Assembly (NCBI GenBank): GCA_900318205.1
Contig: ONJS01000004.1
Span: forward strand, 213,328 to 277,327
Source of the DNA: an uncultured Prevotellaceae bacterium
Lineage (GTDB): Bacteria; Bacteroidota; Bacteroidia; Bacteroidales; Muribaculaceae
Length of the DNA: 64,000 nt
Reading direction: 5' to 3'
Positions 1 through 64,000 of this stretch are shown here, piece by piece. The notes beneath the pieces were generated by a model that worked only from the letters and a program-made list of their open reading frames with translations, had not been told where the DNA came from and did not search any database. Each line of letters starts with the position of its first letter. The first letter of the stretch is position 1. Both the position numbers and the translations under genes were made by a program.

Positions 1-500
1 ATATGCTCATCTCGGACAACTATTCTATTGACGATAGTTTAATGAGACGTTATTATGTAGGGATGACCCGTGCCAAGAAACGTTTGTTTGTGCATACAAA
101 TGGCAATTTCTTTGACAAGCTTCCTACCGATAGATACACAGTAGATCACCGCCAATACAAGATGCCAGACGAAGTCGTGTTGCAACTCACACACAGGGAC
201 GTTATACTTGACTATTTCAAGCCACGAAAGCGTGACGTACTCTCTATGAGAAGCGGAGACACTCTGCACTGTGATGGTTGCGTATTGTACAGCAGCTCTA
301 ACATCCCTGTGGCGATGATGTCATCCAAGATGCAGGCATCACTCACATCATGGAAAGAAAAAGGATATGCAGTAAAAAGTGCATCTGTTCGGTTTATTGT
401 AGCATGGAAGCCAAAAGACGCGCCTAAAGATGAACCTGAGACTGCCGTCCTTCTGCCGGATTTAGTTCTAATTCGAGTTGGTAATGAAAATGCATTTTGA
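1..500 (+). CDS. RecQ-family ATP-dependent helicase, C-terminal part (5' end outside window)
   Basis: This frame is open from the left edge, so only the last about 166 codons are present. The segment RRYYVGMTRAKKRL is the conserved UvrD/Rep-type superfamily 1 C-terminal motif (VGMTRAK) that contacts DNA and nucleotide. The following stretch, with LRSGDTL-like and ASVRFIVAWKPKDAPK-like segments, resembles from memory the C-terminus of the long Bacteroidales RecQ-family helicases that carry a UvrD-like tail. The likely role is ATP-driven DNA unwinding in repair. No start is assigned: the first ATG, at position 3, lies inside the conserved domain and cannot be the true start. A UvrD/PcrA-like protein is the alternative. 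Confidence 0.75.
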   Translation, partial: MLISDNYSIDDSLMRRYYVGMTRAKKRLFVHTNGNFFDKLPTDRYTVDHRQYKMPDEVVLQLTHRDVILDYFKPRKRDVLSMRSGDTLHCDGCVLYSSSNIPVAMMSSKMQASLTSWKEKGYAVKSASVRFIVAWKPKDAPKDEPETAVLLPDLVLIRVGNENAF

Positions 501-588
501 CTGCAGCTGACAATATCTTATTGATGAGAAAAATGGGGGGAGGGCATTGTTGGAGAAGACTCTTTTTATAATTTTGCGGATAAAGTAA

Positions 589-1287
589 ATGGTGATGCTT
601 ATGATGAGAAAAATTACATACCTGATGTGCCTTGCGCTGCTAGCGTTGAGCGGCGATCACTCCTATGCACAACAATGGACCTACCCTGAGGATATGCTGA
701 ATGTTGAGTATCCCTATTTCACCACGGTGAAGTTTGAGGGTGCCTCTCCCGACATTATTGACTTTGTCACTTCTTATGTCAGCGATGTGGATACCACTAT
801 GGATGGTACGTATTATGTTGATGTCTGGAACCGTTACCTGCGTCAAGAGGAACTGCGGCCCGGGACTGAAGTCGTGGTTGATAAAAAGAACGGATACGTC
901 CGTATAACGACCGAATACTCGATTGACTTTGATGGCAAGGACCATATCTACAAGACCATCCATGAGATGTGCTACTGGAACTGCGCCGACGGCAAGCACA
1001 AACTGTTTGCCCTCAACTTCAATATCGTGAATGAAGGCCATTACCTTGAGGGCCAAAGCACAGGGCTGAGCCTCAGCCTCTATGACAATGCCCGTCATAT
1101 CATGTGGAACATTGCAGAGTATGAACTCGGAGTGGAGGCAGATCCAAAGTCTGAAGAGGAGTCGGTCATCACCTATTGGCTACCCCGGGAAGGCAAGGAC
1201 ATCATCGAAGAGACACACTACTCCACACGAACCGAAACGGTGAAACTCATGTGGGACGGCATGAAATTTGAGAAGAGCAAAAAGTGA
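589..1287 (+). CDS. hypothetical exported protein
   Basis: The family is not recognised. The product is about 228-232 residues. Several in-frame ATGs cluster at 589, 595, 601 and 604; the 601/604 starts give the most normal signal peptide (MMRKITYLMCLALLAL, then SYAQQ as a likely cleavage region). There is no lipobox cysteine. The mature part is rich in aromatic and acidic residues and ends in a basic FEKSKK tail. It stands alone after the helicase gene, 88 bases downstream, so it may have its own promoter. The exported location is inferred from the signal peptide only. Confidence 0.6.
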   Translation: MVMLMMRKITYLMCLALLALSGDHSYAQQWTYPEDMLNVEYPYFTTVKFEGASPDIIDFVTSYVSDVDTTMDGTYYVDVWNRYLRQEELRPGTEVVVDKKNGYVRITTEYSIDFDGKDHIYKTIHEMCYWNCADGKHKLFALNFNIVNEGHYLEGQSTGLSLSLYDNARHIMWNIAEYELGVEADPKSEEESVITYWLPREGKDIIEETHYSTRTETVKLMWDGMKFEKSKK

Positions 1288-1364
1288 GAAGCCAGGAGGG
1301 ATTACCAACGTCCGTTCGATAAAACTCTATTTTAGATTTCAGTGAATTAGTTACCAGATAGACA

Positions 1365-1392
1365 GTAGAGACGCAAAATTTTGCGTCTCTAC
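1365..1392. repeat. perfect 28-bp palindrome of a dispersed GAGACGC repeat family
   Basis: The arm GTAGAGACGCAAAA is followed directly by its exact reverse complement. Variants of this element recur at 33843-33868, 62350-62375 and 63032-63093. Here it sits between the stop of the 589-1287 gene and the end of the permease, where it could also act as a bidirectional hairpin. It resembles REP/MITE-type repeats; no transposase is near. Confidence 0.85.
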
Positions 1393-1427
1393 ATTGCGAA
1401 TAAACTAAGCATCAATGCTTTATATTC

Positions 1428-2639
1428 TTAACCTTTCTTGGGAATGACGAGGTTGAGAATCACACCAGCGAGGGCCGACAAGCCTATACCACTCAGGGAG
1501 AACGAGCCCATCGGGAGGATGGCGCCGCCAATGCCGAGAGTCAATACAACGCTGACAATGATGATATTGCGTGTCTGGTCAAGATCCACTTTGTTCTTGA
1601 CCAGATTCTGTATACCTACCGATGCAATGGAGCCGAACAGCAGCAACATAATGCCACCCAACACTGCGCTAGGAATGCTCTGGAGGATAGCACTCAGCTT
1701 GCCAATGATGGAGAAGACGATGGCTGTGCCCGCAGCGATGCGGATAACTGCCGGACTGGTGATACGGGTAATCTGCATGGCTCCCGTCACCTCGCTATAG
1801 GTCGTCACAGGGGGACCTCCAAACAGTGAAGCCACCACACAAGCCAAGCCGTCGCCCAGCATGGTGCGGTGCAATCCAGGATCCTTGACAAAGTCCTTGC
1901 CCGCAACAGCACCCACGACATAGACGTCACCGATGTGCTCAATCACGGGGGCAATGGCAACGGGTATCATGAACAGGAAGGGTTCCCATGCGAACTGGGG
2001 CAATTGGAAATGTGTAATGCTCGACGGCAGGGCAAACCATGGTGCACTGCCCACGGCCGAGAAATCAACAAGCCCCATTATCCAGGCAGCCAAATAGCCC
2101 ACAATAATGCCACACACCACAGGCACCAACTTGATGAGTCCACGTCCCAAGACGAGCACAAGAATCGCCGTCAAGAGCGAAATGAACGCCAATAGCCAAT
2201 TTTCCTGAGCCATGTTGACGGCAGCAGGCGCCAGCGATAATCCAATGCAGATAATCACAGGCCCTATGACCACAGGCGGGAAGAGCCGCTCCAGCAGTCG
2301 GCGCCCCTGCCACTTGATGAGGGCCGACATGAGGAAATAGACCAGAGCCACACCCATGATGCTCGCCAGCGTGCCCGGCATTCCCCATTGCTTGGAAGCC
2401 GAGATGATGGGCGCAATGAAGGCAAAACTTGAGCCTAAAAAAATGGGCACCTTACCCTTGGTGACCATGTGAAAAATAAAAGTGCCGATGCCGGCGGACA
2501 ATAATGCTGTGGCCGGATCCAACCCGACCAATAACGGTACTAGAACTGTGGAGCCAAATGCCACAAAAAGAAATTGGATACCCACGATTGTCTTTCTTGT
2601 TGAAGACAACGCGGAAGCATCCATCGTCGTATTATTCAT
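1428..2639 (-). CDS. uraA: uracil/nucleobase permease (NCS2 family)
   Basis: This is a nucleobase:proton symporter of the inner membrane that imports uracil or a related base for pyrimidine salvage. The 403-residue product is close to the usual UraA length and has about 12 to 14 hydrophobic segments, with the family motifs QFLFVAFGSTVLVP near the N-terminus, IGLSLAP, a central PVAIAPVIEHIGDV segment carrying the substrate-binding Glu/His region, and GGPPVTTYSEVTGA. The frame opens at a GTG at 2666, but I prefer the ATG at 2639 because AAAGGTG lies six bases before it. The Ile-Pro-Lys-Lys C-terminus is normal. Xanthine or other base specificity cannot be excluded. Confidence 0.9.
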   Translation of the reverse strand: MNNTTMDASALSSTRKTIVGIQFLFVAFGSTVLVPLLVGLDPATALLSAGIGTFIFHMVTKGKVPIFLGSSFAFIAPIISASKQWGMPGTLASIMGVALVYFLMSALIKWQGRRLLERLFPPVVIGPVIICIGLSLAPAAVNMAQENWLLAFISLLTAILVLVLGRGLIKLVPVVCGIIVGYLAAWIMGLVDFSAVGSAPWFALPSSITHFQLPQFAWEPFLFMIPVAIAPVIEHIGDVYVVGAVAGKDFVKDPGLHRTMLGDGLACVVASLFGGPPVTTYSEVTGAMQITRITSPAVIRIAAGTAIVFSIIGKLSAILQSIPSAVLGGIMLLLFGSIASVGIQNLVKNKVDLDQTRNIIIVSVVLTLGIGGAILPMGSFSLSGIGLSALAGVILNLVIPKKG

Positions 2640-2733
2640 AGTAAACACCTTTATTAAAAGTTTCACAAAATTACAATCATTTTTTCAAACAGGGAAGAAC
2701 TGCCCTATAAAAAACAGTTATAATTTTCCTTTT

Positions 2734-2765
2734 TTTGCGTTTATAGCACGAAAACCCTAACTTTG
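2734..2765 (+). promoter_or_regulatory. Bacteroidetes-type promoter before alkD-like gene
   Basis: TTTG at 2734-2737 is followed after 20 bases by TAACTTTG at 2758-2765, an exact match to the Bacteroidetes -33/-7 pattern. It lies 21 bases before the ATG at 2787 and rules out the upstream TTG at 2763 as start, since that TTG is inside the -7 box. Confidence 0.75.
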
Positions 2766-2786
2766 CGAAAAATAACAAACATCACT

Positions 2787-3539
2787 ATGATGACAGCAAA
2801 AGAGATAATAGGATATATGGAGTCGTTGCACAATGAGAAGCAGCGGCAGGTGCTGATGGGGTTTTTCAAGACAGGACCGGGAGAATATGGCGAGGGAGAC
2901 GAATTTCTTGGGCTGAAAGTGCCACAGACGCGTGAGGTCGTGAAACTGGTGGGTCATGACTTGCCCATTGAGGAAGTTCCCGAGTTGCTCATGTCGCGCT
3001 GGCATGAGGTGAGGTTGTGCGGACTGCTCATACTGGTGGCCAGGTTTGAGAAACTGGCAAAGAAGCGGCTGGAGAACGATGAAACGGCCATCCAGCAGCG
3101 CGACGAAATCGTGAGCATGTACTTGCAACACGCCGAGCGTGCCAACAACTGGGACCTGGTCGATTTGTCAGCCCCGAAGATTCTCGGCAACTGGCTGTTG
3201 TTGCCCACCCGTCTAGGCGACAAGCGCAAAATCATGGACGGATTGGCAGCGAGCGACTGCCTGTGGCGGCAACGCATGAGCATGGTGAGCACCTGGAAAA
3301 CCACCCAGCAGGGAGATCCATCGTGGTGCCTTCGCTATGCCGAATGGCACCTGCATCACCCACATGACCTGATGCACAAGGCTGTGGGCTGGATGCTGCG
3401 CGAAGTGGGCAAGCGGTGCAGCATGGACCTGCTGTGCCAGTTCCTTGAACGCCATGCCCACGAGATGCCACGCACTGCCTTGCGCTACGCCATTGAGCAG
3501 ATGTCCGATGATGAGCGCAAGTACTGGATGAACCGATAA
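2787..3539 (+). CDS. DNA alkylation repair protein (AlkD-like HEAT repeat glycosylase)
   Basis: The 250-residue product matches the AlkD/AlkC alkylation repair family: a HEAT-like helical-repeat protein that excises bulky or cationic alkylated bases. Recognisable segments are LKVPQTREVVK, the SRWHEVRLCGLLIL helix, NNWDLVDLSAPKILGNW (the Trp-Asp pair corresponds to the catalytic/DNA-binding region of AlkD) and the AVGWMLREVGKR helix near the C-terminus. The start is ATG 2787, or ATG 2790, because a consensus promoter lies immediately upstream. It is a single-gene unit followed by a convergent esterase gene. Confidence 0.88.
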   Translation: MMTAKEIIGYMESLHNEKQRQVLMGFFKTGPGEYGEGDEFLGLKVPQTREVVKLVGHDLPIEEVPELLMSRWHEVRLCGLLILVARFEKLAKKRLENDETAIQQRDEIVSMYLQHAERANNWDLVDLSAPKILGNWLLLPTRLGDKRKIMDGLAASDCLWRQRMSMVSTWKTTQQGDPSWCLRYAEWHLHHPHDLMHKAVGWMLREVGKRCSMDLLCQFLERHAHEMPRTALRYAIEQMSDDERKYWMNR

Positions 3540-3562
3540 AAAAAACTGATTGTTTTATTTCC

Positions 3563-4429
3563 TTATTTCAAGTAGCGGGAGAAGAATTGCCAGATTTCTT
3601 CGCCCGTGTCAATATCATCGGTGTGCCAGGAGTGGACGCCGCCGATGACTTCATAGAGCCACACGTCGCAATGCGTCGTTCCGCTCGAGTAGCGGTGCTT
3701 GATGACGGGATGTCCCTCGCTGCCCTTGAGGCTCTCGACACGTTCTATTTCCTCATGGGTGCAGCGATTCTTAGCGACCCAGTAACCGATGGCGACAGGG
3801 ACAGGCAGATAAGCACCCCAACCGCCCTTGTCCTCCAGGTCTCCCGTCCATTCCGACACGCGGTCCTCGGTACCGTGGATTTCCATGAGCGGGATGGGTC
3901 GTACAGCCTCCAACTTCTCATACATCCATTGCATTGTCAGTCCCGCGATGGGCGCCACGGCTCTGAATGTGTACTGGTTGCTGTAAGCCATCAGGTAGCA
4001 CATCTCACCGCCGTTGGACATTCCAGTCAGGAAGGCATTCCTGCGATGCAAGTGATGGCGTTTCTGGGCATATCGGGCGATTTCGCATAGCGCTTTCACG
4101 TCATCGACCTTCCAACCTTGCTGGAAGGAATAGCCCACGTTCCAGCTGGGCTCTCCCTGCGGGTCTTTCAATCCTTGCGGGATACAGACGGCAAAGCCGT
4201 ACCTGTCGGCTGGTCCAATCATGATATTCTCACGCCTGATGCCCGCACCGTAGCCGTGAAGGACAACCACCAGCGGCGCGCCAGCCTTCAGCCCATCGGG
4301 CAGATACATCACAAATTTCCTCATCTTGCCATCGACCTTGATGGAGTCTTCCACATATTGCCCGGCATTGACTTCGATAAAAAACAGCGACACAAAAATG
4401 GCCAGCAGCAACGTTCTGAAATGATTCAT
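3563..4429 (-). CDS. secreted alpha/beta-hydrolase esterase (PHB depolymerase/feruloyl esterase-like, CE1 type)
   Basis: An exported serine esterase of the LpqC/PHB depolymerase-like group. Counted from the ATG at 4429, residues 1-22 form a signal peptide ending near VNAG. The catalytic triad is visible as Ser138 in GMSNGG, Asp189 in HGTEDRV and His266 in GGVHSW; LHGYGAG near residue 58 provides the oxyanion region. In gut Bacteroidales such enzymes usually remove acetyl or feruloyl groups from plant glycans, but the substrate here is unknown. The frame extends upstream to 4510, but that extension would place residues before a good signal peptide. A possible -7 box (TATTTTTG, reverse strand) lies at 4468-4475. 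Confidence 0.85.
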   Translation of the reverse strand: MNHFRTLLLAIFVSLFFIEVNAGQYVEDSIKVDGKMRKFVMYLPDGLKAGAPLVVVLHGYGAGIRRENIMIGPADRYGFAVCIPQGLKDPQGEPSWNVGYSFQQGWKVDDVKALCEIARYAQKRHHLHRRNAFLTGMSNGGEMCYLMAYSNQYTFRAVAPIAGLTMQWMYEKLEAVRPIPLMEIHGTEDRVSEWTGDLEDKGGWGAYLPVPVAIGYWVAKNRCTHEEIERVESLKGSEGHPVIKHRYSSGTTHCDVWLYEVIGGVHSWHTDDIDTGEEIWQFFSRYLK

Positions 4430-4512
4430 TTGTTTTAGCATTTGAAAGATGAATGGATTAACGATGGCAAAAATACAAAAAAACCGTGATGGCCGAAAAA
4501 ACAGATGCATTT

Positions 4513-4544
4513 CTTGGAGATGTGGGACCTAATGGCTAACTTTG
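4513..4544 (+). promoter_or_regulatory. Bacteroidetes-type promoter before AlkZ-related gene
   Basis: CTTG at 4513-4516, a 20-base spacer and TAACTTTG at 4537-4544. It lies 27 bases before the ATG at 4572. Confidence 0.7.
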
Positions 4545-4571
4545 TGAGTTGATAAAACGCCTATATACACC

Positions 4572-5240
4572 ATGCGCCGCACCATGATACATAATGCCAC
4601 CGAACTGATGGATTACATTCAGCAGGTAGGGTTCCTGCCCTTGCTGGACAGCGGGATACGGGGTTTCTCGGCCGACGAGGCGGTTGACCCTGACTGCCGC
4701 TATGTGCTGCTCGATGACGGAGGCTGGGACTGGCCCCTGTGGAAATGGAAAGGCCCCGTTGTCACCGAGGGCGGCTATGTGTATGGAAAATTCTTCAACA
4801 AGAAGGCTGGCTTCGTCAGCCGCGATTGGTGGCCCGACCTGTACAACTGGCGTCACCATGCCCACCCTGCCCCATCGGCGGGTTCTATCGAGGAAACCAT
4901 CCTGATGACCCTGCGTGAACACGGCAGCCTCATCACACGGGAGTTGCGCGGAGCGTGCGGATTCACGGGTCCCAAGATGCGCAGCCGCTTTGACGGCTAT
5001 ATCACGCGTCTGCAGATGGCCTGCCGCATCGTCACCGAGGACTTTGTCTATCCCCGCGACAAGCACAACCATGAATATGGTTGGGGCTGGGCACTACTCA
5101 CCACGCCCGAGCAGCTGTTGGGCAAGGAAGCCTGCTGCTGTGACCGCACTCCTGAGGAATCGCTGGAACGCATGCTCACCCATCTGGGGCACATACTGCC
5201 CCGCGCCACCGAGAAACAACTCATCCAACTCATCAAATAA
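4572..5240 (+). CDS. AlkZ-related protein
   Basis: The 222-residue protein resembles, from memory, Bacteroidales proteins annotated as AlkZ-related (the YcaQ/AlkZ interstrand-crosslink glycosylase superfamily of winged-helix proteins). Seen in the sequence: a tryptophan-rich DDGGWDWPLWKWKGP segment near residue 45-62, a conserved FFNKKAGFVS motif, and a central winged-helix-like stretch (EETILMTLREHGSLITRELR) typical of the HTH_42 fold. It lacks a signal peptide and should be cytosolic. The next gene starts 14 bases downstream, so the two may be cotranscribed. DNA repair function is inferred from family resemblance only. Confidence 0.65.
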   Translation: MRRTMIHNATELMDYIQQVGFLPLLDSGIRGFSADEAVDPDCRYVLLDDGGWDWPLWKWKGPVVTEGGYVYGKFFNKKAGFVSRDWWPDLYNWRHHAHPAPSAGSIEETILMTLREHGSLITRELRGACGFTGPKMRSRFDGYITRLQMACRIVTEDFVYPRDKHNHEYGWGWALLTTPEQLLGKEACCCDRTPEESLERMLTHLGHILPRATEKQLIQLIK

Positions 5241-5254
5241 CGACGACACCAACT

Positions 5255-5620
5255 ATGAAACGCTTTCTCTTTATCCTTATCGCCCTGCTGGCCGTGACGA
5301 GCCTGCATGCCCAAAAGATCAGCTACATCGAGAGCACCCGCTCGTGGTACTACGTCTATGACGACCAAGGCAAGAAAATCCATACTTTCAGCACCACACA
5401 GGGCGAAGTGGTCGCCTATAGTGAGTCGTTCTACATCGTCAAGCACGGCAGTTGGATTTACACCTACAATGCCAAGGGCAAGCGACTGCACACATTCTCG
5501 GTGAGCACCGTGGGTGAAGTTCTGGCCGCTACCGGAGATACCTTCACCAGCCGCAAGGGCAACTGGATCTACACCTGGGACAAGAACGGCAAGAAACTCA
5601 ACACCCGCAGTGCCCATTAG
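5255..5620 (+). CDS. small exported protein with three internal repeats
   Basis: The family is not recognised. The 121-residue product has a signal peptide (MKRFLFILIALLAVTSLHAQ) and then three tandem units of about 36-38 residues, each starting (S/N)W(I/Y)YxY/W, then a (D/N)xxGK(K/R)(I/L)(H/N)T motif. The last unit is cut short. WxY-xxGKK repeats of this kind suggest a small beta-propeller or beta-sheet repeat protein like WG-repeat or YD-like modules. It follows the AlkZ-related gene by 14 bases, so it probably shares its transcript. Confidence 0.6.
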   Translation: MKRFLFILIALLAVTSLHAQKISYIESTRSWYYVYDDQGKKIHTFSTTQGEVVAYSESFYIVKHGSWIYTYNAKGKRLHTFSVSTVGEVLAATGDTFTSRKGNWIYTWDKNGKKLNTRSAH

Positions 5621-5710
5621 CGCACGGGGCCGATAGGCAACTGCAAGAGCATTCCCATAAACGGGATGCATTCATGCCCCTTAAGCACTAACAACAATTA
5701 ACACTTCATA

Positions 5711-5742
5711 GTTGCATATTTCAAGGATTTTACTTATCTTTG
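5711..5742 (+). promoter_or_regulatory. Bacteroidetes-type promoter before sbcD
   Basis: GTTG at 5711-5714, a 20-base spacer, TATCTTTG at 5735-5742. The sbcD ATG follows at 5809 after a leader of about 60 bases. Confidence 0.7.
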
Positions 5743-5808
5743 TGTAAAGAAAAATCCCAAGGAGGAAATAAGTGTGATTAGTATTCAAGAAAAGTAAAAA
5801 CATCATTT

Positions 5809-7005
5809 ATGTTTAAATTTATCCACACCAGTGACTGGCACCTTGGCCAGAATTTTTATGGCTATGACCGTAGCGAGGAGCATCGTGACTTCCTGCGGCA
5901 ACTGGCCGAGATTGTACACACCCACCAGCCTGACGCCTTGCTGGTGAGCGGCGACATTTTCAATATTGCAGCCCCATCCAATGCCGCCGTCAACCTTTAT
6001 GTAGAAGGGATGCTCGACATCCACGATGCTTGTCCCGAAATGGCTATTATCGTCATCGCCGGCAACCACGATAGCGCGTCACGCCTCGACTGCGACAAGC
6101 TCCTGTGGGAGCGCAACGGCATCAATGTGCTGGGCAGTCTGGCACGAGACAACGAAGGCTGTGCCGACCTGGATCGTCACCTCATCCCCGTGAAAGACAA
6201 GGGCATCGTCGCCGCAGTGCCTTTTGCCTACCCCAGCAGCTTTCCACCCGTTGACAACGATACGGAACGTGCCAATCGTCAGCAGCGTTATTTCCAGGCT
6301 CTGCTTGACCGTGCCCAAGACATCAACCAGAATCAACTGCCCATTGTCCTGATGGCACACCTTGCCGTCAACAACAGCGACTTCACGGGCCATGACCGCA
6401 ACATGACCATGGAATGTGTCGAGCTTGATACCCTAGGGAGAGGCTACGACTACCTTGCACTGGGTCACATCCACCGACCGCAACAGTTGAGCGAACGTGC
6501 CCGTTACTGCGGCACCCCTGTACCCGTGAGCTTTGACGAACAATGCGAGCACTCGGTGAGCATCGTCGAGATAGACAACCATGAAGCAGCACCACGAATC
6601 ATTACCCAACGCATCAAGAACCTGAATCCCCTGCACACCCTTCCAGCCGATGCTCCCGTCAGCTTTGAGGACGCCCTGGAACTGTTGCAGCAGTTTGATG
6701 CGGATGAGCGAGCCTACATTAGACTCAATGTGCAGGTTGACCGCTTCCTGCCAGCAGGTGCCCTGGAGCGTGCCGCTCTCGCAGTGAAAGACAAGCAGTG
6801 CCGTTTCTGTGACATCAAGCGGACCGTCACAGCAACAGGCTCGCGTGGTGTGACTCAGATGACCCTTGAGGAATTTAACCAGATGACCCCTATCGAGGTG
6901 GCACAACGGTACTTTATGGACAAAAACAATGCCGCCATGAGTGAGGCACAACAAGAAATGTTCAACATGATTTACCAAGCAGTGAAGGAGGAAAACAGGC
7001 AATGA
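5809..7005 (+). CDS. sbcD: exonuclease SbcCD, nuclease subunit D
   Basis: This is the Mre11-like nuclease subunit of SbcCD, which cleaves hairpins and processes double-strand ends and protein-blocked ends. The 398-residue length is typical. Calcineurin-like phosphoesterase motifs appear in order: HTSDWHLG (residues 6-13), GDIFN near residue 51, AGNHDSASR near residue 84, MAHLAV near residue 186 and LGHIHRPQ near residue 218, providing the two-metal ligands. A C-terminal capping domain follows. The stop overlaps the start of sbcC by four bases, so the two are translationally coupled. Confidence 0.95.
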   Translation: MFKFIHTSDWHLGQNFYGYDRSEEHRDFLRQLAEIVHTHQPDALLVSGDIFNIAAPSNAAVNLYVEGMLDIHDACPEMAIIVIAGNHDSASRLDCDKLLWERNGINVLGSLARDNEGCADLDRHLIPVKDKGIVAAVPFAYPSSFPPVDNDTERANRQQRYFQALLDRAQDINQNQLPIVLMAHLAVNNSDFTGHDRNMTMECVELDTLGRGYDYLALGHIHRPQQLSERARYCGTPVPVSFDEQCEHSVSIVEIDNHEAAPRIITQRIKNLNPLHTLPADAPVSFEDALELLQQFDADERAYIRLNVQVDRFLPAGALERAALAVKDKQCRFCDIKRTVTATGSRGVTQMTLEEFNQMTPIEVAQRYFMDKNNAAMSEAQQEMFNMIYQAVKEENRQ

Positions 7006-10000
7006 AACTCAAGCAACTTACCATCAAGAACATCGCATCGATAGAACATGCCGAAATTAATTTTGACGCTACCCCACTCGATGGAGAGCGCCTGTTCCTC
7101 ATCACGGGCGACACCGGTTCGGGCAAGTCAACAATCATCGACTGCCTGTGCCTGGTACTGTATGGAGACACCCCGCGCATGAATGCCGCCCAGGGAATAG
7201 AATACACCAACAATCGCTCGGACACGCTTCAGACCAACAACGTGAAACAGTTGCTGCGCCGTGGAGCCGCCAATGCCGAAATCATCCTGACCTTCAACGA
7301 CAGCCAGGATGTGCCTTATATCGCCACTTGGGAAGTCCACCGTGCCCACAACAAGGCCGACGGCAACATCCAATCGGTGACACGCACGCTATCGACCGCC
7401 GATGGCGTAACGCCTCCTGAGCACATACACAACATCAAGAAGATCAACGAACGCATTTCAGAGCTCATCGGTCTCAACATGAACCAGTTCTTCCGCACCG
7501 TTGTGCTCGCCCAGGGTAAATTCTCGGAATTCCTCAACAGCGACGAGAACCAGAAGACCGAACTGCTTGAGAAAATGACAGGCACCGAGATCTATACCCA
7601 GATGGGCAAAAGGATCTTTCTCACCTTCCGCGAGAAGGAGAACATCCGCAACAACCTGCGTGAACAGCTCAATAACATCACACTGCTGAATGAGGATGAG
7701 AAAAAGCAGATTAATGAGGAAATAGCGGCCCATACCAGTGCTCAGGAAGCCACATTCAAGCAGGGCGAAGGTGCCAAGAGAATGGCGCAATGGATTGACG
7801 AGAAAGCCAAAAACGAGAAAGACCTCGCTGAGAAGCAGAAAGACCTGGCCGAAAAGGAAGCCAAGACGCAAGAGGCTGAATTTGTCGAGAAAAAGAAACT
7901 GGCTGCCGACTGGGACCTGACGATTGAGCCACGACGGGAATGGAAAGAGCAACAGCGGGCCGAGCATCAGATTCTTGAGTTGAAGGGGAAGAAGCCTGCC
8001 ATGCAGGAAGAGTTTGACAACCTGTGCGCCGCATTGCGTGCAACGGTCAAGGCACTGGAGACACAACGCCAGCAGCTCAACGAAACCGAAGCCATCCTCA
8101 AGCAGGAAGAGCCCAACCGCGAGATGTATAACAGCATCAAGAGCATCAAGGCCCTATTGAAGCAGCGCAATGACGAGCAACGTAACGTCGGCATATTCAC
8201 CGCTGCCCTACAGCAGGACCAGGATCGCCAGCCCGTGGTTGAAGCTCTTGTCAAATCAACGCACGGCGACATGCTGCGACAAGACGATACCGTCAAGCAG
8301 CTTGAAGCCAAGTACAACGCCATTGACGTGAACGGCATCAATGCCCAGAAAGATGCCTTGAGCAACGCCAAGCAGGCGGTCATAAAACTCAAGGCCGCCA
8401 ATGACGCAGTCATGCAAGCCGACGAACGTGTCACCAGCATGAAATCAGAACTTGCCACGGAACAGCAGACACTGGAAAAGGCGCAAGCCACCCTCAGTGA
8501 CAAGCAAACCATCAAAGAGCAGGCTCAGGCTGCCCTCGACCGCGAGACCGACATCATGCACCTGATTGAGCAGGCTCACAAGTCACTGCATGAAGGCGAC
8601 AACTGCCCCGTCTGTGGCAACACCATCAATCACCTGTTGCCACCCATAGGGGAACACGTCATTGAGGACCTGAGGAAACGCCTCCAGTCGGCTGAAACTG
8701 ACTTGAAGAATACCGAGACCAACATTGGCGCCTCCCTCAAAGCCATCAGGCAGATGGAACAGCAGCTTGCCAAAGCGACCGACGAGGAGGGCAAAAAGTC
8801 CACCCTGCGCAACCAGCAATGGGAGGCCACACGAAGCCTGCTTGCTCTGTGCAATCTGCCCGCCGACACCTTGCCCGACAACACGGTTGCCGACGAGTTG
8901 ATCATTGACATGGACAAAAAGACAGCAACGCTGAACGACGCCTTGCGTCAGGCGACTGACCTGCACAACCTCATCAAGGACGAGCGCAGCAAGCTCACCA
9001 AGTTCACCGATGCCCACAACAATGCCAAGATAGACTTCAACAAGGTCGTCGAGAGCATCCGGCACCAGCAGGACGCCATCAAGTTGAGTACCGAACACGT
9101 CAAGTCGCTAACCCGTGACCTTGATGCCCTGTTCACGATGCAGGATTGGCAAGAACGCCTCACGGACGATGCCGATTTCATCCAAGGCCTGGAACGTCGC
9201 GCTGCCGACTACCATGCCAAGGAGACCTCTGCCCAGCGGCTCAAAGAGAGCATCGGCAAGACAGCAGCGCTGATTCCCGCCATGAAGGACAACAAACGCA
9301 ACATCGAGGGGCTGACCGATAACGGCAAGGAAACCGATGATGTGCCTGACAATCTGGACGAGCTGTGGCGCCAGTTTGAGAACAAGTGCATCAACTGGAA
9401 CAACCAGCTGAGCAACGAGCAAGCCAAGGAGAAACAGGCACAGCAGGCACTCAACCAATTCCTGAGCAACAATCCCGCCATCGGCATGGAACGTCTCATG
9501 GAGTTGAACAGCCACCAGCAAAACGAGATTGACGGCATCAAGCGCAACCAGCAGTTGCTTGCCGACAACATCACCCTCACCCGCGGCGAAATCAGTTCCC
9601 TGCTCAAACGGCAGCACGACCTGACAGAACAGAAGCCCGATTTCCCCGAAGAAAACCGCGAGACGCTGGACGAAATCTGTCAGACGAGCCAATCAAAATA
9701 CAAAGAACTGACCACAATGATTGCCGAACTCAAGGCCCGCCTCAACACCGACGAAGCCAACCAGAAGGCCGTGGGCAAGAAAAAGGAAGAGCTCGACAAG
9801 GCCGAAGCCGTCTATCAGCAGTGGGCTGAATTCAACGAGATGCTGGGTGATGCCAATGGTAACAAATTCCGCAAGATTGCGCAGAGTTACATCCTGGGCG
9901 AACTGCTACATTCCGCCAACTACTACCTGAGCAAGTTTGACAACCGCTACGAGTTGGAAGCCTACCCTGGACGACTCATCATCCTGGTGCGCGACCTGCA

Positions 10001-10322
10001 GCAAGGCGACCTCACATCGGTCAACACACTGTCGGGCGGCGAGAGTTTTATGGTTTCGCTGGCTCTGGCACTCGCGCTGTCGGGAACTATGGGGAAAATC
10101 TTCAGTGTTGACACGCTGTTCATTGATGAGGGCTTCGGCTCGCTCAGTCCCACCTATCTCGATAACGTGATGGAGACGCTCAACCGACTCTATGACATCG
10201 GCGGCAAGCGTGTGGGCATCATCAGTCATGTGGAGATGCTCAAGGAGCGTGTCACGACCCAGATTCAAGTCTATCGCGACCCCAACGACAACACCGTCAG
10301 CCGAGTCAAGGTGGTATCATGA
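7002..10322 (+). CDS. sbcC: exonuclease SbcCD, ATPase subunit C
   Basis: The Rad50-like ATPase partner of SbcD, 1106 residues. Walker A is GDTGSGKST at residues 36-44. Long charged coiled coils flank a zinc hook, CPVC at about residue 535. The ABC signature LSGGES lies near residue 1010, and Walker B with the catalytic Glu ([12 protein letters not shown]) near residue 1036. The D-loop and the ISHVEML switch His follow. The complex acts in the cytosol on DNA ends. All catalytic elements are intact. The gene starts inside the sbcD stop and is followed by a strong hairpin terminator. Confidence 0.95.
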
Positions 10323-10326
10323 TACA

Positions 10327-10366
10327 ATATGGGCGGCACGATGATGCCGCCCATATTTATTCTTTA
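10327..10366 (+). terminator. rho-independent terminator of sbcDC
   Basis: A perfect 12-bp stem (ATATGGGCGGCA, loop of six, then its complement at 10345-10356) is followed by TTATTCTTTATT. It starts five bases after the sbcC stop. The lower part is A+T-rich and could also serve the convergent DUF4251 gene. Confidence 0.8.
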
Positions 10367-10381
10367 TTGAGATAACAAGCT

Positions 10382-10876
10382 TTACAGTATTTCCAAGCCG
10401 TGGATTACGCCACTGTAGGAGACGGCGTCCCTGCCACGGGGATCGACATCAATGGTCGTCTTGCCGTTCATGAACACCTCGATGTGGAACCGGTAAGTGT
10501 CATCGCCGTTGCTCACACTGAAGGTCACGCGGGCACGGTCGTCCTTGGGGTATTCTACCTTGTAATCCAGGACCTCGCTCGTGAAGTTCATCGCCTTATA
10601 GCCGCTGGCACCATAACCCACATTCTGGCCTGAACCGACGTAAGGCAGATAGCAGCTCACCAAACCGTCACGCACAATCATCTTGTGTCCTTGAGACACA
10701 GGAGTCGTCGGCGCCGACAGCGGCCGCATCGAGCCGACCATCACGACAAACTGCTGCGACTCAAGCAAGCCCTTTATGGCCTCGGCACGTTGTACATCCA
10801 CCACCTTATTGCCAGTGCTGCAAGCCGTGAGCAATATCATCAAAAACGCTATTGAGAATAGTTGAACTCTTTTCAT
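10382..10876 (-). CDS. DUF4251-type lipoprotein
   Basis: A 164-residue Bacteroidales lipoprotein. The N-terminus MKRVQLFSIAFLMILLTAC carries a lipobox with the lipid-attachment Cys at residue 19. The mature part has the pattern seen in DUF4251 proteins: an initial helix (EAIKGLLESQQFVV), then PLSAPTTPVSQGHKMIVRDG, SCYLPYVG, and a beta-rich end. The function of the family is unknown. It is a paralogue of the next gene (10965-11459); the two share the layout helix, YxLPYVG and DxxGRD/DARDKD ends. Each may be transcribed separately given the 88-base gap. Confidence 0.8.
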   Translation of the reverse strand: MKRVQLFSIAFLMILLTACSTGNKVVDVQRAEAIKGLLESQQFVVMVGSMRPLSAPTTPVSQGHKMIVRDGLVSCYLPYVGSGQNVGYGASGYKAMNFTSEVLDYKVEYPKDDRARVTFSVSNGDDTYRFHIEVFMNGKTTIDVDPRGRDAVSYSGVIHGLEIL

Positions 10877-10964
10877 AATAATCGGATTGAAGGGTTATAC
10901 AATACTTTTACTTGTATGACTGCACATTGGGTATTTCGTTTAACAGATAATCTCCCAAAAAGAA

Positions 10965-11459
10965 TCAGAATACCATTTCGCCGTCAAACGAAATCGCATC
11001 CTTGTCACGGGCGATGATGTCAATGATAGATTTTCCGTTATTGAACACATCAATGCGGAAGTAGTAGGAATCCTCGACATTGGTCACGGTAAATTCAATG
11101 TGAACGCGGTTACTGGTCAGGTAGTTGATCGTGTAGTTTTCAATCGTTCCCTTGAAGTTCAGACCTTTGCCGCCACCATAGGGCAAACGATAGGCCTCGC
11201 CGACATAGGGCAAATAGCTGACCACCTCATCGCCGTTGACCGTCAGCTCATAATTGGAGCTCACATGACGCGGCATGCCACCCAGCGGTTTCATCCAGTC
11301 CACTGCAATCGTATAGTGGCGTGTGTCGAGGGCATCCTGCACTTGGCGAGTGACTTGCGCCTCACGCTCTGCCTTGGTCAAGCCGTTACCCGAGCCACAG
11401 CCAGCGAACGACAGCACCAACAATACCATGGAAAATAAAACTGATAATATCTTTTTCAT
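10965..11459 (-). CDS. DUF4251-type lipoprotein, paralogue
   Basis: 164 residues, the same length as its neighbour at 10382-10876. The signal peptide ends LSFAGC, giving a lipobox. Shared features with the paralogue include an amphipathic opening helix (VTRQVQDALDTRHYTIAV), PLGGMPRHVSSNYELTVNGD, SYLPYVGEAYRLPYGGGKG and the closing IIARDKDAISFDG segment. No catalytic motif is seen; a structural or ligand-binding role is possible. Tandem duplication explains the pair. Confidence 0.8.
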   Translation of the reverse strand: MKKILSVLFSMVLLVLSFAGCGSGNGLTKAEREAQVTRQVQDALDTRHYTIAVDWMKPLGGMPRHVSSNYELTVNGDEVVSYLPYVGEAYRLPYGGGKGLNFKGTIENYTINYLTSNRVHIEFTVTNVEDSYYFRIDVFNNGKSIIDIIARDKDAISFDGEMVF

Positions 11460-11550
11460 CTTGAGTAATATGTTAAGATTCTAACCGACTGCAAATTAAA
11501 TAAAAAACCTGCAATGCTCCAAACAATCTGCCTTAAATCAGATGAATCTG

Positions 11551-11967
11551 TTATCGTTGCAGAATCTCATCCAGCACGGGGTAGATATCCTGCTCGCACT
11601 CGTAGGGGTGGATGTGGAAGTAGGGATTGCCCGTGAGCATCGCCGACAACTGCGTCTTCGTTTTGTCATAGAAAATGTGGCAGGGGATGCCGTGAGCCTC
11701 AGCATAGGCCAGTTCGTAGCCCACGCCCAGCGAGGGACAGGTACACTCACCGATGAGCACATCGCTCTCGCGCAGCCACGCCGTGTCCTGATCATAGATA
11801 CGCGCATCGCGTTCACGTCCCTGCTCCACAAGACTCAGGTTGCTCTTGCCTACATGCTCGGTCAGCACCACGTCGGTGCGCTGGATGTAACTGATGATGC
11901 GGTGGTACAGGTCAGCGTCCACGCGTCCACCACGAATCGACCCTGCAAAATAAATCTTCTTTGCCAT
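11551..11967 (-). CDS. 2'-deoxynucleoside 5'-phosphate N-hydrolase (RCL/DNPH1-like)
   Basis: The 138-residue product belongs to the nucleoside 2-deoxyribosyltransferase superfamily and resembles the eukaryotic RCL/DNPH1 branch more than ordinary transferases. Motifs: FAGSIRGG at residues 7-14 (phosphate and sugar binding), TEHVG at 36-40, DTAWLRESDV (Asp61) and PSLGVGYELA (Glu85), matching the catalytic Asp and Glu of RCL by position. The expected reaction is hydrolysis of the N-glycosidic bond of deoxynucleoside monophosphates, a nucleotide-pool sanitation step. It has its own promoter at 11993-12024. A plain deoxyribosyltransferase is the alternative. Confidence 0.75.
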   Translation of the reverse strand: MAKKIYFAGSIRGGRVDADLYHRIISYIQRTDVVLTEHVGKSNLSLVEQGRERDARIYDQDTAWLRESDVLIGECTCPSLGVGYELAYAEAHGIPCHIFYDKTKTQLSAMLTGNPYFHIHPYECEQDIYPVLDEILQR

Positions 11968-11992
11968 ATCTTTGCTCTATTCTTTCAACTCA

Positions 11993-12024
11993 CAAAGATA
12001 AGCGAATTGCTTGAGATAAACAAA
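11993..12024 (-). promoter_or_regulatory. promoter of the RCL-like gene
   Basis: Read on the minus strand: TTTG (12021-12024), a 20-base spacer, TATCTTTG (11993-12000), then the ATG at 11967 after 25 bases. Confidence 0.7.
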
Positions 12025-12062
12025 TATGGATGCTTTCTGAAATTTCAGAAAAATCAGTTGTT

Positions 12063-12096
12063 AGAAAAAATGGGCTGAGGCACTTGGCCCCAGCCC
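12063..12096 (-). terminator. terminator of the large dockerin protein gene
   Basis: On the minus strand GGGCTGGGGC, a short loop and GCCTCAGCCC (one bulged/mismatched pair) are followed by ATTTTTTCT. It lies about 60 bases after the stop at 12155. Confidence 0.75.
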
Positions 12097-12154
12097 GATT
12101 CATCCTTAAAAAATCACATCAATCCATATTCTTGTATTTTTCCGCTACAAATGG

Positions 12155-15100
12155 TTATTGCAGGATGATGTCAAGGATGGTGTTGATGTCGGCAATGTTG
12201 ATTTCGCCGTCATAGTTCACATCATACAACACACCACTATCGCCACTCAGGATGACGTCAATCACAGCGTTGACGTCGGCAATGTTGACCTCAAGGTCGA
12301 GGTTCACGTCACCCCATAGTCCTGTATTGTAATTCACCTCGGGCGCCAGGTTCTTGCGATCGCGCCAACCCACACGGTCGGTGCCCATGACGCAGAGGCC
12401 ATACTTCATCACGCCGGCCACGTAAGGTACGTGTATCACGTTCTGCTTTTGGTTGTTCACGACGATGAAGTCGTCGGTGCCGTTGAGGAACACGAGAAGG
12501 TCATAGTGATCAATACCACTCGTGCCATCGCTGCCCGCGATGGTCACGTCCAGTCCACCATTACGCTCAGTGACGTTCACGATCTCTGATGTCGGGAAGT
12601 CGGTGTCGAAGGTGTTGACGAAGGTGTTCGTCTTGATTGCTTCGTTGGCATCAAAGACGATGGTCGCCTCGTTGCTCACGGTGCTGCCATTAGCGGGGTT
12701 GGGCTTGTGGTTGATGGTGAAGCTCACATAACCCTCACCCACATGGTCATCATTATTGGGAGGCAGGAAGCCTAACATAATGTCTTCGAGTTCGTTACCG
12801 TTCTTCTGGAGTGAAACGAAATTCCAGCGCACGATACCTGTTTCCTCATCAAATTGTCCGCTGACGCGCACCTGAATTTCCTGTCCGTTTACAGTATAGG
12901 GCAGGTTCTGGGTGAAGTCCTGGGTCTTCTGTCCGCCGACGGTGAATTCTTGATTGGCCCAGCCAAAGCCGTTAAAGCAGAAGGTTGAGGCATCCAGTTT
13001 GGTCAAGTCGAGCGTATCGGTGATCCACACCTCGCTGGCAGGCGCCGTCGCTGTGGATTTGTTCTCAAAGGTGATGGTGTAAGGCATTGCACCCATGGGT
13101 TGGATGTAGTGCGCATTTTCATCAGCACCCAAGGGACCTATCATCTCATTGGGGTCATAGCTGTTGACGGCGCGCGATTTCTTCTTATTGCCGGGTCCTT
13201 TCAGACAATCCTCGCGGTTCCAATAGGCATTCAAAGCACTCCAACACATATTGCCGATGGCAAACAGACCCTGTCCCACAGCTCCAACACCCGTGAGATC
13301 GGCGCCACAACTCAAGGCTGAACCGACGAAGTTCTTTCCGAAGTTAGCCCATCCGTCGGAATTGCGGTTATACAAGTCTATGCCACCTTGAATCACGGTC
13401 TTTCCGGCATTGTACAAGCAGCCGATACCGGGAAGTTGTCCAATGACGCCGTCTTCCAGCAACTGTTGACCGAATTTCATAGCCATACACTCCATTTGCT
13501 CCATGGTGTAAAGCCTCTGTGGAGCGCGCGCATAGCCACCCTCGGTAAATTCGGCACCCCATGGTTCCTGAATCATGAAGTACATCTCCACCTCGTTGGA
13601 ATATGAATTGCCGGTGGGCCTATTGTAGCGGACACGGAAAGTCTTCGCCTCGGTGCTGTTGGGTGCGATGTAAGGAATCAACAACATATAGCAGCGGATT
13701 GAATCACCCCGCTCTGCGTCATAGATCATCATGTAGTCTGTAGCCTGCATAGCCATAGCCTGTGCGTCTTCATCAAGATCCGGGCAAATCTCACTGATGT
13801 CGAAGTCAAAGGCTACGTCAACATTACCATGCATGGAGGGTATGCCAATGATGAAGGGCACGTTGAAGGCAGGTGTATTCGACCTGTTGCCGTAGTTAAT
13901 GGTGAACTTCTGGTATTTGCCCCAGAGCATTTTCTCGTAGCCGTTGACATCGGCCCACACTTCAGGTTCTCCACCCGGTTCGACAGTGAATGCCTGGAAG
14001 AGCGTGTCGGTACCCACGATGACATCATACTTACCCGTGGGAACACCGCTCAGATTGAATCGCGCGGGAGCCAGATCGTCAGGCGAGAAGATATTGTTGG
14101 AGTCGTAACCCCGTTGCACGAGCCATACGCCCTCTAGATCGCCACTGGCACCGTGTAGTGCCACACGTGGCTTGTTGCTGTATGTCAGGCGGTAACCGCC
14201 CTCGATGCGCAGCGACACGCCGTCAGCTTGTGCGGCCGATTCGGGATAGACGCGCTTCAAGCCACCGATGATGAGGGACTGTGAGGGAGCCGAAGCGTAG
14301 GCATTGCAGTCTCCCGTTCCCCTGGCAACCATATCATAGCGATAAGTGCCGGGATGGCCGGAAACGTACTGCTCCACGTGGGGCGTCTGTTTGGTGGAAT
14401 ACTTGTCGATGCGGTCCAGATTCGACGGGTCAGGTAGAATCCACCAGTAGCACTCTCCGTCCTGCGTCATGTCGTTGAGATAGACATTCTTTCCGCTCAA
14501 GTCCTGCGAGACGGTGAACTCGGGGTGCGGTGGACGGATGCCGTCGTGCTCTGCGAGCAGGGCGTCGAGCAGCGGTGCGGGGTCATTGTGATACTGGCTC
14601 TTGTCCTGCAGCGAGCCGTCGAAAGTGAGCAGCAGGCGGCAGTCGGGGTCCGAGGCATCGGGCATGTTGTAGATGTGCTCGCGGATCTCCTCCTGAGTCA
14701 GCGCGCAGCTGTAAATGGCGAAGTTATCCACCACGGCACTCGGGGCATTCCAACTGTTGTTATTTTTGCGTCCGATGACGATGGGGTTGTTGCCGATGCG
14801 CAGCGGGCCGTGCTCGGTATTCACACCTATAAGCAGTCCATCCATATAGAGGCGGATGTTGTCTTTCTCTTCATTGGAATCGTAGGTGAGGGCGACATGA
14901 TGCCACTTGCCCCAATCTTTAATCTGTAAACGCCAACGGTCCCAAATCGTCTTACCCACTCCGTCCACCGAATGCTCGGTAGACACAGAGCCATAAACAG
15001 AAAACCAATCATTCCCATCGCTTTCGATGCCGATATACCACCCGCCTTGATAATGGTTGCCAGAGGTGTTAGGATCATCGTTCGACAAACCGGCGATTTG

Positions 15101-16798
15101 GAAGCTCGTGCCCACATCCACACGCACCCAGCACTCGACGGTGGTGGCATCCCTGGTCTCCATGATGCTGGGCGTCATCGGGATGATGACATTGGTCAGC
15201 GGGTAGTCAGCGACCTGGTCGGGAATCCTTGAGATGTCCAGCGCCATGTTGGTGTTGCCCATAACGGGGAGCGGGTCGTTGCGGCGGTGAACGATGCTCC
15301 AGAAAGTATCGTTGTTCACACTGCTCGGACTGTAGTTCATCAGCCAGTGCTCTGTGCCCTCCTGATCCACCAACACGGTGAGTGCATGGTTGTTCCAGTT
15401 CTTGCGTGCCCAGGACTCGGTGCCGATGACAAAATTGCGGTGCACAGTGCGGAAACCGTCGCGTGACTCCACCAGGAGGCCACGAACGCCAGTCATATAG
15501 ACATGTTGACCCGTGGGGTCATCGGGGGCGATGTACAACTCATAGAAATAACTAGAAGTAGATCTGTTCCAAGTGCAGCGAGTCTGCATTTCCCAAGTCT
15601 GACCGCCATCGTGGGAGTGGTACATGTAGATGTTATTATTAGGCGCTTGCAGCACATAGATGTGTTGACCTTTGGCGGCGATGGCACCTTGTGAACCGTT
15701 TGTGCCGGGGATGTATTTCGCATCGGTCCAGGTCACGCCAAAGTCGGTCGAACGGCGGAAGATGGTGTGGTTACGGTCATTGGTCGGGTGTGTATCCTCC
15801 AACGCTTCGGCACAGCCCTGGAAGATGACGTTGATCACGTTGCCATCGAGGGTCATCTGCGGGTGGTAGTTGAATGCGTTGCCATTCCATCCTTTCATGT
15901 AATTCAATTCGCACCACGAAGTGTTGTCCAAAACCAGCGGAGCGATGTTTTGCGTGGTGACGGTCTGGCCAGCGTCGGCCGATGTGGTAAGATAGACATT
16001 GCCCCAATGCATGTTATAATACCAATACATGTCATTGCCGAGAATTGCCCAGCGGCGCCCTGACACTTGCAGATCAACCAGTTTCTGCTTTGTATCAATC
16101 AACTTATCGGTAAAAGTGGCGCCGCCATCAAGCGAAGTGAACACGTGCGGATAACCCGTACTTTCGTTTCGGGCACCGCACTCAATGGCGATAACCACCA
16201 TCTGACCATCACACTGCACATGTGGGCGGCCATAATTGTAAGATGAGTTCTCGTCGATGATGCGTTGCTGGAATGTCTTGCCGCCGTCACTGGAATAGGT
16301 GAGAACCAATTGGCCGTGAGTGCGCTCCACATCGTTGACGGTGACGATGTAAACTTTCTGACCCTCCACGGCCATCCACTTGCTGTTATTGCCATAGCCG
16401 CTGCCTAAAGAGCCGCCAGACGTGAGCAGATTATCCGAACTGACCACAGCACGGGCAGCCTCCCAGGTGCGGCCCTGGTCGACACTGCGGCGGTAATACA
16501 CGCAGTACTTGCCAGCGGCATTGGGGTTAAAGTCAAACCAGGTGACATGCAGGGTATTTCCCGAGACACATGACTGCATGGGCAGTGGGTTGCTCGAGGT
16601 GATGGTAAGGTCATTGACGCTGGCACTCAGGTTGGTCCAGTCGCCAAAATTCGAGGGCAGGTAACTCTTGTCATTGCTGCCCTGTGCCGCGGCGCCGAAT
16701 GTTGGCACCGGCGTTACCGGATTGTCTGTGGCGCGCAACGGCACTGCCAGCACAATCAATGCCAGTAGCAACAGGGTTAGTTTGAGTAATTTCTTCAT
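12155..16798 (-). CDS. giant secreted protein: Asp-box (BNR) propeller, LamG-like domain, C-terminal dockerin
   Basis: A 1547-residue exported protein with a signal peptide (residues 1-23). Residues about 45-500 hold at least six Asp-box motifs of sialidase-type propellers (RSVDQGRTW, SSDGGKTF, SLDGGATF, STDFGVTW, SHDGGQTW and a weaker SADAGQTV). Residues about 545-700 form a LamG/concanavalin-like sandwich (TVECWVRVD, WHHVALTYD, VDNFAIYSCALTQEEI). Ig-like and repeat-domain segments follow, including a SYDPNEM module resembling DUF7619. Residues about 1495-1547 are a two-repeat dockerin (GDVNLDLEVNIADVN and YDVNYDGEINIADIN). The sialidase FRIP motif and catalytic arginine triad were not found, so glycan binding or adhesion is as likely as hydrolysis. 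The flanking Kelch-AraC regulator may control it. Confidence 0.8.
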   Translation of the reverse strand: MKKLLKLTLLLLALIVLAVPLRATDNPVTPVPTFGAAAQGSNDKSYLPSNFGDWTNLSASVNDLTITSSNPLPMQSCVSGNTLHVTWFDFNPNAAGKYCVYYRRSVDQGRTWEAARAVVSSDNLLTSGGSLGSGYGNNSKWMAVEGQKVYIVTVNDVERTHGQLVLTYSSDGGKTFQQRIIDENSSYNYGRPHVQCDGQMVVIAIECGARNESTGYPHVFTSLDGGATFTDKLIDTKQKLVDLQVSGRRWAILGNDMYWYYNMHWGNVYLTTSADAGQTVTTQNIAPLVLDNTSWCELNYMKGWNGNAFNYHPQMTLDGNVINVIFQGCAEALEDTHPTNDRNHTIFRRSTDFGVTWTDAKYIPGTNGSQGAIAAKGQHIYVLQAPNNNIYMYHSHDGGQTWEMQTRCTWNRSTSSYFYELYIAPDDPTGQHVYMTGVRGLLVESRDGFRTVHRNFVIGTESWARKNWNNHALTVLVDQEGTEHWLMNYSPSSVNNDTFWSIVHRRNDPLPVMGNTNMALDISRIPDQVADYPLTNVIIPMTPSIMETRDATTVECWVRVDVGTSFQIAGLSNDDPNTSGNHYQGGWYIGIESDGNDWFSVYGSVSTEHSVDGVGKTIWDRWRLQIKDWGKWHHVALTYDSNEEKDNIRLYMDGLLIGVNTEHGPLRIGNNPIVIGRKNNNSWNAPSAVVDNFAIYSCALTQEEIREHIYNMPDASDPDCRLLLTFDGSLQDKSQYHNDPAPLLDALLAEHDGIRPPHPEFTVSQDLSGKNVYLNDMTQDGECYWWILPDPSNLDRIDKYSTKQTPHVEQYVSGHPGTYRYDMVARGTGDCNAYASAPSQSLIIGGLKRVYPESAAQADGVSLRIEGGYRLTYSNKPRVALHGASGDLEGVWLVQRGYDSNNIFSPDDLAPARFNLSGVPTGKYDVIVGTDTLFQAFTVEPGGEPEVWADVNGYEKMLWGKYQKFTINYGNRSNTPAFNVPFIIGIPSMHGNVDVAFDFDISEICPDLDEDAQAMAMQATDYMMIYDAERGDSIRCYMLLIPYIAPNSTEAKTFRVRYNRPTGNSYSNEVEMYFMIQEPWGAEFTEGGYARAPQRLYTMEQMECMAMKFGQQLLEDGVIGQLPGIGCLYNAGKTVIQGGIDLYNRNSDGWANFGKNFVGSALSCGADLTGVGAVGQGLFAIGNMCWSALNAYWNREDCLKGPGNKKKSRAVNSYDPNEMIGPLGADENAHYIQPMGAMPYTITFENKSTATAPASEVWITDTLDLTKLDASTFCFNGFGWANQEFTVGGQKTQDFTQNLPYTVNGQEIQVRVSGQFDEETGIVRWNFVSLQKNGNELEDIMLGFLPPNNDDHVGEGYVSFTINHKPNPANGSTVSNEATIVFDANEAIKTNTFVNTFDTDFPTSEIVNVTERNGGLDVTIAGSDGTSGIDHYDLLVFLNGTDDFIVVNNQKQNVIHVPYVAGVMKYGLCVMGTDRVGWRDRKNLAPEVNYNTGLWGDVNLDLEVNIADVNAVIDVILSGDSGVLYDVNYDGEINIADINTILDIILQ

Positions 16799-17144
16799 AA
16801 TAGTAATTGGTTTAAAAAGTAAATATTAATATGAATGGGTAATGTCTGCTGGATATATGAGGAAATTTGGAGAAATGGTATTCTTATATATAGTATTCAG
16901 GAGAAACATTGTTCGTGTCTGGCGCACTCATATTCAAATGAAAAGCGAGACAGTCCCCTGGGTACCGATACAATCGCCGATAGGGGGGCAGACGATTATT
17001 TGCAAAATTACTAACGGAAATGCCTTTGGGGACTCTCAAAAACACAAAATCAACTCTCAAAAATTTTTTGAGAGTTGATTTTGGTGTCTTTTCCCGCACA
17101 ATCGTATCGAGACATGCAAGATGGGCACCTCACCAGGTCGGTTG
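16799..17144. other. 346-base intergenic region
   Basis: No gene is supported here. It contains the leader of the giant dockerin protein gene, a possible minus-strand -7 box (TAATTTTG, 17003-17010) without a well-spaced -33 partner, and the terminator of the upstream regulator at 17045-17084. Short plus-strand frames are A+T-rich and lack any family features. Confidence 0.5.
17045..17084 (-). terminator. hairpin terminator of the Kelch-AraC regulator gene
   Basis: An almost perfect inverted repeat of about 18 bp per arm (AAAATCAACTCTCAAAAA against its complement) with essentially no loop beyond the A/T centre, flanked by T-runs on both strands. It lies about 60-100 bases past the regulator stop at 17145. 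Confidence 0.8.
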
Positions 17145-18881
17145 CTATGATGCATTACTGTTACTTCTCCACTCGTTGGGAGTCATGCCTGTGATGGACT
17201 TGAAGATGCGGTAGAACGAGGATTCACTGGCAAAACCGGTAGCTGTCCAGACCTCGGTCAACTTCATATCGGGCTGCTCGCTGAGCAGTTGTTGTGCGAG
17301 TGCCACACGATAGGTGTTCACGAACTGTGGGAACGTACAGCCCTGCTGCGACTTGATACAGTTAGAAAGGACTGTGTAGGTCGTTCCTAGGGCCGTGGCC
17401 ACCTCTTTCACCTTCAAATCAGGGTTCAGATATACCCGGTGCTCCTCCATCATCTGGCACAAGCGACGCATGAGTTCGGCACCATCCTCACCATCGTCAG
17501 TCGCCTCAAGATTCTCCGCTACAGGGGCAGTGAGAGTTTCCTCATCGGGCAATTCAATGGGCGGCATTTCATCTGATTGCTCCTTTTTCCTTCGCCTGAA
17601 CAGCAAGGCAAGCAGAGCAGTTGCAGCAACGATAGTCAGAACAAGAAGAGCCCATTTCCACAGCGGCCAACCTGCTGCCGCAGCCCTGTTGCGCGGGCTG
17701 ACATGTATTAGCCAAGTGGCAGCGGTGGGTTTAAAATTTGAACCTTGCGGCACCCCGCCAGTCAGCATCAAGTCTCCATCAGCGGTTAGGATGATATTAT
17801 CGATGTTCACACCCGTCAAGGCTTCGGTGTAACATAATGTCAGGCGGGCTGGCGACATGGCATAGTCGATGGTAACGACATACACACGGGTTGTGGCGTT
17901 AGAATCAGCAGCCTCATGACGAAGTTCGCCGCCAACTAAATATGCCCGTTGGCATTGTCGGTCCACAACGATTCGACTATGATATAAGATTTCTTCCCCT
18001 TGACTCGACCTCGGAATAGGCACATCGGTGGGCAACAGCGTGAACTCCCCGTTGGTGACACGGGCAATCGCTAACTGCCCCTCGTCATTGGTGATGAGCA
18101 GAAGGTAGGAATAGTTACCCTTAGACTTATCACCGATAAAGGCAGTAGATGAGGGCCAAAACAGGTATACTGGGACGATTCTCCACTCGTCGAGTAATGG
18201 CACATGGCAAGGTTCGCCATGCAAGCGGTCGGCCACAGGCAGGGTAATATGATGGCCTACCGTGTCCATTCCACCGATGACCAAGGCGTCATCTTTAGCT
18301 GTTTGCAGGATGAAAGGGGTGGCTCGACCGATACTCACGTCCTTCACGGGCAAGAAGCTATTCTTACCATCATAGATTTCGATGGCATCCTTATGGTACC
18401 AGTTGCCGGCAATGACGACACGGCCATCGTCGAGCGCAAGTGCCGAAAGCATCGCCCTCTTGGTATCAAGACTGGCAAACCCCTCAGATGTGTGCGTTAA
18501 CGGATCATAGAGTTCTACTTCGAAACTTTGCCCGATGCCCATGTTTTCCTTGTGTCCCCCCATGATAAGCACTTTGCCCGTCACCAGTTCCACTGCACAG
18601 CCGTCATCATGGGTGAATGCGGTCGATACCCAATGCCACTTGCCGTCCTTATAGTACTCGAGGGTTGGCGTCGGCACAAAGTTGGTGGTGTGTCCTCCAA
18701 TGACTGTAGGCTCGCCATTCAACAGTAGCACTGAATGCCCGGAACGGGGTACGTTCAAGTCGGGCAACCGCTCGGCCTGGACCTTCACCACAGGGCACTT
18801 GACAGCATTGTTACCTTGTGGCATGGCCATCAGCGGCAACAGGGCAAAGAGGGTGTATATGACTATTATAAGGTGTCTCAA
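17145..18881 (-). CDS. membrane-bound regulator: Kelch-like periplasmic propeller, one TM, cytoplasmic AraC-type HTH
   Basis: A 578-residue one-component sensor-regulator. Residues 1-19 form a signal sequence. Residues about 30-400 carry Kelch-like blades (PRSGHSVLLLNGEPTVIGGH, GKVLIMGGH, DGRVVIAGN, DDALVIGGMD, NIILTADGDLMLTGG). One membrane helix (WALLVLTIVAATALLALLF, about residues 412-431) is followed by RRRKK, giving a cytoplasmic C-terminus. The last 100 residues are an AraC/XylS HTH pair (LKVKEVATALGTTYTVLSNC, then TEVWTATGFASESSFYRIFK and MTPNEWR). There is no histidine kinase or receiver domain, unlike hybrid two-component systems of Bacteroides. The nearest target is the giant secreted protein gene downstream. 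The ligand is unknown. Confidence 0.82.
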   Translation of the reverse strand: MRHLIIVIYTLFALLPLMAMPQGNNAVKCPVVKVQAERLPDLNVPRSGHSVLLLNGEPTVIGGHTTNFVPTPTLEYYKDGKWHWVSTAFTHDDGCAVELVTGKVLIMGGHKENMGIGQSFEVELYDPLTHTSEGFASLDTKRAMLSALALDDGRVVIAGNWYHKDAIEIYDGKNSFLPVKDVSIGRATPFILQTAKDDALVIGGMDTVGHHITLPVADRLHGEPCHVPLLDEWRIVPVYLFWPSSTAFIGDKSKGNYSYLLLITNDEGQLAIARVTNGEFTLLPTDVPIPRSSQGEEILYHSRIVVDRQCQRAYLVGGELRHEAADSNATTRVYVVTIDYAMSPARLTLCYTEALTGVNIDNIILTADGDLMLTGGVPQGSNFKPTAATWLIHVSPRNRAAAAGWPLWKWALLVLTIVAATALLALLFRRRKKEQSDEMPPIELPDEETLTAPVAENLEATDDGEDGAELMRRLCQMMEEHRVYLNPDLKVKEVATALGTTYTVLSNCIKSQQGCTFPQFVNTYRVALAQQLLSEQPDMKLTEVWTATGFASESSFYRIFKSITGMTPNEWRSNSNAS

Positions 18882-18915
18882 CAGTTGTTGGGTAGTTAAA
18901 AGTCTATCAATCCAA

Positions 18916-18946
18916 CGAAGATAATTTCACTCAAGATTGCGACAAA
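18916..18946 (-). promoter_or_regulatory. promoter of the Kelch-AraC regulator
   Basis: Minus strand: TTTG (18943-18946), a 19-base spacer, TATCTTCG (18916-18923), 34 bases before the start codon at 18881. Confidence 0.6.
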
Positions 18947-19003
18947 TGTACTCATTAATTATTGATGGAACAAAATATTGGCAGGTTTAGTGAGAAAAAC
19001 ACT

Positions 19004-19933
19004 TCAAAGGCGGATGAGGGCGACGCCGGCGAGCATCAGCAGGATGCCGGCAATCTGCAGCCAGGTGATGCGCTTGCGCGGGGCACCGAGCCAGCCGTAG
19101 TGTTCCATCAGCATGCTGAGGGTCAGCTGACCGACGAGCAAAGCCATGGAAAAGACTCCGACACCGACCTTCGGGACGAGCCAAGCATTGCCGAACACAA
19201 TGATAGCGCCGCACAGGCCTCCTGTCCACATCCACCACGGATAGTCACGGCTGAAGGCTTTGCCCACCAATTGGGTCTTTCTGATACAGGTACAAAACAG
19301 CAACAATGCCATCGTGGCAACGAAGAAGGCAACAGTCGTAGCCTGAACAGGATTGCCTACAATGCTCGACAGCTGGGCATAGGCACCAGTGATGCTGGCC
19401 GACAAGCAACCCGAGAGGACCGCCATCAGTTGCCAGAAAGTCTGTCGCGTCCCTGTGCTGGTAGCGGATGCCTGCTGTTTGGTTTTCAAACGAGGCAGGA
19501 CAACCACCAATACCACGCCGACAATAAGCAGCAGCGCACCGATGATACGATTGACGCCCAACGGTATGACCCTGGCACAGAACCAGCCGAAGTGGTCTAT
19601 CAAAAGACTGAAAATCAACTGGCTGAACATCGGTATGATGAGGGCCTGGAGCTGCCCGATTTCCTTAAACAAGTGGATGGCGATGGTAATGGTCACCACA
19701 GCCACGATGCCTACAAACCAACTCCACCAAGGGGCTTCGGCCAGCATCGTTTCGGTCGGCATGATGGGAATCCCCGCCACGAGCGACACCAGCAACAATG
19801 CCAAGGTGGAAACGGTAAAGGACACGAGTGTGGAGACATAGGCAGGACCCACAACCATGCGCAGGCGTGAGTTGGCTGCCGTCTGGAAGGGCATCAACAA
19901 GCCCATTGCCAGTGCTATGATCAGAAAAAACAT
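19004..19933 (-). CDS. DMT-superfamily transporter with two YdcZ (DUF606) halves
   Basis: The 309-residue inner-membrane protein has about ten hydrophobic helices in two homologous halves. The first opens FFLIIALAMGLLMPFQTAAN, the second (from about residue 155) GCLSASITGAYAQLSSIVG; both carry the YdcZ pattern of a helix with a small-residue motif followed by NxxL or QxxL. Substrate unknown. It is the last gene of a long minus-strand run and follows a truncated RhuM fragment by 39 bases. Confidence 0.8.
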   Translation of the reverse strand: MFFLIIALAMGLLMPFQTAANSRLRMVVGPAYVSTLVSFTVSTLALLLVSLVAGIPIMPTETMLAEAPWWSWFVGIVAVVTITIAIHLFKEIGQLQALIIPMFSQLIFSLLIDHFGWFCARVIPLGVNRIIGALLLIVGVVLVVVLPRLKTKQQASATSTGTRQTFWQLMAVLSGCLSASITGAYAQLSSIVGNPVQATTVAFFVATMALLLFCTCIRKTQLVGKAFSRDYPWWMWTGGLCGAIIVFGNAWLVPKVGVGVFSMALLVGQLTLSMLMEHYGWLGAPRKRITWLQIAGILLMLAGVALIRL

Positions 19934-19972
19934 AATTCTCTATTCGTTACTTTGATTGATAAGATTCAGCCT

Positions 19973-20305
19973 TCAAGCCGCTTGTGCATTCCTTGCCCAA
20001 ATGCGGAAGGCTGTGCCTCGCTTGCTTTTGACACGATAGCCTACAGAAATGATGACGTCAAGGTTGTAAACTGCAGTAGGTTTGTACTTGGATAGAGTAT
20101 TATGCAAAATTTGCATATTACTAACCTTCTCCAATTCACCTTCCTTAAATACATTGGAGATGTGACGTGCAATAACTGACTGATCTTTTTGGAACAGTTC
20201 AGCCATCTGGGCTTGTGTCAGCCAGACCGTATCGTTTTCCAGGCGGACATCTATCTGCGTCTGCCCGTCTTCACTCTGATATATGATGATTTTGTTCTCT
20301 TCCAT
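19973..20305 (-). pseudogene. truncated RhuM-family (Fic/KilA-N-associated 'virulence protein') gene
   Basis: The 110 residues match the N-terminal third of RhuM-family proteins (normally more than 300 residues): IIIYQSEDGQTQIDVRLEND, then VWLTQAQMAELFQKDQSVIARHI, SNVFKEGELE, YNLDVIISVGYRVKSKRG and TAFRIWA. The reading frame ends right after that motif, where the family continues into a long C-terminal domain, and the next gene starts 39 bases further on. It therefore looks like a 3'-deleted remnant. RhuM genes usually travel with restriction systems and genomic islands, which suggests old horizontal transfer. Confidence 0.75.
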
Positions 20306-20320
20306 GAAAAAGCCTAATGG

Positions 20321-20863
20321 TTATGCGATTTCCTCGAGGGCGCCTGTCACCGAGTCGATGATGAAACCGCGCACGGTGATGTCGTGGGGCATCAAGGGGT
20401 GGGTCTTGATAGTGGCGACTGTCTTGCGGACTGACTCGGGCGTATCTTTGAAGCCCTCCAGCCACTGGTCAAGGTCAACACCGCACATGCGAATGGTGTT
20501 GAGTGTCTCGTCGGTCACACCACGCTTGACCATCTCCTCGTGGAAGTGGCTGAAACTCATGTGGCATGCACCACAAGTGGAGTGTGCCACCACCATGATT
20601 TCCTCTACGCCCAACTCATAGACGGCAACCACAAGGCTACGCATCGCCGAGTCGAAAGGAGATATGACCAGTCCGCCGGCATTCTTGATGATTTTGGCGT
20701 CACCGTTTTTCAGGCCCAAGGCGGCAGGCAGCAGTTCGGTTAGTCGGGTGTCCATGAATGACAGCACCGCCAACTTCTTGTCGGGGTACTTGTCGGTCAC
20801 ATACTGCTCATAACCCTTGCGGGCAACAAACTCTCGGTTGTATTCAATAATGTTGTCAATCAT
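20321..20863 (-). CDS. beta-class carbonic anhydrase-like protein lacking the first zinc cysteine
   Basis: 180 residues, typical of the short bacterial beta-carbonic anhydrases, which interconvert CO2 and bicarbonate in the cytosol. The Asp-Arg dyad is present (MDTRL, Asp38 and Arg40), as are KIIKNAGG and the second zinc motif HSTC (His94, Cys97). The residue before MDTR, normally the first zinc-ligand Cys (CMDTR), is Phe36, encoded by TTC. The enzyme may be inactive, use another ligand or have a different role. It overlaps the tfoX-like gene by four bases and is translationally coupled to it. Confidence 0.8.
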   Translation of the reverse strand: MIDNIIEYNREFVARKGYEQYVTDKYPDKKLAVLSFMDTRLTELLPAALGLKNGDAKIIKNAGGLVISPFDSAMRSLVVAVYELGVEEIMVVAHSTCGACHMSFSHFHEEMVKRGVTDETLNTIRMCGVDLDQWLEGFKDTPESVRKTVATIKTHPLMPHDITVRGFIIDSVTGALEEIA

Positions 20864-21186
20864 GATTTCCTCTTTTTCTTAGGTTTGGGTTCAGGCAGAG
20901 CTTTGCAGGTCTCGCGCACGAGGGCGGCGAGGTAGTCGCAGTCATCCACATCGGTGATCAGGAAGTAGTCCTTGGCGCCGTCATAGGGCGGACGCAGTTC
21001 CACCGTGCGCAACAGTGCCTTCCCCGCCTCGGTGGGCTTGAGGAAGAAGCAGTCGTCACAGATGAGCCCGAAGATCTTGCCATCGCAATAGATGCCGTAG
21101 TCACCGAACATCTTTTTGACGATGATTTCACCGGCACCGGCACACTGGTCAGCGATATATTGCACAAAGTCCGCGCTGCTTGCCAT
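20860..21186 (-). CDS. TfoX/Sxy N-terminal domain protein
   Basis: 108 residues matching the stand-alone TfoX N-terminal domain: a helix (DFVQYIADQCA), KKMFGDYGIYCDGKIFGLIC, then FLKPTEAGK and a hydrophobic PPYDGAKDYFLI segment. A lysine-rich C-terminus (KPKKKRKS) follows. In Gammaproteobacteria the full-length protein regulates competence; single-domain versions in Bacteroidetes have no established role. It lies three bases after the nitroreductase and overlaps the carbonic anhydrase-like gene by four bases. Confidence 0.85.
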   Translation of the reverse strand: MASSADFVQYIADQCAGAGEIIVKKMFGDYGIYCDGKIFGLICDDCFFLKPTEAGKALLRTVELRPPYDGAKDYFLITDVDDCDYLAALVRETCKALPEPKPKKKRKS

Positions 21187-21189
21187 GTG

Positions 21190-21720
21190 TTATTTTACAA
21201 TTCTGAAGTAATCGTACTTGCGTACTTTGGGCGGTATCGGCTCGGCGGCTGGATAACCCAAGGCGATGGAACCAATACCCATCAGTCCGTCAGGAAGGCC
21301 AAACTGGCGCATCAAGGCTTTACCCTCTTCGGTGTCAAACATCTCCCGCTCACGATGAATCCAGCAAGAGCCTAAACCGATGGCATGGGCAGCGTTCATC
21401 ATATTGCCCAGCACCAATGAGCCGTCATAGACAGCGTTAGGCCATATCTCGGGCCGCGAGCCGAAGACAAGCACGATGGTGGGAGCGCCGTAATAGGGAT
21501 TCCCGTTCATACCCAGTATCTCGGCATTCATTTTGACCAACTGTGCAACAATGGCGGGATTCTGCACGGCTACTATCCACGGATCCTGGCGCCCCATAGC
21601 CGTCGGAGCAAAGGCACCTGCCTCGAGTACAGCCTGCAGTTCCTCATCAGTAATCTGCTCGGCTTTAAACTGACGAACACTGCGGCGCTCTCGCAATGCT
21701 TTTAATACTTCGTTATCCAT
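21190..21720 (-). CDS. nitroreductase family FMN oxidoreductase
   Basis: 176 residues of the NfsA/FRP nitroreductase fold. Family elements: RRSVRQF (residues 12-18, FMN phosphate binding), AGAFAPTAMGRQDPWIVAV, a central dimer helix (GSLVLGNMMNAAHAIGLGSCWI) and the GIGSIALGYP segment near the C-terminus. It should bind FMN and reduce quinone-like or nitro compounds with NAD(P)H in the cytosol. Start is ATG 21720. It is part of the packed run from 22824 down to 20321. Confidence 0.88.
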   Translation of the reverse strand: MDNEVLKALRERRSVRQFKAEQITDEELQAVLEAGAFAPTAMGRQDPWIVAVQNPAIVAQLVKMNAEILGMNGNPYYGAPTIVLVFGSRPEIWPNAVYDGSLVLGNMMNAAHAIGLGSCWIHREREMFDTEEGKALMRQFGLPDGLMGIGSIALGYPAAEPIPPKVRKYDYFRIVK

Positions 21721-21745
21721 AATAGTACTTATTCTAAGTTACTCT

Positions 21746-22243
21746 TTATTCACGCACAGCCTTGGGGGTCCAATTCTGGAAGAAACTGAGCACCTTCTTT
21801 TGGTTATAGCCCTTGCCCTCCTCGAGCAGTCCCGAGTCCTGAATGTGGAGAACATTACCCTGCTCGTCGAGCACAACCAGCACGGGGAAGCCAAAACGCC
21901 CGGCATTGTTGAGCCGCTTCATCAAGGCCTTGCCCACCTCACCTGCCTTGCGGGGATGGTAATTGGCGTGGATATAGACGAAGTTCTGCTCAATGACGCT
22001 GTTGATGGTGCTGTCATTGGTGATGAAGTCGGCAAAACGCAGGCACCACGGGCACCAGTTGCCACCCACTTGGCAGATGACGAACTTGCCCTCGGTCTGA
22101 GCCTGGGCAACGGCCTGGTCAATCTGCTCCAGCGGGTTGATGTTCTCGTTATATACCTTCTTGAGTGCCGTCTGTTCCTGGGCATGAGCCGCCATGGAAA
22201 ACAGTGCGACGGCAAGCACTACGATAGTCAATATCTTCTTCAT
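21746..22243 (-). CDS. exported thioredoxin-fold protein (CPWC)
   Basis: 165 residues with a signal peptide (MKKILTIVVLAVALFSMAAHAQ). The redox motif is Cys64-Pro-Trp-Cys67 within GGNWCPWCLRF, and the cis-proline region is FGFPVLVVLDEQG. The layout resembles DUF255/thioredoxin-like periplasmic proteins that reduce or isomerise disulfides, or support cytochrome maturation. It sits 14 bases after the thioesterase gene and 25 before the nitroreductase, so a redox-linked operon is plausible. Confidence 0.85.
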   Translation of the reverse strand: MKKILTIVVLAVALFSMAAHAQEQTALKKVYNENINPLEQIDQAVAQAQTEGKFVICQVGGNWCPWCLRFADFITNDSTINSVIEQNFVYIHANYHPRKAGEVGKALMKRLNNAGRFGFPVLVVLDEQGNVLHIQDSGLLEEGKGYNQKKVLSFFQNWTPKAVRE

Positions 22244-22257
22244 AATGATTACTGTTA

Positions 22258-22629
22258 TTATAGTCTTGACATAAATTTCTCGCGATCAACGATAAAGCGC
22301 AGGTGAGTCCCCTCACCGAGTAGCGTGTCGCCGCAACGGGCCTCGACCTTGAACTCGATTTTCTTACCGTCAACTTTGGTTACCGTGGCGGTCGCCGTGA
22401 CGGTATCACCCAACTTGCTGGGCTTGAGGTGGGATGAGGCAATGTGCCCACCCACGGTGGTACTGCCTTCGGGCAAATGGTCAGCCACGGCCAGCATGGC
22501 GGCGTTCTCCATGAGCGCCATCATCGACGGTGTAGCCAGTACGGGCATGTCGCCCGAACCCAGTGCGATTGCCGTTACGGCCTCGGTTACTGTCAGTTCA
22601 CTGGTATGGGATTGTCCTGTTTCAATCAT
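22258..22629 (-). CDS. hot-dog fold thioesterase (FlK-like)
   Basis: 123 residues. The pattern LATPSMMALMENAAMLAV, with a Glu on the helix, then GGHIASSHLKPSKLGDTVTATATV matches the FlK/4-hydroxybenzoyl-CoA thioesterase-like hot-dog family (single hot-dog domain, acyl-CoA hydrolysis). The position of Thr/Glu/His in FlK is paralleled by Thr33, Glu41 and the His of GGH. Substrate unknown. The product is cytosolic. Confidence 0.78.
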   Translation of the reverse strand: MIETGQSHTSELTVTEAVTAIALGSGDMPVLATPSMMALMENAAMLAVADHLPEGSTTVGGHIASSHLKPSKLGDTVTATATVTKVDGKKIEFKVEARCGDTLLGEGTHLRFIVDREKFMSRL

Positions 22630-22641
22630 GGGAATAAAAAC

Positions 22642-22824
22642 TTAATATTTGTTGAAACCGTACAGTTCCCTCAACTCGGCTTTCTTCTCATCGCTCAAAC
22701 GGGTGAAATAACTTTTCCATCCCGGGCAAAAGTTGATGTGCCAGCGCCAGAATTTACCTAATACCGAATTGGGCTTCTTGTGGTAATGAGCCCTGAACTT
22801 GCAGTTTTCGCAGATATGTGCCAT
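22642..22824 (-). CDS. small cysteine-containing conserved protein
   Basis: 60 residues. It opens MAHICENCKFRAHY with a CxxC pair, and has a third Cys in HINFCPGW, so a metal site is possible but incomplete. From memory, near-identical short proteins occur across Bacteroidales next to housekeeping genes; no function is known. The gene is 12 bases upstream of the thioesterase and 33 bases downstream of the CotH lipoprotein stop. Confidence 0.7.
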   Translation of the reverse strand: MAHICENCKFRAHYHKKPNSVLGKFWRWHINFCPGWKSYFTRLSDEKKAELRELYGFNKY

Positions 22825-22857
22825 TTGAGTTCTAAGTTTTAAATTGTTAGCTATTTG

Positions 22858-24270
22858 TTATTGCTGGTAATCCAGCTGACGGTCCATCCAGGCGAGGCGC
22901 TCAAGGAGCCATTGCCTGATGTGGGAAATCTCATCGTTATAGTCAATTGCGGCATAGTGGTTGGGCCACTTCTTTTCAGTTCCCCAGCGAGGCCAGGCAC
23001 GGCTGTTGCGTTGTTCTGCGCCATGAGACGTGAGCACCGCCGCCAACGAGTCAAGGGTTGCCATGATGCGCTCATTGCTCATATTTCCGTTGCGGTACTG
23101 AGCCCAACGTGCCTTGACCTGAGCGGTATAATTGGGATCGTTATTCAGGACATACCACCAGAAGGGTACCAGATGCACTTCCTTCTCCTGATACATGATG
23201 TTGTTGTTCTGATACATCCAGGTATCGGTGCGCCAACTCTGACGGTAATCGGCGTTGCCGTATGCCAGGTCGGTGTCCCAGATCACCATCTTGAAGCGCG
23301 GGTCAACACTGTCGCGCCGCTTGTAGAATTTCCCACTCAATCGATAGGCATCAACATTGTGGCACAACTCCATCATCAACTGGTAATCGATAAACGACTG
23401 CACGTCGATATAGTTGGTATAGTCACCTGCCATCAGTGCGGCCTCCATCGCATCAATGCGGCTGTTGATATAGCTGACTTGTACCGGTTTCAACTCGTCA
23501 TAGTCGGGCGACTTGTACTGGAACCGGATAATCTGGTTGAGATAGGGCTTTCCCGCCGTGTCCACCGGATGATGCTTGGAGATATAAATCACATCATCGT
23601 TGCAGTCCACTTCCATGAGGTAATCGCCCGTGATGGCATCGCCCTCAGTTCTCGGTTTAGTCAGGTTCAGGCGGTGCTTCCCCTTGGAAACCACCTCGGC
23701 AAGGATATACACGCCGTAGTAGATGCCGTCAACAAAGAGTTCACAATGGCGTCCCTGCGGCACATACTCCATCCACGGCCTCGCCAATTCAAAGGTCAGC
23801 AGGTCGCGTATCATGCTCCTGTCAGCGTATGGCGCCAACAGTGCCCAGTTGTTGTCCTTGCCCATCCCCAACAGAGAGACTTTCTGTTTCTTGCCGTCAT
23901 ATTTCAACTCATCGTTGAGCGTGCGGAAGGAGTAAGGTTTCTTGGGGCTGTCATTGTAAGTGGAGTTACCACGATGACGCACGGCGATATAGCCGTCATA
24001 GTCGATGTGCTGCCCGGGATGGGCGATGGTGTCGGCATAATTCATCCTACCCTCCCCGTTCCAGATGATTTTCATGTGTCCGCCGATGCGTTTATCGCGC
24101 ATGATGGAGTCACCGTCCACATCAATCCACACGATGGGCAGATTGGTCGAGTCAAGTTGTATGTTCTTGTCAGCAGGCGGGAAATTGTGCACGACAGGCT
24201 TGACGCAAGCCCCCAGGGCCAGCATCATCACTGCCATCAGAACCACCTGCGGCAGACGCCATATCTTCAC
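22858..24270 (-). CDS. CotH kinase-family lipoprotein
   Basis: About 470 residues, the fifth CotH-like protein in the window and the only one without a dockerin. The N-terminus ending MMLALGAC is a lipoprotein signal. The CotH fold is recognisable by HRGNSTYNDSPKKPYSFR (glycine-rich-loop-like), LGMGKDNNWALLAPY, MIRDLLTFELAR, HNVDAYRLSGKFYKRRD and the metal-binding WDTDLAYGN. CotH proteins are atypical protein kinases; B. subtilis CotH phosphorylates spore-coat proteins. The frame opens at a GTG at 24285, but the promoter at 24290-24320 puts transcription at about that base, so the GTG at 24270 (giving M-K-I-W-R) is preferred. Substrate unknown; exposure on a membrane surface is inferred. Confidence 0.8.
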   Translation of the reverse strand: MKIWRLPQVVLMAVMMLALGACVKPVVHNFPPADKNIQLDSTNLPIVWIDVDGDSIMRDKRIGGHMKIIWNGEGRMNYADTIAHPGQHIDYDGYIAVRHRGNSTYNDSPKKPYSFRTLNDELKYDGKKQKVSLLGMGKDNNWALLAPYADRSMIRDLLTFELARPWMEYVPQGRHCELFVDGIYYGVYILAEVVSKGKHRLNLTKPRTEGDAITGDYLMEVDCNDDVIYISKHHPVDTAGKPYLNQIIRFQYKSPDYDELKPVQVSYINSRIDAMEAALMAGDYTNYIDVQSFIDYQLMMELCHNVDAYRLSGKFYKRRDSVDPRFKMVIWDTDLAYGNADYRQSWRTDTWMYQNNNIMYQEKEVHLVPFWWYVLNNDPNYTAQVKARWAQYRNGNMSNERIMATLDSLAAVLTSHGAEQRNSRAWPRWGTEKKWPNHYAAIDYNDEISHIRQWLLERLAWMDRQLDYQQ

Positions 24271-24289
24271 TTTACTTGTTTTCACACCG

Positions 24290-24320
24290 CAAAGTTACAC
24301 AAAAAAGCGCAAAGTTCAAA
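24290..24320 (-). promoter_or_regulatory. promoter of the CotH lipoprotein gene
   Basis: Minus strand: TTTG (24317-24320), a 19-base spacer, TAACTTTG (24290-24297). Confidence 0.65.
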
Positions 24321-24343
24321 AGTTGGTAAAAAACGATAGAAAA

Positions 24344-24375
24344 GTTGCATATTACAATTTTTTGTGGTAATTTTG
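24344..24375 (+). promoter_or_regulatory. promoter of the S24-type repressor gene
   Basis: GTTG (24344-24347), a 20-base spacer, TAATTTTG (24368-24375). It is back-to-back with the CotH promoter; the two -33 regions are only about 23 bases apart, so a factor bound here could affect both. Confidence 0.6.
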
Positions 24376-24416
24376 CCGCAAAATAATGAAAACACATCAC
24401 AAATCTCACAGTAACA

Positions 24417-25103
24417 ATGGACTCACAAAAGAATGCTGAAATCATTGCCCGCATCAAGTACTTGATGAAAGAAATGGGCATGCGCCAGGTGCAATTTGCC
24501 CAGCGCATCGGGGTTGACACCTCCAACCTGTCTAAGTATCTCAATGCCCACATGCCGCTCAGCGACTCGTTCCTCAACCGCCTGGTAGTGAATCTGGGCG
24601 TTTCCAAGGAATGGCTCATCGACGGTACCGACCTGCCCTTCGGCAAGACCCCTGTAAGGATTGACAACGGTACTGCGCCAACAGTTGCCAGCAGTGAAAC
24701 GGGAACCCCAGTCTATGACGTGGATGCCACGGCAGGCACTGCATCGGGCCGCAACGAACTGTTCGCCACCGAGAACATCGTGGGATGGGTCAACCTGCCC
24801 AATGTGAGCCCGCATTGCCGCATCGTGCGCGTGAGTGGCGACTCGATGGCACCGGTCATCATGGACGGTGACTTTGTTGCCGTGCGCGAGGTGAGCAATT
24901 TCAACCAGATTTATTGGGGACAAATCTATATTGTCCAACTCGATGACTTCAGGTTGGTAAAGTATGTGCGCCGACACACTGACCCCAACATGGTGGTCCT
25001 GCGCAGTGAGAACCCGAATTATGATGACATGGACGTGCGCCGCAGCGACATCCACGAGATGCTGCTCGTGCAACACGTCCTGCACCTTAATTCAAGGCTT
25101 TAG
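24417..25103 (+). CDS. S24-family HTH repressor (LexA/CI-like)
   Basis: 228 residues. Residues 20-62 form an XRE-like HTH (MRQVQFAQRIGVDTSNLSKY). After a Thr/Ala-rich linker, residues 115-215 are an S24 peptidase domain with Ser143 (GDSMAP) and Lys182 (RLVKYV). Such proteins self-cleave on a RecA-linked signal (LexA, phage CI) or act as stress-responsive repressors. An obvious Ala-Gly cleavage bond is not certain (DATAGTAS near residue 104-110). No phage genes surround it, so a host regulator is more likely. It is divergent from the CotH lipoprotein. Confidence 0.85.
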   Translation: MDSQKNAEIIARIKYLMKEMGMRQVQFAQRIGVDTSNLSKYLNAHMPLSDSFLNRLVVNLGVSKEWLIDGTDLPFGKTPVRIDNGTAPTVASSETGTPVYDVDATAGTASGRNELFATENIVGWVNLPNVSPHCRIVRVSGDSMAPVIMDGDFVAVREVSNFNQIYWGQIYIVQLDDFRLVKYVRRHTDPNMVVLRSENPNYDDMDVRRSDIHEMLLVQHVLHLNSRL

Positions 25104-25132
25104 GCTTTAGATGTTAGGCTTTAGGCTGCTTT
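25099..25132. repeat. short TTAGGCTTTAGATGTTAGG repeat block
   Basis: Copies of TTAGGCTTTAG and TAGATGTTAGGCTTT occupy the gap after the repressor gene. The reverse complement of TAGATGTTAGGCTTT recurs at 37311-37325, inside the 3' end of a DUF6056 gene. Related GTTAGRA blocks lie at 58985-59033 and 60512-60545. Confidence 0.55.
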
Positions 25133-25159
25133 TTTGACTAATTATTTTTACTGACTACA

Positions 25160-26377
25160 ATGAATATCCATTACCATACACTCCCTAACGGGCTGCGCCT
25201 GGTCCATGTCCACACCGCCAATCAGGTGGCGTGGTGCGGTCTCGCCATCAATGCGGGCAGCCGCGACGAACGAGAAGGGCACTACGGACTGGCCCACTTT
25301 GTGGAGCACACCATCTTCAAGGGGACAACGCATCGCCGCGCCTGGCACATCCTCAACCGTATGGAACGCGTGGGCGGCGAACTGAACGCCTATACCACCA
25401 AAGAGGGCACCATGATCTACTCGGTGTTTCCTCACGAGCATCTGCCGCGCGCCATTGACCTGCTGGCCGACCTGGTGCAATGGTCAGTCTTCCCACAGGA
25501 GGAGCTGGACCGCGAACGTGACGTCGTGCTTGAAGAGGCTGCCAGCTACCGCGACACGCCCAGCGATGCCGTGTATGACGACTTTGAAGACCTGCTGTTT
25601 GGCGGCAGCGAACTGGGGCACAACATCCTGGGGCGGAAAGAGGACCTGGAACAACTCACCCGTGAGGACTGCATGAGTTACCTGAAGAATCTGTACGTTC
25701 CCGACAACATGGCATTTTTCTCGGTAGGTCCCGAGCGCCCCGAGCGGGTATTCCGCTTGGCAGAAAAATGCTTCGGTCCGATGAGCCATGCCATGGCAGC
25801 TCGCCACCGTAGCACGCCGCAGCATGTAGAGCCTTTCAAGAAGGTCATCAAGATTGGCACCCATCAGGCCCACACCATTGTCGGAGCACGCGTGCCCGAC
25901 ATGAAACACCCCCTGCGCTATGCGTTGATGCTGCTGAATAACATCCTAGGTGGCCCAGGCATGAATTCCCTGCTCAATGTGGAACTGCGTGAGCGCCGCG
26001 GCTATGTCTATACAGTCGAGTCCACGCTGTCGATGCTCAGTGACTGTGGCTGGATGGAAATCTACCTGGGCTGCGACCCCGATGACGTGCGCTCCAGCCT
26101 GCGTGTCATTGAACACATCACCAGCCGCTTGGGACAAGACCTCATGACCGAGCGACGCCTGGAGGCCTACAAGAAGCAGTATTGCGGACAAATGGTTGTC
26201 GCCGCCGACAGCACCGAATTCATTGCGATGCGTGCCGGTCGGGGACTGCTCTATCACGGTAACGTGGCGACCATCGATGACACCATCGCCCGCATCATGG
26301 CTGTCACACCCGAGCAGATTGCCCAGGCTGCATCCTTCCTCAAGGCCGACCGCCTGTCTTCCCTCACTTTCCAGTAA
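25160..26377 (+). CDS. M16-family zinc metallopeptidase (pitrilysin/processing peptidase-like)
   Basis: 405 residues, a single-chain M16B peptidase. The inverted zinc motif HxxEH is H46-F-V-E49-H50, with the third ligand Glu near residue 125 (VVLEEAASYRDTP). The second half shows the inactive M16 domain with GGPGMNSLLNVELRERRGYVYTVES, including the Arg-Tyr pair that binds substrate. There is no signal peptide, so it is cytosolic or loosely exported. The substrate is unknown; related enzymes degrade short peptides. Confidence 0.9.
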   Translation: MNIHYHTLPNGLRLVHVHTANQVAWCGLAINAGSRDEREGHYGLAHFVEHTIFKGTTHRRAWHILNRMERVGGELNAYTTKEGTMIYSVFPHEHLPRAIDLLADLVQWSVFPQEELDRERDVVLEEAASYRDTPSDAVYDDFEDLLFGGSELGHNILGRKEDLEQLTREDCMSYLKNLYVPDNMAFFSVGPERPERVFRLAEKCFGPMSHAMAARHRSTPQHVEPFKKVIKIGTHQAHTIVGARVPDMKHPLRYALMLLNNILGGPGMNSLLNVELRERRGYVYTVESTLSMLSDCGWMEIYLGCDPDDVRSSLRVIEHITSRLGQDLMTERRLEAYKKQYCGQMVVAADSTEFIAMRAGRGLLYHGNVATIDDTIARIMAVTPEQIAQAASFLKADRLSSLTFQ

Positions 26378-26406
26378 GGGCCGATTGACGATTAAAAAGT
26401 GAATTA

Positions 26407-26438
26407 CTTGCAAGATTGGTGAATAATGACTACTTTCG
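26407..26438 (+). promoter_or_regulatory. promoter of the GT2 pair
   Basis: CTTG (26407-26410), a 20-base spacer, TACTTTCG (26431-26438), 29 bases before the ATG at 26468. Confidence 0.6.
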
Positions 26439-26467
26439 TGCCAATTAAATCAATGAGATGATTGAAG

Positions 26468-27406
26468 ATGAAAAAGATTTCAATACTCATACCGTGCTAT
26501 AACGAGGAGAAATCCCTGCCGCTGCTATACCCTGAACTGGTCAAACTCATGGACGGCAACCCCAACTATGAGTGGGAACTCATGTTTGTCAACGACGGCA
26601 GCCGCGACGACACCTTAAAGGTGTTGCAACAGCTGCGCCAGCAGGACAAGCGCGTCAACTACGTGGACCTGTCGCGCAACTTCGGCAAGGAGAATGCCAT
26701 GCTGGCGGGCTTCGACTACGTGACCGGCGACTGCATGGTCATCATCGATGCTGACCTGCAGCACCCGCCGACGCTCATCCCCGAGATGATACGCTGGTGG
26801 GAGCAGGGCTATGACGACGTGTATGCCAAACGCAAATCGCGCGGCAAGGAGAGCTGGCTGCGCAAGCACTTGTCGCTGCGGTTCTACAAGATATTGCAAA
26901 GCTCGTCGCGCTTTGACGTGCTGCAGAATGTGGGCGACTTCCGCCTGCTGGACCGCTGCTGCATCAATGCCTTGAAAAAGCTGCGCGAGAGCGAGCGCTA
27001 CACCAAGGGCATGTACAGTTGGATCGGCTTCAAGAAGAAGGACGTCGAGTTTGAGCAGGGCGACCGCATCGCCGGTGAGTCCTCATGGAACTACAGGCAA
27101 CTGTTCTCGTTTGCCATCGACGGCATCACCTCATTCACGTCGGCGCCATTGCGCATCTCCACGGTCATGGGGTTTATCGTCTCGCTGCTTGCCTTCCTCT
27201 ACATGATTTATGTGTTCATCAAGGCGCTCATCTGGGGAGACCCCGTGCAGGGCTATCCCACGCTGGTGATTCTCATCCTGTTCCTGGGCGGTATCCAGAT
27301 GATTTCGCTGGGCATCATCGGCGAGTACATCGGGCGCATCTACAACGAGACAAAAAACCGCCCCGACTACATCGTGCGTGAGTTCAACGAAAGCAAAGTC
27401 CTGTAA
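26468..27406 (+). CDS. GT2 polyprenyl-phosphate glycosyltransferase (GtrB/DPM1-like)
   Basis: 312 residues. The GT2 domain has ISILIPCYNEE at the start, MFVNDGSRD, a DXD-like IDADLQ (about residue 97-102) and the SRNFGKENAMLAGFD motif of undecaprenyl-phosphate glucosyl/mannosyl-transferases. Two C-terminal membrane helices (FIVSLLAFLYMIYVFIKAL and the LVILILFLGGIQMISLGIIG region) end in GEYIGRIYNETKNRP, as in GtrB and ArnC. The product should attach a sugar to undecaprenyl phosphate at the cytosolic face. It is about 75-80% similar to the next gene by eye. The TTG at 26462 is not the likely start. Confidence 0.88.
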   Translation: MKKISILIPCYNEEKSLPLLYPELVKLMDGNPNYEWELMFVNDGSRDDTLKVLQQLRQQDKRVNYVDLSRNFGKENAMLAGFDYVTGDCMVIIDADLQHPPTLIPEMIRWWEQGYDDVYAKRKSRGKESWLRKHLSLRFYKILQSSSRFDVLQNVGDFRLLDRCCINALKKLRESERYTKGMYSWIGFKKKDVEFEQGDRIAGESSWNYRQLFSFAIDGITSFTSAPLRISTVMGFIVSLLAFLYMIYVFIKALIWGDPVQGYPTLVILILFLGGIQMISLGIIGEYIGRIYNETKNRPDYIVREFNESKVL

Positions 27407-27480
27407 CCATCAGGATTACGAGAACGACAAGACACCCAGTTTCAGAAACATTGCAACCCAATCCATAGAAAGTGACTGAC

Positions 27481-28419
27481 ATGAAGAAGATAACCATATT
27501 GATTCCATGTTATAACGAAGAGCAGAACCTACCCTTAATCTACCCTGAGCTGGTCAAATTGATGGACAGCAACCAGGCTTACGAGTGGGAACTGCTGTTT
27601 GTCAACGACGGTAGCCATGACGGCACATTGGAGCTGCTGCACCAGCTGCGTGAGAAAGATGGCAGGGTCAACTTTGTGTCCTTGTCACGCAACTTCGGTA
27701 AAGAAGTGGCCATGCTGGCAGGCTTTGATTATGCCAAGGGCGATTGCCTGGTCATCATCGATGCCGACTTGCAGGATCCACCGTCGCTCATTCCCGAGAT
27801 GATCCACTGGTGGGAACAGGGCTATGACGACGTGTATGCCCGTCGCAAATCGCGTGGCAAGGAGAGCTGGCTGCGCAAGCAGCTCTCGATGATGTTCTAC
27901 CGCCTGCTGCAGCAGTCGTCACGCTTTGACGTGCTGCAGAACGTGGGTGATTTCCGCCTGCTGGACCGCCGTTGCGTCAACGCCCTGAAGCGGATGCGCG
28001 AGAGTGAACGCTACACCAAGGGCATGTACAGTTGGATTGGCTTCAAGAAGAAGGAGATAGAATTTGACCGCGGTGACAGGCAAGCCGGCAAGTCATCTTG
28101 GAATTACCGACAACTTTTCTCGCTGGCTATCGACGGCATCACCTCATTCTCATCGCTACCGTTGCGCATCTCGACAATAGCAGGCTTTTTTATTTCCATG
28201 ATGGCATTCATCTACATGATGGTCGTGTTTGTCAAGAAATTGATTTGGGGCAACCCCGTGCAAGGTTATCCCTCGCTGCTGGTCATCATCCTGTTCCTGG
28301 GTGGCATCCAACTGCTGTCGTTGGGTATCATCGGAGAATACATCGGGCGCATCTACAGCGAGTCCAAGAACCGCCCTGACTACTTCGTGGACGAGTACAA
28401 TGAAGAAAAAGTGATATAA
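27481..28419 (+). CDS. GT2 polyprenyl-phosphate glycosyltransferase, paralogue
   Basis: 312 residues and clearly a duplicate of the preceding gene: the same IDADLQ, SRNFGKEVAMLAGFD, WIGFKKKEIEF and C-terminal GEYIGRIYSESKNRPDYF. Its membrane helices diverge most. Start is ATG 27481; the frame opens nine bases earlier at GTG. Its last stop base is shared with the ATG of the DUF6056 gene that follows, giving translational coupling and implying that the sugar carrier and the polytopic enzyme work together. Confidence 0.88.
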   Translation: MKKITILIPCYNEEQNLPLIYPELVKLMDSNQAYEWELLFVNDGSHDGTLELLHQLREKDGRVNFVSLSRNFGKEVAMLAGFDYAKGDCLVIIDADLQDPPSLIPEMIHWWEQGYDDVYARRKSRGKESWLRKQLSMMFYRLLQQSSRFDVLQNVGDFRLLDRRCVNALKRMRESERYTKGMYSWIGFKKKEIEFDRGDRQAGKSSWNYRQLFSLAIDGITSFSSLPLRISTIAGFFISMMAFIYMMVVFVKKLIWGNPVQGYPSLLVIILFLGGIQLLSLGIIGEYIGRIYSESKNRPDYFVDEYNEEKVI

Positions 28420-30092
28420 TGGCAGCGCAGGAAAACACATCAGCCCTATCTCCCGCCAACAGGCAGCGTCTAGCCGATGCCGCCTATTGGCTCCTGCTCA
28501 TCGGGGGCTGTGTCGTGTTCCTGCTGATGAACCTGTACACCACCATCAAGGAGGATGACCTGTTTCACTCATCCGTTGGCAGCCGTGCACTGCAGCCCAT
28601 CACAGGGTTGATGGATGTGCTGCGGTCCTGGGTGGACTACTATCGTTTTGACCCACGAACGTCCAATTTCCTGTCTTTCCTGTTTGACGGCATCCTGGGC
28701 AAGGGCGTCTTCAACGTGTGCAACACGCTGGTGTTCGGCCTGATGGCTCATCTGTTCAGTCGGCTGACGACCGGACGCAATTCGGTGATGGCACTGGTCG
28801 TGCTCTATACCTGCATGGTGACAGTTCTGCCCGTTCCGGGCGAGACCATGCTGTGGATGGACGGCAGCTTTAACTACCTGTGGACCTTCACGGCATCGAT
28901 GCTGCTGGTCATCTATCTGATGAAGCACCGCGAGAAACGGCCCGGCTTGCTGATGGAAGCGGTATTGTTGCTGCTGGCAGTGTTTGTCGGTGGAATGAAC
29001 GAAGGGACGACCTTCGGTGTGTTTGGAGGACTGGTGCTGTACTATCTGTTTAACCGTGACCGTGTGGACGGCACGGTAGTCATCGTCATGACGGGTTACC
29101 TGCTGGGTGTTGTACTGCTGCTCACGTGTCCCGGAGTGTGGGAACGCGCGTCGGCCGAAGTCAACCATGACACGGGCTTCATGTCGATGATTGTTTCACG
29201 AGGCAGACTGCTCGCGGACAAATCGCTGCAATATGTCACCCCCGCTGCCGCCATCGTCGTTCTGGCGCTCTCGGTGGTAGTTCGCAGTTTCAGGAGGACG
29301 TTTACCACAACACCGTTCCCCTTCATTTTCCTTGTCATGCTTGCCTTTGCCTTTGCTGTAGGCAAGGATCAGTATCGCCTCTACTATGCCGTCTCGATGA
29401 TGGGACTTATCCTGGTGACCATGGCGATATATGCCGTTTGCAAACGGGTATGGTGGCTGCACCTCATTGTGATTGTCGGCGGCCTGGCCCTGTGTGCAAA
29501 ATACTATCCGTCCAACATCAGGACGATGAAGCAATATCAGGAGTTCTTCAACCAGGTCGATGCCGAGATCAAGCAGAGTCCTGACCGACAGGTCATCCTT
29601 GAGGTGCCCCGCTTTAACGGCTACAGCCGCTTCATCAAGTACCTCAACCTCGACTCCTGGAATTTCCTCATCCGTCAGGAAACCCTCTGCTTCCACTATA
29701 ACAAGGACAACATCCAGTTTGTCAACAGCGAAATCCTCGACGGCTATCGCCAGAGTACACTGTTAGACGGTGCTGTCGGACTACCCTTTGACGCCCCAGG
29801 TTGCGACAAAATCATAGAGGTGCTGACTGTGCCCCATAGCAACTTCATGGCCGTGAAGATGCAGCAAGACACCGTCACCCACTCCTATCAGTTTGCCCAG
29901 GCATTCATGGCCGACGGCACACCCAAGCAGTTCCCCGTGCCCTACTTCCCCCTCCTCTACCAGGGCCACGAATACCTCATTTTCCCCACCCTCGACACCG
30001 ACGTCACCCGCCTCTCCTTCAACCCCTTCTCCCTAGAAGGCACCCCCATCAACCTAATCGTCACTTCTACCACGCCAAACCAACAACAATAA
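28419..30092 (+). CDS. DUF6056-like polytopic membrane protein, putative GT-C glycosyltransferase (copy 1)
   Basis: 557 residues with about ten to eleven membrane helices in the first 370, then a soluble C-terminal domain. After the first helix comes TIKEDDLFHSS, an acidic motif in an outward-facing loop as in GT-C enzymes. Further shared motifs are GILGKGVFNVCNTLVFG, PVPGETMLWMDGSFNYLW and NEGTTFG. The start overlaps the GT2 stop. GT-C activity on a polyprenyl-phosphate sugar is an inference; the established fact is membership of an uncharacterised Bacteroidales membrane family with four relatives in this window. Its 3' end overlaps a truncated phage-like gene on the other strand by 26 bases. 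Confidence 0.78.
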   Translation: MAAQENTSALSPANRQRLADAAYWLLLIGGCVVFLLMNLYTTIKEDDLFHSSVGSRALQPITGLMDVLRSWVDYYRFDPRTSNFLSFLFDGILGKGVFNVCNTLVFGLMAHLFSRLTTGRNSVMALVVLYTCMVTVLPVPGETMLWMDGSFNYLWTFTASMLLVIYLMKHREKRPGLLMEAVLLLLAVFVGGMNEGTTFGVFGGLVLYYLFNRDRVDGTVVIVMTGYLLGVVLLLTCPGVWERASAEVNHDTGFMSMIVSRGRLLADKSLQYVTPAAAIVVLALSVVVRSFRRTFTTTPFPFIFLVMLAFAFAVGKDQYRLYYAVSMMGLILVTMAIYAVCKRVWWLHLIVIVGGLALCAKYYPSNIRTMKQYQEFFNQVDAEIKQSPDRQVILEVPRFNGYSRFIKYLNLDSWNFLIRQETLCFHYNKDNIQFVNSEILDGYRQSTLLDGAVGLPFDAPGCDKIIEVLTVPHSNFMAVKMQQDTVTHSYQFAQAFMADGTPKQFPVPYFPLLYQGHEYLIFPTLDTDVTRLSFNPFSLEGTPINLIVTSTTPNQQQ

Positions 30093-30321
30093 TAAATAAG
30101 TTGGTGTCCTGCAACACGGCATCGAAGAAGATGTCACCCGTGTCCACGTCCTTGCGGGTGATCATCCCGAAGATGTCAAGGTTCTGCGGACAATCTGCCA
30201 GGGGCAGTTCTATCTCCATGCTGTAGTCATCGGCATCGGTGAAGATGCGGTTCTCCGAGACGTACTCTATTGACGAGCCTTTCTTGAGGGCGGCTTGCTG
30301 CCCGTTGATTGTGAGTATCAT
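30067..30321 (-). pseudogene. truncated gene, N-terminal part of a probable prophage structural-type protein
   Basis: 84 residues starting MILTINGQQAALKKGSS (ATG at 30321; the TTG at 30327 is not needed), with YVSENRIF, DDYSMEIELPL and CPQNLDIFGMITR. From memory this opening matches long Bacteroides prophage-region proteins of unknown function, which continue for several hundred residues. Here the frame ends in ordinary sequence and runs into the 3' end of the DUF6056 gene, so it is probably a 3'-deleted relic. A database search is needed to confirm the parent. Confidence 0.5.
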
Positions 30322-30329
30322 AAACAAAA

Positions 30330-30362
30330 GCGGTTGATTTGCCGCAAAGGTAAATCAACCGC
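30330..30362. promoter_or_regulatory. inverted repeat enclosing a possible promoter box before the phage-like fragment
   Basis: Perfect 11-bp arms (GCGGTTGATTT and its complement) flank an 11-base loop. The minus-strand -7-like TACCTTTG (30345-30352) lies across loop and arm, and a T-rich tract follows on the minus strand, so it could be an operator-like site or a terminator of the lipoprotein gene at 30423. Confidence 0.5.
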
Positions 30363-30422
30363 GTATGCTGTGAAAAGACGGGCTGGAACGCAATCCTAAC
30401 AGACTCTTTGAAAGCATTCAAC

Positions 30423-30854
30423 CTATTGCCTTTCTAATACATAGCCATTATCTCGGCCCCAATCCCAATCAAGGATAAATATCTTAAAATTATGATTCAT
30501 GAGATGCAAACCATCAATACTCAATTGATGCTCCTCATTGAATACTTGTCCTGTTGAATTATGAGTCTGATACTCAAGGTTGAGATTCCAACAACATTCT
30601 GGTGACAAGGGTTTTTCTATACTCCATTTACCGGTTAATACCATTGTGCTATCCGAGTTTCGATTAATCGTTCGTGATACACGGGGTTTTATCACTTCTA
30701 TAAAAGTCATGTCCTCATGAAGTGATAAAGATATGGAGTCGCCTGTGTTCTCGTGCCAATCACCAAATAAATCGTCAGGCTTGTAATCCGCTTCACAAGA
30801 ACATAATAGAGCAATTAAAGCCGATACTACCAAATATTTATAAATACGAACCAT
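30423..30854 (-). CDS. small lipoprotein, lipocalin-like possibility
   Basis: 143 residues with lipobox LLCSC near residue 20. The mature part opens DLFGDWHENTGDSISL, followed by beta-strand-like stretches (MVLTGKWSIEK) and ends YVLERQ, a pattern seen in lipocalin-like lipoproteins of Bacteroidetes (GxW near the start, a GKW strand later). The family was not identified. The gene and its two upstream neighbours are visibly richer in A+T than the flanking DUF6056 genes, suggesting separate origin. Confidence 0.6.
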   Translation of the reverse strand: MVRIYKYLVVSALIALLCSCEADYKPDDLFGDWHENTGDSISLSLHEDMTFIEVIKPRVSRTINRNSDSTMVLTGKWSIEKPLSPECCWNLNLEYQTHNSTGQVFNEEHQLSIDGLHLMNHNFKIFILDWDWGRDNGYVLERQ

Positions 30855-30890
30855 ATCTAGTATTCTGAATTATTGTTTAATCTTTCTTTA

Positions 30891-32009
30891 TCAATCGCCC
30901 CATAAAATTGGGCAATTATCATCATGCTCCAATCTGATGATCATTGGATTCTTTTCAACTTGGACATCCTTGCTGAAATAATCGTAATACTTAGCTTCAA
31001 TAACAACCCCTTCGGGTACTTTTAATGAGAAATGACCTTCAAAATCAGTTAATGTACCCAAATCACAACCCTTTACGCAAACATTAGCTCCAATCAATGG
31101 TTCATCATTTTCATCTACAACCGTTCCCAAGACTTGATACAGTTTGATAGGGTTTTTCTCTTTTAGTCCAAACATGTCTAACGTTTGCTTATCAACTTCA
31201 AGTGCAACAGTTATTGTGTCACAACTATCAACAATAACGTCTTTTGACAAAAAACCAGGGTATGATATCGTAAGTATAGCACCCTCCTTGGCACATAGTT
31301 TAAATTCTCCATTAAGATCTGACCTATTCAACATTGGAGAATTGTCACGTTGGTAAAACGCTCCAACTAACGGCTCACCATCGCATCCATCGATGACTTT
31401 TACAGTCACAATCTTTTGTTCAAGCCTAATGACAAATTCAAGGCCATCAATAGGGCCTTGAACAGGCTTATATAACGGGTGTTCTATCTTAAGTGAATCG
31501 TCACCCTTTTCTATCAGCGTAAAATCAAAATGGCCATTGGAGTCGGTCAGAACTTTATTGCCCGAAGGCATTGATGTAACAGTCGCACCAGAAAGAGGTT
31601 TTGCATTTTGATTATAGACAGTACCATATAAGGCATGCCCTCTCCAGCCAGAAATAGACCTGCATCTACTGCACCAGAATCTTGGTGGCAATAATCGGAA
31701 TTTCATTGGATGCCCATTGACAACCTTTTCTGTTGTTTCACAACCCATGAAATCCACTACTAATGTATCGCCTATTCCAGCTTCTATGCTGAACTCGCCA
31801 TTAAAACCAGTACATGTTTTATGTCGAAATCCCTTAACAAGAACTGTTGCACCAATACATGGTTCGTCATTAGTCGCATCAGTGACCACACCGGTTACAT
31901 TTATAGGTGAGCTGATATCCACAACAGGCTGAGCAATTGTAACTCCAGCCCATAGTAGCATCATCAGATAGAATATGATATGTTTATAATCCAGTCTCAT
32001 AATAGTCAA
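30891..32009 (-). CDS. exported protein with four carboxypeptidase-D regulatory-like domains
   Basis: 372 residues. A signal peptide (MLLWAGVTIAQP) is followed by about four repeats of the CarboxypepD_reg-like/transthyretin-like beta-sandwich: VTGVVTDATNDEPCIGATV, ALYGTVYNQNAKPLSGATV, a degenerate third unit (CDGEPLVGAF), and VLGTVVDENDEPLIGANV. In Bacteroidetes this module normally precedes a TonB-dependent receptor (SusC) plug; here there is no receptor, so it may be a stand-alone surface or periplasmic repeat protein. Several cysteines (WCSRCRS) are unusual for this fold. It belongs to the A+T-rich three-gene island. Confidence 0.7.
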   Translation of the reverse strand: MTIMRLDYKHIIFYLMMLLWAGVTIAQPVVDISSPINVTGVVTDATNDEPCIGATVLVKGFRHKTCTGFNGEFSIEAGIGDTLVVDFMGCETTEKVVNGHPMKFRLLPPRFWCSRCRSISGWRGHALYGTVYNQNAKPLSGATVTSMPSGNKVLTDSNGHFDFTLIEKGDDSLKIEHPLYKPVQGPIDGLEFVIRLEQKIVTVKVIDGCDGEPLVGAFYQRDNSPMLNRSDLNGEFKLCAKEGAILTISYPGFLSKDVIVDSCDTITVALEVDKQTLDMFGLKEKNPIKLYQVLGTVVDENDEPLIGANVCVKGCDLGTLTDFEGHFSLKVPEGVVIEAKYYDYFSKDVQVEKNPMIIRLEHDDNCPILWGD

Positions 32010-32055
32010 ATAGTTAGTTGCTTATTTTGTGTAATATATAAATGGCATACTTGAA

Positions 32056-32574
32056 TTACTGTTTGAATTCAAACCACAATCCTGATAGGCTGTCATAGTG
32101 TTCCTTCCAAAAATCGAATCCAACTTTTTTCATAAAAACACGTTTCTCGTTTTCATCAAAAAAACGGACTAAATTCTCATTCTCAAAATCTACTATATAA
32201 ACATACACATTACCGCCTTTATTTATTCTAAGTCGCGAAATGTTCATCGACATAAAAGTAGGCAATAATTGTTTCAAAGAATCTTGATTTATAAAGCCGC
32301 GAATAGAATCCACGCTGTATATTGTTTGGCCTGTTTTGTCACATATAAGTTTATAGTAGTTAGAGTCATTCATAGATACACAGACGACAGCACTATCTCC
32401 ATTCAAATCACAACCACGAATAATGAAATCATATCCTTGAAAGGCTTTGAAATCATCCTCATAAGTCATTTCTACAAAACCATTCTTAATTTGCACAAAA
32501 TGATACCTACAGTACATTTCATAAATGACAAGGCTGGCCAATAGAACAATCAAAATAATCAGTAGCTTTCTCAT
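32056..32574 (-). CDS. hypothetical membrane-anchored protein
   Basis: 172 residues, not recognised. Residues 1-20 form a hydrophobic anchor (MRKLLIILIVLLASLVIYEM). The rest has mixed charge, with acidic and aromatic patches and an FEFKQ end. It is A+T-rich like the next two genes downstream, and is 46 bases upstream of the CarboxypepD_reg-like gene, so the three may form an operon. Confidence 0.55.
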   Translation of the reverse strand: MRKLLIILIVLLASLVIYEMYCRYHFVQIKNGFVEMTYEDDFKAFQGYDFIIRGCDLNGDSAVVCVSMNDSNYYKLICDKTGQTIYSVDSIRGFINQDSLKQLLPTFMSMNISRLRINKGGNVYVYIVDFENENLVRFFDENEKRVFMKKVGFDFWKEHYDSLSGLWFEFKQ

Positions 32575-32650
32575 GACTTCTAACTGTTTTTATAACTGCA
32601 AATATATTGCCTCTTAATCATGTCGGCAATACCCAAATGGGTATTTTTAT

Positions 32651-32935
32651 CTATTTTCTCTTATTTTTCGGTGATTTATTGTTCATGAGGCGCTGGTACT
32701 CGTCCTGCGCCTGTTTTATGCCCTTGTCTCCGGTCACGGTGTTGACGGTGACGAAGGGCTCGTCCAATCGCTCGTTGAGACGGGCGATGATCTATTTCAA
32801 GTCTTTGCTCTCCTGGACTATCACCTGCGGTTGGCTTTGTGCCAAAGCCATCGGTGCGGTGATTGACTTTGAAAATTGGTGCAAGGCGAGTGCAGAGGTA
32901 AGCTCGCTTGCGCTATGCCAATATGGTGAATTCGT
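32651..32935 (-). pseudogene. decayed 3' end of a probable phage tail-type gene with an internal stop
   Basis: The minus strand keeps a coding-like frame of which the last 66 codons (from an ATG at 32851) read MALAQSQPQVIVQESKDLK, then an in-frame TAG at 32792-32794, then about 46 more codons containing NERLDEPFVTVNTV, QDEYQRLMNNK and a lysine-rich end at 32651. The frame stays open upstream to about 32935 with normal codon use. The composition and the lysine-rich end resemble C-termini of long Bacteroides prophage tail-type proteins, from memory. Probably a relic; 32575-32650 and 32940-33026 hold no further gene. Confidence 0.5.
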
Positions 32936-33026
32936 TTAATTCGTGGACAAGACCAAAGGATTCGGGGGCCATTGTACTTATTGTATTTATTGTTTTCCTT
33001 ATAGATTGTGGTTTTTTGGCAAAAAA

Positions 33027-33058
33027 TTTGCAGGGTTGGGGCAAAAACTGTACTTTCG
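33027..33058 (+). promoter_or_regulatory. promoter of frr
   Basis: TTTG (33027-33030), a 20-base spacer, TACTTTCG (33051-33058). A leader of about 130 bases follows; it holds an imperfect hairpin whose arms carry AAACTACGAATT (33074-33085) and AATTCGTAGTTT (about 33140-33151). Confidence 0.65.
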
Positions 33059-33198
33059 TGACCATTAAAATGGTAAAAACTACGAATTACACGAATTACG
33101 CGTTTTTACTAAGTGGCTATTCATATTAGTTTAATTAGTGAAATTCGTAGTTTCAAATAGAAATAATTAAGGACAAAAACTATATAAAAAACAAGACT

Positions 33199-33759
33199 AT
33201 GAATGACGTGAAATTTTATCTCGACGCAGCCGAGAAAAAGATGCAGGAAGCCGTGGATTTCCTCGATGACACCCTGGCACACATCCGTGCAGGCAAAGCC
33301 AACGTGAAGATTCTGGACGGCATCCGTGTGAACTACTATGGCAGCCCCGTGCCCATTGACAATGTCGCCAACGTGAGCACCCCCGACCAGCGCACCATCG
33401 CCATCATGCCGTGGGAGCGCAACATGATCGGCACCATTGAGAAGGCCATCATCGACAGCAACGTGGGCATCATGCCCGTGAACAACGGTGAGGTCATCCG
33501 CCTGAACATTCCACCGCTGACCGAGGAACGCCGCAAGCTGCTCGTGAAGGACTCCAAGGCCGAGAGCGAGAAGGCCCGCGTGAGCATCCGCAACGCCCGC
33601 CGCGAAGCCATCGAGGGTCTGAAGAAGGCCGTCAAGGAAGGCATGAGCGAGGACATCAGCAAGGACGGTGAGGACAAGGTGCAGAAGATTCATGACAAGT
33701 TCATGAAGAAGATCGACGAGATCTTTGCCGCCAAGGAAAAGGAAATCCTGACCGTGTAA
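33199..33759 (+). CDS. frr: ribosome recycling factor
   Basis: 186 residues, the standard length. RRF splits the post-termination ribosome together with EF-G and is essential. Diagnostic segments: RAGKANVKILDGIRVNYYG (domain I helix and hinge start), PIDNVANVSTPDQRTIAIMPW, INNGEVIRLNIPPLTEERRK-type region (residues about 90-115), and the long C-terminal helix with DKFMKKIDEIFAAKEKEIL. It has its own promoter and terminator and separates copy 1 of the DUF6056 genes from copies 2-4. Confidence 0.97.
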   Translation: MNDVKFYLDAAEKKMQEAVDFLDDTLAHIRAGKANVKILDGIRVNYYGSPVPIDNVANVSTPDQRTIAIMPWERNMIGTIEKAIIDSNVGIMPVNNGEVIRLNIPPLTEERRKLLVKDSKAESEKARVSIRNARREAIEGLKKAVKEGMSEDISKDGEDKVQKIHDKFMKKIDEIFAAKEKEILTV

Positions 33760-33767
33760 CAATAATT

Positions 33768-33812
33768 CAAGTTCTAAAGTGACAACGCCACTTTAGAACT
33801 TGAAGTTTAGAG
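33768..33812 (+). terminator. terminator of frr
   Basis: A perfect 14-bp stem CAAGTTCTAAAGTG with its complement at 33789-33802 and a seven-base loop, followed by AAGTTTAGAGTTT. It begins nine bases after the frr stop. Confidence 0.75.
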
Positions 33813-33840
33813 TTTAGGGTTTAGAGAGATTTGAAAATGT

Positions 33841-35640
33841 TTGGAGACGCAAGATTTTGCGTCTCTACTTACAAATCGGGAACTGAAAACTGACAACCAT
33901 CTGAGTTTGCCAGTATTCAACCGCTGGCATGATGTGGCCTACTGGGGTCTCATGCTTGTGGTGTGTGCCGTTTTCTACTGGATGAATGTGCTGACGCCGT
34001 TCAAGGAGGACGACATGCTGCACTCGATGGTCATCGGTGACCTGACTCCCATCAACTCGGTGAGCGACCTGTTGCACTGCTGGTGGAACAAGTATCTTAT
34101 CACCAACGGCCGTTCCTCGGACATGGTGGCAGAACTCTTCTGCGGCCTGCTGGGTAAACCCCTGTTCAACGTGCTCAACACGTTGATGTTTGGCTTGCTA
34201 GCTCATGTGGTGAGCCTGCTTGCCACCCATCGCCGCTCACTGCTCGCCCAAGGGATGCTCTATGCCTGCATCGGCACCTGCTATCCTGTTCCTGGCGAGA
34301 CGATGCTGTGGCTTGCCGGCAGTTGCAACTACCTGTGGACCATCACGGCTTCACTGTGGTTCCTCTACTACCTGTTGCACCACCCGAGCAGCCGCATGGG
34401 TTGGGGAAAATCCATCTTGTTCTTCTTGGGCGCAATGCTTGCCGGAGCCGGCAACGAGGCGACCTCGTTTGGCCTGCTGGCGGGTATGGTATTGTATTAT
34501 GCCTTCAACCGTCGTCAGATTGACCGCACGGTGATTGTGGGCATGGCGGGCTATCTGCTCGGTGTGCTATGTATCGTGGCATCACCCGCCGCTTGGGAAC
34601 GTGCCATGGGAGGCGGCATCGTGACAGACCTTCCTGTCCAGGATTTGCTGGTCAGCCGCCTGTACATCCTTGCCGAGAAGTCCATGCGTTTCCTGGTACC
34701 GCTTGCAGCGATTGCAGCGGGCATCGCCGTACTGGCATGGAAAGGGTTCAAAACCCTTAAAACGAGCGTTTGGCCCTATATCTTCATCATGATCGTTCTT
34801 GTGCTGGCGGTGCTTGGCCTGAATGCCGAACGCCCCTATGCCGGACTTGCCACCGTTTCGCTCATCGTCACCATCATTGCCGCCGACGCATTAACGAGCC
34901 GCTACAGGTTGCTACGAGCCGCCGTCATTGCCGCATGTCTGGCGCTCAGCGTTTTCACCTTCGGGCAGGGTATCAAGTCCCTGACCGAGTATCAAGCGAT
35001 TGAAGCAGACGTCCTGGATGAGGTCAAGCATGCTCCCCGCCAAGCCATCCTGCATGAGAGGCCTTTCTCGGTTTACAACCGTTTCCTCTATCCCCTGAAA
35101 TTCAAGTCAGACTGGTACTTTACCAACGAATACATCTGGCGCGCCTACTTTGACAAGGAAAATATCCAGTTCGTCTCTGACTCGGTTTACACCAGGTTCA
35201 ACGAGGGGCGCCTCCTGGACGGAGCCATTGCTATGCCCTTCGTCAGCGACCAACCTTCCACTGCGGGTGAGTTGGTGGCATTTCCTGATCAAGACTACAT
35301 GCTGCTGACCTTGAGAACCGACACGCTGCCCACCGCCTATCAAGTGGGCACCGCCTATCGAAGCGACACCGATCAATCCCTATCGGCCAGTGAAGAGACT
35401 TACCGCCGGCAGCACGCCATCAATACCACCAGCGACCCCTTCGGGTACTACCCCTTGCGCTATGAGGGACAAGTGCGGATGGTACTCCCTCTTATGGGAA
35501 ACGAGGTAACCTCCATGCATCTGTTGCTAGACTATGCCGGTGACAAGGTCCTCATGCTTCACAGGCAAGGGCCCAACCCCGCCGACGCCGGAGCATCGAT
35601 CAACCAGAACACTAACCAAACCGCCTTGAACAATGGATAA
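33841..35640 (+). CDS. DUF6056-like polytopic membrane protein, putative GT-C enzyme (copy 2); repeat-derived N-terminus
   Basis: Up to 599 residues. The shared core begins at RWHDVAYWGLML, with PFKEDDMLHSM after the first helix, GKPLFNVLNTLMFG, PVPGETMLWLAGSCNYLW and NEATSFG. About ten to eleven helices precede a soluble end. No ATG lies in frame between the frr terminator and the core: the frame starts with TTG at 33841, and its first eight or so codons come from a GAGACGC palindromic repeat. The true start may be that TTG or another codon such as TTG 33907-33909. Its 3' end overlaps the next gene by eight bases. Confidence 0.75.
   Translation: METQDFASLLTNRELKTDNHLSLPVFNRWHDVAYWGLMLVVCAVFYWMNVLTPFKEDDMLHSMVIGDLTPINSVSDLLHCWWNKYLITNGRSSDMVAELFCGLLGKPLFNVLNTLMFGLLAHVVSLLATHRRSLLAQGMLYACIGTCYPVPGETMLWLAGSCNYLWTITASLWFLYYLLHHPSSRMGWGKSILFFLGAMLAGAGNEATSFGLLAGMVLYYAFNRRQIDRTVIVGMAGYLLGVLCIVASPAAWERAMGGGIVTDLPVQDLLVSRLYILAEKSMRFLVPLAAIAAGIAVLAWKGFKTLKTSVWPYIFIMIVLVLAVLGLNAERPYAGLATVSLIVTIIAADALTSRYRLLRAAVIAACLALSVFTFGQGIKSLTEYQAIEADVLDEVKHAPRQAILHERPFSVYNRFLYPLKFKSDWYFTNEYIWRAYFDKENIQFVSDSVYTRFNEGRLLDGAIAMPFVSDQPSTAGELVAFPDQDYMLLTLRTDTLPTAYQVGTAYRSDTDQSLSASEETYRRQHAINTTSDPFGYYPLRYEGQVRMVLPLMGNEVTSMHLLLDYAGDKVLMLHRQGPNPADAGASINQNTNQTALNNG
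33843..33868. repeat. GAGACGC palindromic repeat at the start of a DUF6056 gene
   Basis: GAGACGCAAGA followed by TTTTGCGTCTCTAC. One base differs from a perfect palindrome. It is read in frame as E-T-Q-D-F-A-S-L by the downstream gene. Confidence 0.8.
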
Positions 35641-37327
35641 CAAGCGACTATCAATCAACTCCCACGCGACCCGGTGGCATGATGCCGCCTACTGGGGCCT
35701 GATGCTCGTCGTCTGCATCTTGTTCTATATCATGAACTGCTGGACTTCCTTCAAGGAGGATGACATGGAGTTCTCCCTGCTGCGTGATGCAGGGCTCATG
35801 GATTTTCTGCGAGCCCAGTATGACCATTATATGACTGCCAACGGCCGTTGTGCCGACTTCTTTGCGACCCTTTTCTGTGCCTATCTGGGCAAGCCGTTGT
35901 TTAACGTCGTCAACACCTTGATGTTTGCCGGAATGGCCCATCTGGTAAGTCTCCTGAGCACGGGTCGCCGGTCGGTGCTGGTACTGGCACTGTTCATCGC
36001 CTACGTTGGCTTGTGGTTCCCGGTACCCGGTCAGACGATGCTGTTTGTCGCAGGCAGTTGCAACTACATGTGGGCCATCGTTGCCTCGCTGTTGATGGTA
36101 TATCTGCTGCGGAAGTACAGCCGCCAGCCTCGTCCCGGCAAAATCAAAACCATCCTGCTCATCCTGTTGGCTTTTGTCGCAGGAAACTTCAATGAGGCGA
36201 CTTCGTTCGGCTTCTTCGGCGGCTTGGTGCTGTATTATCTTTTCAACCGCAAAGAAATCAATCGCACCGTCGTATTGGTGCTGCTGTCATACCTGGCTGG
36301 ACTCGTCGTCATTATGGGGTCACCTGCCGCTTGGCAACGAGCCTCGACCAGCGTGGTTGTCGATTTAAGTTTCAAGGACCTGCTGATGAGCCGCGCCTAC
36401 ATCTTCGCCAAGATGATGGTGCGCATCGTTGCCCCAGCACTCGCCGTGCTGGTCGGTTGCGTAATGCTGGTGAAGAAATCCGTTCGACCTCTGCTCCAAT
36501 GCTTGTGGACCTATATCCTACCCTGCCTCATGTTGCTGATGATTGCACTGGGATACCTGTATGACAGAGCCTATGCCCCCATGGCGACGGTAGGCTTCAT
36601 CATTCTCGCCATGGTCATCGATAGCCTGACAGCACGGCGGTCCGTGGTGCGACTTGCGGTCATCATCCTATGCCTTGCCGTGAGTGCCCTGTATTATCCT
36701 TCACGCATGAAGGTGCTGCGTGACCTGAAGCAATTTGAAGACCGTATCGCCAGCGACATCACCCAGGCACCGAGTCAAGCGGTGCTGCACGAGTATGTTT
36801 TCAATGGGAGCAGTCCCTTTGCCACGCCCTTGAGATATGTGTCGAGGGAGTTCTTCAACCGCGAATCCACCTATCGCGCCTACTTCGGGAAAGAGAACGT
36901 CCAATTTGTGGACGATTCCGTCTATGCGCGATATCACGAGGGCCGACTGCTGGACGGCGCCAAACCGCTGCCGATGGTGAGCGACCGCCCGGAAATTGCC
37001 GATACCGTGTTGCTCGTCGCTGGACAGGACTACATGATTATACCCGTGAAAGGTGACACCTTGCCTGCATCTCCCCAGTTGGCCATCTTCCACCTGAAGA
37101 GCAGCAACCGCGGATTAAGTCCTGAGGAAATCAAAGGCCGCAAGAGACTGGGTATCGACACCGATTTTTCACCTTATGGCTGCTATCCGCTTTTTTATCA
37201 GGGTCAGCAACTGCTGGTACTCCCCACCATGGGCCGTAACGTCTCCCACATCACGATTCAACTCGACTACATGGGCGAACTCGGCGAACTAACCCTAACC
37301 CCCACCAGTCCAAAGCCTAACATCTAG
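35633..37327 (+). CDS. DUF6056-like polytopic membrane protein, putative GT-C enzyme (copy 3)
   Basis: 564 residues. The N-terminus is MDNKRLSINSHATRWHDAAYW, then SFKEDDMEFSL after the first helix, GKPLFNVVNTLMFAG, PVPGQTMLFVAGSCNYMW and NEATSFGFFGG. ATG 35633 overlaps the previous stop by eight bases, so translation is coupled. The extreme C-terminus (SPKPNI) and stop are encoded by a reverse copy of the TAGATGTTAGGCTTT repeat, suggesting that repeat insertion reset the 3' end. The next gene begins two bases later. Confidence 0.78.
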   Translation: MDNKRLSINSHATRWHDAAYWGLMLVVCILFYIMNCWTSFKEDDMEFSLLRDAGLMDFLRAQYDHYMTANGRCADFFATLFCAYLGKPLFNVVNTLMFAGMAHLVSLLSTGRRSVLVLALFIAYVGLWFPVPGQTMLFVAGSCNYMWAIVASLLMVYLLRKYSRQPRPGKIKTILLILLAFVAGNFNEATSFGFFGGLVLYYLFNRKEINRTVVLVLLSYLAGLVVIMGSPAAWQRASTSVVVDLSFKDLLMSRAYIFAKMMVRIVAPALAVLVGCVMLVKKSVRPLLQCLWTYILPCLMLLMIALGYLYDRAYAPMATVGFIILAMVIDSLTARRSVVRLAVIILCLAVSALYYPSRMKVLRDLKQFEDRIASDITQAPSQAVLHEYVFNGSSPFATPLRYVSREFFNRESTYRAYFGKENVQFVDDSVYARYHEGRLLDGAKPLPMVSDRPEIADTVLLVAGQDYMIIPVKGDTLPASPQLAIFHLKSSNRGLSPEEIKGRKRLGIDTDFSPYGCYPLFYQGQQLLVLPTMGRNVSHITIQLDYMGELGELTLTPTSPKPNI

Positions 37328-37329
37328 AA

Positions 37330-39030
37330 ATGAAGCGTCAAACGACATATCCCGACTCACTGCGTGGCATCATGCGTTGGCACGATGTCGCCTATTGGGT
37401 ATTGCTCGGACTGGCCTGTGCCGTGTTCCTGCTGATGAACGTGTTGACGCCCTACAAGGAGGATGACATGGGGTTCACGCTCATCGACGGGGTGTGGACG
37501 CGGGTAAACTCGCTCGCCGACGCCTGGCTGTCCTACCGCAATCACCTCACCAATACCAACGGCCGCCTGTCAGACATCATCCCCACCCTATTTGCCGGAT
37601 TGCTGGGCAAAGGGGCCTTCAACGTGTGCAACACGTTGGTGTTCGGGCTGATGGCTCATCTGATGAGTCTGCTGTGTGCTCGCCGCCGCTCGGTGACTGT
37701 ACTGACGATGTTCCTTGCCGTCGTGGGCACCTGCTATCCCGTGCCAGGCGAAACGATGTTGTGGATGTCGGGCAGCGCCAACTACCTGTGGGCCGTCACC
37801 CTATCGCTCGGTCTCATCTATTATCTGCAACGAGAGCATGACCACTCATTGGGATGGGGAAAGGGCGCATTGCTATTCCTAGGCGCAGTTGTGGCTGGTG
37901 GTTTCAACGAGGCGACTTCATTTGGCTTCTTTGCCGGAATGTGCCTGTATTATGCCTTCAATCGCCGGAAACTGGACCGCCGGGCAGTAGTGGCTCTTGT
38001 CGGATACATGGTCGGCATTCTCTTGATTGTATCTTCGCCGGCGGCATGGAGTCGTGCTACCAGCGGGGACCTAATCCTCAACCTGCCCTTTGATAAACTC
38101 CTCTCCAGCCGTTGGCATATCTTTGCTGAAAAATCATGGCGTTTTTACCTACCCGTCGGAGCGCTGCTCGTGGGCATTGTAGCCTTGATGATGAAGCGGG
38201 GACGTGCCGTCAAGGAGTGCATCTGGAGTTACATCTTCGTGGGTCTGACACTGGTGATGTTCGCTCTGGGCGTCTTGCACGAGCGTGCCTATGCCCCGTG
38301 GGTCACTGTGGCCTTCATCGTTGTGGCCATCGGAGTTGACCGCATCCTGGCACGGCAGCCGTGGCCACGTTTGGCAATCATCCTGCTGTCGGTCGCTTTG
38401 ACGGTGTTCACCTTCGGTCGCGGCATCAAGATGCTGCAGCAGTACAAGACCTTCAATGACCAGATCGTCAACGAGATTGAGGCAGCCCCTCAACAGGCCG
38501 TACTGCATGAACAACAGTTCCAAGGCTACAGCCGTTTCATCAAGCCGATGAATTACCAGAGTGACAATTTCTTTGCCCACGAGATCGTCTATCGCGGCTA
38601 CTTTGACAAGACCAACGTGCAGTTCGTCAGCGATTCAATCTATGTGAGGTACCAAGAGGGGCGCCTGCTTGACGGAGCCTCATCCATCATGCCCCGCAGC
38701 GACCGTCCCGACCTTGCCGGGCCCGTTTATACCTTTGAAAACCAGGACTACATGGCATTCCTGCTCAAGACCCCGTCCCTGCCCTACACATTCCAGACAG
38801 CCCGGGCCTATACCTCATCGGCAACGGCTAAAACTATTGACCAGACCGAGGTTGAAAAACGCGAGAAATACGGCATCCGTCTGGACTATATCCCCATCGG
38901 GTTCTATCCCATTGAGTATCAAGGTCAGTGCTATCTCATTTGCCGCAAGCCTGATGCCACTGTCCACAAGATTGTCTTTCCCTTGACCCTGCCTCCTGAC
39001 CCTGAAGAGATCACTTTTGAGGGTTTCTAG
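37330..39030 (+). CDS. DUF6056-like polytopic membrane protein, putative GT-C enzyme (copy 4)
   Basis: 566 residues. Motifs in order: MRWHDVAYWVLLG, PYKEDDMGFTL, GKGAFNVCNTLVFG, PVPGETMLWMSGSANYLW, NEATSFGFFAG, and in the soluble end FDKTNVQFVSDSIYVRYQEGRLLDGA, a segment strongly conserved among all five copies. Starts two bases after copy 3. The gene ends the operon; the 125-base gap before porZ holds a 14-bp palindrome at 39122-39135. Confidence 0.78.
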   Translation: MKRQTTYPDSLRGIMRWHDVAYWVLLGLACAVFLLMNVLTPYKEDDMGFTLIDGVWTRVNSLADAWLSYRNHLTNTNGRLSDIIPTLFAGLLGKGAFNVCNTLVFGLMAHLMSLLCARRRSVTVLTMFLAVVGTCYPVPGETMLWMSGSANYLWAVTLSLGLIYYLQREHDHSLGWGKGALLFLGAVVAGGFNEATSFGFFAGMCLYYAFNRRKLDRRAVVALVGYMVGILLIVSSPAAWSRATSGDLILNLPFDKLLSSRWHIFAEKSWRFYLPVGALLVGIVALMMKRGRAVKECIWSYIFVGLTLVMFALGVLHERAYAPWVTVAFIVVAIGVDRILARQPWPRLAIILLSVALTVFTFGRGIKMLQQYKTFNDQIVNEIEAAPQQAVLHEQQFQGYSRFIKPMNYQSDNFFAHEIVYRGYFDKTNVQFVSDSIYVRYQEGRLLDGASSIMPRSDRPDLAGPVYTFENQDYMAFLLKTPSLPYTFQTARAYTSSATAKTIDQTEVEKREKYGIRLDYIPIGFYPIEYQGQCYLICRKPDATVHKIVFPLTLPPDPEEITFEGF

Positions 39031-39121
39031 CATGAAGGCTATTAGGGCTTTGACACGACACATCGTGATAATGAAAATCATGCTCACACAATTTAATGGG
39101 CAGTCATTACGTTATTATAGT

Positions 39122-39135
39122 ATCACGCGCGTGAT
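39122..39135. repeat. 14-bp perfect palindrome upstream of porZ
   Basis: ATCACGCGCGTGAT lies 57 bases before the porZ ATG. It could be a dimeric operator; no regulator is identified and no promoter box was found nearby. Confidence 0.4.
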
Positions 39136-39191
39136 GGCGACCTGTCATTGCCGCGATGAGATTTATTCATGCTTTAAAACAAGAGATTGAG

Positions 39192-41507
39192 ATGATAAAG
39201 AAGATATTATTGCTGGTATCTGTGGCCATCATGTCGGCATTATGCCCTGTTGCTGCTCAAAATGCGGTGGGAGACTGGGTCATCCACAATACGTTTGTCG
39301 GTACCGACGTGACCGCTGTCGCCGAGGCTAATAATTGGGTTTACTATCTGGCAGGCGGCAATCTGTTCCGCCTTGACAAGGAGACGCTAGAGAATGAGGC
39401 ACTGAGCATCGTGAATTACTTGAGCGACTCGGGCATTAGCCAGATTTACTATAACAGCGAGAGGGAGTATCTTGTCATCATCTACAGCAATGCCGACATC
39501 GACATCATCAAGTCTAACGGCTCTGTGGTCAATATGCCCGAAATCAAGGATGCCGTAATGACATCCAGCAAGAACATCAACGACGTGACCTTTGCCGATG
39601 GCGTCATTTATGTGGCAGCCGACTTCGGCTACGTGGTTATCGATGACCACAAGTTTGTCGTCAAGGAGTCCCACATTTATGGCGAGCCCATCGTGTCGGT
39701 GGCCAAGGTGGGCAATAAACTGTTGCTCTCTACAGCCAACACATTCTACTATGGCGACGCCGACAAGTACTACGACCAACTGTCGGCTTTCACTGCCACC
39801 GATTTCCGCAGCAACTGCCGCATCTGGCCCATCAATGACAAAGCATTCTTCTGCATGACGGGCTGGACGTTCCTGGCCTCAATGACCCCCGAAGATGAAA
39901 ATAATGTCAAATTCAATTCACACACAATCATTGAGAGCAAGACCGCCTATGTCCAGAAGACCACCGACGAGGGTTTCCTGCTGAATGTGCCCCTGCAAGG
40001 CATGTGCTACAAGACCAACGAGGTAGGTGAGATTGTCGAGGAATTTGAGACTCCCGACGAGAAGTGCAGCTCCCACCCCGATGGTAATGGCGATATGTGG
40101 GCCGCTGGACCTAAAGGCTTGCATCACTTGGGTCAAGAGGACTACTACCTGCCTAACGCGTTGTCTTTCAGCAACCCCTTCTGGATGACTTACAACAAGG
40201 GGAAGGATATGCTGTACGTCTCCAATCCCACTGCCAACGGATTCTTCACCACCATGTCGGCATGCCGCGTGAACACCTATGACGGCATCATGTGGCATGA
40301 TGTCACTCCCGCGGGAGCACCTAAATACGGAACCTACTGGATTGAGTTCTTGCCTGACGATGACAACACCTACTTTATCGGAGCCTGGACCAATGGTCTC
40401 CACAAGGTGGTCAACAACGAGATTGTCCTGACCTATAATTCCGAGAACAGCCCACTGGTAAAACGTTCAGGTGCAATGCACCCCGTTACCAGTATCGACC
40501 GCTACGGCAACGTGTGGGCAGTACAGCCCTTTGAGAATAAAGACCATCCCGTCATGGTGCTTCCTGCTGCCAAGGCTAAGCTCAATCAGGTGACTGTCAA
40601 TGACTGGATTACACCCGTTATTGAAGGCATCAATTCAGAGTACACCCAGCGTTGCAGTTTCCTCTCGACCCGTTACAGCAACTACGATATCAAGATATTT
40701 ACCGATGGTGACTTCCAGAGGCCTATCTTCTTCTGGAACTGTGGTGGGGAGCTTCCCGTCAACCCGCAGCAGGTATCGTTCACTAGGCTGCTGGACCAGG
40801 ACGGCCAGTACTTCAGCTGGACAAATATCTTGTGCTTTGCCGAGGACTTGAACGGCACAGTGTGGATGGGCACCTCCGAGGGTATCGTTTCATTCAACCC
40901 GGCAAATGCCTTCTCAAGTGACTTCAGGGTGAATCACATCAAGGTGCCTCGCAATGACGGCACCGGCATGGCCGACTACCTGCTTGACGGTATCCAGGTC
41001 AACGGCATCGCTGTCGATGGCGCTAACCGCAAGTGGATTGCTACCAACAATTCCGGCTTGTTCCTCGTCAGTGCCGACGGTACCAAGATCATCAACAAGT
41101 TCAATAGCACCAACAGTCCATTGGCGTCCAATACGGTCTATAAGGTGTGCTGCAACCCGAACAGCAACTCGGTATTCGTCACCACGCCCGAGGGCTTGTA
41201 TGAATACTTCAGCGATTCCAGTCCTGCCGAGCCCAACTATGACAACATCTACGCCTATCCCAACCCCGTTCGACCTGAATACAGTGGCAACGTGACCATC
41301 ACCGGCATGATGGACAACTCGCTCATCAAGATTGCCGACGCCAGCGGTGTAGTCATTCGCCAGATGAAATCAACGGGCGGCATGGCGACTTGGGACTGCT
41401 GCGACCAGTATGGCGAGTACGTCAAGACGGGTGTCTATATGGTACTCTGCTCACAAGCCAACGGCAGCGGTGAGGCCGTAGTGACCAAAATCGCCGTCAT
41501 CCGATAA
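39192..41507 (+). CDS. porZ: PorZ-like T9SS surface beta-propeller protein with C-terminal sorting-type domain
   Basis: 771 residues. Signal peptide MIKKILLLVSVAIMSALCPVAAQ (ATG 39192; a start at 39156 would only add a basic extension). Two seven-bladed propeller-like halves with two-component-regulator-propeller style repeats follow, then a C-terminal domain with YAYPNPVRPEYSGNVTI and GVYMVLC-type strands, the CTD of T9SS substrates. PorZ in Porphyromonas gingivalis works with the PorU sortase to deliver anionic lipopolysaccharide to substrates. Similarity to PorZ rests on the opening VGDWVIHNTF...AEANNWVYYLAGGN segments and on architecture. Confidence 0.72.
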   Translation: MIKKILLLVSVAIMSALCPVAAQNAVGDWVIHNTFVGTDVTAVAEANNWVYYLAGGNLFRLDKETLENEALSIVNYLSDSGISQIYYNSEREYLVIIYSNADIDIIKSNGSVVNMPEIKDAVMTSSKNINDVTFADGVIYVAADFGYVVIDDHKFVVKESHIYGEPIVSVAKVGNKLLLSTANTFYYGDADKYYDQLSAFTATDFRSNCRIWPINDKAFFCMTGWTFLASMTPEDENNVKFNSHTIIESKTAYVQKTTDEGFLLNVPLQGMCYKTNEVGEIVEEFETPDEKCSSHPDGNGDMWAAGPKGLHHLGQEDYYLPNALSFSNPFWMTYNKGKDMLYVSNPTANGFFTTMSACRVNTYDGIMWHDVTPAGAPKYGTYWIEFLPDDDNTYFIGAWTNGLHKVVNNEIVLTYNSENSPLVKRSGAMHPVTSIDRYGNVWAVQPFENKDHPVMVLPAAKAKLNQVTVNDWITPVIEGINSEYTQRCSFLSTRYSNYDIKIFTDGDFQRPIFFWNCGGELPVNPQQVSFTRLLDQDGQYFSWTNILCFAEDLNGTVWMGTSEGIVSFNPANAFSSDFRVNHIKVPRNDGTGMADYLLDGIQVNGIAVDGANRKWIATNNSGLFLVSADGTKIINKFNSTNSPLASNTVYKVCCNPNSNSVFVTTPEGLYEYFSDSSPAEPNYDNIYAYPNPVRPEYSGNVTITGMMDNSLIKIADASGVVIRQMKSTGGMATWDCCDQYGEYVKTGVYMVLCSQANGSGEAVVTKIAVIR

Positions 41508-41548
41508 GACACTATAGCAGAGATCCTGACATCAACGTCTGATTAGAC

Positions 41549-41600
41549 AAAAGTGGAATCCGCCTTCATCATGATGGAGACGGATTCCACTTTTATCTTA
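41549..41600. terminator. bidirectional terminator between porZ and the CPBP protease gene
   Basis: A perfect 13-bp stem (AAAGTGGAATCCG at 41550-41562; complement at 41581-41593) closes an 18-base loop and is followed by TTTATCTT on the plus strand. It serves convergent genes. Confidence 0.75.
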
Positions 41601-41625
41601 GTACTGCCGTTGCCTCTATAGCATT

Positions 41626-42540
41626 TTATTCTTCAGCCGGAGCCTCGTTGATGATGTTGGTAACCGGTTGGACGTTTTCCATAGCCTCAACAGGCAGGGG
41701 CGGCGGCAAGACTTCGGTGACAGGAGCGGGTATAGGGGTGCGGTCCTTGGTCAGCCAGCCTATTTTCTTTGCAGCAAGGGCGATGATGATGATGCTCACC
41801 ACAATCAGGGGAATACCTATCGTCAAGGGCAGCGTATAGTTCTCATCATACATGGCATCGGGTGATGCAAAAGCGATGATGCAGGCAGCCGTGTTGTTCA
41901 CTACATGGATGAGAACAGTGGGCCAGATGCTGCGAGTGCGGTAATAAACCCAACCCATGAAGATGCCGATGACGGTAGCGGTAAAGCCTTGGGCCCAATT
42001 GAGATGAATGACAGCGAACAACAGCGCCGAAATCACGATAGCAAACCACGGATTCCAGTGTTTCTGCAGCAACCTGCGCTCAACGGCACCACGAAGGATA
42101 ACCTCCTCGGCCAGCGGTCCAACCAGGCATATAGAGAGCAAACCGATGGGGTTCGTCATCATCTGCACGAGCGTTTCCATGATCTCGGGATCTTCGGGAA
42201 TGGGGAGATAGAATCCTGCCATGAGGTCAAATATCAGCAAACCGACGGCAGCCACTGCAGCCCACAGGTAGAGCTTTTTGGCCGAGAAATTCTCACCGTA
42301 GGTATAGCCATAATTAAATTTGAAGTTGGTATATTTCCTCATCCAGAACACTAACAGAACGACCAGGTCACACAATAACAATGATACAGCAGTGTACCAG
42401 GGATGAGCCAACATTTCCTCCAAACCAGGAAATGGATGCCCGATGATGGCACATACCAGATAACCCAACAAAAGGGTCACAAGCCCTACGAAGATATTGA
42501 TTAGCAGAAAGATAATCAGATATTTAAATGCAGCTTTCAT
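41626..42540 (-). CDS. CPBP-family intramembrane metalloprotease
   Basis: 304 residues with about eight membrane helices. CPBP (Abi/CAAX protease-related) motifs are complete: EEVILR (Glu145, Glu146, Arg150), FAVIHL (His179) and a third motif with His212 (LIHVVNN). The C-terminal 40 residues are a cytosolic proline-rich tail (PIPAPVTEVLPPPLP). Family members cleave CAAX-like or peptide substrates in the membrane and sometimes protect against bacteriocins. Start ATG 42540. Confidence 0.85.
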   Translation of the reverse strand: MKAAFKYLIIFLLINIFVGLVTLLLGYLVCAIIGHPFPGLEEMLAHPWYTAVSLLLCDLVVLLVFWMRKYTNFKFNYGYTYGENFSAKKLYLWAAVAAVGLLIFDLMAGFYLPIPEDPEIMETLVQMMTNPIGLLSICLVGPLAEEVILRGAVERRLLQKHWNPWFAIVISALLFAVIHLNWAQGFTATVIGIFMGWVYYRTRSIWPTVLIHVVNNTAACIIAFASPDAMYDENYTLPLTIGIPLIVVSIIIIALAAKKIGWLTKDRTPIPAPVTEVLPPPLPVEAMENVQPVTNIINEAPAEE

Positions 42541-42828
42541 AATGCTAAAATTTTAAATGATACTATAATTAATCCTCTTTTGCCCATTAGACGCATGAGC
42601 AAACAGAAAAACTACACAAAAAACCGTGAAAAAGTAAGTCGTCAAATATCTGGGCGAAAAGTCAGTGCGCTTTCATCGTTCATTGAGAAGACGATGAATG
42701 CTTGATGTTGAATGTTACTTTCTGCGCTTTAGCCGCCTTGTTTTAAGCTCAGGCCGGTTTCTTGTCAATGTGGTTAATATGTAGCTGAGCAAAAGAAGTA
42801 AAACTACGATGGAAGACCAGCTAAAAAT
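42541..42828. other. 288-base intergenic region
   Basis: No gene is supported. It contains an 8-bp inverted repeat (TTCATCGT, loop, ACGATGAA, about 42668-42697) and otherwise A+T-rich sequence serving as leader of the CPBP gene and 3' region of the DUF3667 gene. Confidence 0.4.
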
Positions 42829-43644
42829 CTATTGTATTCTGAATGGGTGATCGGGGGCCACAGCATATTCTATAAATTCATCGAATAATACCCACAAAAA
42901 TATGCCACATACCATCATAATAGCATGACGCCAAAATGTTCCCCACACCCCAAAACCAAATATCTGCTTATAAGCGACAAAGTAGTATATAGCAAAAAGA
43001 ACCATTCCTGATGATGCAATCACTTGCTCTGAAGCGCCGCATAATAATCCCAATGAATAAACGAACAATTCTATCATAATTTCCAATATGGACATGAATA
43101 TCGTAATAAAGAAGGCTTTAGGTATTGAGAGATGCGGGAACTTCGGGGAATTTTGGAATAGAACCCATGTAGGGAAAAGGAAACTCAAACTGAGTATTAT
43201 CCTAGACCAACCGGCATTCTTTTCTTCCCACATTGTGACAGCGCTACTTGTCTCTATGTGTAAGTTCAGAACATGCTGGAAAAGCCAGTAATAGATAAGA
43301 GTGTAGAGGATTGCGACTAAAAACAGCATCTTCACGGGTGGGAAACTCACCTGAAACTTGCCTCTGAGATATTCTGAGATGAAGTGACCGGGGCGCACTA
43401 TCAGTTGCCATAAACTATAAATGAGGGAACGATTACTCAACCCCCAAATTTCCATCACACCCTTCCGGACACTATTCCAGCTAATATCACCGATTCCTGC
43501 CTTTTGGGAGCAACAGGGGCAGAAATTGCCCTTGTAACGATGCCCGCAGCATAGACATTCATGCTCCTCATCGCTTGCGAAATGGAACTCGTAGGATTGG
43601 TGTTGCCAATTCTTGATGTTCTTTAACCGGTTTTTCAAATCCAT
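42829..43644 (-). CDS. DUF3667-type membrane protein with zinc-ribbon-like N-terminus
   Basis: 271 residues from ATG 43644 (the frame opens at 43677). The N-terminus has CLCCGHRYKGNFCPCCSQK, two CxxC knuckles giving a zinc-ribbon. GHFISEYLRGKFQVSFPP, a DUF3667 hallmark, precedes about four membrane helices. The function of the family is unknown; it often lies near transporters and stress genes. The product is more A+T-rich than its neighbours. Confidence 0.8.
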   Translation of the reverse strand: MDLKNRLKNIKNWQHQSYEFHFASDEEHECLCCGHRYKGNFCPCCSQKAGIGDISWNSVRKGVMEIWGLSNRSLIYSLWQLIVRPGHFISEYLRGKFQVSFPPVKMLFLVAILYTLIYYWLFQHVLNLHIETSSAVTMWEEKNAGWSRIILSLSFLFPTWVLFQNSPKFPHLSIPKAFFITIFMSILEIMIELFVYSLGLLCGASEQVIASSGMVLFAIYYFVAYKQIFGFGVWGTFWRHAIMMVCGIFLWVLFDEFIEYAVAPDHPFRIQ

Positions 43645-43699
43645 TGAATTTAATACAATTAGTTGCTCTCTTTTCAAGGGCAGAGTTAGCGATAATCTC

Positions 43700-46672
43700 T
43701 CAATGTAACTTCTTTTCGGTTATTGGTCGGGTGGCCTCGTTGACGAGATAGACGATGCTCTGGTAGGGAATGCCGCCGTTGGTTTCCAGACCGACCTCGC
43801 AGGTACGGCTGTTGCTGTAGCCCATCTCGATGCGGTTGTCTTCCAATTGACGGCGCAGTTTCCTCAATGCCCAGCGGTTGACCTCAGGGTGGGTCCAGCC
43901 ACGATCGCCGGCAAAGCCGCAGCAGCCGACGCCTTCGGGCAGGAAGACATTGGTGCTGCATAGTCGCGCCAGACTGGTCATTTTGTCCACCAGTCCCATC
44001 TCACGGGTCGAGCAGGTGAAGTGCAGGGCGATGCGTCGGTCAATAGGCGTGAACTCCAAGCGGTCACGCAGGTATTCCCAAATGAACTCGACCGGTTCGT
44101 ACAATTTCATGCGGGTGATGCATTTCCTCATGCGGTGCAGGCAGGGGCTCTGATCACACACAACAGGATATTTTCCCTGCTCACTGGCTTGCCACAGTGC
44201 CTCGTCAAGTTCGGCGGTTTTCTGGTCTGCAATATCGAGCATGCCCTTGGATTCCCAGATGGTACCGCAGCACATCTTTTCCATCCCCTCGGGGAAGATG
44301 ACCTCGTAACCCGCCTTGCGGCACAGTTCCACCATCTCATTGACAAGGGTATTCTTAACGGGTGCGCCTTTGGCCAGTCCCATCGTCTGGTTGATGCACG
44401 AGGGGAAATAGACGACCTTGAGGTTGCTCTCGCCTACCTTGCCAGCTTTTGGCTGAATTGCTTTCCCCGGCATGGCGGGAGTCCACAGGGGGAGTCCGGC
44501 CTTGTGCATGACACCAGCCACACCGTTCATGGCTGAGGTGCCGAGGACGTTGTGCCCTAGCCGAGCAACATCCAATGTGAGGCGCAAGCCACGCTTGATA
44601 CCCGCAAAATGACGTGCGGCAAAGTCGCCCGTCTTATAGCCCATGCTGCCAACGGGCAAGTTCTCCTGGCGCACGAGGTGGGTCAGGTCAGCCACATTGA
44701 TACCCATGGGACATGAGGTTGAGCACAGGCCGTCTCCGGCACACGTCTGGTCTCCTTGATAGCGGTATTGCTTGACGAGGGTTGCCAAGCGCTCGGGGTC
44801 GCGTCCCGTCTCACGCAGGTGAGATATTTCTCGCTGGATGACGATGCGCTGACGTGACGAGAGCGTCAAGCCGCAGGACAAGCAGTTCACCTCGCAGAAG
44901 CCGCACTCGATGCACTTGTTGGCCTTGAGGACCCCTTCGACGGTCTCGTGGATGCTGTCGTGACGGTCACCCTCGGGAGCAAGGTTATTCTCGAGTCCCT
45001 TCATCTTGAGTTCGGGCAGAGGCTTGAAGTGCTTGATGAAGCACTCGGGATCATCGTTGAAGATAACCCCTGGATTGAGCAAGTATTGCGGGTCAAAGAT
45101 CTCCTTCAACTCCCGCATGGCGGCAAAGGCTTCCTCACCCCATTCATACTTGACAAAGGGCGCCATGTTGCGGCCCGTGCCGTGCTCGGCCTTGAGCGAG
45201 CCGTCATATTTCTCAACCACGAGCCGTGCCACGTCACGCATCATCGAGGCATAACGCTGCACCTCGCTCTCATCGCTGAAGAGTTGGTTGATGATGAAAT
45301 GGTAATTGCCCTCAAAGGCGTGGCCGTAGATGCAAGCGTCCTTATAGCCGTGGTCGGCAATCAACTTTTGCAGTTTGACGGTCGCCTCGGGCAGGTCTTC
45401 AACGGCAAAGGCGACGTCCTCAATCAGGCACGAGGTGCCCACGGGACGGGCTCCACCCACGCTGGGAAAGATACCCGAACGGATTGCCCAGTACTTGCCA
45501 TAGACAGCAGGGTCGGTGGTAAACTCAACGGGGATATAAGTTTTGAATTGTGACAGGCAATCGGTGATGGTGTCGATGCGGTGCTGCAGGTCATCGGACG
45601 TCATCGCCTTGGTCTCGGTGAGGATGGCGGTAAGGTTGTGATAGTCGCCAGGTGCCACACCCGGGATTTTGCCTGCATCCACGTCGCGTTTATATTGCAG
45701 ATAGACGGGGTCATCGACCGATGCCAGCGACAAGTAGTCCAGCATTTCGGCGCTCTTGACCATCAGATTCTCCTCGCTCATGGCGATGTCCGCCTCGCTG
45801 GAATGCAACTGTTTGAGGGCGACCACTGCCTCGCAGCTCTCACGCATCGTGAAGAAATAGAGCATCGCGCTGGCCTTGCAAGGGTAGTCGTGGAGTGTGC
45901 GCATCGTCACCCGGCTGATAAACGCCAAGGTGCCCTCGCTGCCCACCACACAATGGGCGATGATGTCAAACGGGTCGTCATAGGCGATGAAGGGCCGCAG
46001 GTTCAGACCCGTCACGTTCTTGATGCTGTATTTCTTGCGGATGCGGTCGGCCAGTGGTCCATTGGCACGGATGCGGTCACGCAAGGCTTCGATGCGAGCG
46101 ATAAAGTCGGGATGGGATTTCTTGAATGTCTCACGACTCACTGCATCGCCCGTGTCGAGTACCGTACCATCAGGAAGGACCAGACGTGCCGACAGCAGCA
46201 TGCGGTCGCTGTTGGCATGTGTGCCACAGTTCATACCCGAGGCGTTATTGGCAACGATGCCGCCTACCATAGCCGAGCCGATGCTGGCGGGGTCAGGCGG
46301 GAAAACGCGCCCCAGTGGTTTCAGAATCTGGTTCACCCTCGCGCCAACGATGCCAGGCTGCAGGGTGATACTGTTGGAGTCGGCTGCCACCGAAAAATCT
46401 TCCCAATTCTTGCCTGCCACGATGAGGATGCTGTCGCTCACGCTCTGGCCCGACAAGGACGTGCCTGCCGCGCGGAACGTGAAGGGTAATCCATACTTGT
46501 TGGCGGTCTTGACAATCTGCGAGACCTCTGCTTCATCCTTGGCACGGATCACCACCTGAGGTGTCATGCGATAGAAACTCGCGTCGGTTCCCCACGCCAG
46601 TGTCCTCAACTCGTCGGTGTAAACCCTATCTGCGGGCAAGATGCCTTTTATATCATTCAAGAACCTCTTCAT
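43700..46672 (-). CDS. FAD-binding and (Fe-S)-binding oxidoreductase (D-lactate/glycolate dehydrogenase-like)
   Basis: 990 residues, a fusion of a GlcD-like flavoprotein and a GlcF-like iron-sulfur protein. Residues 35-270 form the PCMH FAD domain (PFTFRAAGTSLSGQSV). The FAD C-terminal oxidase domain follows to about 550 (YGHAFEGNYHF, KAEHGTGRN). Two 4Fe-4S motifs lie near 590-690 (CIECGFCEVNC, then CAGDGLCSTSCP). CCG domains follow (CCGTIWES near 810, CCGFAGDRGWTHPE near 925). It should oxidise a 2-hydroxy acid and pass electrons to the quinone pool; D-lactate is the likeliest substrate. No membrane helix is seen, so it is peripheral at the inner membrane. Confidence 0.85.
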   Translation of the reverse strand: MKRFLNDIKGILPADRVYTDELRTLAWGTDASFYRMTPQVVIRAKDEAEVSQIVKTANKYGLPFTFRAAGTSLSGQSVSDSILIVAGKNWEDFSVAADSNSITLQPGIVGARVNQILKPLGRVFPPDPASIGSAMVGGIVANNASGMNCGTHANSDRMLLSARLVLPDGTVLDTGDAVSRETFKKSHPDFIARIEALRDRIRANGPLADRIRKKYSIKNVTGLNLRPFIAYDDPFDIIAHCVVGSEGTLAFISRVTMRTLHDYPCKASAMLYFFTMRESCEAVVALKQLHSSEADIAMSEENLMVKSAEMLDYLSLASVDDPVYLQYKRDVDAGKIPGVAPGDYHNLTAILTETKAMTSDDLQHRIDTITDCLSQFKTYIPVEFTTDPAVYGKYWAIRSGIFPSVGGARPVGTSCLIEDVAFAVEDLPEATVKLQKLIADHGYKDACIYGHAFEGNYHFIINQLFSDESEVQRYASMMRDVARLVVEKYDGSLKAEHGTGRNMAPFVKYEWGEEAFAAMRELKEIFDPQYLLNPGVIFNDDPECFIKHFKPLPELKMKGLENNLAPEGDRHDSIHETVEGVLKANKCIECGFCEVNCLSCGLTLSSRQRIVIQREISHLRETGRDPERLATLVKQYRYQGDQTCAGDGLCSTSCPMGINVADLTHLVRQENLPVGSMGYKTGDFAARHFAGIKRGLRLTLDVARLGHNVLGTSAMNGVAGVMHKAGLPLWTPAMPGKAIQPKAGKVGESNLKVVYFPSCINQTMGLAKGAPVKNTLVNEMVELCRKAGYEVIFPEGMEKMCCGTIWESKGMLDIADQKTAELDEALWQASEQGKYPVVCDQSPCLHRMRKCITRMKLYEPVEFIWEYLRDRLEFTPIDRRIALHFTCSTREMGLVDKMTSLARLCSTNVFLPEGVGCCGFAGDRGWTHPEVNRWALRKLRRQLEDNRIEMGYSNSRTCEVGLETNGGIPYQSIVYLVNEATRPITEKKLH

Positions 46673-46678
46673 AACAGA

Positions 46679-46981
46679 CTAATAATACTTGATAGTGAAA
46701 ACGTTGGTTATATTCAACTCCTCGCCCCTGCTGTCACAATAGACGATTGGGACGCCACTATAGGCTTCAGGCACCAGGAGCACATCCACCTTGCTCCAGC
46801 GGGGAGGGCCATAGTCAAACGATTTGCCCGAGAGCAGCAAACGATTGTTCGCGTAGTCATACTCATAGAAACCGCCACCCAGGCATTGCTCATGGGCCAT
46901 GAGCAAGTCGCGGTGCAGCGTTACCATGTCCAACCGCAGATGACCGCTACTGGTGATTATGAACTTGGGATGTTTCATCAC
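46679..46981 (-). CDS. hypothetical small protein upstream of the FAD/Fe-S oxidoreductase
   Basis: 100 residues, not recognised. It starts MMKHPKFIITSSGHLRLD, has a central GGGFYEYDYANNRLLLSGKS and a terminal NVFTIKYY. There is no signal peptide. It precedes the oxidoreductase by six bases, so it is probably cotranscribed with it. The compact aromatic/basic sequence is like the small Bacteroidales proteins that accompany metabolic genes. Confidence 0.65.
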   Translation of the reverse strand: MMKHPKFIITSSGHLRLDMVTLHRDLLMAHEQCLGGGFYEYDYANNRLLLSGKSFDYGPPRWSKVDVLLVPEAYSGVPIVYCDSRGEELNITNVFTIKYY

Positions 46982-47043
46982 GGCAAAGATAACAATTTAT
47001 CTGATACAATCCCCTTCATTTCCATCATTTGTGCATCATGAAT

Positions 47044-47081
47044 CAAAAACGTCCCACAAATCTCTTGGAGAATGTGGGACG
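47044..47081 (-). terminator. terminator of the first CotH-dockerin gene
   Basis: On the minus strand CGTCCCACA, a 14-base loop and TGTGGGACG are followed by TTTTTG. It lies 24 bases after the stop at 47105. Confidence 0.8.
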
Positions 47082-47104
47082 CCCTTGATAAAGCGATGTT
47101 GTTG

Positions 47105-48736
47105 CTATTTATCCAATAACAGTTGGATGAGATATGTGACATCCGAAACGGTGATCTCTTGGTCATTGTCAACGTCGGCACGCACCCTGACTTCCTTGTC
47201 ATAGACTCCTCCCAAGAGGATATCCACAATGACATTGACATCGGCGATGCTCGCTTGTCCGTCACCGTCCACATCTCCCTGTTCGTAGGTGGGAGGAGGT
47301 TCGGGCGGGGTGTAACGGAACATACCATCCAACCATTTAATGCGCTTGACCAGCCAATCCTTGATGTAGCGGATCTCGTCGTCATAACTCGTCGATACAT
47401 AGTAATTGGGCCATACCCACACACCCCAGCGTGGCCATGCCTGGCTGTTGCGGGCCTCGGCACCACAGCAGGTCACCTCGTTGGCCAGTGAATCGATGGT
47501 CGCCCACAAGCGGTCGTCACGCAGGTTGGCTTGCCTCATCTGGGCCCAACGTGCCCTGCGCTGCAACACATAATCGTTGTCCGAAATAAACCGTTGCCAC
47601 CAGAAGGGAATCATCGGGTCACCGGTTTGATAAAAATTGGCATTCATTCGTGAAACCCAATTGCCAGTGGCAGACCCCTGGTTGTGACGGCAATTACCGA
47701 AGGCCAGGTTAAAGTCCCAAATCACCATCTTGAAACGCGGGTCAATGCTGTCGCGCTGTTTATAGAACTTGGCACTCATCCTGTAGGCATCCACATTGTG
47801 ACCAAGCTCGTTGACAATCTGATAGTCCATGAAGGACTGCATGTCAACATACTTGCGGTAACCTATCTCAGGATCCTTAAAGTCAGGAGAGGCAAACGCG
47901 TCCTCCATCCTGTCGATGGCCTCGTTGATGTACCGGATCTGTTCACTGGTCATATCCTCATAGTCGGGCGACTTGTACTGGAACTGGATAATGCGGTCGG
48001 TATAGGTGATGACGCCATCGGCATCCACGGGATGATACTTTGAGACATAGGTCATCTCATCGTCGATTCCCACTTCCATGATGTAACCGCCCGTCAATTC
48101 TTCGCCCTCCATGCCGGGATCATCCAGGTTGAGGCGATACTTGCCCTTGGAAACCACCTCGCAGAGGATGTATACGCCGTAATAGATGCCGTCAAGATAG
48201 ACTTCACACAGCCGGCCTTGAGGCGTGTAATCCATCCAAGGTCTAGCCACTTCAAAGGCCAGCAGGTCACGGATCATGCTCTTGTCGGAATATGGAGCCA
48301 ACAGAGCCCAGTTGTTATCCTTGCCCATGCCCAAAATCGGCACTTTCTTCTTGTCATATCCCTGCTCAAGGGGCTTGCTCAAGGTGCGGAAAGAGTAAGG
48401 CTTTTTATCACTCACGCTGTAGGATGAGTTGCCGCGATAGCGCAGGGCGATATAGCCCTCATAATCAATGTGCTGACCCGGATGTGCCACCGTGTCGCCA
48501 TAGTTAAGTTGTCCCTTTCCGTTATGAATGATTTTCATGCGTGCCGAGATGCGTTCTTCGCGGTCAATCGTGGCACCGTCCACATCAATCCACACGATAG
48601 GCAGATTGGTGGAATCAATTACCACCGTCTTGTCGTCCGGCGGATAATTGTCGGGATCCTGTGCCAATGCGATATTGCCGAGTGACAATACCACCATCAA
48701 CGCCAACAGAAATAGTCGTTTAATCATTTTATTCAT
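47105..48736 (-). CDS. secreted CotH kinase-like protein with C-terminal dockerin (copy A)
   Basis: 543 residues. Signal peptide MIKRLFLLALMVVLSLGNIALAQ. The CotH domain (about residues 40-440) has RYRGNSSYSVSDKKPYSFR, LGMGKDNNWALLAPYSD, MIRDLLAFEVARPW, GHNVDAYRMSAKFYKQRD and the motif WDFNLAFGN, in which the second metal-site Asp of the WDxD pattern is Asn. The dockerin (about 480-543) has GDVDGDGQASIADVN and ADVDNDQEITVSDVT calcium loops. No cohesin gene is present here. It is the most divergent of the four tandem copies; an own promoter lies at 48757-48786. Confidence 0.8.
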   Translation of the reverse strand: MNKMIKRLFLLALMVVLSLGNIALAQDPDNYPPDDKTVVIDSTNLPIVWIDVDGATIDREERISARMKIIHNGKGQLNYGDTVAHPGQHIDYEGYIALRYRGNSSYSVSDKKPYSFRTLSKPLEQGYDKKKVPILGMGKDNNWALLAPYSDKSMIRDLLAFEVARPWMDYTPQGRLCEVYLDGIYYGVYILCEVVSKGKYRLNLDDPGMEGEELTGGYIMEVGIDDEMTYVSKYHPVDADGVITYTDRIIQFQYKSPDYEDMTSEQIRYINEAIDRMEDAFASPDFKDPEIGYRKYVDMQSFMDYQIVNELGHNVDAYRMSAKFYKQRDSIDPRFKMVIWDFNLAFGNCRHNQGSATGNWVSRMNANFYQTGDPMIPFWWQRFISDNDYVLQRRARWAQMRQANLRDDRLWATIDSLANEVTCCGAEARNSQAWPRWGVWVWPNYYVSTSYDDEIRYIKDWLVKRIKWLDGMFRYTPPEPPPTYEQGDVDGDGQASIADVNVIVDILLGGVYDKEVRVRADVDNDQEITVSDVTYLIQLLLDK

Positions 48737-48756
48737 ATACTTTTGTCAATATGCCG

Positions 48757-48786
48757 CAAAAGTACTCTAAAAAAACGAAAAACAAG
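48757..48786 (-). promoter_or_regulatory. promoter of CotH-dockerin copy A
   Basis: Minus strand: CTTG (48783-48786), an 18-base spacer, TACTTTTG (48757-48764), 20 bases before the ATG at 48736. The spacer is slightly short. Confidence 0.5.
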
Positions 48787-48819
48787 TATTTATGTCACAG
48801 AATTCAATATTTTTCACTT

Positions 48820-50436
48820 TTACGATGCTTCCCAATAGCCTTGCAACAAGAAGTTGATCAATGCCGTCACATCGCTGATGGCGACATCGCCGTTCAGGTC
48901 ACAATCGGCTGCATCAAGGTAAACGCCCGTGGCATCACTCGTAAGCAGGTAATTGATAAGGACGGTCACGTCATTGATGGTTACCTGATAATCTCCATTC
49001 ACGTCACCACGCTCGCGACTATCGGGGTCAAAACCCAACTGGCCGTCCATCCAGGCGATGCGATCTGTGAGCCACTGCTTGAGAAAGGCAATGGCATCGG
49101 CGTAACTGGTAGGAACATAGTTGTTGGGCCATACGTACACGCCCCACCGCGGCCACGCTTGGTCATTACGGGTTTCAGCCCCGTGGGATGTAACGATAGA
49201 GGCCAGCGAATCTATCTCTGCCATGAGGCGATCCAATCTCAAGTTACTACGGCGATATTGAGCCCAGCGAGCCTTCAGGGCAGCAGTGTAACTGGGATCC
49301 TTGTTGAGTTTATACCACCAGAAGGGTACCAAGTAGATATTAGCTTGTGCCAGCAATGTATCATTCATCTCGTAGCTCCAGTTTTCAGTTCTCCAAGCGC
49401 CATAATAGTAGGGCATACCATAAGCCAAATCCATATCCCATACCACCATCTTGAAGCGCGGGTCCTCACTGTCGCGACGCTTGAATAACTTTCCGCTCAA
49501 GCGATAGGCATCCACATTGTGCCCCAGTTCCATAGCAATCTGGTAATCGATGAAGTTTTCCACATCAATATACTTGCGATAACCCGTTTCTGGATTCATG
49601 TAATTACTGGAGTTTAAGGCGCCTTCCATCAGGTCAATCTGGCGATTAATATAATCCAACTGGGCCTGACTCATGTCCTCATAATCGGGAGACGAGTACT
49701 GAAAATAGATATTATATCCTGCAAGGATGGCACCGGTAGAGGTCCTCGGGTAGTATTTAGAGACATATACATTTCCATCATTGCGATCCACTTCCATGAT
49801 ATAACCACCCGTGAGATCATCTCCTTCTTCACCTGGATCAGAAAGATTCAGACGGTGCTTCCCCTTGGAAACAACTTCAGTCAGGATATAGACTCCATAG
49901 TAAATGCCGTCAAGATAAAGTTCGCAGAATCGACACTGTGGCGCGTATTCCATCCAAGGACGCGAGATATCAAAGGACAGGGGAACACGCACCATACTTC
50001 GGTCACTGTAGGGTGCCAGTAATGCCCACTTGTTGTCCTTGCCCATGCCCAAGATCTTCACCTTCTTTTTCTCACCACCATCCTCCAGCGGTTTGTCAAG
50101 TGGCCTGAAAAGATAAGGTTTCCGGCTGTGGTTAAATGACGAGTTCCCACGATAGCGCAATGCTATATAGCCTTCATAGTCTATGGTCTGACCTGGATGC
50201 GCCACCGTATCGCCATAGTTGAGGTTTCCACTGCCGTTGTGAATAATCTTCATGTGCGCAGTGATATACTCTGTCTTAAGAATCATCGCGCCATTCACCT
50301 CCACCCAGACGATAGGCAGATTAGTCGAACCAATTGTAATTGTTTTGTTATTTGGAGGGTAATTGTCAGCACGTTGGGCATATGCCATTATACACGCGAA
50401 CAATAAACACAAAGTGAGGATTAAATACTTATTCAT
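48820..50436 (-). CDS. secreted CotH kinase-like protein with C-terminal dockerin (copy B)
   Basis: 538 residues. Signal peptide MNKYLILTLCLLFACIMAYAQ. CotH elements: RYRGNSSFNHSRKPYLFR, LGMGKDNKWALLAPYSD, GHNVDAYRLSGKLFKRRDSE and WDMDLAYGM, which keeps the second Asp. The dockerin has GDVNGDYQVTINDVTVLINY and DCDLNGDVAISDV loops and is nearly the same at DNA and protein level as in copy C, more so than the rest of the gene. Possible -7 box at 50468-50475 (TATTTTTG, minus) without a clear -33. Confidence 0.8.
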   Translation of the reverse strand: MNKYLILTLCLLFACIMAYAQRADNYPPNNKTITIGSTNLPIVWVEVNGAMILKTEYITAHMKIIHNGSGNLNYGDTVAHPGQTIDYEGYIALRYRGNSSFNHSRKPYLFRPLDKPLEDGGEKKKVKILGMGKDNKWALLAPYSDRSMVRVPLSFDISRPWMEYAPQCRFCELYLDGIYYGVYILTEVVSKGKHRLNLSDPGEEGDDLTGGYIMEVDRNDGNVYVSKYYPRTSTGAILAGYNIYFQYSSPDYEDMSQAQLDYINRQIDLMEGALNSSNYMNPETGYRKYIDVENFIDYQIAMELGHNVDAYRLSGKLFKRRDSEDPRFKMVVWDMDLAYGMPYYYGAWRTENWSYEMNDTLLAQANIYLVPFWWYKLNKDPSYTAALKARWAQYRRSNLRLDRLMAEIDSLASIVTSHGAETRNDQAWPRWGVYVWPNNYVPTSYADAIAFLKQWLTDRIAWMDGQLGFDPDSRERGDVNGDYQVTINDVTVLINYLLTSDATGVYLDAADCDLNGDVAISDVTALINFLLQGYWEAS

Positions 50437-50566
50437 CTTTTTCTATTAAATTTGCAGTTATCAACCACAAAAATAATAGAAAAAGAATACCCTAGGGCTC
50501 AACAGCGAATAAATCCGCACTAAGTCCCCTCATTTTCAACAAAAACCATAGGGATAAGCCTAAGAC

Positions 50567-52180
50567 CTAATCCCAACTCTCGCCCAGCAGGAAGTTGATC
50601 AATGCCGTCACATCGCTGATAGTGACATCGCCGTTTAGGTCACAATCGGCAGCATCAAGGTAAACGCCCGTGGCATCACTCGTGAGCAGGTAATTGATGA
50701 GAACTGTCACGTCATTGATGTTGACCTGACCATCGCCATCCACGTCACCACGCTCGCGGGCACTTGGATCATATCCCAACTGGCCGTCCATCCAGGCGAT
50801 GCGCTCGGTGAGCCACTCTTTGAGATAGCCCACTTCATCTTGAAAATCTTCGGCTACATAATAATTGGGCCACACATGTTCCCCCCAACGCGGCCACGCC
50901 TGACTGTTGCGAGCCTCAGCACCATGTGAGGTCAAGACAGTGGCCAGTGAGTCCACCGTGGCCATGATGCGGTCGTCACGCAGGTTGGCACGACGATACT
51001 GTGCCCATCGGGTCTTTAAGGCGGCGGTATATTCGGGACTGGTATTCAGTTTGTACCACCAGAACGGGATGAGTTGGGGGTCCCCCTCGGCATTCATCGT
51101 GTTGTTGTTCTGGTACATCCAAGTGTTGGTGCGCCAGCCCTCGTAATAGTCGGAGTTGCCATAGGCCAGATTCATGTCCCACACCACCATCTTGAACCGC
51201 TGGTCCTCGCTGTCGCGACGCTTGAAAAACTTGCCGCTCAGACGGTAGGCATCCACGTTGTGACCCAGTTCCATCGCCAACTGGTAGTCAATGAAGTTGG
51301 TCACGTCAAGGTATTGTTCATAATCAGGGGTGTTATTTGGCTTGTAATTCCACAGCGACTGCTCCATCTGGTCGATGCGACCGGTGATGTAGCTCACCTG
51401 TTCCTGAGTCAAGTCTTCATAATCGGGTGATTTGTACTGGAAATTGATATACTGGTTCATATAGCGGACACCCGTTTTGCTCACGGGATGATACTTGGAG
51501 GTATAGGTCACCTCGTCATCAATACGGTTCACCTCCATAATGTAGCCACCGGTGATGGAATCGCCCGTCAGTCCGGGATCAGACAGATTGATGCGATGCT
51601 TGCCCTTGGAGACGGTCTCAGTCAGGATATAAACGCCATAATAGGTGCCATCAAGGAAGACCTCGCAATAACGGCCCTGGGGCGTGTATTCCATCCATGG
51701 GCGAGAGACTTCAAAGGCCAGCAGGTCACGCATCATGCTCTTGTCGGCATAGGGAGCCAGCAACGCCCAGTCGTTGTCCTTGCCCATACCCAGGATATTG
51801 ACTTTCTTCTTGGTGCCACCCTCCTCCAGAGGTTTATCCAGCGGGCGGAAGGAATATGGCTTCTTGTCACTCATCGAGAAAGACGAGCTGCCGCGGTAGC
51901 GTATCGCCACATAACCCTCGTAGTCGATGGTCTGTCCCGGGTGAGCGATGGTGTCAGCATAGTTGAGTTGTCCTTCACCATTGTAGATAATCTTCATCTG
52001 AGCCGTGATGCGCTCATAACGGTCGATGTACTGCCCGTCCACGTCAATCCACACAATGGGCAGGTTGGTAGAAGTAAGATTTATATCCTCATTGTCGGGC
52101 GGATAGTTCCACCACCCCCAAGCGCGTGCCGTCGTTGCCAACGCCAGCATCGCCATAGCAAGCAATAGTAGTCGTTTCAT
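50567..52180 (-). CDS. secreted CotH kinase-like protein with C-terminal dockerin (copy C)
   Basis: 537 residues. Signal peptide MKRLLLLAMAMLALATTARAWG. CotH motifs: RYRGSSSFSMSDKKPYSFR, LGMGKDNDWALLAPYAD, GHNVDAYRLSGKFFKRRDSE, WDMNLAYGN (Asn in place of the second Asp). The dockerin carries the GDVDGDGQVNINDVTVL loop and DCDLNGDVTISDV. Possible minus-strand -7 box TAAATTTG at 52208-52215. Neighbours on both sides are paralogues in the same orientation. Confidence 0.8.
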   Translation of the reverse strand: MKRLLLLAMAMLALATTARAWGWWNYPPDNEDINLTSTNLPIVWIDVDGQYIDRYERITAQMKIIYNGEGQLNYADTIAHPGQTIDYEGYVAIRYRGSSSFSMSDKKPYSFRPLDKPLEEGGTKKKVNILGMGKDNDWALLAPYADKSMMRDLLAFEVSRPWMEYTPQGRYCEVFLDGTYYGVYILTETVSKGKHRINLSDPGLTGDSITGGYIMEVNRIDDEVTYTSKYHPVSKTGVRYMNQYINFQYKSPDYEDLTQEQVSYITGRIDQMEQSLWNYKPNNTPDYEQYLDVTNFIDYQLAMELGHNVDAYRLSGKFFKRRDSEDQRFKMVVWDMNLAYGNSDYYEGWRTNTWMYQNNNTMNAEGDPQLIPFWWYKLNTSPEYTAALKTRWAQYRRANLRDDRIMATVDSLATVLTSHGAEARNSQAWPRWGEHVWPNYYVAEDFQDEVGYLKEWLTERIAWMDGQLGYDPSARERGDVDGDGQVNINDVTVLINYLLTSDATGVYLDAADCDLNGDVTISDVTALINFLLGESWD

Positions 52181-52274
52181 TGGTCAATCTTTTTCTAGTA
52201 GTCGCTGCAAATTTACTAAAAAACTATTAGTTCTGACCATAAAGGCCACACTATTCCGTCCTAAGAATTTCAAC

Positions 52275-53885
52275 TTATTGGTTGAGGATTATATCAAGAA
52301 CGGCATTGACGTCGGCAATGCCCACCTCACCGTCGCCGTTCACGTCACCATTGGATTCACTGCGGCCCATGAGTATCATGTCCATCACGGCATTGACGTC
52401 GGCGATGCTCACCTCGCCGTCACCGTTCACGTCACCCAGCAAGACGGCAGTAGGATCAAAGCCCAACTGGCTGTCCATCCATGCGATGCGGTCAGTAATC
52501 CATTGCTTGAGCCAAGCCACCTCATCGGCATAATTGCTGGCCACATGGTAATTGGGCCAGACCCAGACGCCCCAGCGTGGCCAAGCCTGGCTGTTGCGCT
52601 GTTCGGCACCATGTGACGTGATGACATTGGCCAAGGAGTCCACAACTGCCAGGACTCGTTCCTGACGCAGGTTACTGCGTCGGTACTGTGCCCATCGCTT
52701 CTTGAGCGCCGAGATGTAGGCGGGATTACTGTTCAACTTGTACCACCAGAAGGGAATCAGATAGGTCTCGTAAGCGCTGTACATGATGTCATTGTTCTTG
52801 TACATCCAGGTATCGGTGCGCCATGCCTCATTATAGTTGGCATTGCCATAGGCCAGATTCATATCCCACACCACCATCTTGAAACGCGGGTCCTCACTGT
52901 CGCGACGCTTGAAGAACTTACCGCTCAAGCGATAGGCATCCACATTGTGGCTAAATTCCTCAGCCAACTGGTAGTCAATGAAATTGGTCACATCGATATA
53001 CTTCTCGTAGGTGGCCTCTCCGCTCGGACGATAGTTCCACAACGCGCTTTCCATCTGGTCAATGCGGTTCTTGATGTATTTCACTTGCTCGCTGTTCAAC
53101 TCGTCATAATCGGGCGACTTGTACTGGAAGTAGATGTACCGATTGGTATAAGGAGAACCTTTACTGCTCACAGGGTGATATTTTGAGACGTGGGTCACCC
53201 CCTCGGCGCGGTCCACCTCCATGATGTACCCGCCGGTGAGGCCATCGCCGCTATCGCCCGGATCGGGCAGGTCGATGCGGTGCTTACCCTTGGAGACCAC
53301 TTCACTGAGAATATAAACGCCATAGTAGATGCCGTCAAGGAACAGTTCGCAATAGCGGCCCTGGGGCGTATATTCCATCCATGGGCGAGCCAGCTCAAAG
53401 GTCAACAGGTCACGCATCATGCTCTTGTCGGCATAGGGGGCAAGCAATGCCCAGTTGTTGTCCTTGCCCATGCCCAGGATATTCACCTTCTTTTTCTCAC
53501 CACCAGCCTCAAGCGGAGCCGTCAAGGGCCGAAAAGAATAGGGTTTCTTGTCACTCATGCTAAAAGATGAACTGCCACGGTAGCGCAAGGCGACATAGCC
53601 CTCGTAGTCGATCTTCTGCCCTGGATGGGACACCGTGTCGGCATAGTTGAGTTGGCCGTTACCGTTATGAAGGATCTTCATGCGCGCTGTGATGCGTTCA
53701 TTGCTGTCAATATATTGCCCACCCACCGAAATCCACACGATGGGCAGGTTGGTGGACGTCAGCCGCACCTTCTTGTTATCGGGCGCATAGTTATCCCACC
53801 ACGACGAGGCGCGGGCCGTCCCAGTCAGCATCAGCACCGCCAACACAAGCAATATCAGCCGTCTTATTTCTCTGTCGGTCATCAT
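52275..53885 (-). CDS. secreted CotH kinase-like protein with C-terminal dockerin (copy D)
   Basis: 536 residues. The signal peptide is MMTDREIRRLILLVLAVLML..TARA. CotH motifs match copy C (RYRGSSSFSMSDKKPYSFR; WDMNLAYGN with Asn). The dockerin is of a different subtype: two nearly identical loops GDVNGDGEVSIADVNAVMDM and GDVNGDGEVGIADVNAVLDI, closer to the giant protein at 12155-16798. It starts eight bases after the xerD stop, so it may be cotranscribed with xerD. Confidence 0.8.
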   Translation of the reverse strand: MMTDREIRRLILLVLAVLMLTGTARASSWWDNYAPDNKKVRLTSTNLPIVWISVGGQYIDSNERITARMKILHNGNGQLNYADTVSHPGQKIDYEGYVALRYRGSSSFSMSDKKPYSFRPLTAPLEAGGEKKKVNILGMGKDNNWALLAPYADKSMMRDLLTFELARPWMEYTPQGRYCELFLDGIYYGVYILSEVVSKGKHRIDLPDPGDSGDGLTGGYIMEVDRAEGVTHVSKYHPVSSKGSPYTNRYIYFQYKSPDYDELNSEQVKYIKNRIDQMESALWNYRPSGEATYEKYIDVTNFIDYQLAEEFSHNVDAYRLSGKFFKRRDSEDPRFKMVVWDMNLAYGNANYNEAWRTDTWMYKNNDIMYSAYETYLIPFWWYKLNSNPAYISALKKRWAQYRRSNLRQERVLAVVDSLANVITSHGAEQRNSQAWPRWGVWVWPNYHVASNYADEVAWLKQWITDRIAWMDSQLGFDPTAVLLGDVNGDGEVSIADVNAVMDMILMGRSESNGDVNGDGEVGIADVNAVLDIILNQ

Positions 53886-53893
53886 AAAAGTTA

Positions 53894-54823
53894 CTATTCG
53901 TGTTGTCTGGTACTGGAAAGGTTGCGGGGATGGTGCTGGAGGATTTCGTCGCGCAGGCGGGAGCGGTCAATATGGACGTAGATTTCGGTTGTCGTGATGC
54001 TCTCGTGGCCCAGCATCTGCTGGATGGCACACAGATTGGCTCCGCCTTCCAGCAAGTGGGTGGCGAAACTGTGGCGCAGGGTGTGGGGACTGATGACCTT
54101 GCGAATTCCCGCCAGCTCGCACAGCTGCTTGACAATGAGAAAAATCATCTGGCGCGTCAACATCGCCCCGCGACGGTTCAGGAACAGGATGTCTTCATTG
54201 CCTCGTTGGGCGACTTGGCGGGAACGTGTCTGTTCCAGGTATAGTGCAATCTGTTCTATAGCAACAGGCGAGATAGGCACGATGCGCTGCTTGTTGCCCT
54301 TGCCCTGAATGACGAGGTAGCGCTCGTCAACATAGAGTTGAGACAGCTTTAATGTCACCAGTTCGCTCACGCGCAGGCCGCAGCCGTAAAGCGTCTCGAT
54401 GATGGCGCGGTTGCGCTGTCCCTCGGCCTTGGACATGTCGATGCAATCTATCATGCGGTCTATCTCTTCCACGGTCAGCACCTCGGGCAGATGACGGCCT
54501 ATCCTGGGCGTCAGCAGCAATTCGGTGGGGTCATTATCCATGTATCCCTCCATCCGCAGGAACTTATAAAAACCTTTCACACCGCTGATGATACGCGCCT
54601 GGGAACGCGGCTGGATGCCCACGTCCTGCAGCGTACAGACAAAACGCTCTAGGTCATCGGTCGTGGCATGCTCAATCCCCACACCAGCATCTGCGAAATA
54701 GCGAACGAGTTTGTCCACATCGTCGCTATAGGCCTGCGCGGTGTTGGTACTCATGCCTTTCTCCAGGGTCAAGTGGCCCAGGAAGCGCTGCTTCACATCA
54801 TTGATGTCGGTAATGTCGCGCAT
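53894..54823 (-). CDS. xerD: site-specific tyrosine recombinase XerD
   Basis: 309 residues, the normal size. XerD resolves chromosome dimers at dif with XerC and FtsK. N-terminal core-binding SAM-like domain residues 10-100. Catalytic residues in order: Arg151 (GLRVSEL), Lys175 (GKGNKQR), His247 and Arg250 (HTLRH), His273 (LGHES) and Tyr282 (EIYVH). Complete and probably active. The gene immediately precedes CotH copy D. A mobile-element integrase is less likely given the typical XerD length and motifs. Confidence 0.9.
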   Translation of the reverse strand: MRDITDINDVKQRFLGHLTLEKGMSTNTAQAYSDDVDKLVRYFADAGVGIEHATTDDLERFVCTLQDVGIQPRSQARIISGVKGFYKFLRMEGYMDNDPTELLLTPRIGRHLPEVLTVEEIDRMIDCIDMSKAEGQRNRAIIETLYGCGLRVSELVTLKLSQLYVDERYLVIQGKGNKQRIVPISPVAIEQIALYLEQTRSRQVAQRGNEDILFLNRRGAMLTRQMIFLIVKQLCELAGIRKVISPHTLRHSFATHLLEGGANLCAIQQMLGHESITTTEIYVHIDRSRLRDEILQHHPRNLSSTRQHE

Positions 54824-54906
54824 GTTTTTAGTTGCTAGTCATTAGTTTAACGTGGGTTAGATGAATCTTTACCATGGCAAAGGCAGATAAAGTACTGATA
54901 CTCAAC

Positions 54907-54930
54907 TCCCCCTCTTGGTTAAGAGGGGGA
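54907..54930. repeat. 10-bp perfect hairpin in the xerD-serine hydrolase gap
   Basis: TCCCCCTCTT, a four-base loop and its complement. No T-run follows on either strand, so terminator function is doubtful; it may be another dispersed hairpin. Confidence 0.5.
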
Positions 54931-54976
54931 ATTGCTAATGCTCTGAAAGACAGTTACTGATTTCATCTAGCTCACA

Positions 54977-56572
54977 TTAGTTAATTGTTAAAATGCCTTG
55001 GATGGTGTCAGTCAGCAGTGGATCGTAGTTGTCATTGGCAATGACAGTGATCTGGTTGTCACCGTCAAGCGCAATCTTCAAGCGACGGTTGTCACCGCCG
55101 TCAAGCCAATCAAGTCGCAAGGCTAGCGTGTCGCCCTGCCAAGCATAGGCTGCCGCACTGGTAAAAGGCCGCCGTGTGCCCACCAGTTGCTCACGGCTCT
55201 CCATGATGTAGATGGGCCGATTGTCGCTTGTCGTGAGGCGCCACTCGCCACAGGCGGCAACAGCCAGCAACGGGCCACGCCAGTCATACATCTTGAAGAT
55301 GCGGTCATTGCCCATGGGCGACACCTCTATCGCTTCCAAGCCCAACAGATTCTTTTCCAACAAGATTCGACCCTCAAACAGTCGGCGCTCCATCGGGTGC
55401 GTCGCCTCGCCTTGAGGCCTATCTATCGCTAAGGTTACTGGCTCACTATCGCCTTCAGGAACATCACCACCGATAAGCGGATTCACCAACTGGTAATAGA
55501 TGGTATTCAACTCGTCGCCATACTCTGCCGCCCTGCCATTGATAACGAGGACCAAGTCAAGCTTGGGGACGACATAGATGAGTTGCCCGCCATAGCCCGC
55601 GGCAAAAAACGACTCGGCACGCGGATGCTGGATAGCCTTGGTCTGGTAACCGTAACCCAAGTAGTAGTCATCGGTATTATAACCCGTGAACCATGAGCGG
55701 ATGGTGTGCCATGCCGAACGCAAAAACTTCAGGAAGCGCTGCCACAGCGACAACTTGGGCTGCACTGCGTGAGACGTGCTGATGTAGCGCTGCGTCATGT
55801 CATGTATCCACTGGCTGCTCACCAATTGTTTGCCATTCCACTGACCGCCGTTGAGCATCAGTTGTCCCAATTTGGCCTGGCTTTCGGTCTGCAGGCGCAG
55901 CCCCCACCCTGCTGCCTCAACACCGTCGGGAGCCAATTCCCAATCGGTCTCGACAATGTGCATGGGGGTGAAAATGCGTTCCCTCACATATTCCAGCAAA
56001 GGTTTTCCTGTAACCCTTGTGACAATCATCGCCAGGGCATGGGTGCACATCGAATCATAGTGGAAGACCTTGCCCACATGATGGAAATCACCCTGGAACC
56101 ACTTCGTCAGCCAATCCTCATCGCCCATGAAAATGCTCAAGTCCTCCAAGCGTCCCGACGCCATCATCAAGATGTTGCGCACGGTGAGGCTGTCAAGGGC
56201 GGGCGACAGTGTCGCGGGCATCTTGTCGCGCAGGTATTTCGACACCTTGTCATCGACCGACAGCAGGCCGTCGTCCACAGCGAGTCCCACCGCGAGGGCC
56301 GTCACCGTCTTGCTGGAACTATATAGCGTGTGCAGGTCGGTGGCACGATAGGGCGCAGCATGCAACTCGCCGATGACCTTGCCATGGCGCAACACCATCA
56401 TGTGGTGGATATCCACATCGGGCAAAGTGGTTATCTTGTGATAAAAGTGATTCAACAGCGCAGAATCCACACCCTCGGCCTCGGGAGTGCTACGCGGCAG
56501 TTCGCCCACCTGAGCAGACGAACTCAAGGCAAGAGCCAAAAACGCTATGAGAGCAACGCAGAAACGAGTCAT
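54977..56572 (-). CDS. secreted serine hydrolase, beta-lactamase/AmiE-like (copy 2 of pair)
   Basis: 531 residues with a signal peptide (MTRFCVALIAFLALALSSSAQ). The class C beta-lactamase/DD-peptidase-like fold has S85-S-S-K88 (SxxK) and a YDSMCTHALAMIV segment carrying the catalytic Tyr. The C-terminal 150 residues form a beta-rich extra domain. By context it may be the MurNAc-L-Ala amidase (AmiE) of muropeptide salvage. Its start overlaps the preceding paralogue's stop by four bases. Confidence 0.8.
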   Translation of the reverse strand: MTRFCVALIAFLALALSSSAQVGELPRSTPEAEGVDSALLNHFYHKITTLPDVDIHHMMVLRHGKVIGELHAAPYRATDLHTLYSSSKTVTALAVGLAVDDGLLSVDDKVSKYLRDKMPATLSPALDSLTVRNILMMASGRLEDLSIFMGDEDWLTKWFQGDFHHVGKVFHYDSMCTHALAMIVTRVTGKPLLEYVRERIFTPMHIVETDWELAPDGVEAAGWGLRLQTESQAKLGQLMLNGGQWNGKQLVSSQWIHDMTQRYISTSHAVQPKLSLWQRFLKFLRSAWHTIRSWFTGYNTDDYYLGYGYQTKAIQHPRAESFFAAGYGGQLIYVVPKLDLVLVINGRAAEYGDELNTIYYQLVNPLIGGDVPEGDSEPVTLAIDRPQGEATHPMERRLFEGRILLEKNLLGLEAIEVSPMGNDRIFKMYDWRGPLLAVAACGEWRLTTSDNRPIYIMESREQLVGTRRPFTSAAAYAWQGDTLALRLDWLDGGDNRRLKIALDGDNQITVIANDNYDPLLTDTIQGILTIN

Positions 56573-58074
56573 AAGACAGTAAACGGTATGGTCACTGGTT
56601 TAGCATTGGGATAAGTGTCACGGATGGTCACCTCATGCTTGTCAAAGTCAAAGACGTAGGTCATTCCGCTGATCCAGTCCACATAGTGCACACGCACCTC
56701 CAGTGTCACAGGCGACACCCAGGCATAGGCAGCCGCGGCAGTGAAGCCGTTTGTGAAACCTTTCATGCGGTTGATGGCGTTGATAGAGTAATAGGGGTAG
56801 CCGTTTAGGGGGCTATAGCACCAAGTGCCGTAGCCTAAAACAAACTTCTCGCTGTCCTCGGCTTCGTAATCCACAGTCATGGTGTTGGCAGCAGCACCAA
56901 AAGACAGTTCCATCTGCCTTATGCCAAACTTGTTGGATGCCAATTGCAGTTTTTTGCTTTGATGCTGGCCTTTCTTGCCTCGAGGCAATGCCAGCGATGC
57001 CTTGGCGCAGAGATTGTCCAACTTCTTCTGCAACCTATTCTCGGACTTCAACGGTGCATCTTTCAATCCTGGCATCAATTGGTTCCAGATGCAGGCCAAT
57101 TCCTCGTGACCGTAGAGCTTCATGCCCAAGATGACCACAACAAGGTCTGCCTGCGGCACCACGACGGTATATTGTCCCATCGCGCCATCGGCACGGAAGG
57201 AACCGGGCCACTTGCTCTGCCACACCTGGTAGCCGTAGCCCTGATTGCCGTCGGTAGCCGGCACGGTTTCCTTGGCTCCACCATCAATGAGTCTTGAGCA
57301 GGCATCGGTCACATAATTGGCACTGACAAGTTGTTCTCCGTTCCAGTTACCCTTATTCAACAGCAGCAGTCCAAGTTTGGCCATTGTCTCGGCCTGGACA
57401 CGCAAGCCCCAACCACCTGTGTTGATGCCATCGGGGCTGGCTTCCCAATCGGCCACGGTAATGTGCATGGGAGCGAACAATTTCTTCTGCAGATATTCCA
57501 GCATGGTGTAACCCGTCACGCGCTGCACGATGGCACTGAGCATAAAGGTACACATCGAGTCATATTGGAACAGGCTACCGGGCTTGTCATCGACAGACTT
57601 TGCCAACCAGTCCTTGACCCAGTCCACGCTATTGTTGCGCATCGTCCAGTCAGGTTTCACACCCGATGCCATCATCAACAAATCACGTACCGTCATGTCG
57701 GCCATGTTGTCGCTGACGCGATGAGTGCGCTTGTCGGGGAAGAAGGTCATCACACGATCGTCCAGCCGCAGCAGGTTCTCGTCGATGGCGCAGCCCACAG
57801 CCAGTGCGGTGAACGTCTTGCTGGCCGAGTAGAGCGTGTGACTGTCCTCGGCACGGAATGGCGCGGGATGCAATTCGGCAACCACCTTGCCATGGCGCAC
57901 GACCATCACGTGGTGGATGTCGCACTCGGGCAACGACATCAGGGAATCCATCATGTTGATGACCGCTTGGGTGCTGATGCCCTCGGCTGCAGGCGTGCTG
58001 CGGGGCAAGTCGCCCACCTGTGCCGCCAGCAACAGCGGCAACAATGCCAGTAATAAAATCAGTCGACGTTTCAT
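56569..58074 (-). CDS. secreted serine hydrolase, beta-lactamase/AmiE-like (copy 1 of pair)
   Basis: 501 residues. Signal peptide MKRRLILLLALLPLLLAAQ. Active-site S83-A-S-K86 (YSASKTFTA) and Tyr in QYDSMCTFMLSAIV; ITVADWEASPDG then WGLRVQAETMAKLG are conserved in its neighbour. A duplicated gene pair with the downstream hydrolase. The stop/start overlap with the WYL gene upstream (four bases) indicates one operon. Confidence 0.8.
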   Translation of the reverse strand: MKRRLILLLALLPLLLAAQVGDLPRSTPAAEGISTQAVINMMDSLMSLPECDIHHVMVVRHGKVVAELHPAPFRAEDSHTLYSASKTFTALAVGCAIDENLLRLDDRVMTFFPDKRTHRVSDNMADMTVRDLLMMASGVKPDWTMRNNSVDWVKDWLAKSVDDKPGSLFQYDSMCTFMLSAIVQRVTGYTMLEYLQKKLFAPMHITVADWEASPDGINTGGWGLRVQAETMAKLGLLLLNKGNWNGEQLVSANYVTDACSRLIDGGAKETVPATDGNQGYGYQVWQSKWPGSFRADGAMGQYTVVVPQADLVVVILGMKLYGHEELACIWNQLMPGLKDAPLKSENRLQKKLDNLCAKASLALPRGKKGQHQSKKLQLASNKFGIRQMELSFGAAANTMTVDYEAEDSEKFVLGYGTWCYSPLNGYPYYSINAINRMKGFTNGFTAAAAYAWVSPVTLEVRVHYVDWISGMTYVFDFDKHEVTIRDTYPNAKPVTIPFTVL

Positions 58075-58979
58075 GATTCTACTATTTGATAATGTTTTAT
58101 TGCTCTCTCAAGTTCATCGCGGATAAGGGTTTTCAGTTCCTTGGGCTCCAACACCTCGATGGTGGCGCCGTGGGACATGATTTCCTCTTTCAGGTCATAG
58201 GTAATACGCATCTTGTAGGTGAAGATGGAATAATCGTCATGTACCACTTCCTGCTGGGAACTGTGCAGCGGCAAGGCACGGAAGTACTTCGCCTGGGTCG
58301 GCTCCACACGCAGCACGATGCGCTTGGCACTGTTACGGTTGGTGATGATGCCGAAGCAGTCCTTGAAAAACTCCGACGGGTTCACCTCCTCAGGCATGAC
58401 GAACGTATCCTGCAGGATGTTCAGGCTGCTGATGCGGTCAAGCGCATAGGTCTTGACCTGGCGATCCTTGACATTGAGGCCAATGACATACCACAGTTGC
58501 TTGAAGATCTTGACAAAATAGGGTTCCAGTACAATGCCATCGGTGGGCAACGAACGAGTGTAACTCTTATAGGAAAAGCGGATGCGACGGTTCTGCTTCA
58601 GCGCATCGATAACCACTGGCAGGTGTTCGCGAGCCGAAGGCACATTTTCAAGCATGATGCGGCCGCTCACGTCACGCGCATTGCTCAATGTGCCGCTCAT
58701 CGACACCGAATCCACCACCCAAGACCGCAGAAGCGCATTGCTCTCGCTGCCTGAGTCATCAATATAGTACTCAAAGGTGGATTTATCGCATTGGATATTG
58801 ATGTCAAACATCTCTTCCACCCCATCGCGGTAGTGAAAGAACGTGCGCCGTGCCAACGGTTTTCCCTCGCTGATCTCGCTGCGCAGCCAAGCGGCATTCA
58901 GGTCCTTGAGCGTGATACGTCCGTAGCGGCTGATGGTATCCACCAGCCACACGTAACGGTTAATCAGGTTACGAGCCAT
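58071..58979 (-). CDS. WYL-domain transcriptional regulator
   Basis: 302 residues. Residues about 1-75 form a winged-helix-like DNA-binding part (LVDTISRYGRITLKDLNAAW, RRTFFHYRDGVEEMF). Residues about 125-210 are a WYL domain (RRIRFSYKSYT, VLEPYFVKIFKQLWYVIGL, TYALDRISSL), which senses a ligand, often a nucleotide or sugar derivative. A WCX-like C-terminal part follows. It is embedded in the NamZ-symporter-hydrolase operon and overlaps the hydrolase start by four bases, so it probably autoregulates the operon. Confidence 0.82.
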   Translation of the reverse strand: MARNLINRYVWLVDTISRYGRITLKDLNAAWLRSEISEGKPLARRTFFHYRDGVEEMFDINIQCDKSTFEYYIDDSGSESNALLRSWVVDSVSMSGTLSNARDVSGRIMLENVPSAREHLPVVIDALKQNRRIRFSYKSYTRSLPTDGIVLEPYFVKIFKQLWYVIGLNVKDRQVKTYALDRISSLNILQDTFVMPEEVNPSEFFKDCFGIITNRNSAKRIVLRVEPTQAKYFRALPLHSSQQEVVHDDYSIFTYKMRITYDLKEEIMSHGATIEVLEPKELKTLIRDELERAIKHYQIVES

Positions 58980-58984
58980 ACTTC

Positions 58985-59033
58985 TTTGAGTTAGAAGTTA
59001 GAAGTTAGGAGTTAGATGTTAGGAGTTAGAAGT
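58985..59033. repeat. GTTAGRA heptamer repeat block
   Basis: Degenerate tandem copies of GTTAGAA/GTTAGGA fill the gap between the WYL and symporter genes. A second block is at 60512-60545. They form low-complexity intergenic filler with no spacer pattern. Confidence 0.6.
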
Positions 59034-59062
59034 TCTCAGGACTAACAGCTAATGGCTAACAA

Positions 59063-60508
59063 CTATGATTTCTTGATGAGCAGAGCGAGGCCTATCATGG
59101 TGAGGGCGGCATTCAAGAGCAACAGTTCAAAGCCCAACGTGTAGTCAAACTGGTTCTTCAGCCACATCTGGATAAAGAAGCTGATGACAGGTGCAGCAAG
59201 GCACACTACAGGCACCAAGCGGTCGCGAACGGGCTTCTTGCACATCATACCGAAGGCGAACAAGCCCAGGATGGGACCATAGGTGTAGCTTGCCAAGGTA
59301 TAGACCGCGCTGATGGCGTCACTGTTACTGATGGCATAGAAGATGAGAATGACCAGGCCCATACCTGCTGCCATGGCAATGTGTACCATGCGACGCGTGC
59401 GACCCAGTGCGGCATCATCCTGTTTCTTGTCGGCACCGAGGATGTCAACGGTGAACGAGGTGGTGAGTGACGTCAATGCCGAGCCGGCAGCCGAATAGGC
59501 AGCAGCAATCAGGCCGATGATAAATACCACGCCCAACAAGACGGGCATTCCCTCACTGAAGGCTACCGTACCGAACAACTCGTCGGTCTTCTCGGGCATG
59601 GCGATGCCGTGAGCCTTGACGTGCAGGGTGAGCAGGGTACCCAGAATCAGGAACAGGGCAATCACAACAACCTGCAAGAATACGCTCACGATAAGGTTTT
59701 TGGCCGACTCATTGGCGTTCTTGCATGCTAGGCTACGCTGCATCAGGTCCTGATCAAGACCTGTGGTGGCAATCACCATAAAGATGCCAGCGATAAACTG
59801 TTTCCAGAAGTAGGTGCCCTCTTTAGGATTGTCAAAGAAGAAGATGCGCGACGTCTCGTCACCGGCAACAGCCTTGCACAAGCCACCAAGGTCATAACCC
59901 AGTCCCTTGGCGACAAAATAGATGCTCAGTACCACCGACAGGATAAGACAGAAACTCTTCAGTGTATCGGTCCAGATGACAGTCTTCACACCGCCTTGCA
60001 GGGTATAGAGGAAAATGAGGGCGATGGTGACAATAACGTTGATGACAAAGGGGATGTGCAGCGGTGAGAACACCAACAATTGCAGGGTCACGCACACGAC
60101 ATAGAAGCGCACCGCAGCGCCCAGCATCTTACTGATGAAGAAGAACCAGGCACCACTCTTGTGGGTACTGCCGCCGAAGCGTTGCTCCAGGTAACCATAG
60201 ATGGAGACCAGGTTGCGCTTGTAGAACAGCGGGATGAGCACATAGGCAATGACAAAGTAGCCTACAATAAAGCCCAATGCCATCTGCATGTAACTGAAGC
60301 CCTTGGTGACCACCATACCCGGTACCGAGATGAAGGTCACGCCCGAGATGGGAGCACCCAGCATGGCGATGGCAACAATGAACCAGGGGGCTTGGCGTCC
60401 ACCGCTCAAGGCAGTGGCGGTGTCGCTCTTACGCGAGGCAGCCCACGAGATGATAAACAGAAGAATGAAATAGCCAACTATTGTGGCAAGTACAATCCAG
60501 GGAGTCAT
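59063..60508 (-). CDS. sodium:solute symporter (SSS family), MurT-like candidate
   Basis: 481 residues with about 12-13 membrane helices. SSS features: GAPISGVTFISVPGMV in helix 2, YFVIAYVLIPLFYKR, the sodium-site SAYSAAGSALTSLTTSF region and YTYGPILGLF near the end. From memory, Tannerella forsythia MurT, a MurNAc transporter next to salvage genes, belongs to this family. Here it is next to NamZ, so MurNAc or a muropeptide is the likely substrate; other sugars are possible. Confidence 0.82.
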   Translation of the reverse strand: MTPWIVLATIVGYFILLFIISWAASRKSDTATALSGGRQAPWFIVAIAMLGAPISGVTFISVPGMVVTKGFSYMQMALGFIVGYFVIAYVLIPLFYKRNLVSIYGYLEQRFGGSTHKSGAWFFFISKMLGAAVRFYVVCVTLQLLVFSPLHIPFVINVIVTIALIFLYTLQGGVKTVIWTDTLKSFCLILSVVLSIYFVAKGLGYDLGGLCKAVAGDETSRIFFFDNPKEGTYFWKQFIAGIFMVIATTGLDQDLMQRSLACKNANESAKNLIVSVFLQVVVIALFLILGTLLTLHVKAHGIAMPEKTDELFGTVAFSEGMPVLLGVVFIIGLIAAAYSAAGSALTSLTTSFTVDILGADKKQDDAALGRTRRMVHIAMAAGMGLVILIFYAISNSDAISAVYTLASYTYGPILGLFAFGMMCKKPVRDRLVPVVCLAAPVISFFIQMWLKNQFDYTLGFELLLLNAALTMIGLALLIKKS

Positions 60509-60511
60509 TTC

Positions 60512-60545
60512 TTAGTTAGGAGTTAGGAGTTAGAAGTTAGGAATT
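60512..60545. repeat. GTTAGRA heptamer repeat block
   Basis: Copies of GTTAGGA and GTTAGAA upstream of the symporter ATG, related to 58985-59033. Confidence 0.55.
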
Positions 60546-60553
60546 GATTCATT

Positions 60554-61831
60554 TTATTCCGCGTAGAGAAGATAGGGGCGGCGCTGGGCCTTGAAGAGTT
60601 CCACGTCGGCTTGCCAGGTGGCCTTGATTTCCTCGGCGCTCTTGCCGTCGGCAATCATTTGACGCACTTGGGTAGTGCCCATCAGCAGGTCAAAGAAGTT
60701 GCTCTTCAAATAGAACTGCTTGCCGTTCTTCGTCAGGTTGCGATAGGCATCGATGATATATTCCAAGTTGATGCCCTTGGCGATAACGTCCTCGGCATTG
60801 AGGTTGTGCAAGTCAACACCATGGCACAACTTGTCCATTTGCGGCGGTGTCTTGGCACCGAAGCGGCTCTTAGGCGTGAATTCAAAACTATAGCCCGTCA
60901 TGTCGGGGTGGCCATAGACCTGGAAAGGCCAGTCGGTACCGCGTCCCAGGCTCACCGTCGTGCCCTCAAAGTAGCACATTGAGGGATAGAGGTAAATGGA
61001 GAGCATATTGGGCAGGTTGGGGCTCGGGGCGATGGGCAACTTGTAGCGCGTCTGGTGGGTATAGTTCTGGCAAGGGATGACCGTGAGGTCCACTTTTTTG
61101 CCGTCCTTAAGCCAGCCCTCTCCGTTGGCCATCTGTGCCAGTTCGCCCAACGTCATGCCATGCACGGTGGGGATGGGCAGGCGTCCTACGCCTGACTTGA
61201 GTGTCATGTCCAAAATGGGACCATCGACATACATGCCGTTGGGGTTGGGTCTGTCGAGCACCATGAATTGCTTGCCGTAGGTCACGGCGGCATCCATCAG
61301 GTTGATCATCGTTACATAATAGGTATAGAACCTCAAGCCCACGTCCTGAATATCGGTCACGATGACGTCGATGCCATCCATCACCTGCTGGCTGGGCATG
61401 GGCGACTTGCCGTCATAGAGCGACGCGATGGGGATGCCAGTCTTCTCGTCAACACTGCTCGACACGTGCTCGCCAGCGTCGGCATTGCCACGGAAACCGT
61501 GTTCGGGCGAGAAAATCGTCACGACATTCACGCCGTTTTCCAGCATCAGGTCAAGCGTATGCTTATCACCCACCATGCCCGTCTGATTACTCAACAGGGC
61601 AACACGTTTGCCCTTCAACAGGGGCACATACTGGTCAGTGCGGGCTGCCCCCAGCACCACCTCGCCATTAGTTACAGCATTGGTAACGGCTTGTCCGGCA
61701 TCGGTATGCGCGACATCGGTAGCAATTGTCTTGTTCGCCCGGTGGGTGCTGCAAGCATTCAGCGTCGTCATCGACGTGAGTGACAGCCACATCACAAGCA
61801 TCAACAGATAAGTCTTGGTCATACTCTTCAT
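60554..61831 (-). CDS. namZ: DUF1343 exo-beta-N-acetylmuramidase NamZ-like lipoprotein
   Basis: 425 residues with a lipobox (TTLNAC near residue 27). DUF1343/NamZ elements: LLSNQTGMVGDKHTLDL, IFSPEHGFRGNADAGEHV, PIASLYDGKSPMP, MDGIDVIVTDIQDVGLRFYTY, LDRPNPNG and YFEGTTVSLGRGTDWPF. NamZ removes non-reducing terminal MurNAc from peptidoglycan fragments. It heads the operon with the symporter, WYL regulator and hydrolases, and sits on the membrane facing the periplasm or the outside. Highest-confidence member of the proposed salvage cluster. Confidence 0.88.
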   Translation of the reverse strand: MKSMTKTYLLMLVMWLSLTSMTTLNACSTHRANKTIATDVAHTDAGQAVTNAVTNGEVVLGAARTDQYVPLLKGKRVALLSNQTGMVGDKHTLDLMLENGVNVVTIFSPEHGFRGNADAGEHVSSSVDEKTGIPIASLYDGKSPMPSQQVMDGIDVIVTDIQDVGLRFYTYYVTMINLMDAAVTYGKQFMVLDRPNPNGMYVDGPILDMTLKSGVGRLPIPTVHGMTLGELAQMANGEGWLKDGKKVDLTVIPCQNYTHQTRYKLPIAPSPNLPNMLSIYLYPSMCYFEGTTVSLGRGTDWPFQVYGHPDMTGYSFEFTPKSRFGAKTPPQMDKLCHGVDLHNLNAEDVIAKGINLEYIIDAYRNLTKNGKQFYLKSNFFDLLMGTTQVRQMIADGKSAEEIKATWQADVELFKAQRRPYLLYAE

Positions 61832-61860
61832 TTTGGTAAATTCATTGGTTTATCAACTCG

Positions 61861-61891
61861 CAAATTTAGACCTTTTGCGCAGAAAAATCAA
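61861..61891 (-). promoter_or_regulatory. promoter of the namZ operon
   Basis: Minus strand: TTG (61889-61891), a 20-base spacer, TAAATTTG (61861-61868), 29 bases before the ATG at 61831. Confidence 0.55.
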
Positions 61892-61965
61892 CATCAAACT
61901 CAACAATTTTGCCAAAAAATGGCACACCTCCGTCGGGATTAGCGTTTTTTGATTACTTTTGTAAT

Positions 61966-63750
61966 ATGAACGATAAGATTTCGGCAACGCCAACCGCATG
62001 CAATAAACGCCACTTCGGCTATAATGGCATCATTATGATGGCCATTGTTGCAGTGGCGTTTGGGGTGCTGAATTTCTTGACACCGCAGTATCACGACGAC
62101 TTTGTCTATAAGTTTATGTTCGAGGGCGGGTCGGTCAACTACGACTATCCCGTCAGGAGCATCGGGGACATCGTTGCCTCGCAGGTAGAGCATTACCACT
62201 CGGTGAACGGGCGCAGCATCGTACATTTCCTCGTGCAACTGTTCACTGGACTGCTGGGGAAAACGGTCTTCAATCTATTTAATGTCATCGTCTTCTGTGC
62301 GTTCATCTTTTTGCTTAAGAGACAATCAACTGGCAGCACAAGGCAGGAAGGAGACGCAAAATTTTGCGTCTCTACATTGGTGATACTTGTGCTGGTATTG
62401 TTGATGCCGCGGTTCAAGGACACCTTCCTGTGGATGACCGGCAGCATCAACTACCTGTGGAGTGCGACGGCAGCACTGGGGTTCCTCCTGATCTATGAAA
62501 AACGACGCGAGCGGACAATAGACTGGAGCCTGCCGCCCATGATGATTGTCGCGTTCCTGCTCGGGTGGACGCATGAGGGCATCACCCTACCCCTCGCCGC
62601 CTCGCTGGTACTCATCAACCTATTTTCCCTTAAGCAAAGCCACGGTCGGGAGCAAGGGTTGTGGCTGGCATTGGCCTATCTGGCTGGCGGCTGCGTAATT
62701 GCACTGGCGCCTGGCACGATTGCCCGTTCGGGTATGGGAGGCGGCTTGGCGCCCTCAGCTTTGGGCCTGAAGGTCATCACGGGCATTGTCGTGCTTACAA
62801 AACTAAGAATCGTCTATCTCGCTCTGCTCGCCACAGCGATTGCCTGGTTCACACGCCGCGACACCGCCAAGCATGTCATTAAGCGCAACAACTACCTGAT
62901 ACTGGCCATGTTCTTGTCGCTGGGCATCGTCTTCGCCTCGGGATTGGAGTCCTCGCGCACGGCCTTCGGGCTGGAACTGTTCGCCATGATTTACCTGTTG
63001 CGCCTGCTGTCCGAGTGGTGGGAAGATGATTGTAGAGACGCAAAATCTTGCGTCTCCAAGGGGCGACAATCCATCTCTTGCGTCTCCAAGGGGAGCGATG
63101 CTCTATGCCGTTGGTGCAATATCGGACTGACGATTGGACTGGTCATTTTCTATGCCTTGCTGTTGCGACACACTATCGCCTCATGGCAGGAGTCACAACG
63201 TCTCATTGCCCAGATTGAGCGCACCACCGACGGCATCATCGGCACCCGCGAACACGATGCGGGCATTTTCTCGTCCCACATCTGCACCATGTTGTCACTC
63301 GACAGCACCGTCAATGCCATGAACTATGACCCGCATGGCTGGCCCGCCAGCATCGCTGCGACTTATCAACGCGACTCACTGGTATTCTTGCCTCAGACCT
63401 TCCTTGATGATCTGAAGGCTCAGCCCGGACGCTACGACACGCTGAGTCTGGCCACGCCCTACGAATTCTATGTGCAACGCATCAATGATGACGCAGTAAT
63501 CAAGCAAGTGGATTTCCTGTTGGAGCCGAATGACTTTAGTGACATCCCGATTGTCTTCCGACCCATCGCCAGCCACATGAACCGCTACACCGACACCACC
63601 GTCACCACCAGCAAATGGGTGACCCTCTCCCTCTACGGTCGTCGCTACCTGCTTATCAAGCGCGACCACCAACTCGCTCATCGCCTAAAGGCGATACGCG
63701 TCCAGGACAACAATCCTCAAGGAAAACAGTCGGCGAATAAAACGAATTAA
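61966..63750 (+). CDS. DUF6056-like polytopic membrane protein, putative GT-C enzyme (copy 5) with in-frame repeat insertions
   Basis: 594 residues from ATG 61966. It matches the DUF6056 family (YHDDFVYKFMF after the first helix, GKTVFNLFNVIVFC, TFLWMTGSINYLWS) but is more divergent than copies 1-4. Two in-frame insertions interrupt loops between helices: a 26-base GAGACGC palindrome at about residue 128, read as D-A-K-F-C-V-S, and a compound repeat at about residues 355-375, read twice as SCVSKG. The paralogues lack both. The insertions keep frame, so the protein may still be made. A TACTTTTG box at 61954-61961 would put transcription at the ATG itself, so a leaderless mRNA or another promoter is possible. 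Confidence 0.75.
   Translation: MNDKISATPTACNKRHFGYNGIIMMAIVAVAFGVLNFLTPQYHDDFVYKFMFEGGSVNYDYPVRSIGDIVASQVEHYHSVNGRSIVHFLVQLFTGLLGKTVFNLFNVIVFCAFIFLLKRQSTGSTRQEGDAKFCVSTLVILVLVLLMPRFKDTFLWMTGSINYLWSATAALGFLLIYEKRRERTIDWSLPPMMIVAFLLGWTHEGITLPLAASLVLINLFSLKQSHGREQGLWLALAYLAGGCVIALAPGTIARSGMGGGLAPSALGLKVITGIVVLTKLRIVYLALLATAIAWFTRRDTAKHVIKRNNYLILAMFLSLGIVFASGLESSRTAFGLELFAMIYLLRLLSEWWEDDCRDAKSCVSKGRQSISCVSKGSDALCRWCNIGLTIGLVIFYALLLRHTIASWQESQRLIAQIERTTDGIIGTREHDAGIFSSHICTMLSLDSTVNAMNYDPHGWPASIAATYQRDSLVFLPQTFLDDLKAQPGRYDTLSLATPYEFYVQRINDDAVIKQVDFLLEPNDFSDIPIVFRPIASHMNRYTDTTVTTSKWVTLSLYGRRYLLIKRDHQLAHRLKAIRVQDNNPQGKQSANKTN
62350..62375. repeat. GAGACGC palindromic repeat inside a coding sequence
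   Basis: A perfect GAGACGCAAAA/complement palindrome followed by TAC, identical over the core to the intergenic copy at 1365-1392 and also followed by ATTG. Confidence 0.85.
63032..63093. repeat. compound GAGACGC repeat with tandem 18-base units inside a coding sequence
   Basis: GTAGAGACGCAAAATC, then TCTTGCGTCTCCAAGGGG at 63046-63063 and the same 18 bases at 63076-63093, 30 bases (10 codons) apart. The frame is kept. It lies between membrane helices of the DUF6056 protein. Confidence 0.8.
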
Positions 63751-63766
63751 ACCAATTTGAATAAAA

Positions 63767-63827
63767 CACGAATGCCCATGAATGTCATAAATGGTTTTAT
63801 TTATGGTCTATTCGTGGGCATTTGTGT
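63767..63827. terminator. large imperfect hairpin between convergent genes
   Basis: CACGAATGCCCATGAAT pairs with ATTCGTGGGCATTTGTG at 63810-63826 with two wobble-type mismatches; an inner CATAAAT/ATTTATG pair extends it. It lies between the DUF6056 stop and the end of the minus-strand gene. Confidence 0.6.
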
Positions 63828-63874
63828 GATTCAATGGTGGAGGGTCGCTCTAATCTGCTTTAGTGGCGAGCACC

Positions 63875-64000
63875 TTAGCGGACGACGATCTTTTTGCCGT
63901 TGTGGATGTAGATGCCGGGGGTCGTCGGCACGTCGGTGCCCACGGGCTGACCCATCAGGTTGTAGTAGTTTTCGTCTGCCAAGACATGTGATTGGTCTGT
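63875..64000 (-). CDS. C-terminal end of a secreted protein with T9SS/Bacteroidales-type tail (5' part outside window)
   Basis: The last 41 codons read, on the minus strand, ...NYYNLMGQPVG...TPGIYIHNGKKIVVR and stop. The YNLxGQxV...GIYIxNGKKxxVR pattern is the common C-terminal tail of large exported Bacteroidales proteins and acts as a secretion or anchoring signal. The upstream function cannot be seen. Confidence 0.75.
   Translation of the reverse strand, partial: TDQSHVLADENYYNLMGQPVGTDVPTTPGIYIHNGKKIVVR

Follow-up and report, generated by a model that had tools for sequence, protein, structure and literature searches.

The window, by which we mean the whole 64,000-nucleotide stretch of DNA analysed here, contains four adjacent genes on one strand that each encode a CotH domain followed by a C-terminal dockerin, together with a fifth CotH gene and the other features listed below.

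52275..53885, minus strand: CotH-dockerin gene 1 in the reading direction; 536 aa, signal peptide, CotH domain 52476-53588, dockerin about 52299-52439
50567..52180, minus strand: CotH-dockerin gene 2; 537 aa, CotH domain 50789-51904, dockerin 50585-50749
48820..50436, minus strand: CotH-dockerin gene 3; 538 aa, CotH domain 49048-50160, dockerin 48844-49008
47105..48736, minus strand: CotH-dockerin gene 4; 543 aa, CotH domain 47330-48445, dockerin 47114-47278
22858..24285, minus strand: fifth CotH paralogue; GTG start, CotH E 3e-44, lipobox LGAC, no dockerin by Pfam
39156..41507, plus strand: PorZ-like protein of type IX secretion (PF21544, E 3.7e-28), presumed to belong to the machinery for surface attachment
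12155..16798, minus strand: BNR/laminin-G-like secreted protein, another presumed client, with a C-terminal dockerin by an in-house profile; Dockerin_1 was absent from its Pfam matches at E 1e-4
53894..54823, minus strand: tyrosine recombinase of the XerC/D type, on the same strand as the first CotH gene and separated from it by 8 bases; context only

Analyses of the ORFs, Pfam domains and signal peptides confirmed the earlier note's description of four adjacent, same-strand genes for secreted CotH proteins with C-terminal dockerins. All four CotH domains scored above the curated cut-offs in Pfam (PF08757, E 2e-49 to 7e-47), and these matches are far beyond chance. The four dockerins also passed the curated cut-off of Dockerin_1 (PF00404, E 7e-5 to 1e-10), two of them barely (23.5 and 24.5 bits against 22.9), and in these two weakest domains both calcium-loop repeats were visible by eye. 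The N-termini of the array proteins were recognized by eye as signal peptides and were flagged in all four by a crude script, which reported that of 48820-50436 as a possible lipobox, with an ordinary cleavage site after it. The fifth paralogue is a CotH protein with a lipobox and without a dockerin, in line with the earlier note, but its coordinates run to 24285 and not to 24270, a difference of 15 bases. A search of NCBIfam with five CotH proteins gave no match.

Compared with the 50567-52180 copy, the other four CotH copies in the window show 60-69% identity, which indicates that the duplication is for the most part not recent. The second repeats of the dockerins at 48844-49008 and 50585-50749 are nearly identical and the CotH parts of the same proteins diverge more, a pattern that suggests gene conversion or module exchange may have occurred within the array. 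Runs of three or more neighboring CotH matches were found in at least 6 of 21 relatives (G121, G122, G128, G131, G132 and G135), and such arrays thus recur in the group. Upstream of the array and the recombinase gene are two adjoining beta-lactamase-fold serine hydrolases (54977-58979), next to which lies a WYL regulator, and three consecutive DUF6056 proteins (33841-39030) immediately precede the PorZ gene. A tRNA scan found none.

A profile of the 19 CotH sequences of this genome was compared with 5jd9, a Bacillus-type spore coat protein H, to which it matched with an E-value of 3.7e-17. Phmmer of one CotH protein against the PDB retrieved dockerins and no CotH structure, and a structure model of the CotH protein from five sequences had a pLDDT of 37.7, too low for use. 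By alignment to 5jd9, where the two aspartates lie at a distance of 23 by an eye count, D310 and D335, kept in all five window copies, are the equivalents of B. subtilis D228 and D251. The available excerpt of a study of B. subtilis CotH reports that the protein is inactivated in D228Q and D251A mutants (PMC7821199). A glutamate that is invariant in the 19 copies of the genome and the lysine of a K-P-Y motif are also kept in the window copies.

The catalytic-loop asparagine of kinases binds metal. The residue five positions after the first aspartate (D+5) is asparagine in 5jd9 and serine in all five window copies; serine was also found in all 29 of the sequences scored from relatives (L126, which lacks its N-terminus, was left out), and asparagine in 6 of the 19 CotH sequences of this genome. 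What favors the exported phosphorylation system proposed in the earlier note is that the domain is homologous to a CotH kinase of solved structure and keeps the two aspartates. The serine in place of the catalytic-loop asparagine does not favor it, and kinase activity of this domain is at present a candidate function only. An alternative that we rate only somewhat short of an even chance is that these CotH domains are a catalytically weak or dead fold that acts as an adhesin or a structural part, which would be compatible with docking. The serine at D+5 is in keeping with this alternative and, to our knowledge, there is no source of ATP outside the cell. Published suggestions, in the excerpts available, that CseP is “possibly structural” and that CotH proteins of fungi bind plant walls point the same way. 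Opposed to it are the retained equivalents of D228 and D251, the invariant glutamate and the K-P-Y lysine; in addition, the serine is conserved and not drifting, which argues against simple decay and leaves activity as a possibility.

The genome, a 3.62-Mb draft that is 94.8% complete with 2.3% contamination, contains at least 151 dockerin matches, a lower bound as 150 of 312 first-look candidates were scored. On the contig that holds the window, 24 of 209 ORFs have a dockerin, and 22 of these 24 were flagged by script for a signal peptide or a lipobox. The genome-wide cohesin search that the earlier note had called for was run and yielded one Pfam cohesin (26.2 bits), plus further, divergent cohesin-like modules; nine of the ten ORFs with such modules were scanned and one of the nine passed Pfam Cohesin. 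The statement that there are no cohesins in this genome was rejected as too simple because the Pfam model misses most of these modules. The cohesin-like modules, which lie elsewhere in the genome, have the cohesin fold. In the PDB, the cohesin-like profile came nearest in sequence to 2jh2 (NagJ of Clostridium perfringens, E 0.007). Among named records, those nearest to the cohesin module came from Bacteroidales of the gut, chiefly of ruminants (Prevotellaceae RUG575, 82%; Muribaculaceae), which points to Bacteroidales for this genome.

The profile-scored cohesin-like modules of this genome number at most two per ORF, a count from which a third, N-terminal cohesin-like stretch in a 698-aa ORF was left out. 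Large scaffold proteins end in a cohesin, a dockerin-like stretch, a second cohesin and a tail, and small cohesin-dockerin proteins, here called adaptors, are encoded beside them as a recurring two-gene pair. Comparison of 24 loci showed this layout in 16 pairs, the second protein being shorter than 260 aa in 13 of the 16; three loci (L086, L092 and L096) miss the second ORF through ORF picking, and five (L093, L097, L099, L100 and L101) have other layouts. We found no description of the scaffold/adaptor pair in the parts of the open-access literature that were searched.

The dockerins of these proteins differ at the first of the two positions which, from clostridial dockerins, we take to be recognition positions. 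Isoleucine occupied it in 92 of 100 pattern-matched half-repeats from 54 dockerins of this genome (108 half-repeats were possible in this set, of which the pattern picked up 100; the set comprised the 30 best-scoring domains and contig C25 and included at least one domain from a cohesin-bearing ORF) and in 23 of 29 half-repeats from 16 adaptors. Valine was present instead in 24 of 29 half-repeats of the scaffold-internal dockerin-like stretches, where the pattern caught 29 of 48. In cellulosomes, client and scaffold dockerins are split in specificity. The isoleucine/valine split resembles that division and is best read as a predicted specificity, not as proof.

A type IX secretion system is present, as seen from SprA (E 4e-186) and from the PorZ encoded in the window. 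Seven TIGR04183 tail matches were found in the genome, none of them on the scaffold ORFs, whose tails scored below the cut-off of every tail family (one matched DUF6383 at E 0.086), so that a type IX signal role for these tails is one that we infer. In a structure model of a relative, the tail was beta structure. Taken with the divergent cohesin-like modules and the recurring two-gene pair, the secretion system makes plausible the claim that the array proteins are plugged into a surface scaffold, although Pfam alone offers a single cohesin for it.

Dockerins and cohesin-like modules also tended to occur together in other Bacteroidales. Of 119 genomes sampled across the order, 8 had cohesin-like matches, 25 dockerins and 7 both (6e-5), and among 79 genomes of the family the numbers were 24, 19 and 12 (7e-4); the genome studied here belongs to both samples, the dockerin counts, made with a ceiling of 49 per genome (order) or 70 (family), are lower bounds, and these values ignore phylogeny, as do those of 1.2e-4 (order) and 4e-5 (family), for which the thresholds were picked after the tables had been seen. 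All four genomes of the genus were rich in both dockerins and cohesin-like matches. ORFs containing between 5 and 10 cohesin-like modules were present in G043 (L102, contig C85), G003 (L103 and L104) and G068 (L105), and a dockerin-bearing ORF lies just upstream of L102, L103 and L105. One ORF of G003 passes Pfam Cohesin, and another multi-cohesin ORF of the same genome has a type IX tail at its end (PF18962, E 1.7e-9). On their sequences, the multi-cohesin ORFs of these three genomes look like candidate scaffoldins.

The same counts can be read in another way, namely that cohesins are not what the dockerin-like repeats bind. The repeats would then be calcium-binding modules that serve in folding or as a stalk, and the cohesin-like modules would be beta-sandwich spacers of an ordinary kind. 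The small number of cohesin-like modules relative to the many dockerins would fit such a reading, as would four genomes with dockerins and no cohesin-like match (G140, G085, G105 and G108) and, in reverse, 12 of the 24 cohesin-positive genomes of the family sample with no dockerin match. We consider it unlikely, at roughly one chance in a handful.

The ways in which CotH proteins are attached were compared in 49 ORFs, consisting of the 19 of this genome and the 30 best-scoring of 209 matches in 21 relatives. Among the 33 with a dockerin, a lipobox was possible in three and no tail was counted; of the 16 without, 11 had a lipobox, four a sorting-type tail by eye and one neither. Fisher's test of dockerin versus other attachment gave 7.6e-9, a value to be read with the observation that ten of the eleven lipobox proteins look like one orthologous group, and hence represent few independent events. 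Nine of the eleven lipoboxes were called by pattern, whereas those of L010 and L116 were judged by eye. L125, which was placed among the dockerin proteins, has a single repeat, and weak tail-profile matches in L009, L122, L134 and L138 overlap the dockerin and were excluded from the tail count. When all of contig C25 was considered, dockerin and lipobox proteins were not separated in this way by the crude flag for lipoboxes. In three CotH proteins of this genome (L011, L012 and L014) the dockerin is at the N-terminus, right after the signal peptide.

We also asked what else carries a dockerin. Of ten dockerin proteins scanned, two were glycoside hydrolases (GH53 and GH123-like) and one had a starch-binding module (CBM26); the remainder were mixed, including, besides CotH, C10 and S8 peptidases and formylglycine-enzyme-like, DUF285 and leucine-rich-repeat proteins. 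Four secreted proteins of this genome (L032, L034, L035 and L046) resemble formylglycine-generating enzymes and have an N-terminal or internal dockerin, an assignment made by Pfam for L032 and L034 and by reading for the other two. A classical cellulosome, in which the array proteins would be accessory parts of a plant-cell-wall-degrading complex, would suit the rumen relatives, the glycoside hydrolases and, in the excerpts of the literature available, the occurrence of CotH-dockerin proteins in clostridial and fungal cellulosomes. We think this improbable given the mixed character of the other dockerin proteins and the limit of two profile-scored cohesin-like modules per ORF. That the dockerin is simply a type IX secretion signal at the C-terminus, an idea prompted by the presence of that system, by the mere seven canonical tail matches and by the many C-terminal dockerins, was rejected as very improbable because dockerins are also N-terminal or internal, both in CotH proteins (L006, L011, L012 and L014) and in others (L021, L032 and L034).

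The explanation we favor, and consider more probable than not, is that the array proteins are exported and join, as clients with a kinase-like CotH head, a cohesin-dockerin surface assembly of the Bacteroidales type, and that the array supplies variants of the docked head. The signal peptide would carry the four proteins to the periplasm, and the dockerin at the C-terminus, which consists of two calcium loops, would clip onto the cohesin-like modules that the scaffolds and adaptors carry. The dockerin would replace the lipobox, or the C-terminal tail that by eye resembles a type IX signal, of other CotH paralogues. The CotH domain most likely retains a protein-kinase-like active center and may modify or bind neighboring surface proteins, this being the weaker half of the explanation, and the tandem array would represent a duplicated family, variants of one docked head. 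More tentatively, and with rather less than even confidence, we propose that in a group of gut Bacteroidales much of the secretome, with the CotH kinases among it, is displayed on a cohesin-dockerin system particular to the group. Its parts would be divergent cohesins, a scaffold in which two cohesins flank a dockerin of distinct, valine-type specificity, a small adaptor protein and anchoring through the type IX system.

The earlier note considered the combination of CotH and dockerin non-standard. CotH-dockerin proteins had been recorded before in other microbes, and what is newer is their occurrence in Bacteroidales. In the excerpts available, CseP/Cthe_0044 and Cthe_0239 of the C. thermocellum cellulosome likewise join a CotH module to a type I dockerin (PMC6083626), although that system is clostridial, with many-cohesin scaffoldins and plant-wall enzymes, whereas here there are Bacteroidales, divergent cohesins, a tandem array and a type IX system. 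In anaerobic fungi, CotH proteins are reported, in the part of the study available, to make up about 20% of the dockerin proteins of five fungi (PMC8665504), but the dockerins are fungal and the cell eukaryotic. A review, as excerpted, describes the role of CotH-dockerin proteins as unclear, structural or regulatory (PMC12484212). The Bacillus spore coat kinase CotH (5jd9/5jda) has a homologous kinase domain and shares both catalytic aspartates; it acts on spore coat proteins, whereas the proteins described here are exported, presumably docked, and have serine for the catalytic-loop asparagine.

Cohesins outside cellulosomes have a precedent in C. perfringens NagJ and other non-cellulosomal cohesins, although those of the NagJ type are inside glycoside hydrolases and these are in scaffold/adaptor gene pairs. 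Many dockerins with few cohesins are also a feature of the Ruminococcus albus and R. bromii type, which belongs to the Clostridiales; for R. albus, surface attachment instead of a large scaffold has been suggested in the excerpt available (PMC6118326). Camel-rumen Bacteroidetes bin 136 is one of the bins for which 2-4 cohesin domains in tandem and abundant dockerins are reported, and in the available part of that report these are counted only, with no link to CotH, an adaptor pair or a type IX system (PMC6071333). In the same part, 11 dockerins without any cohesin are listed for Bacteroidetes bins 49 and 58; available excerpts of other surveys give dockerins without cohesins in 9 of 25 genomes of a cattle set, the phylum not being stated (PMC9763041), and cohesins in Firmicutes only in another camel set (PMC9177762).

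Surveys based on Pfam or CAZy models leave genomes with dockerins and no cohesins, and the cohesin-like family found here offers a cheap and concrete test of what the partners of such dockerins are. If the more tentative, wider proposal holds, there would be partners for the dockerins of the cohesin-less rumen Bacteroidetes bins, and the kinase heads, once exported, would act on proteins docked beside them. If such dockerins do bind these modules, the assembly would be a Gram-negative equivalent of a cellulosome-style assembly, one whose cargo is proteases and adhesin-like and kinase-like proteins and not mainly cellulases.
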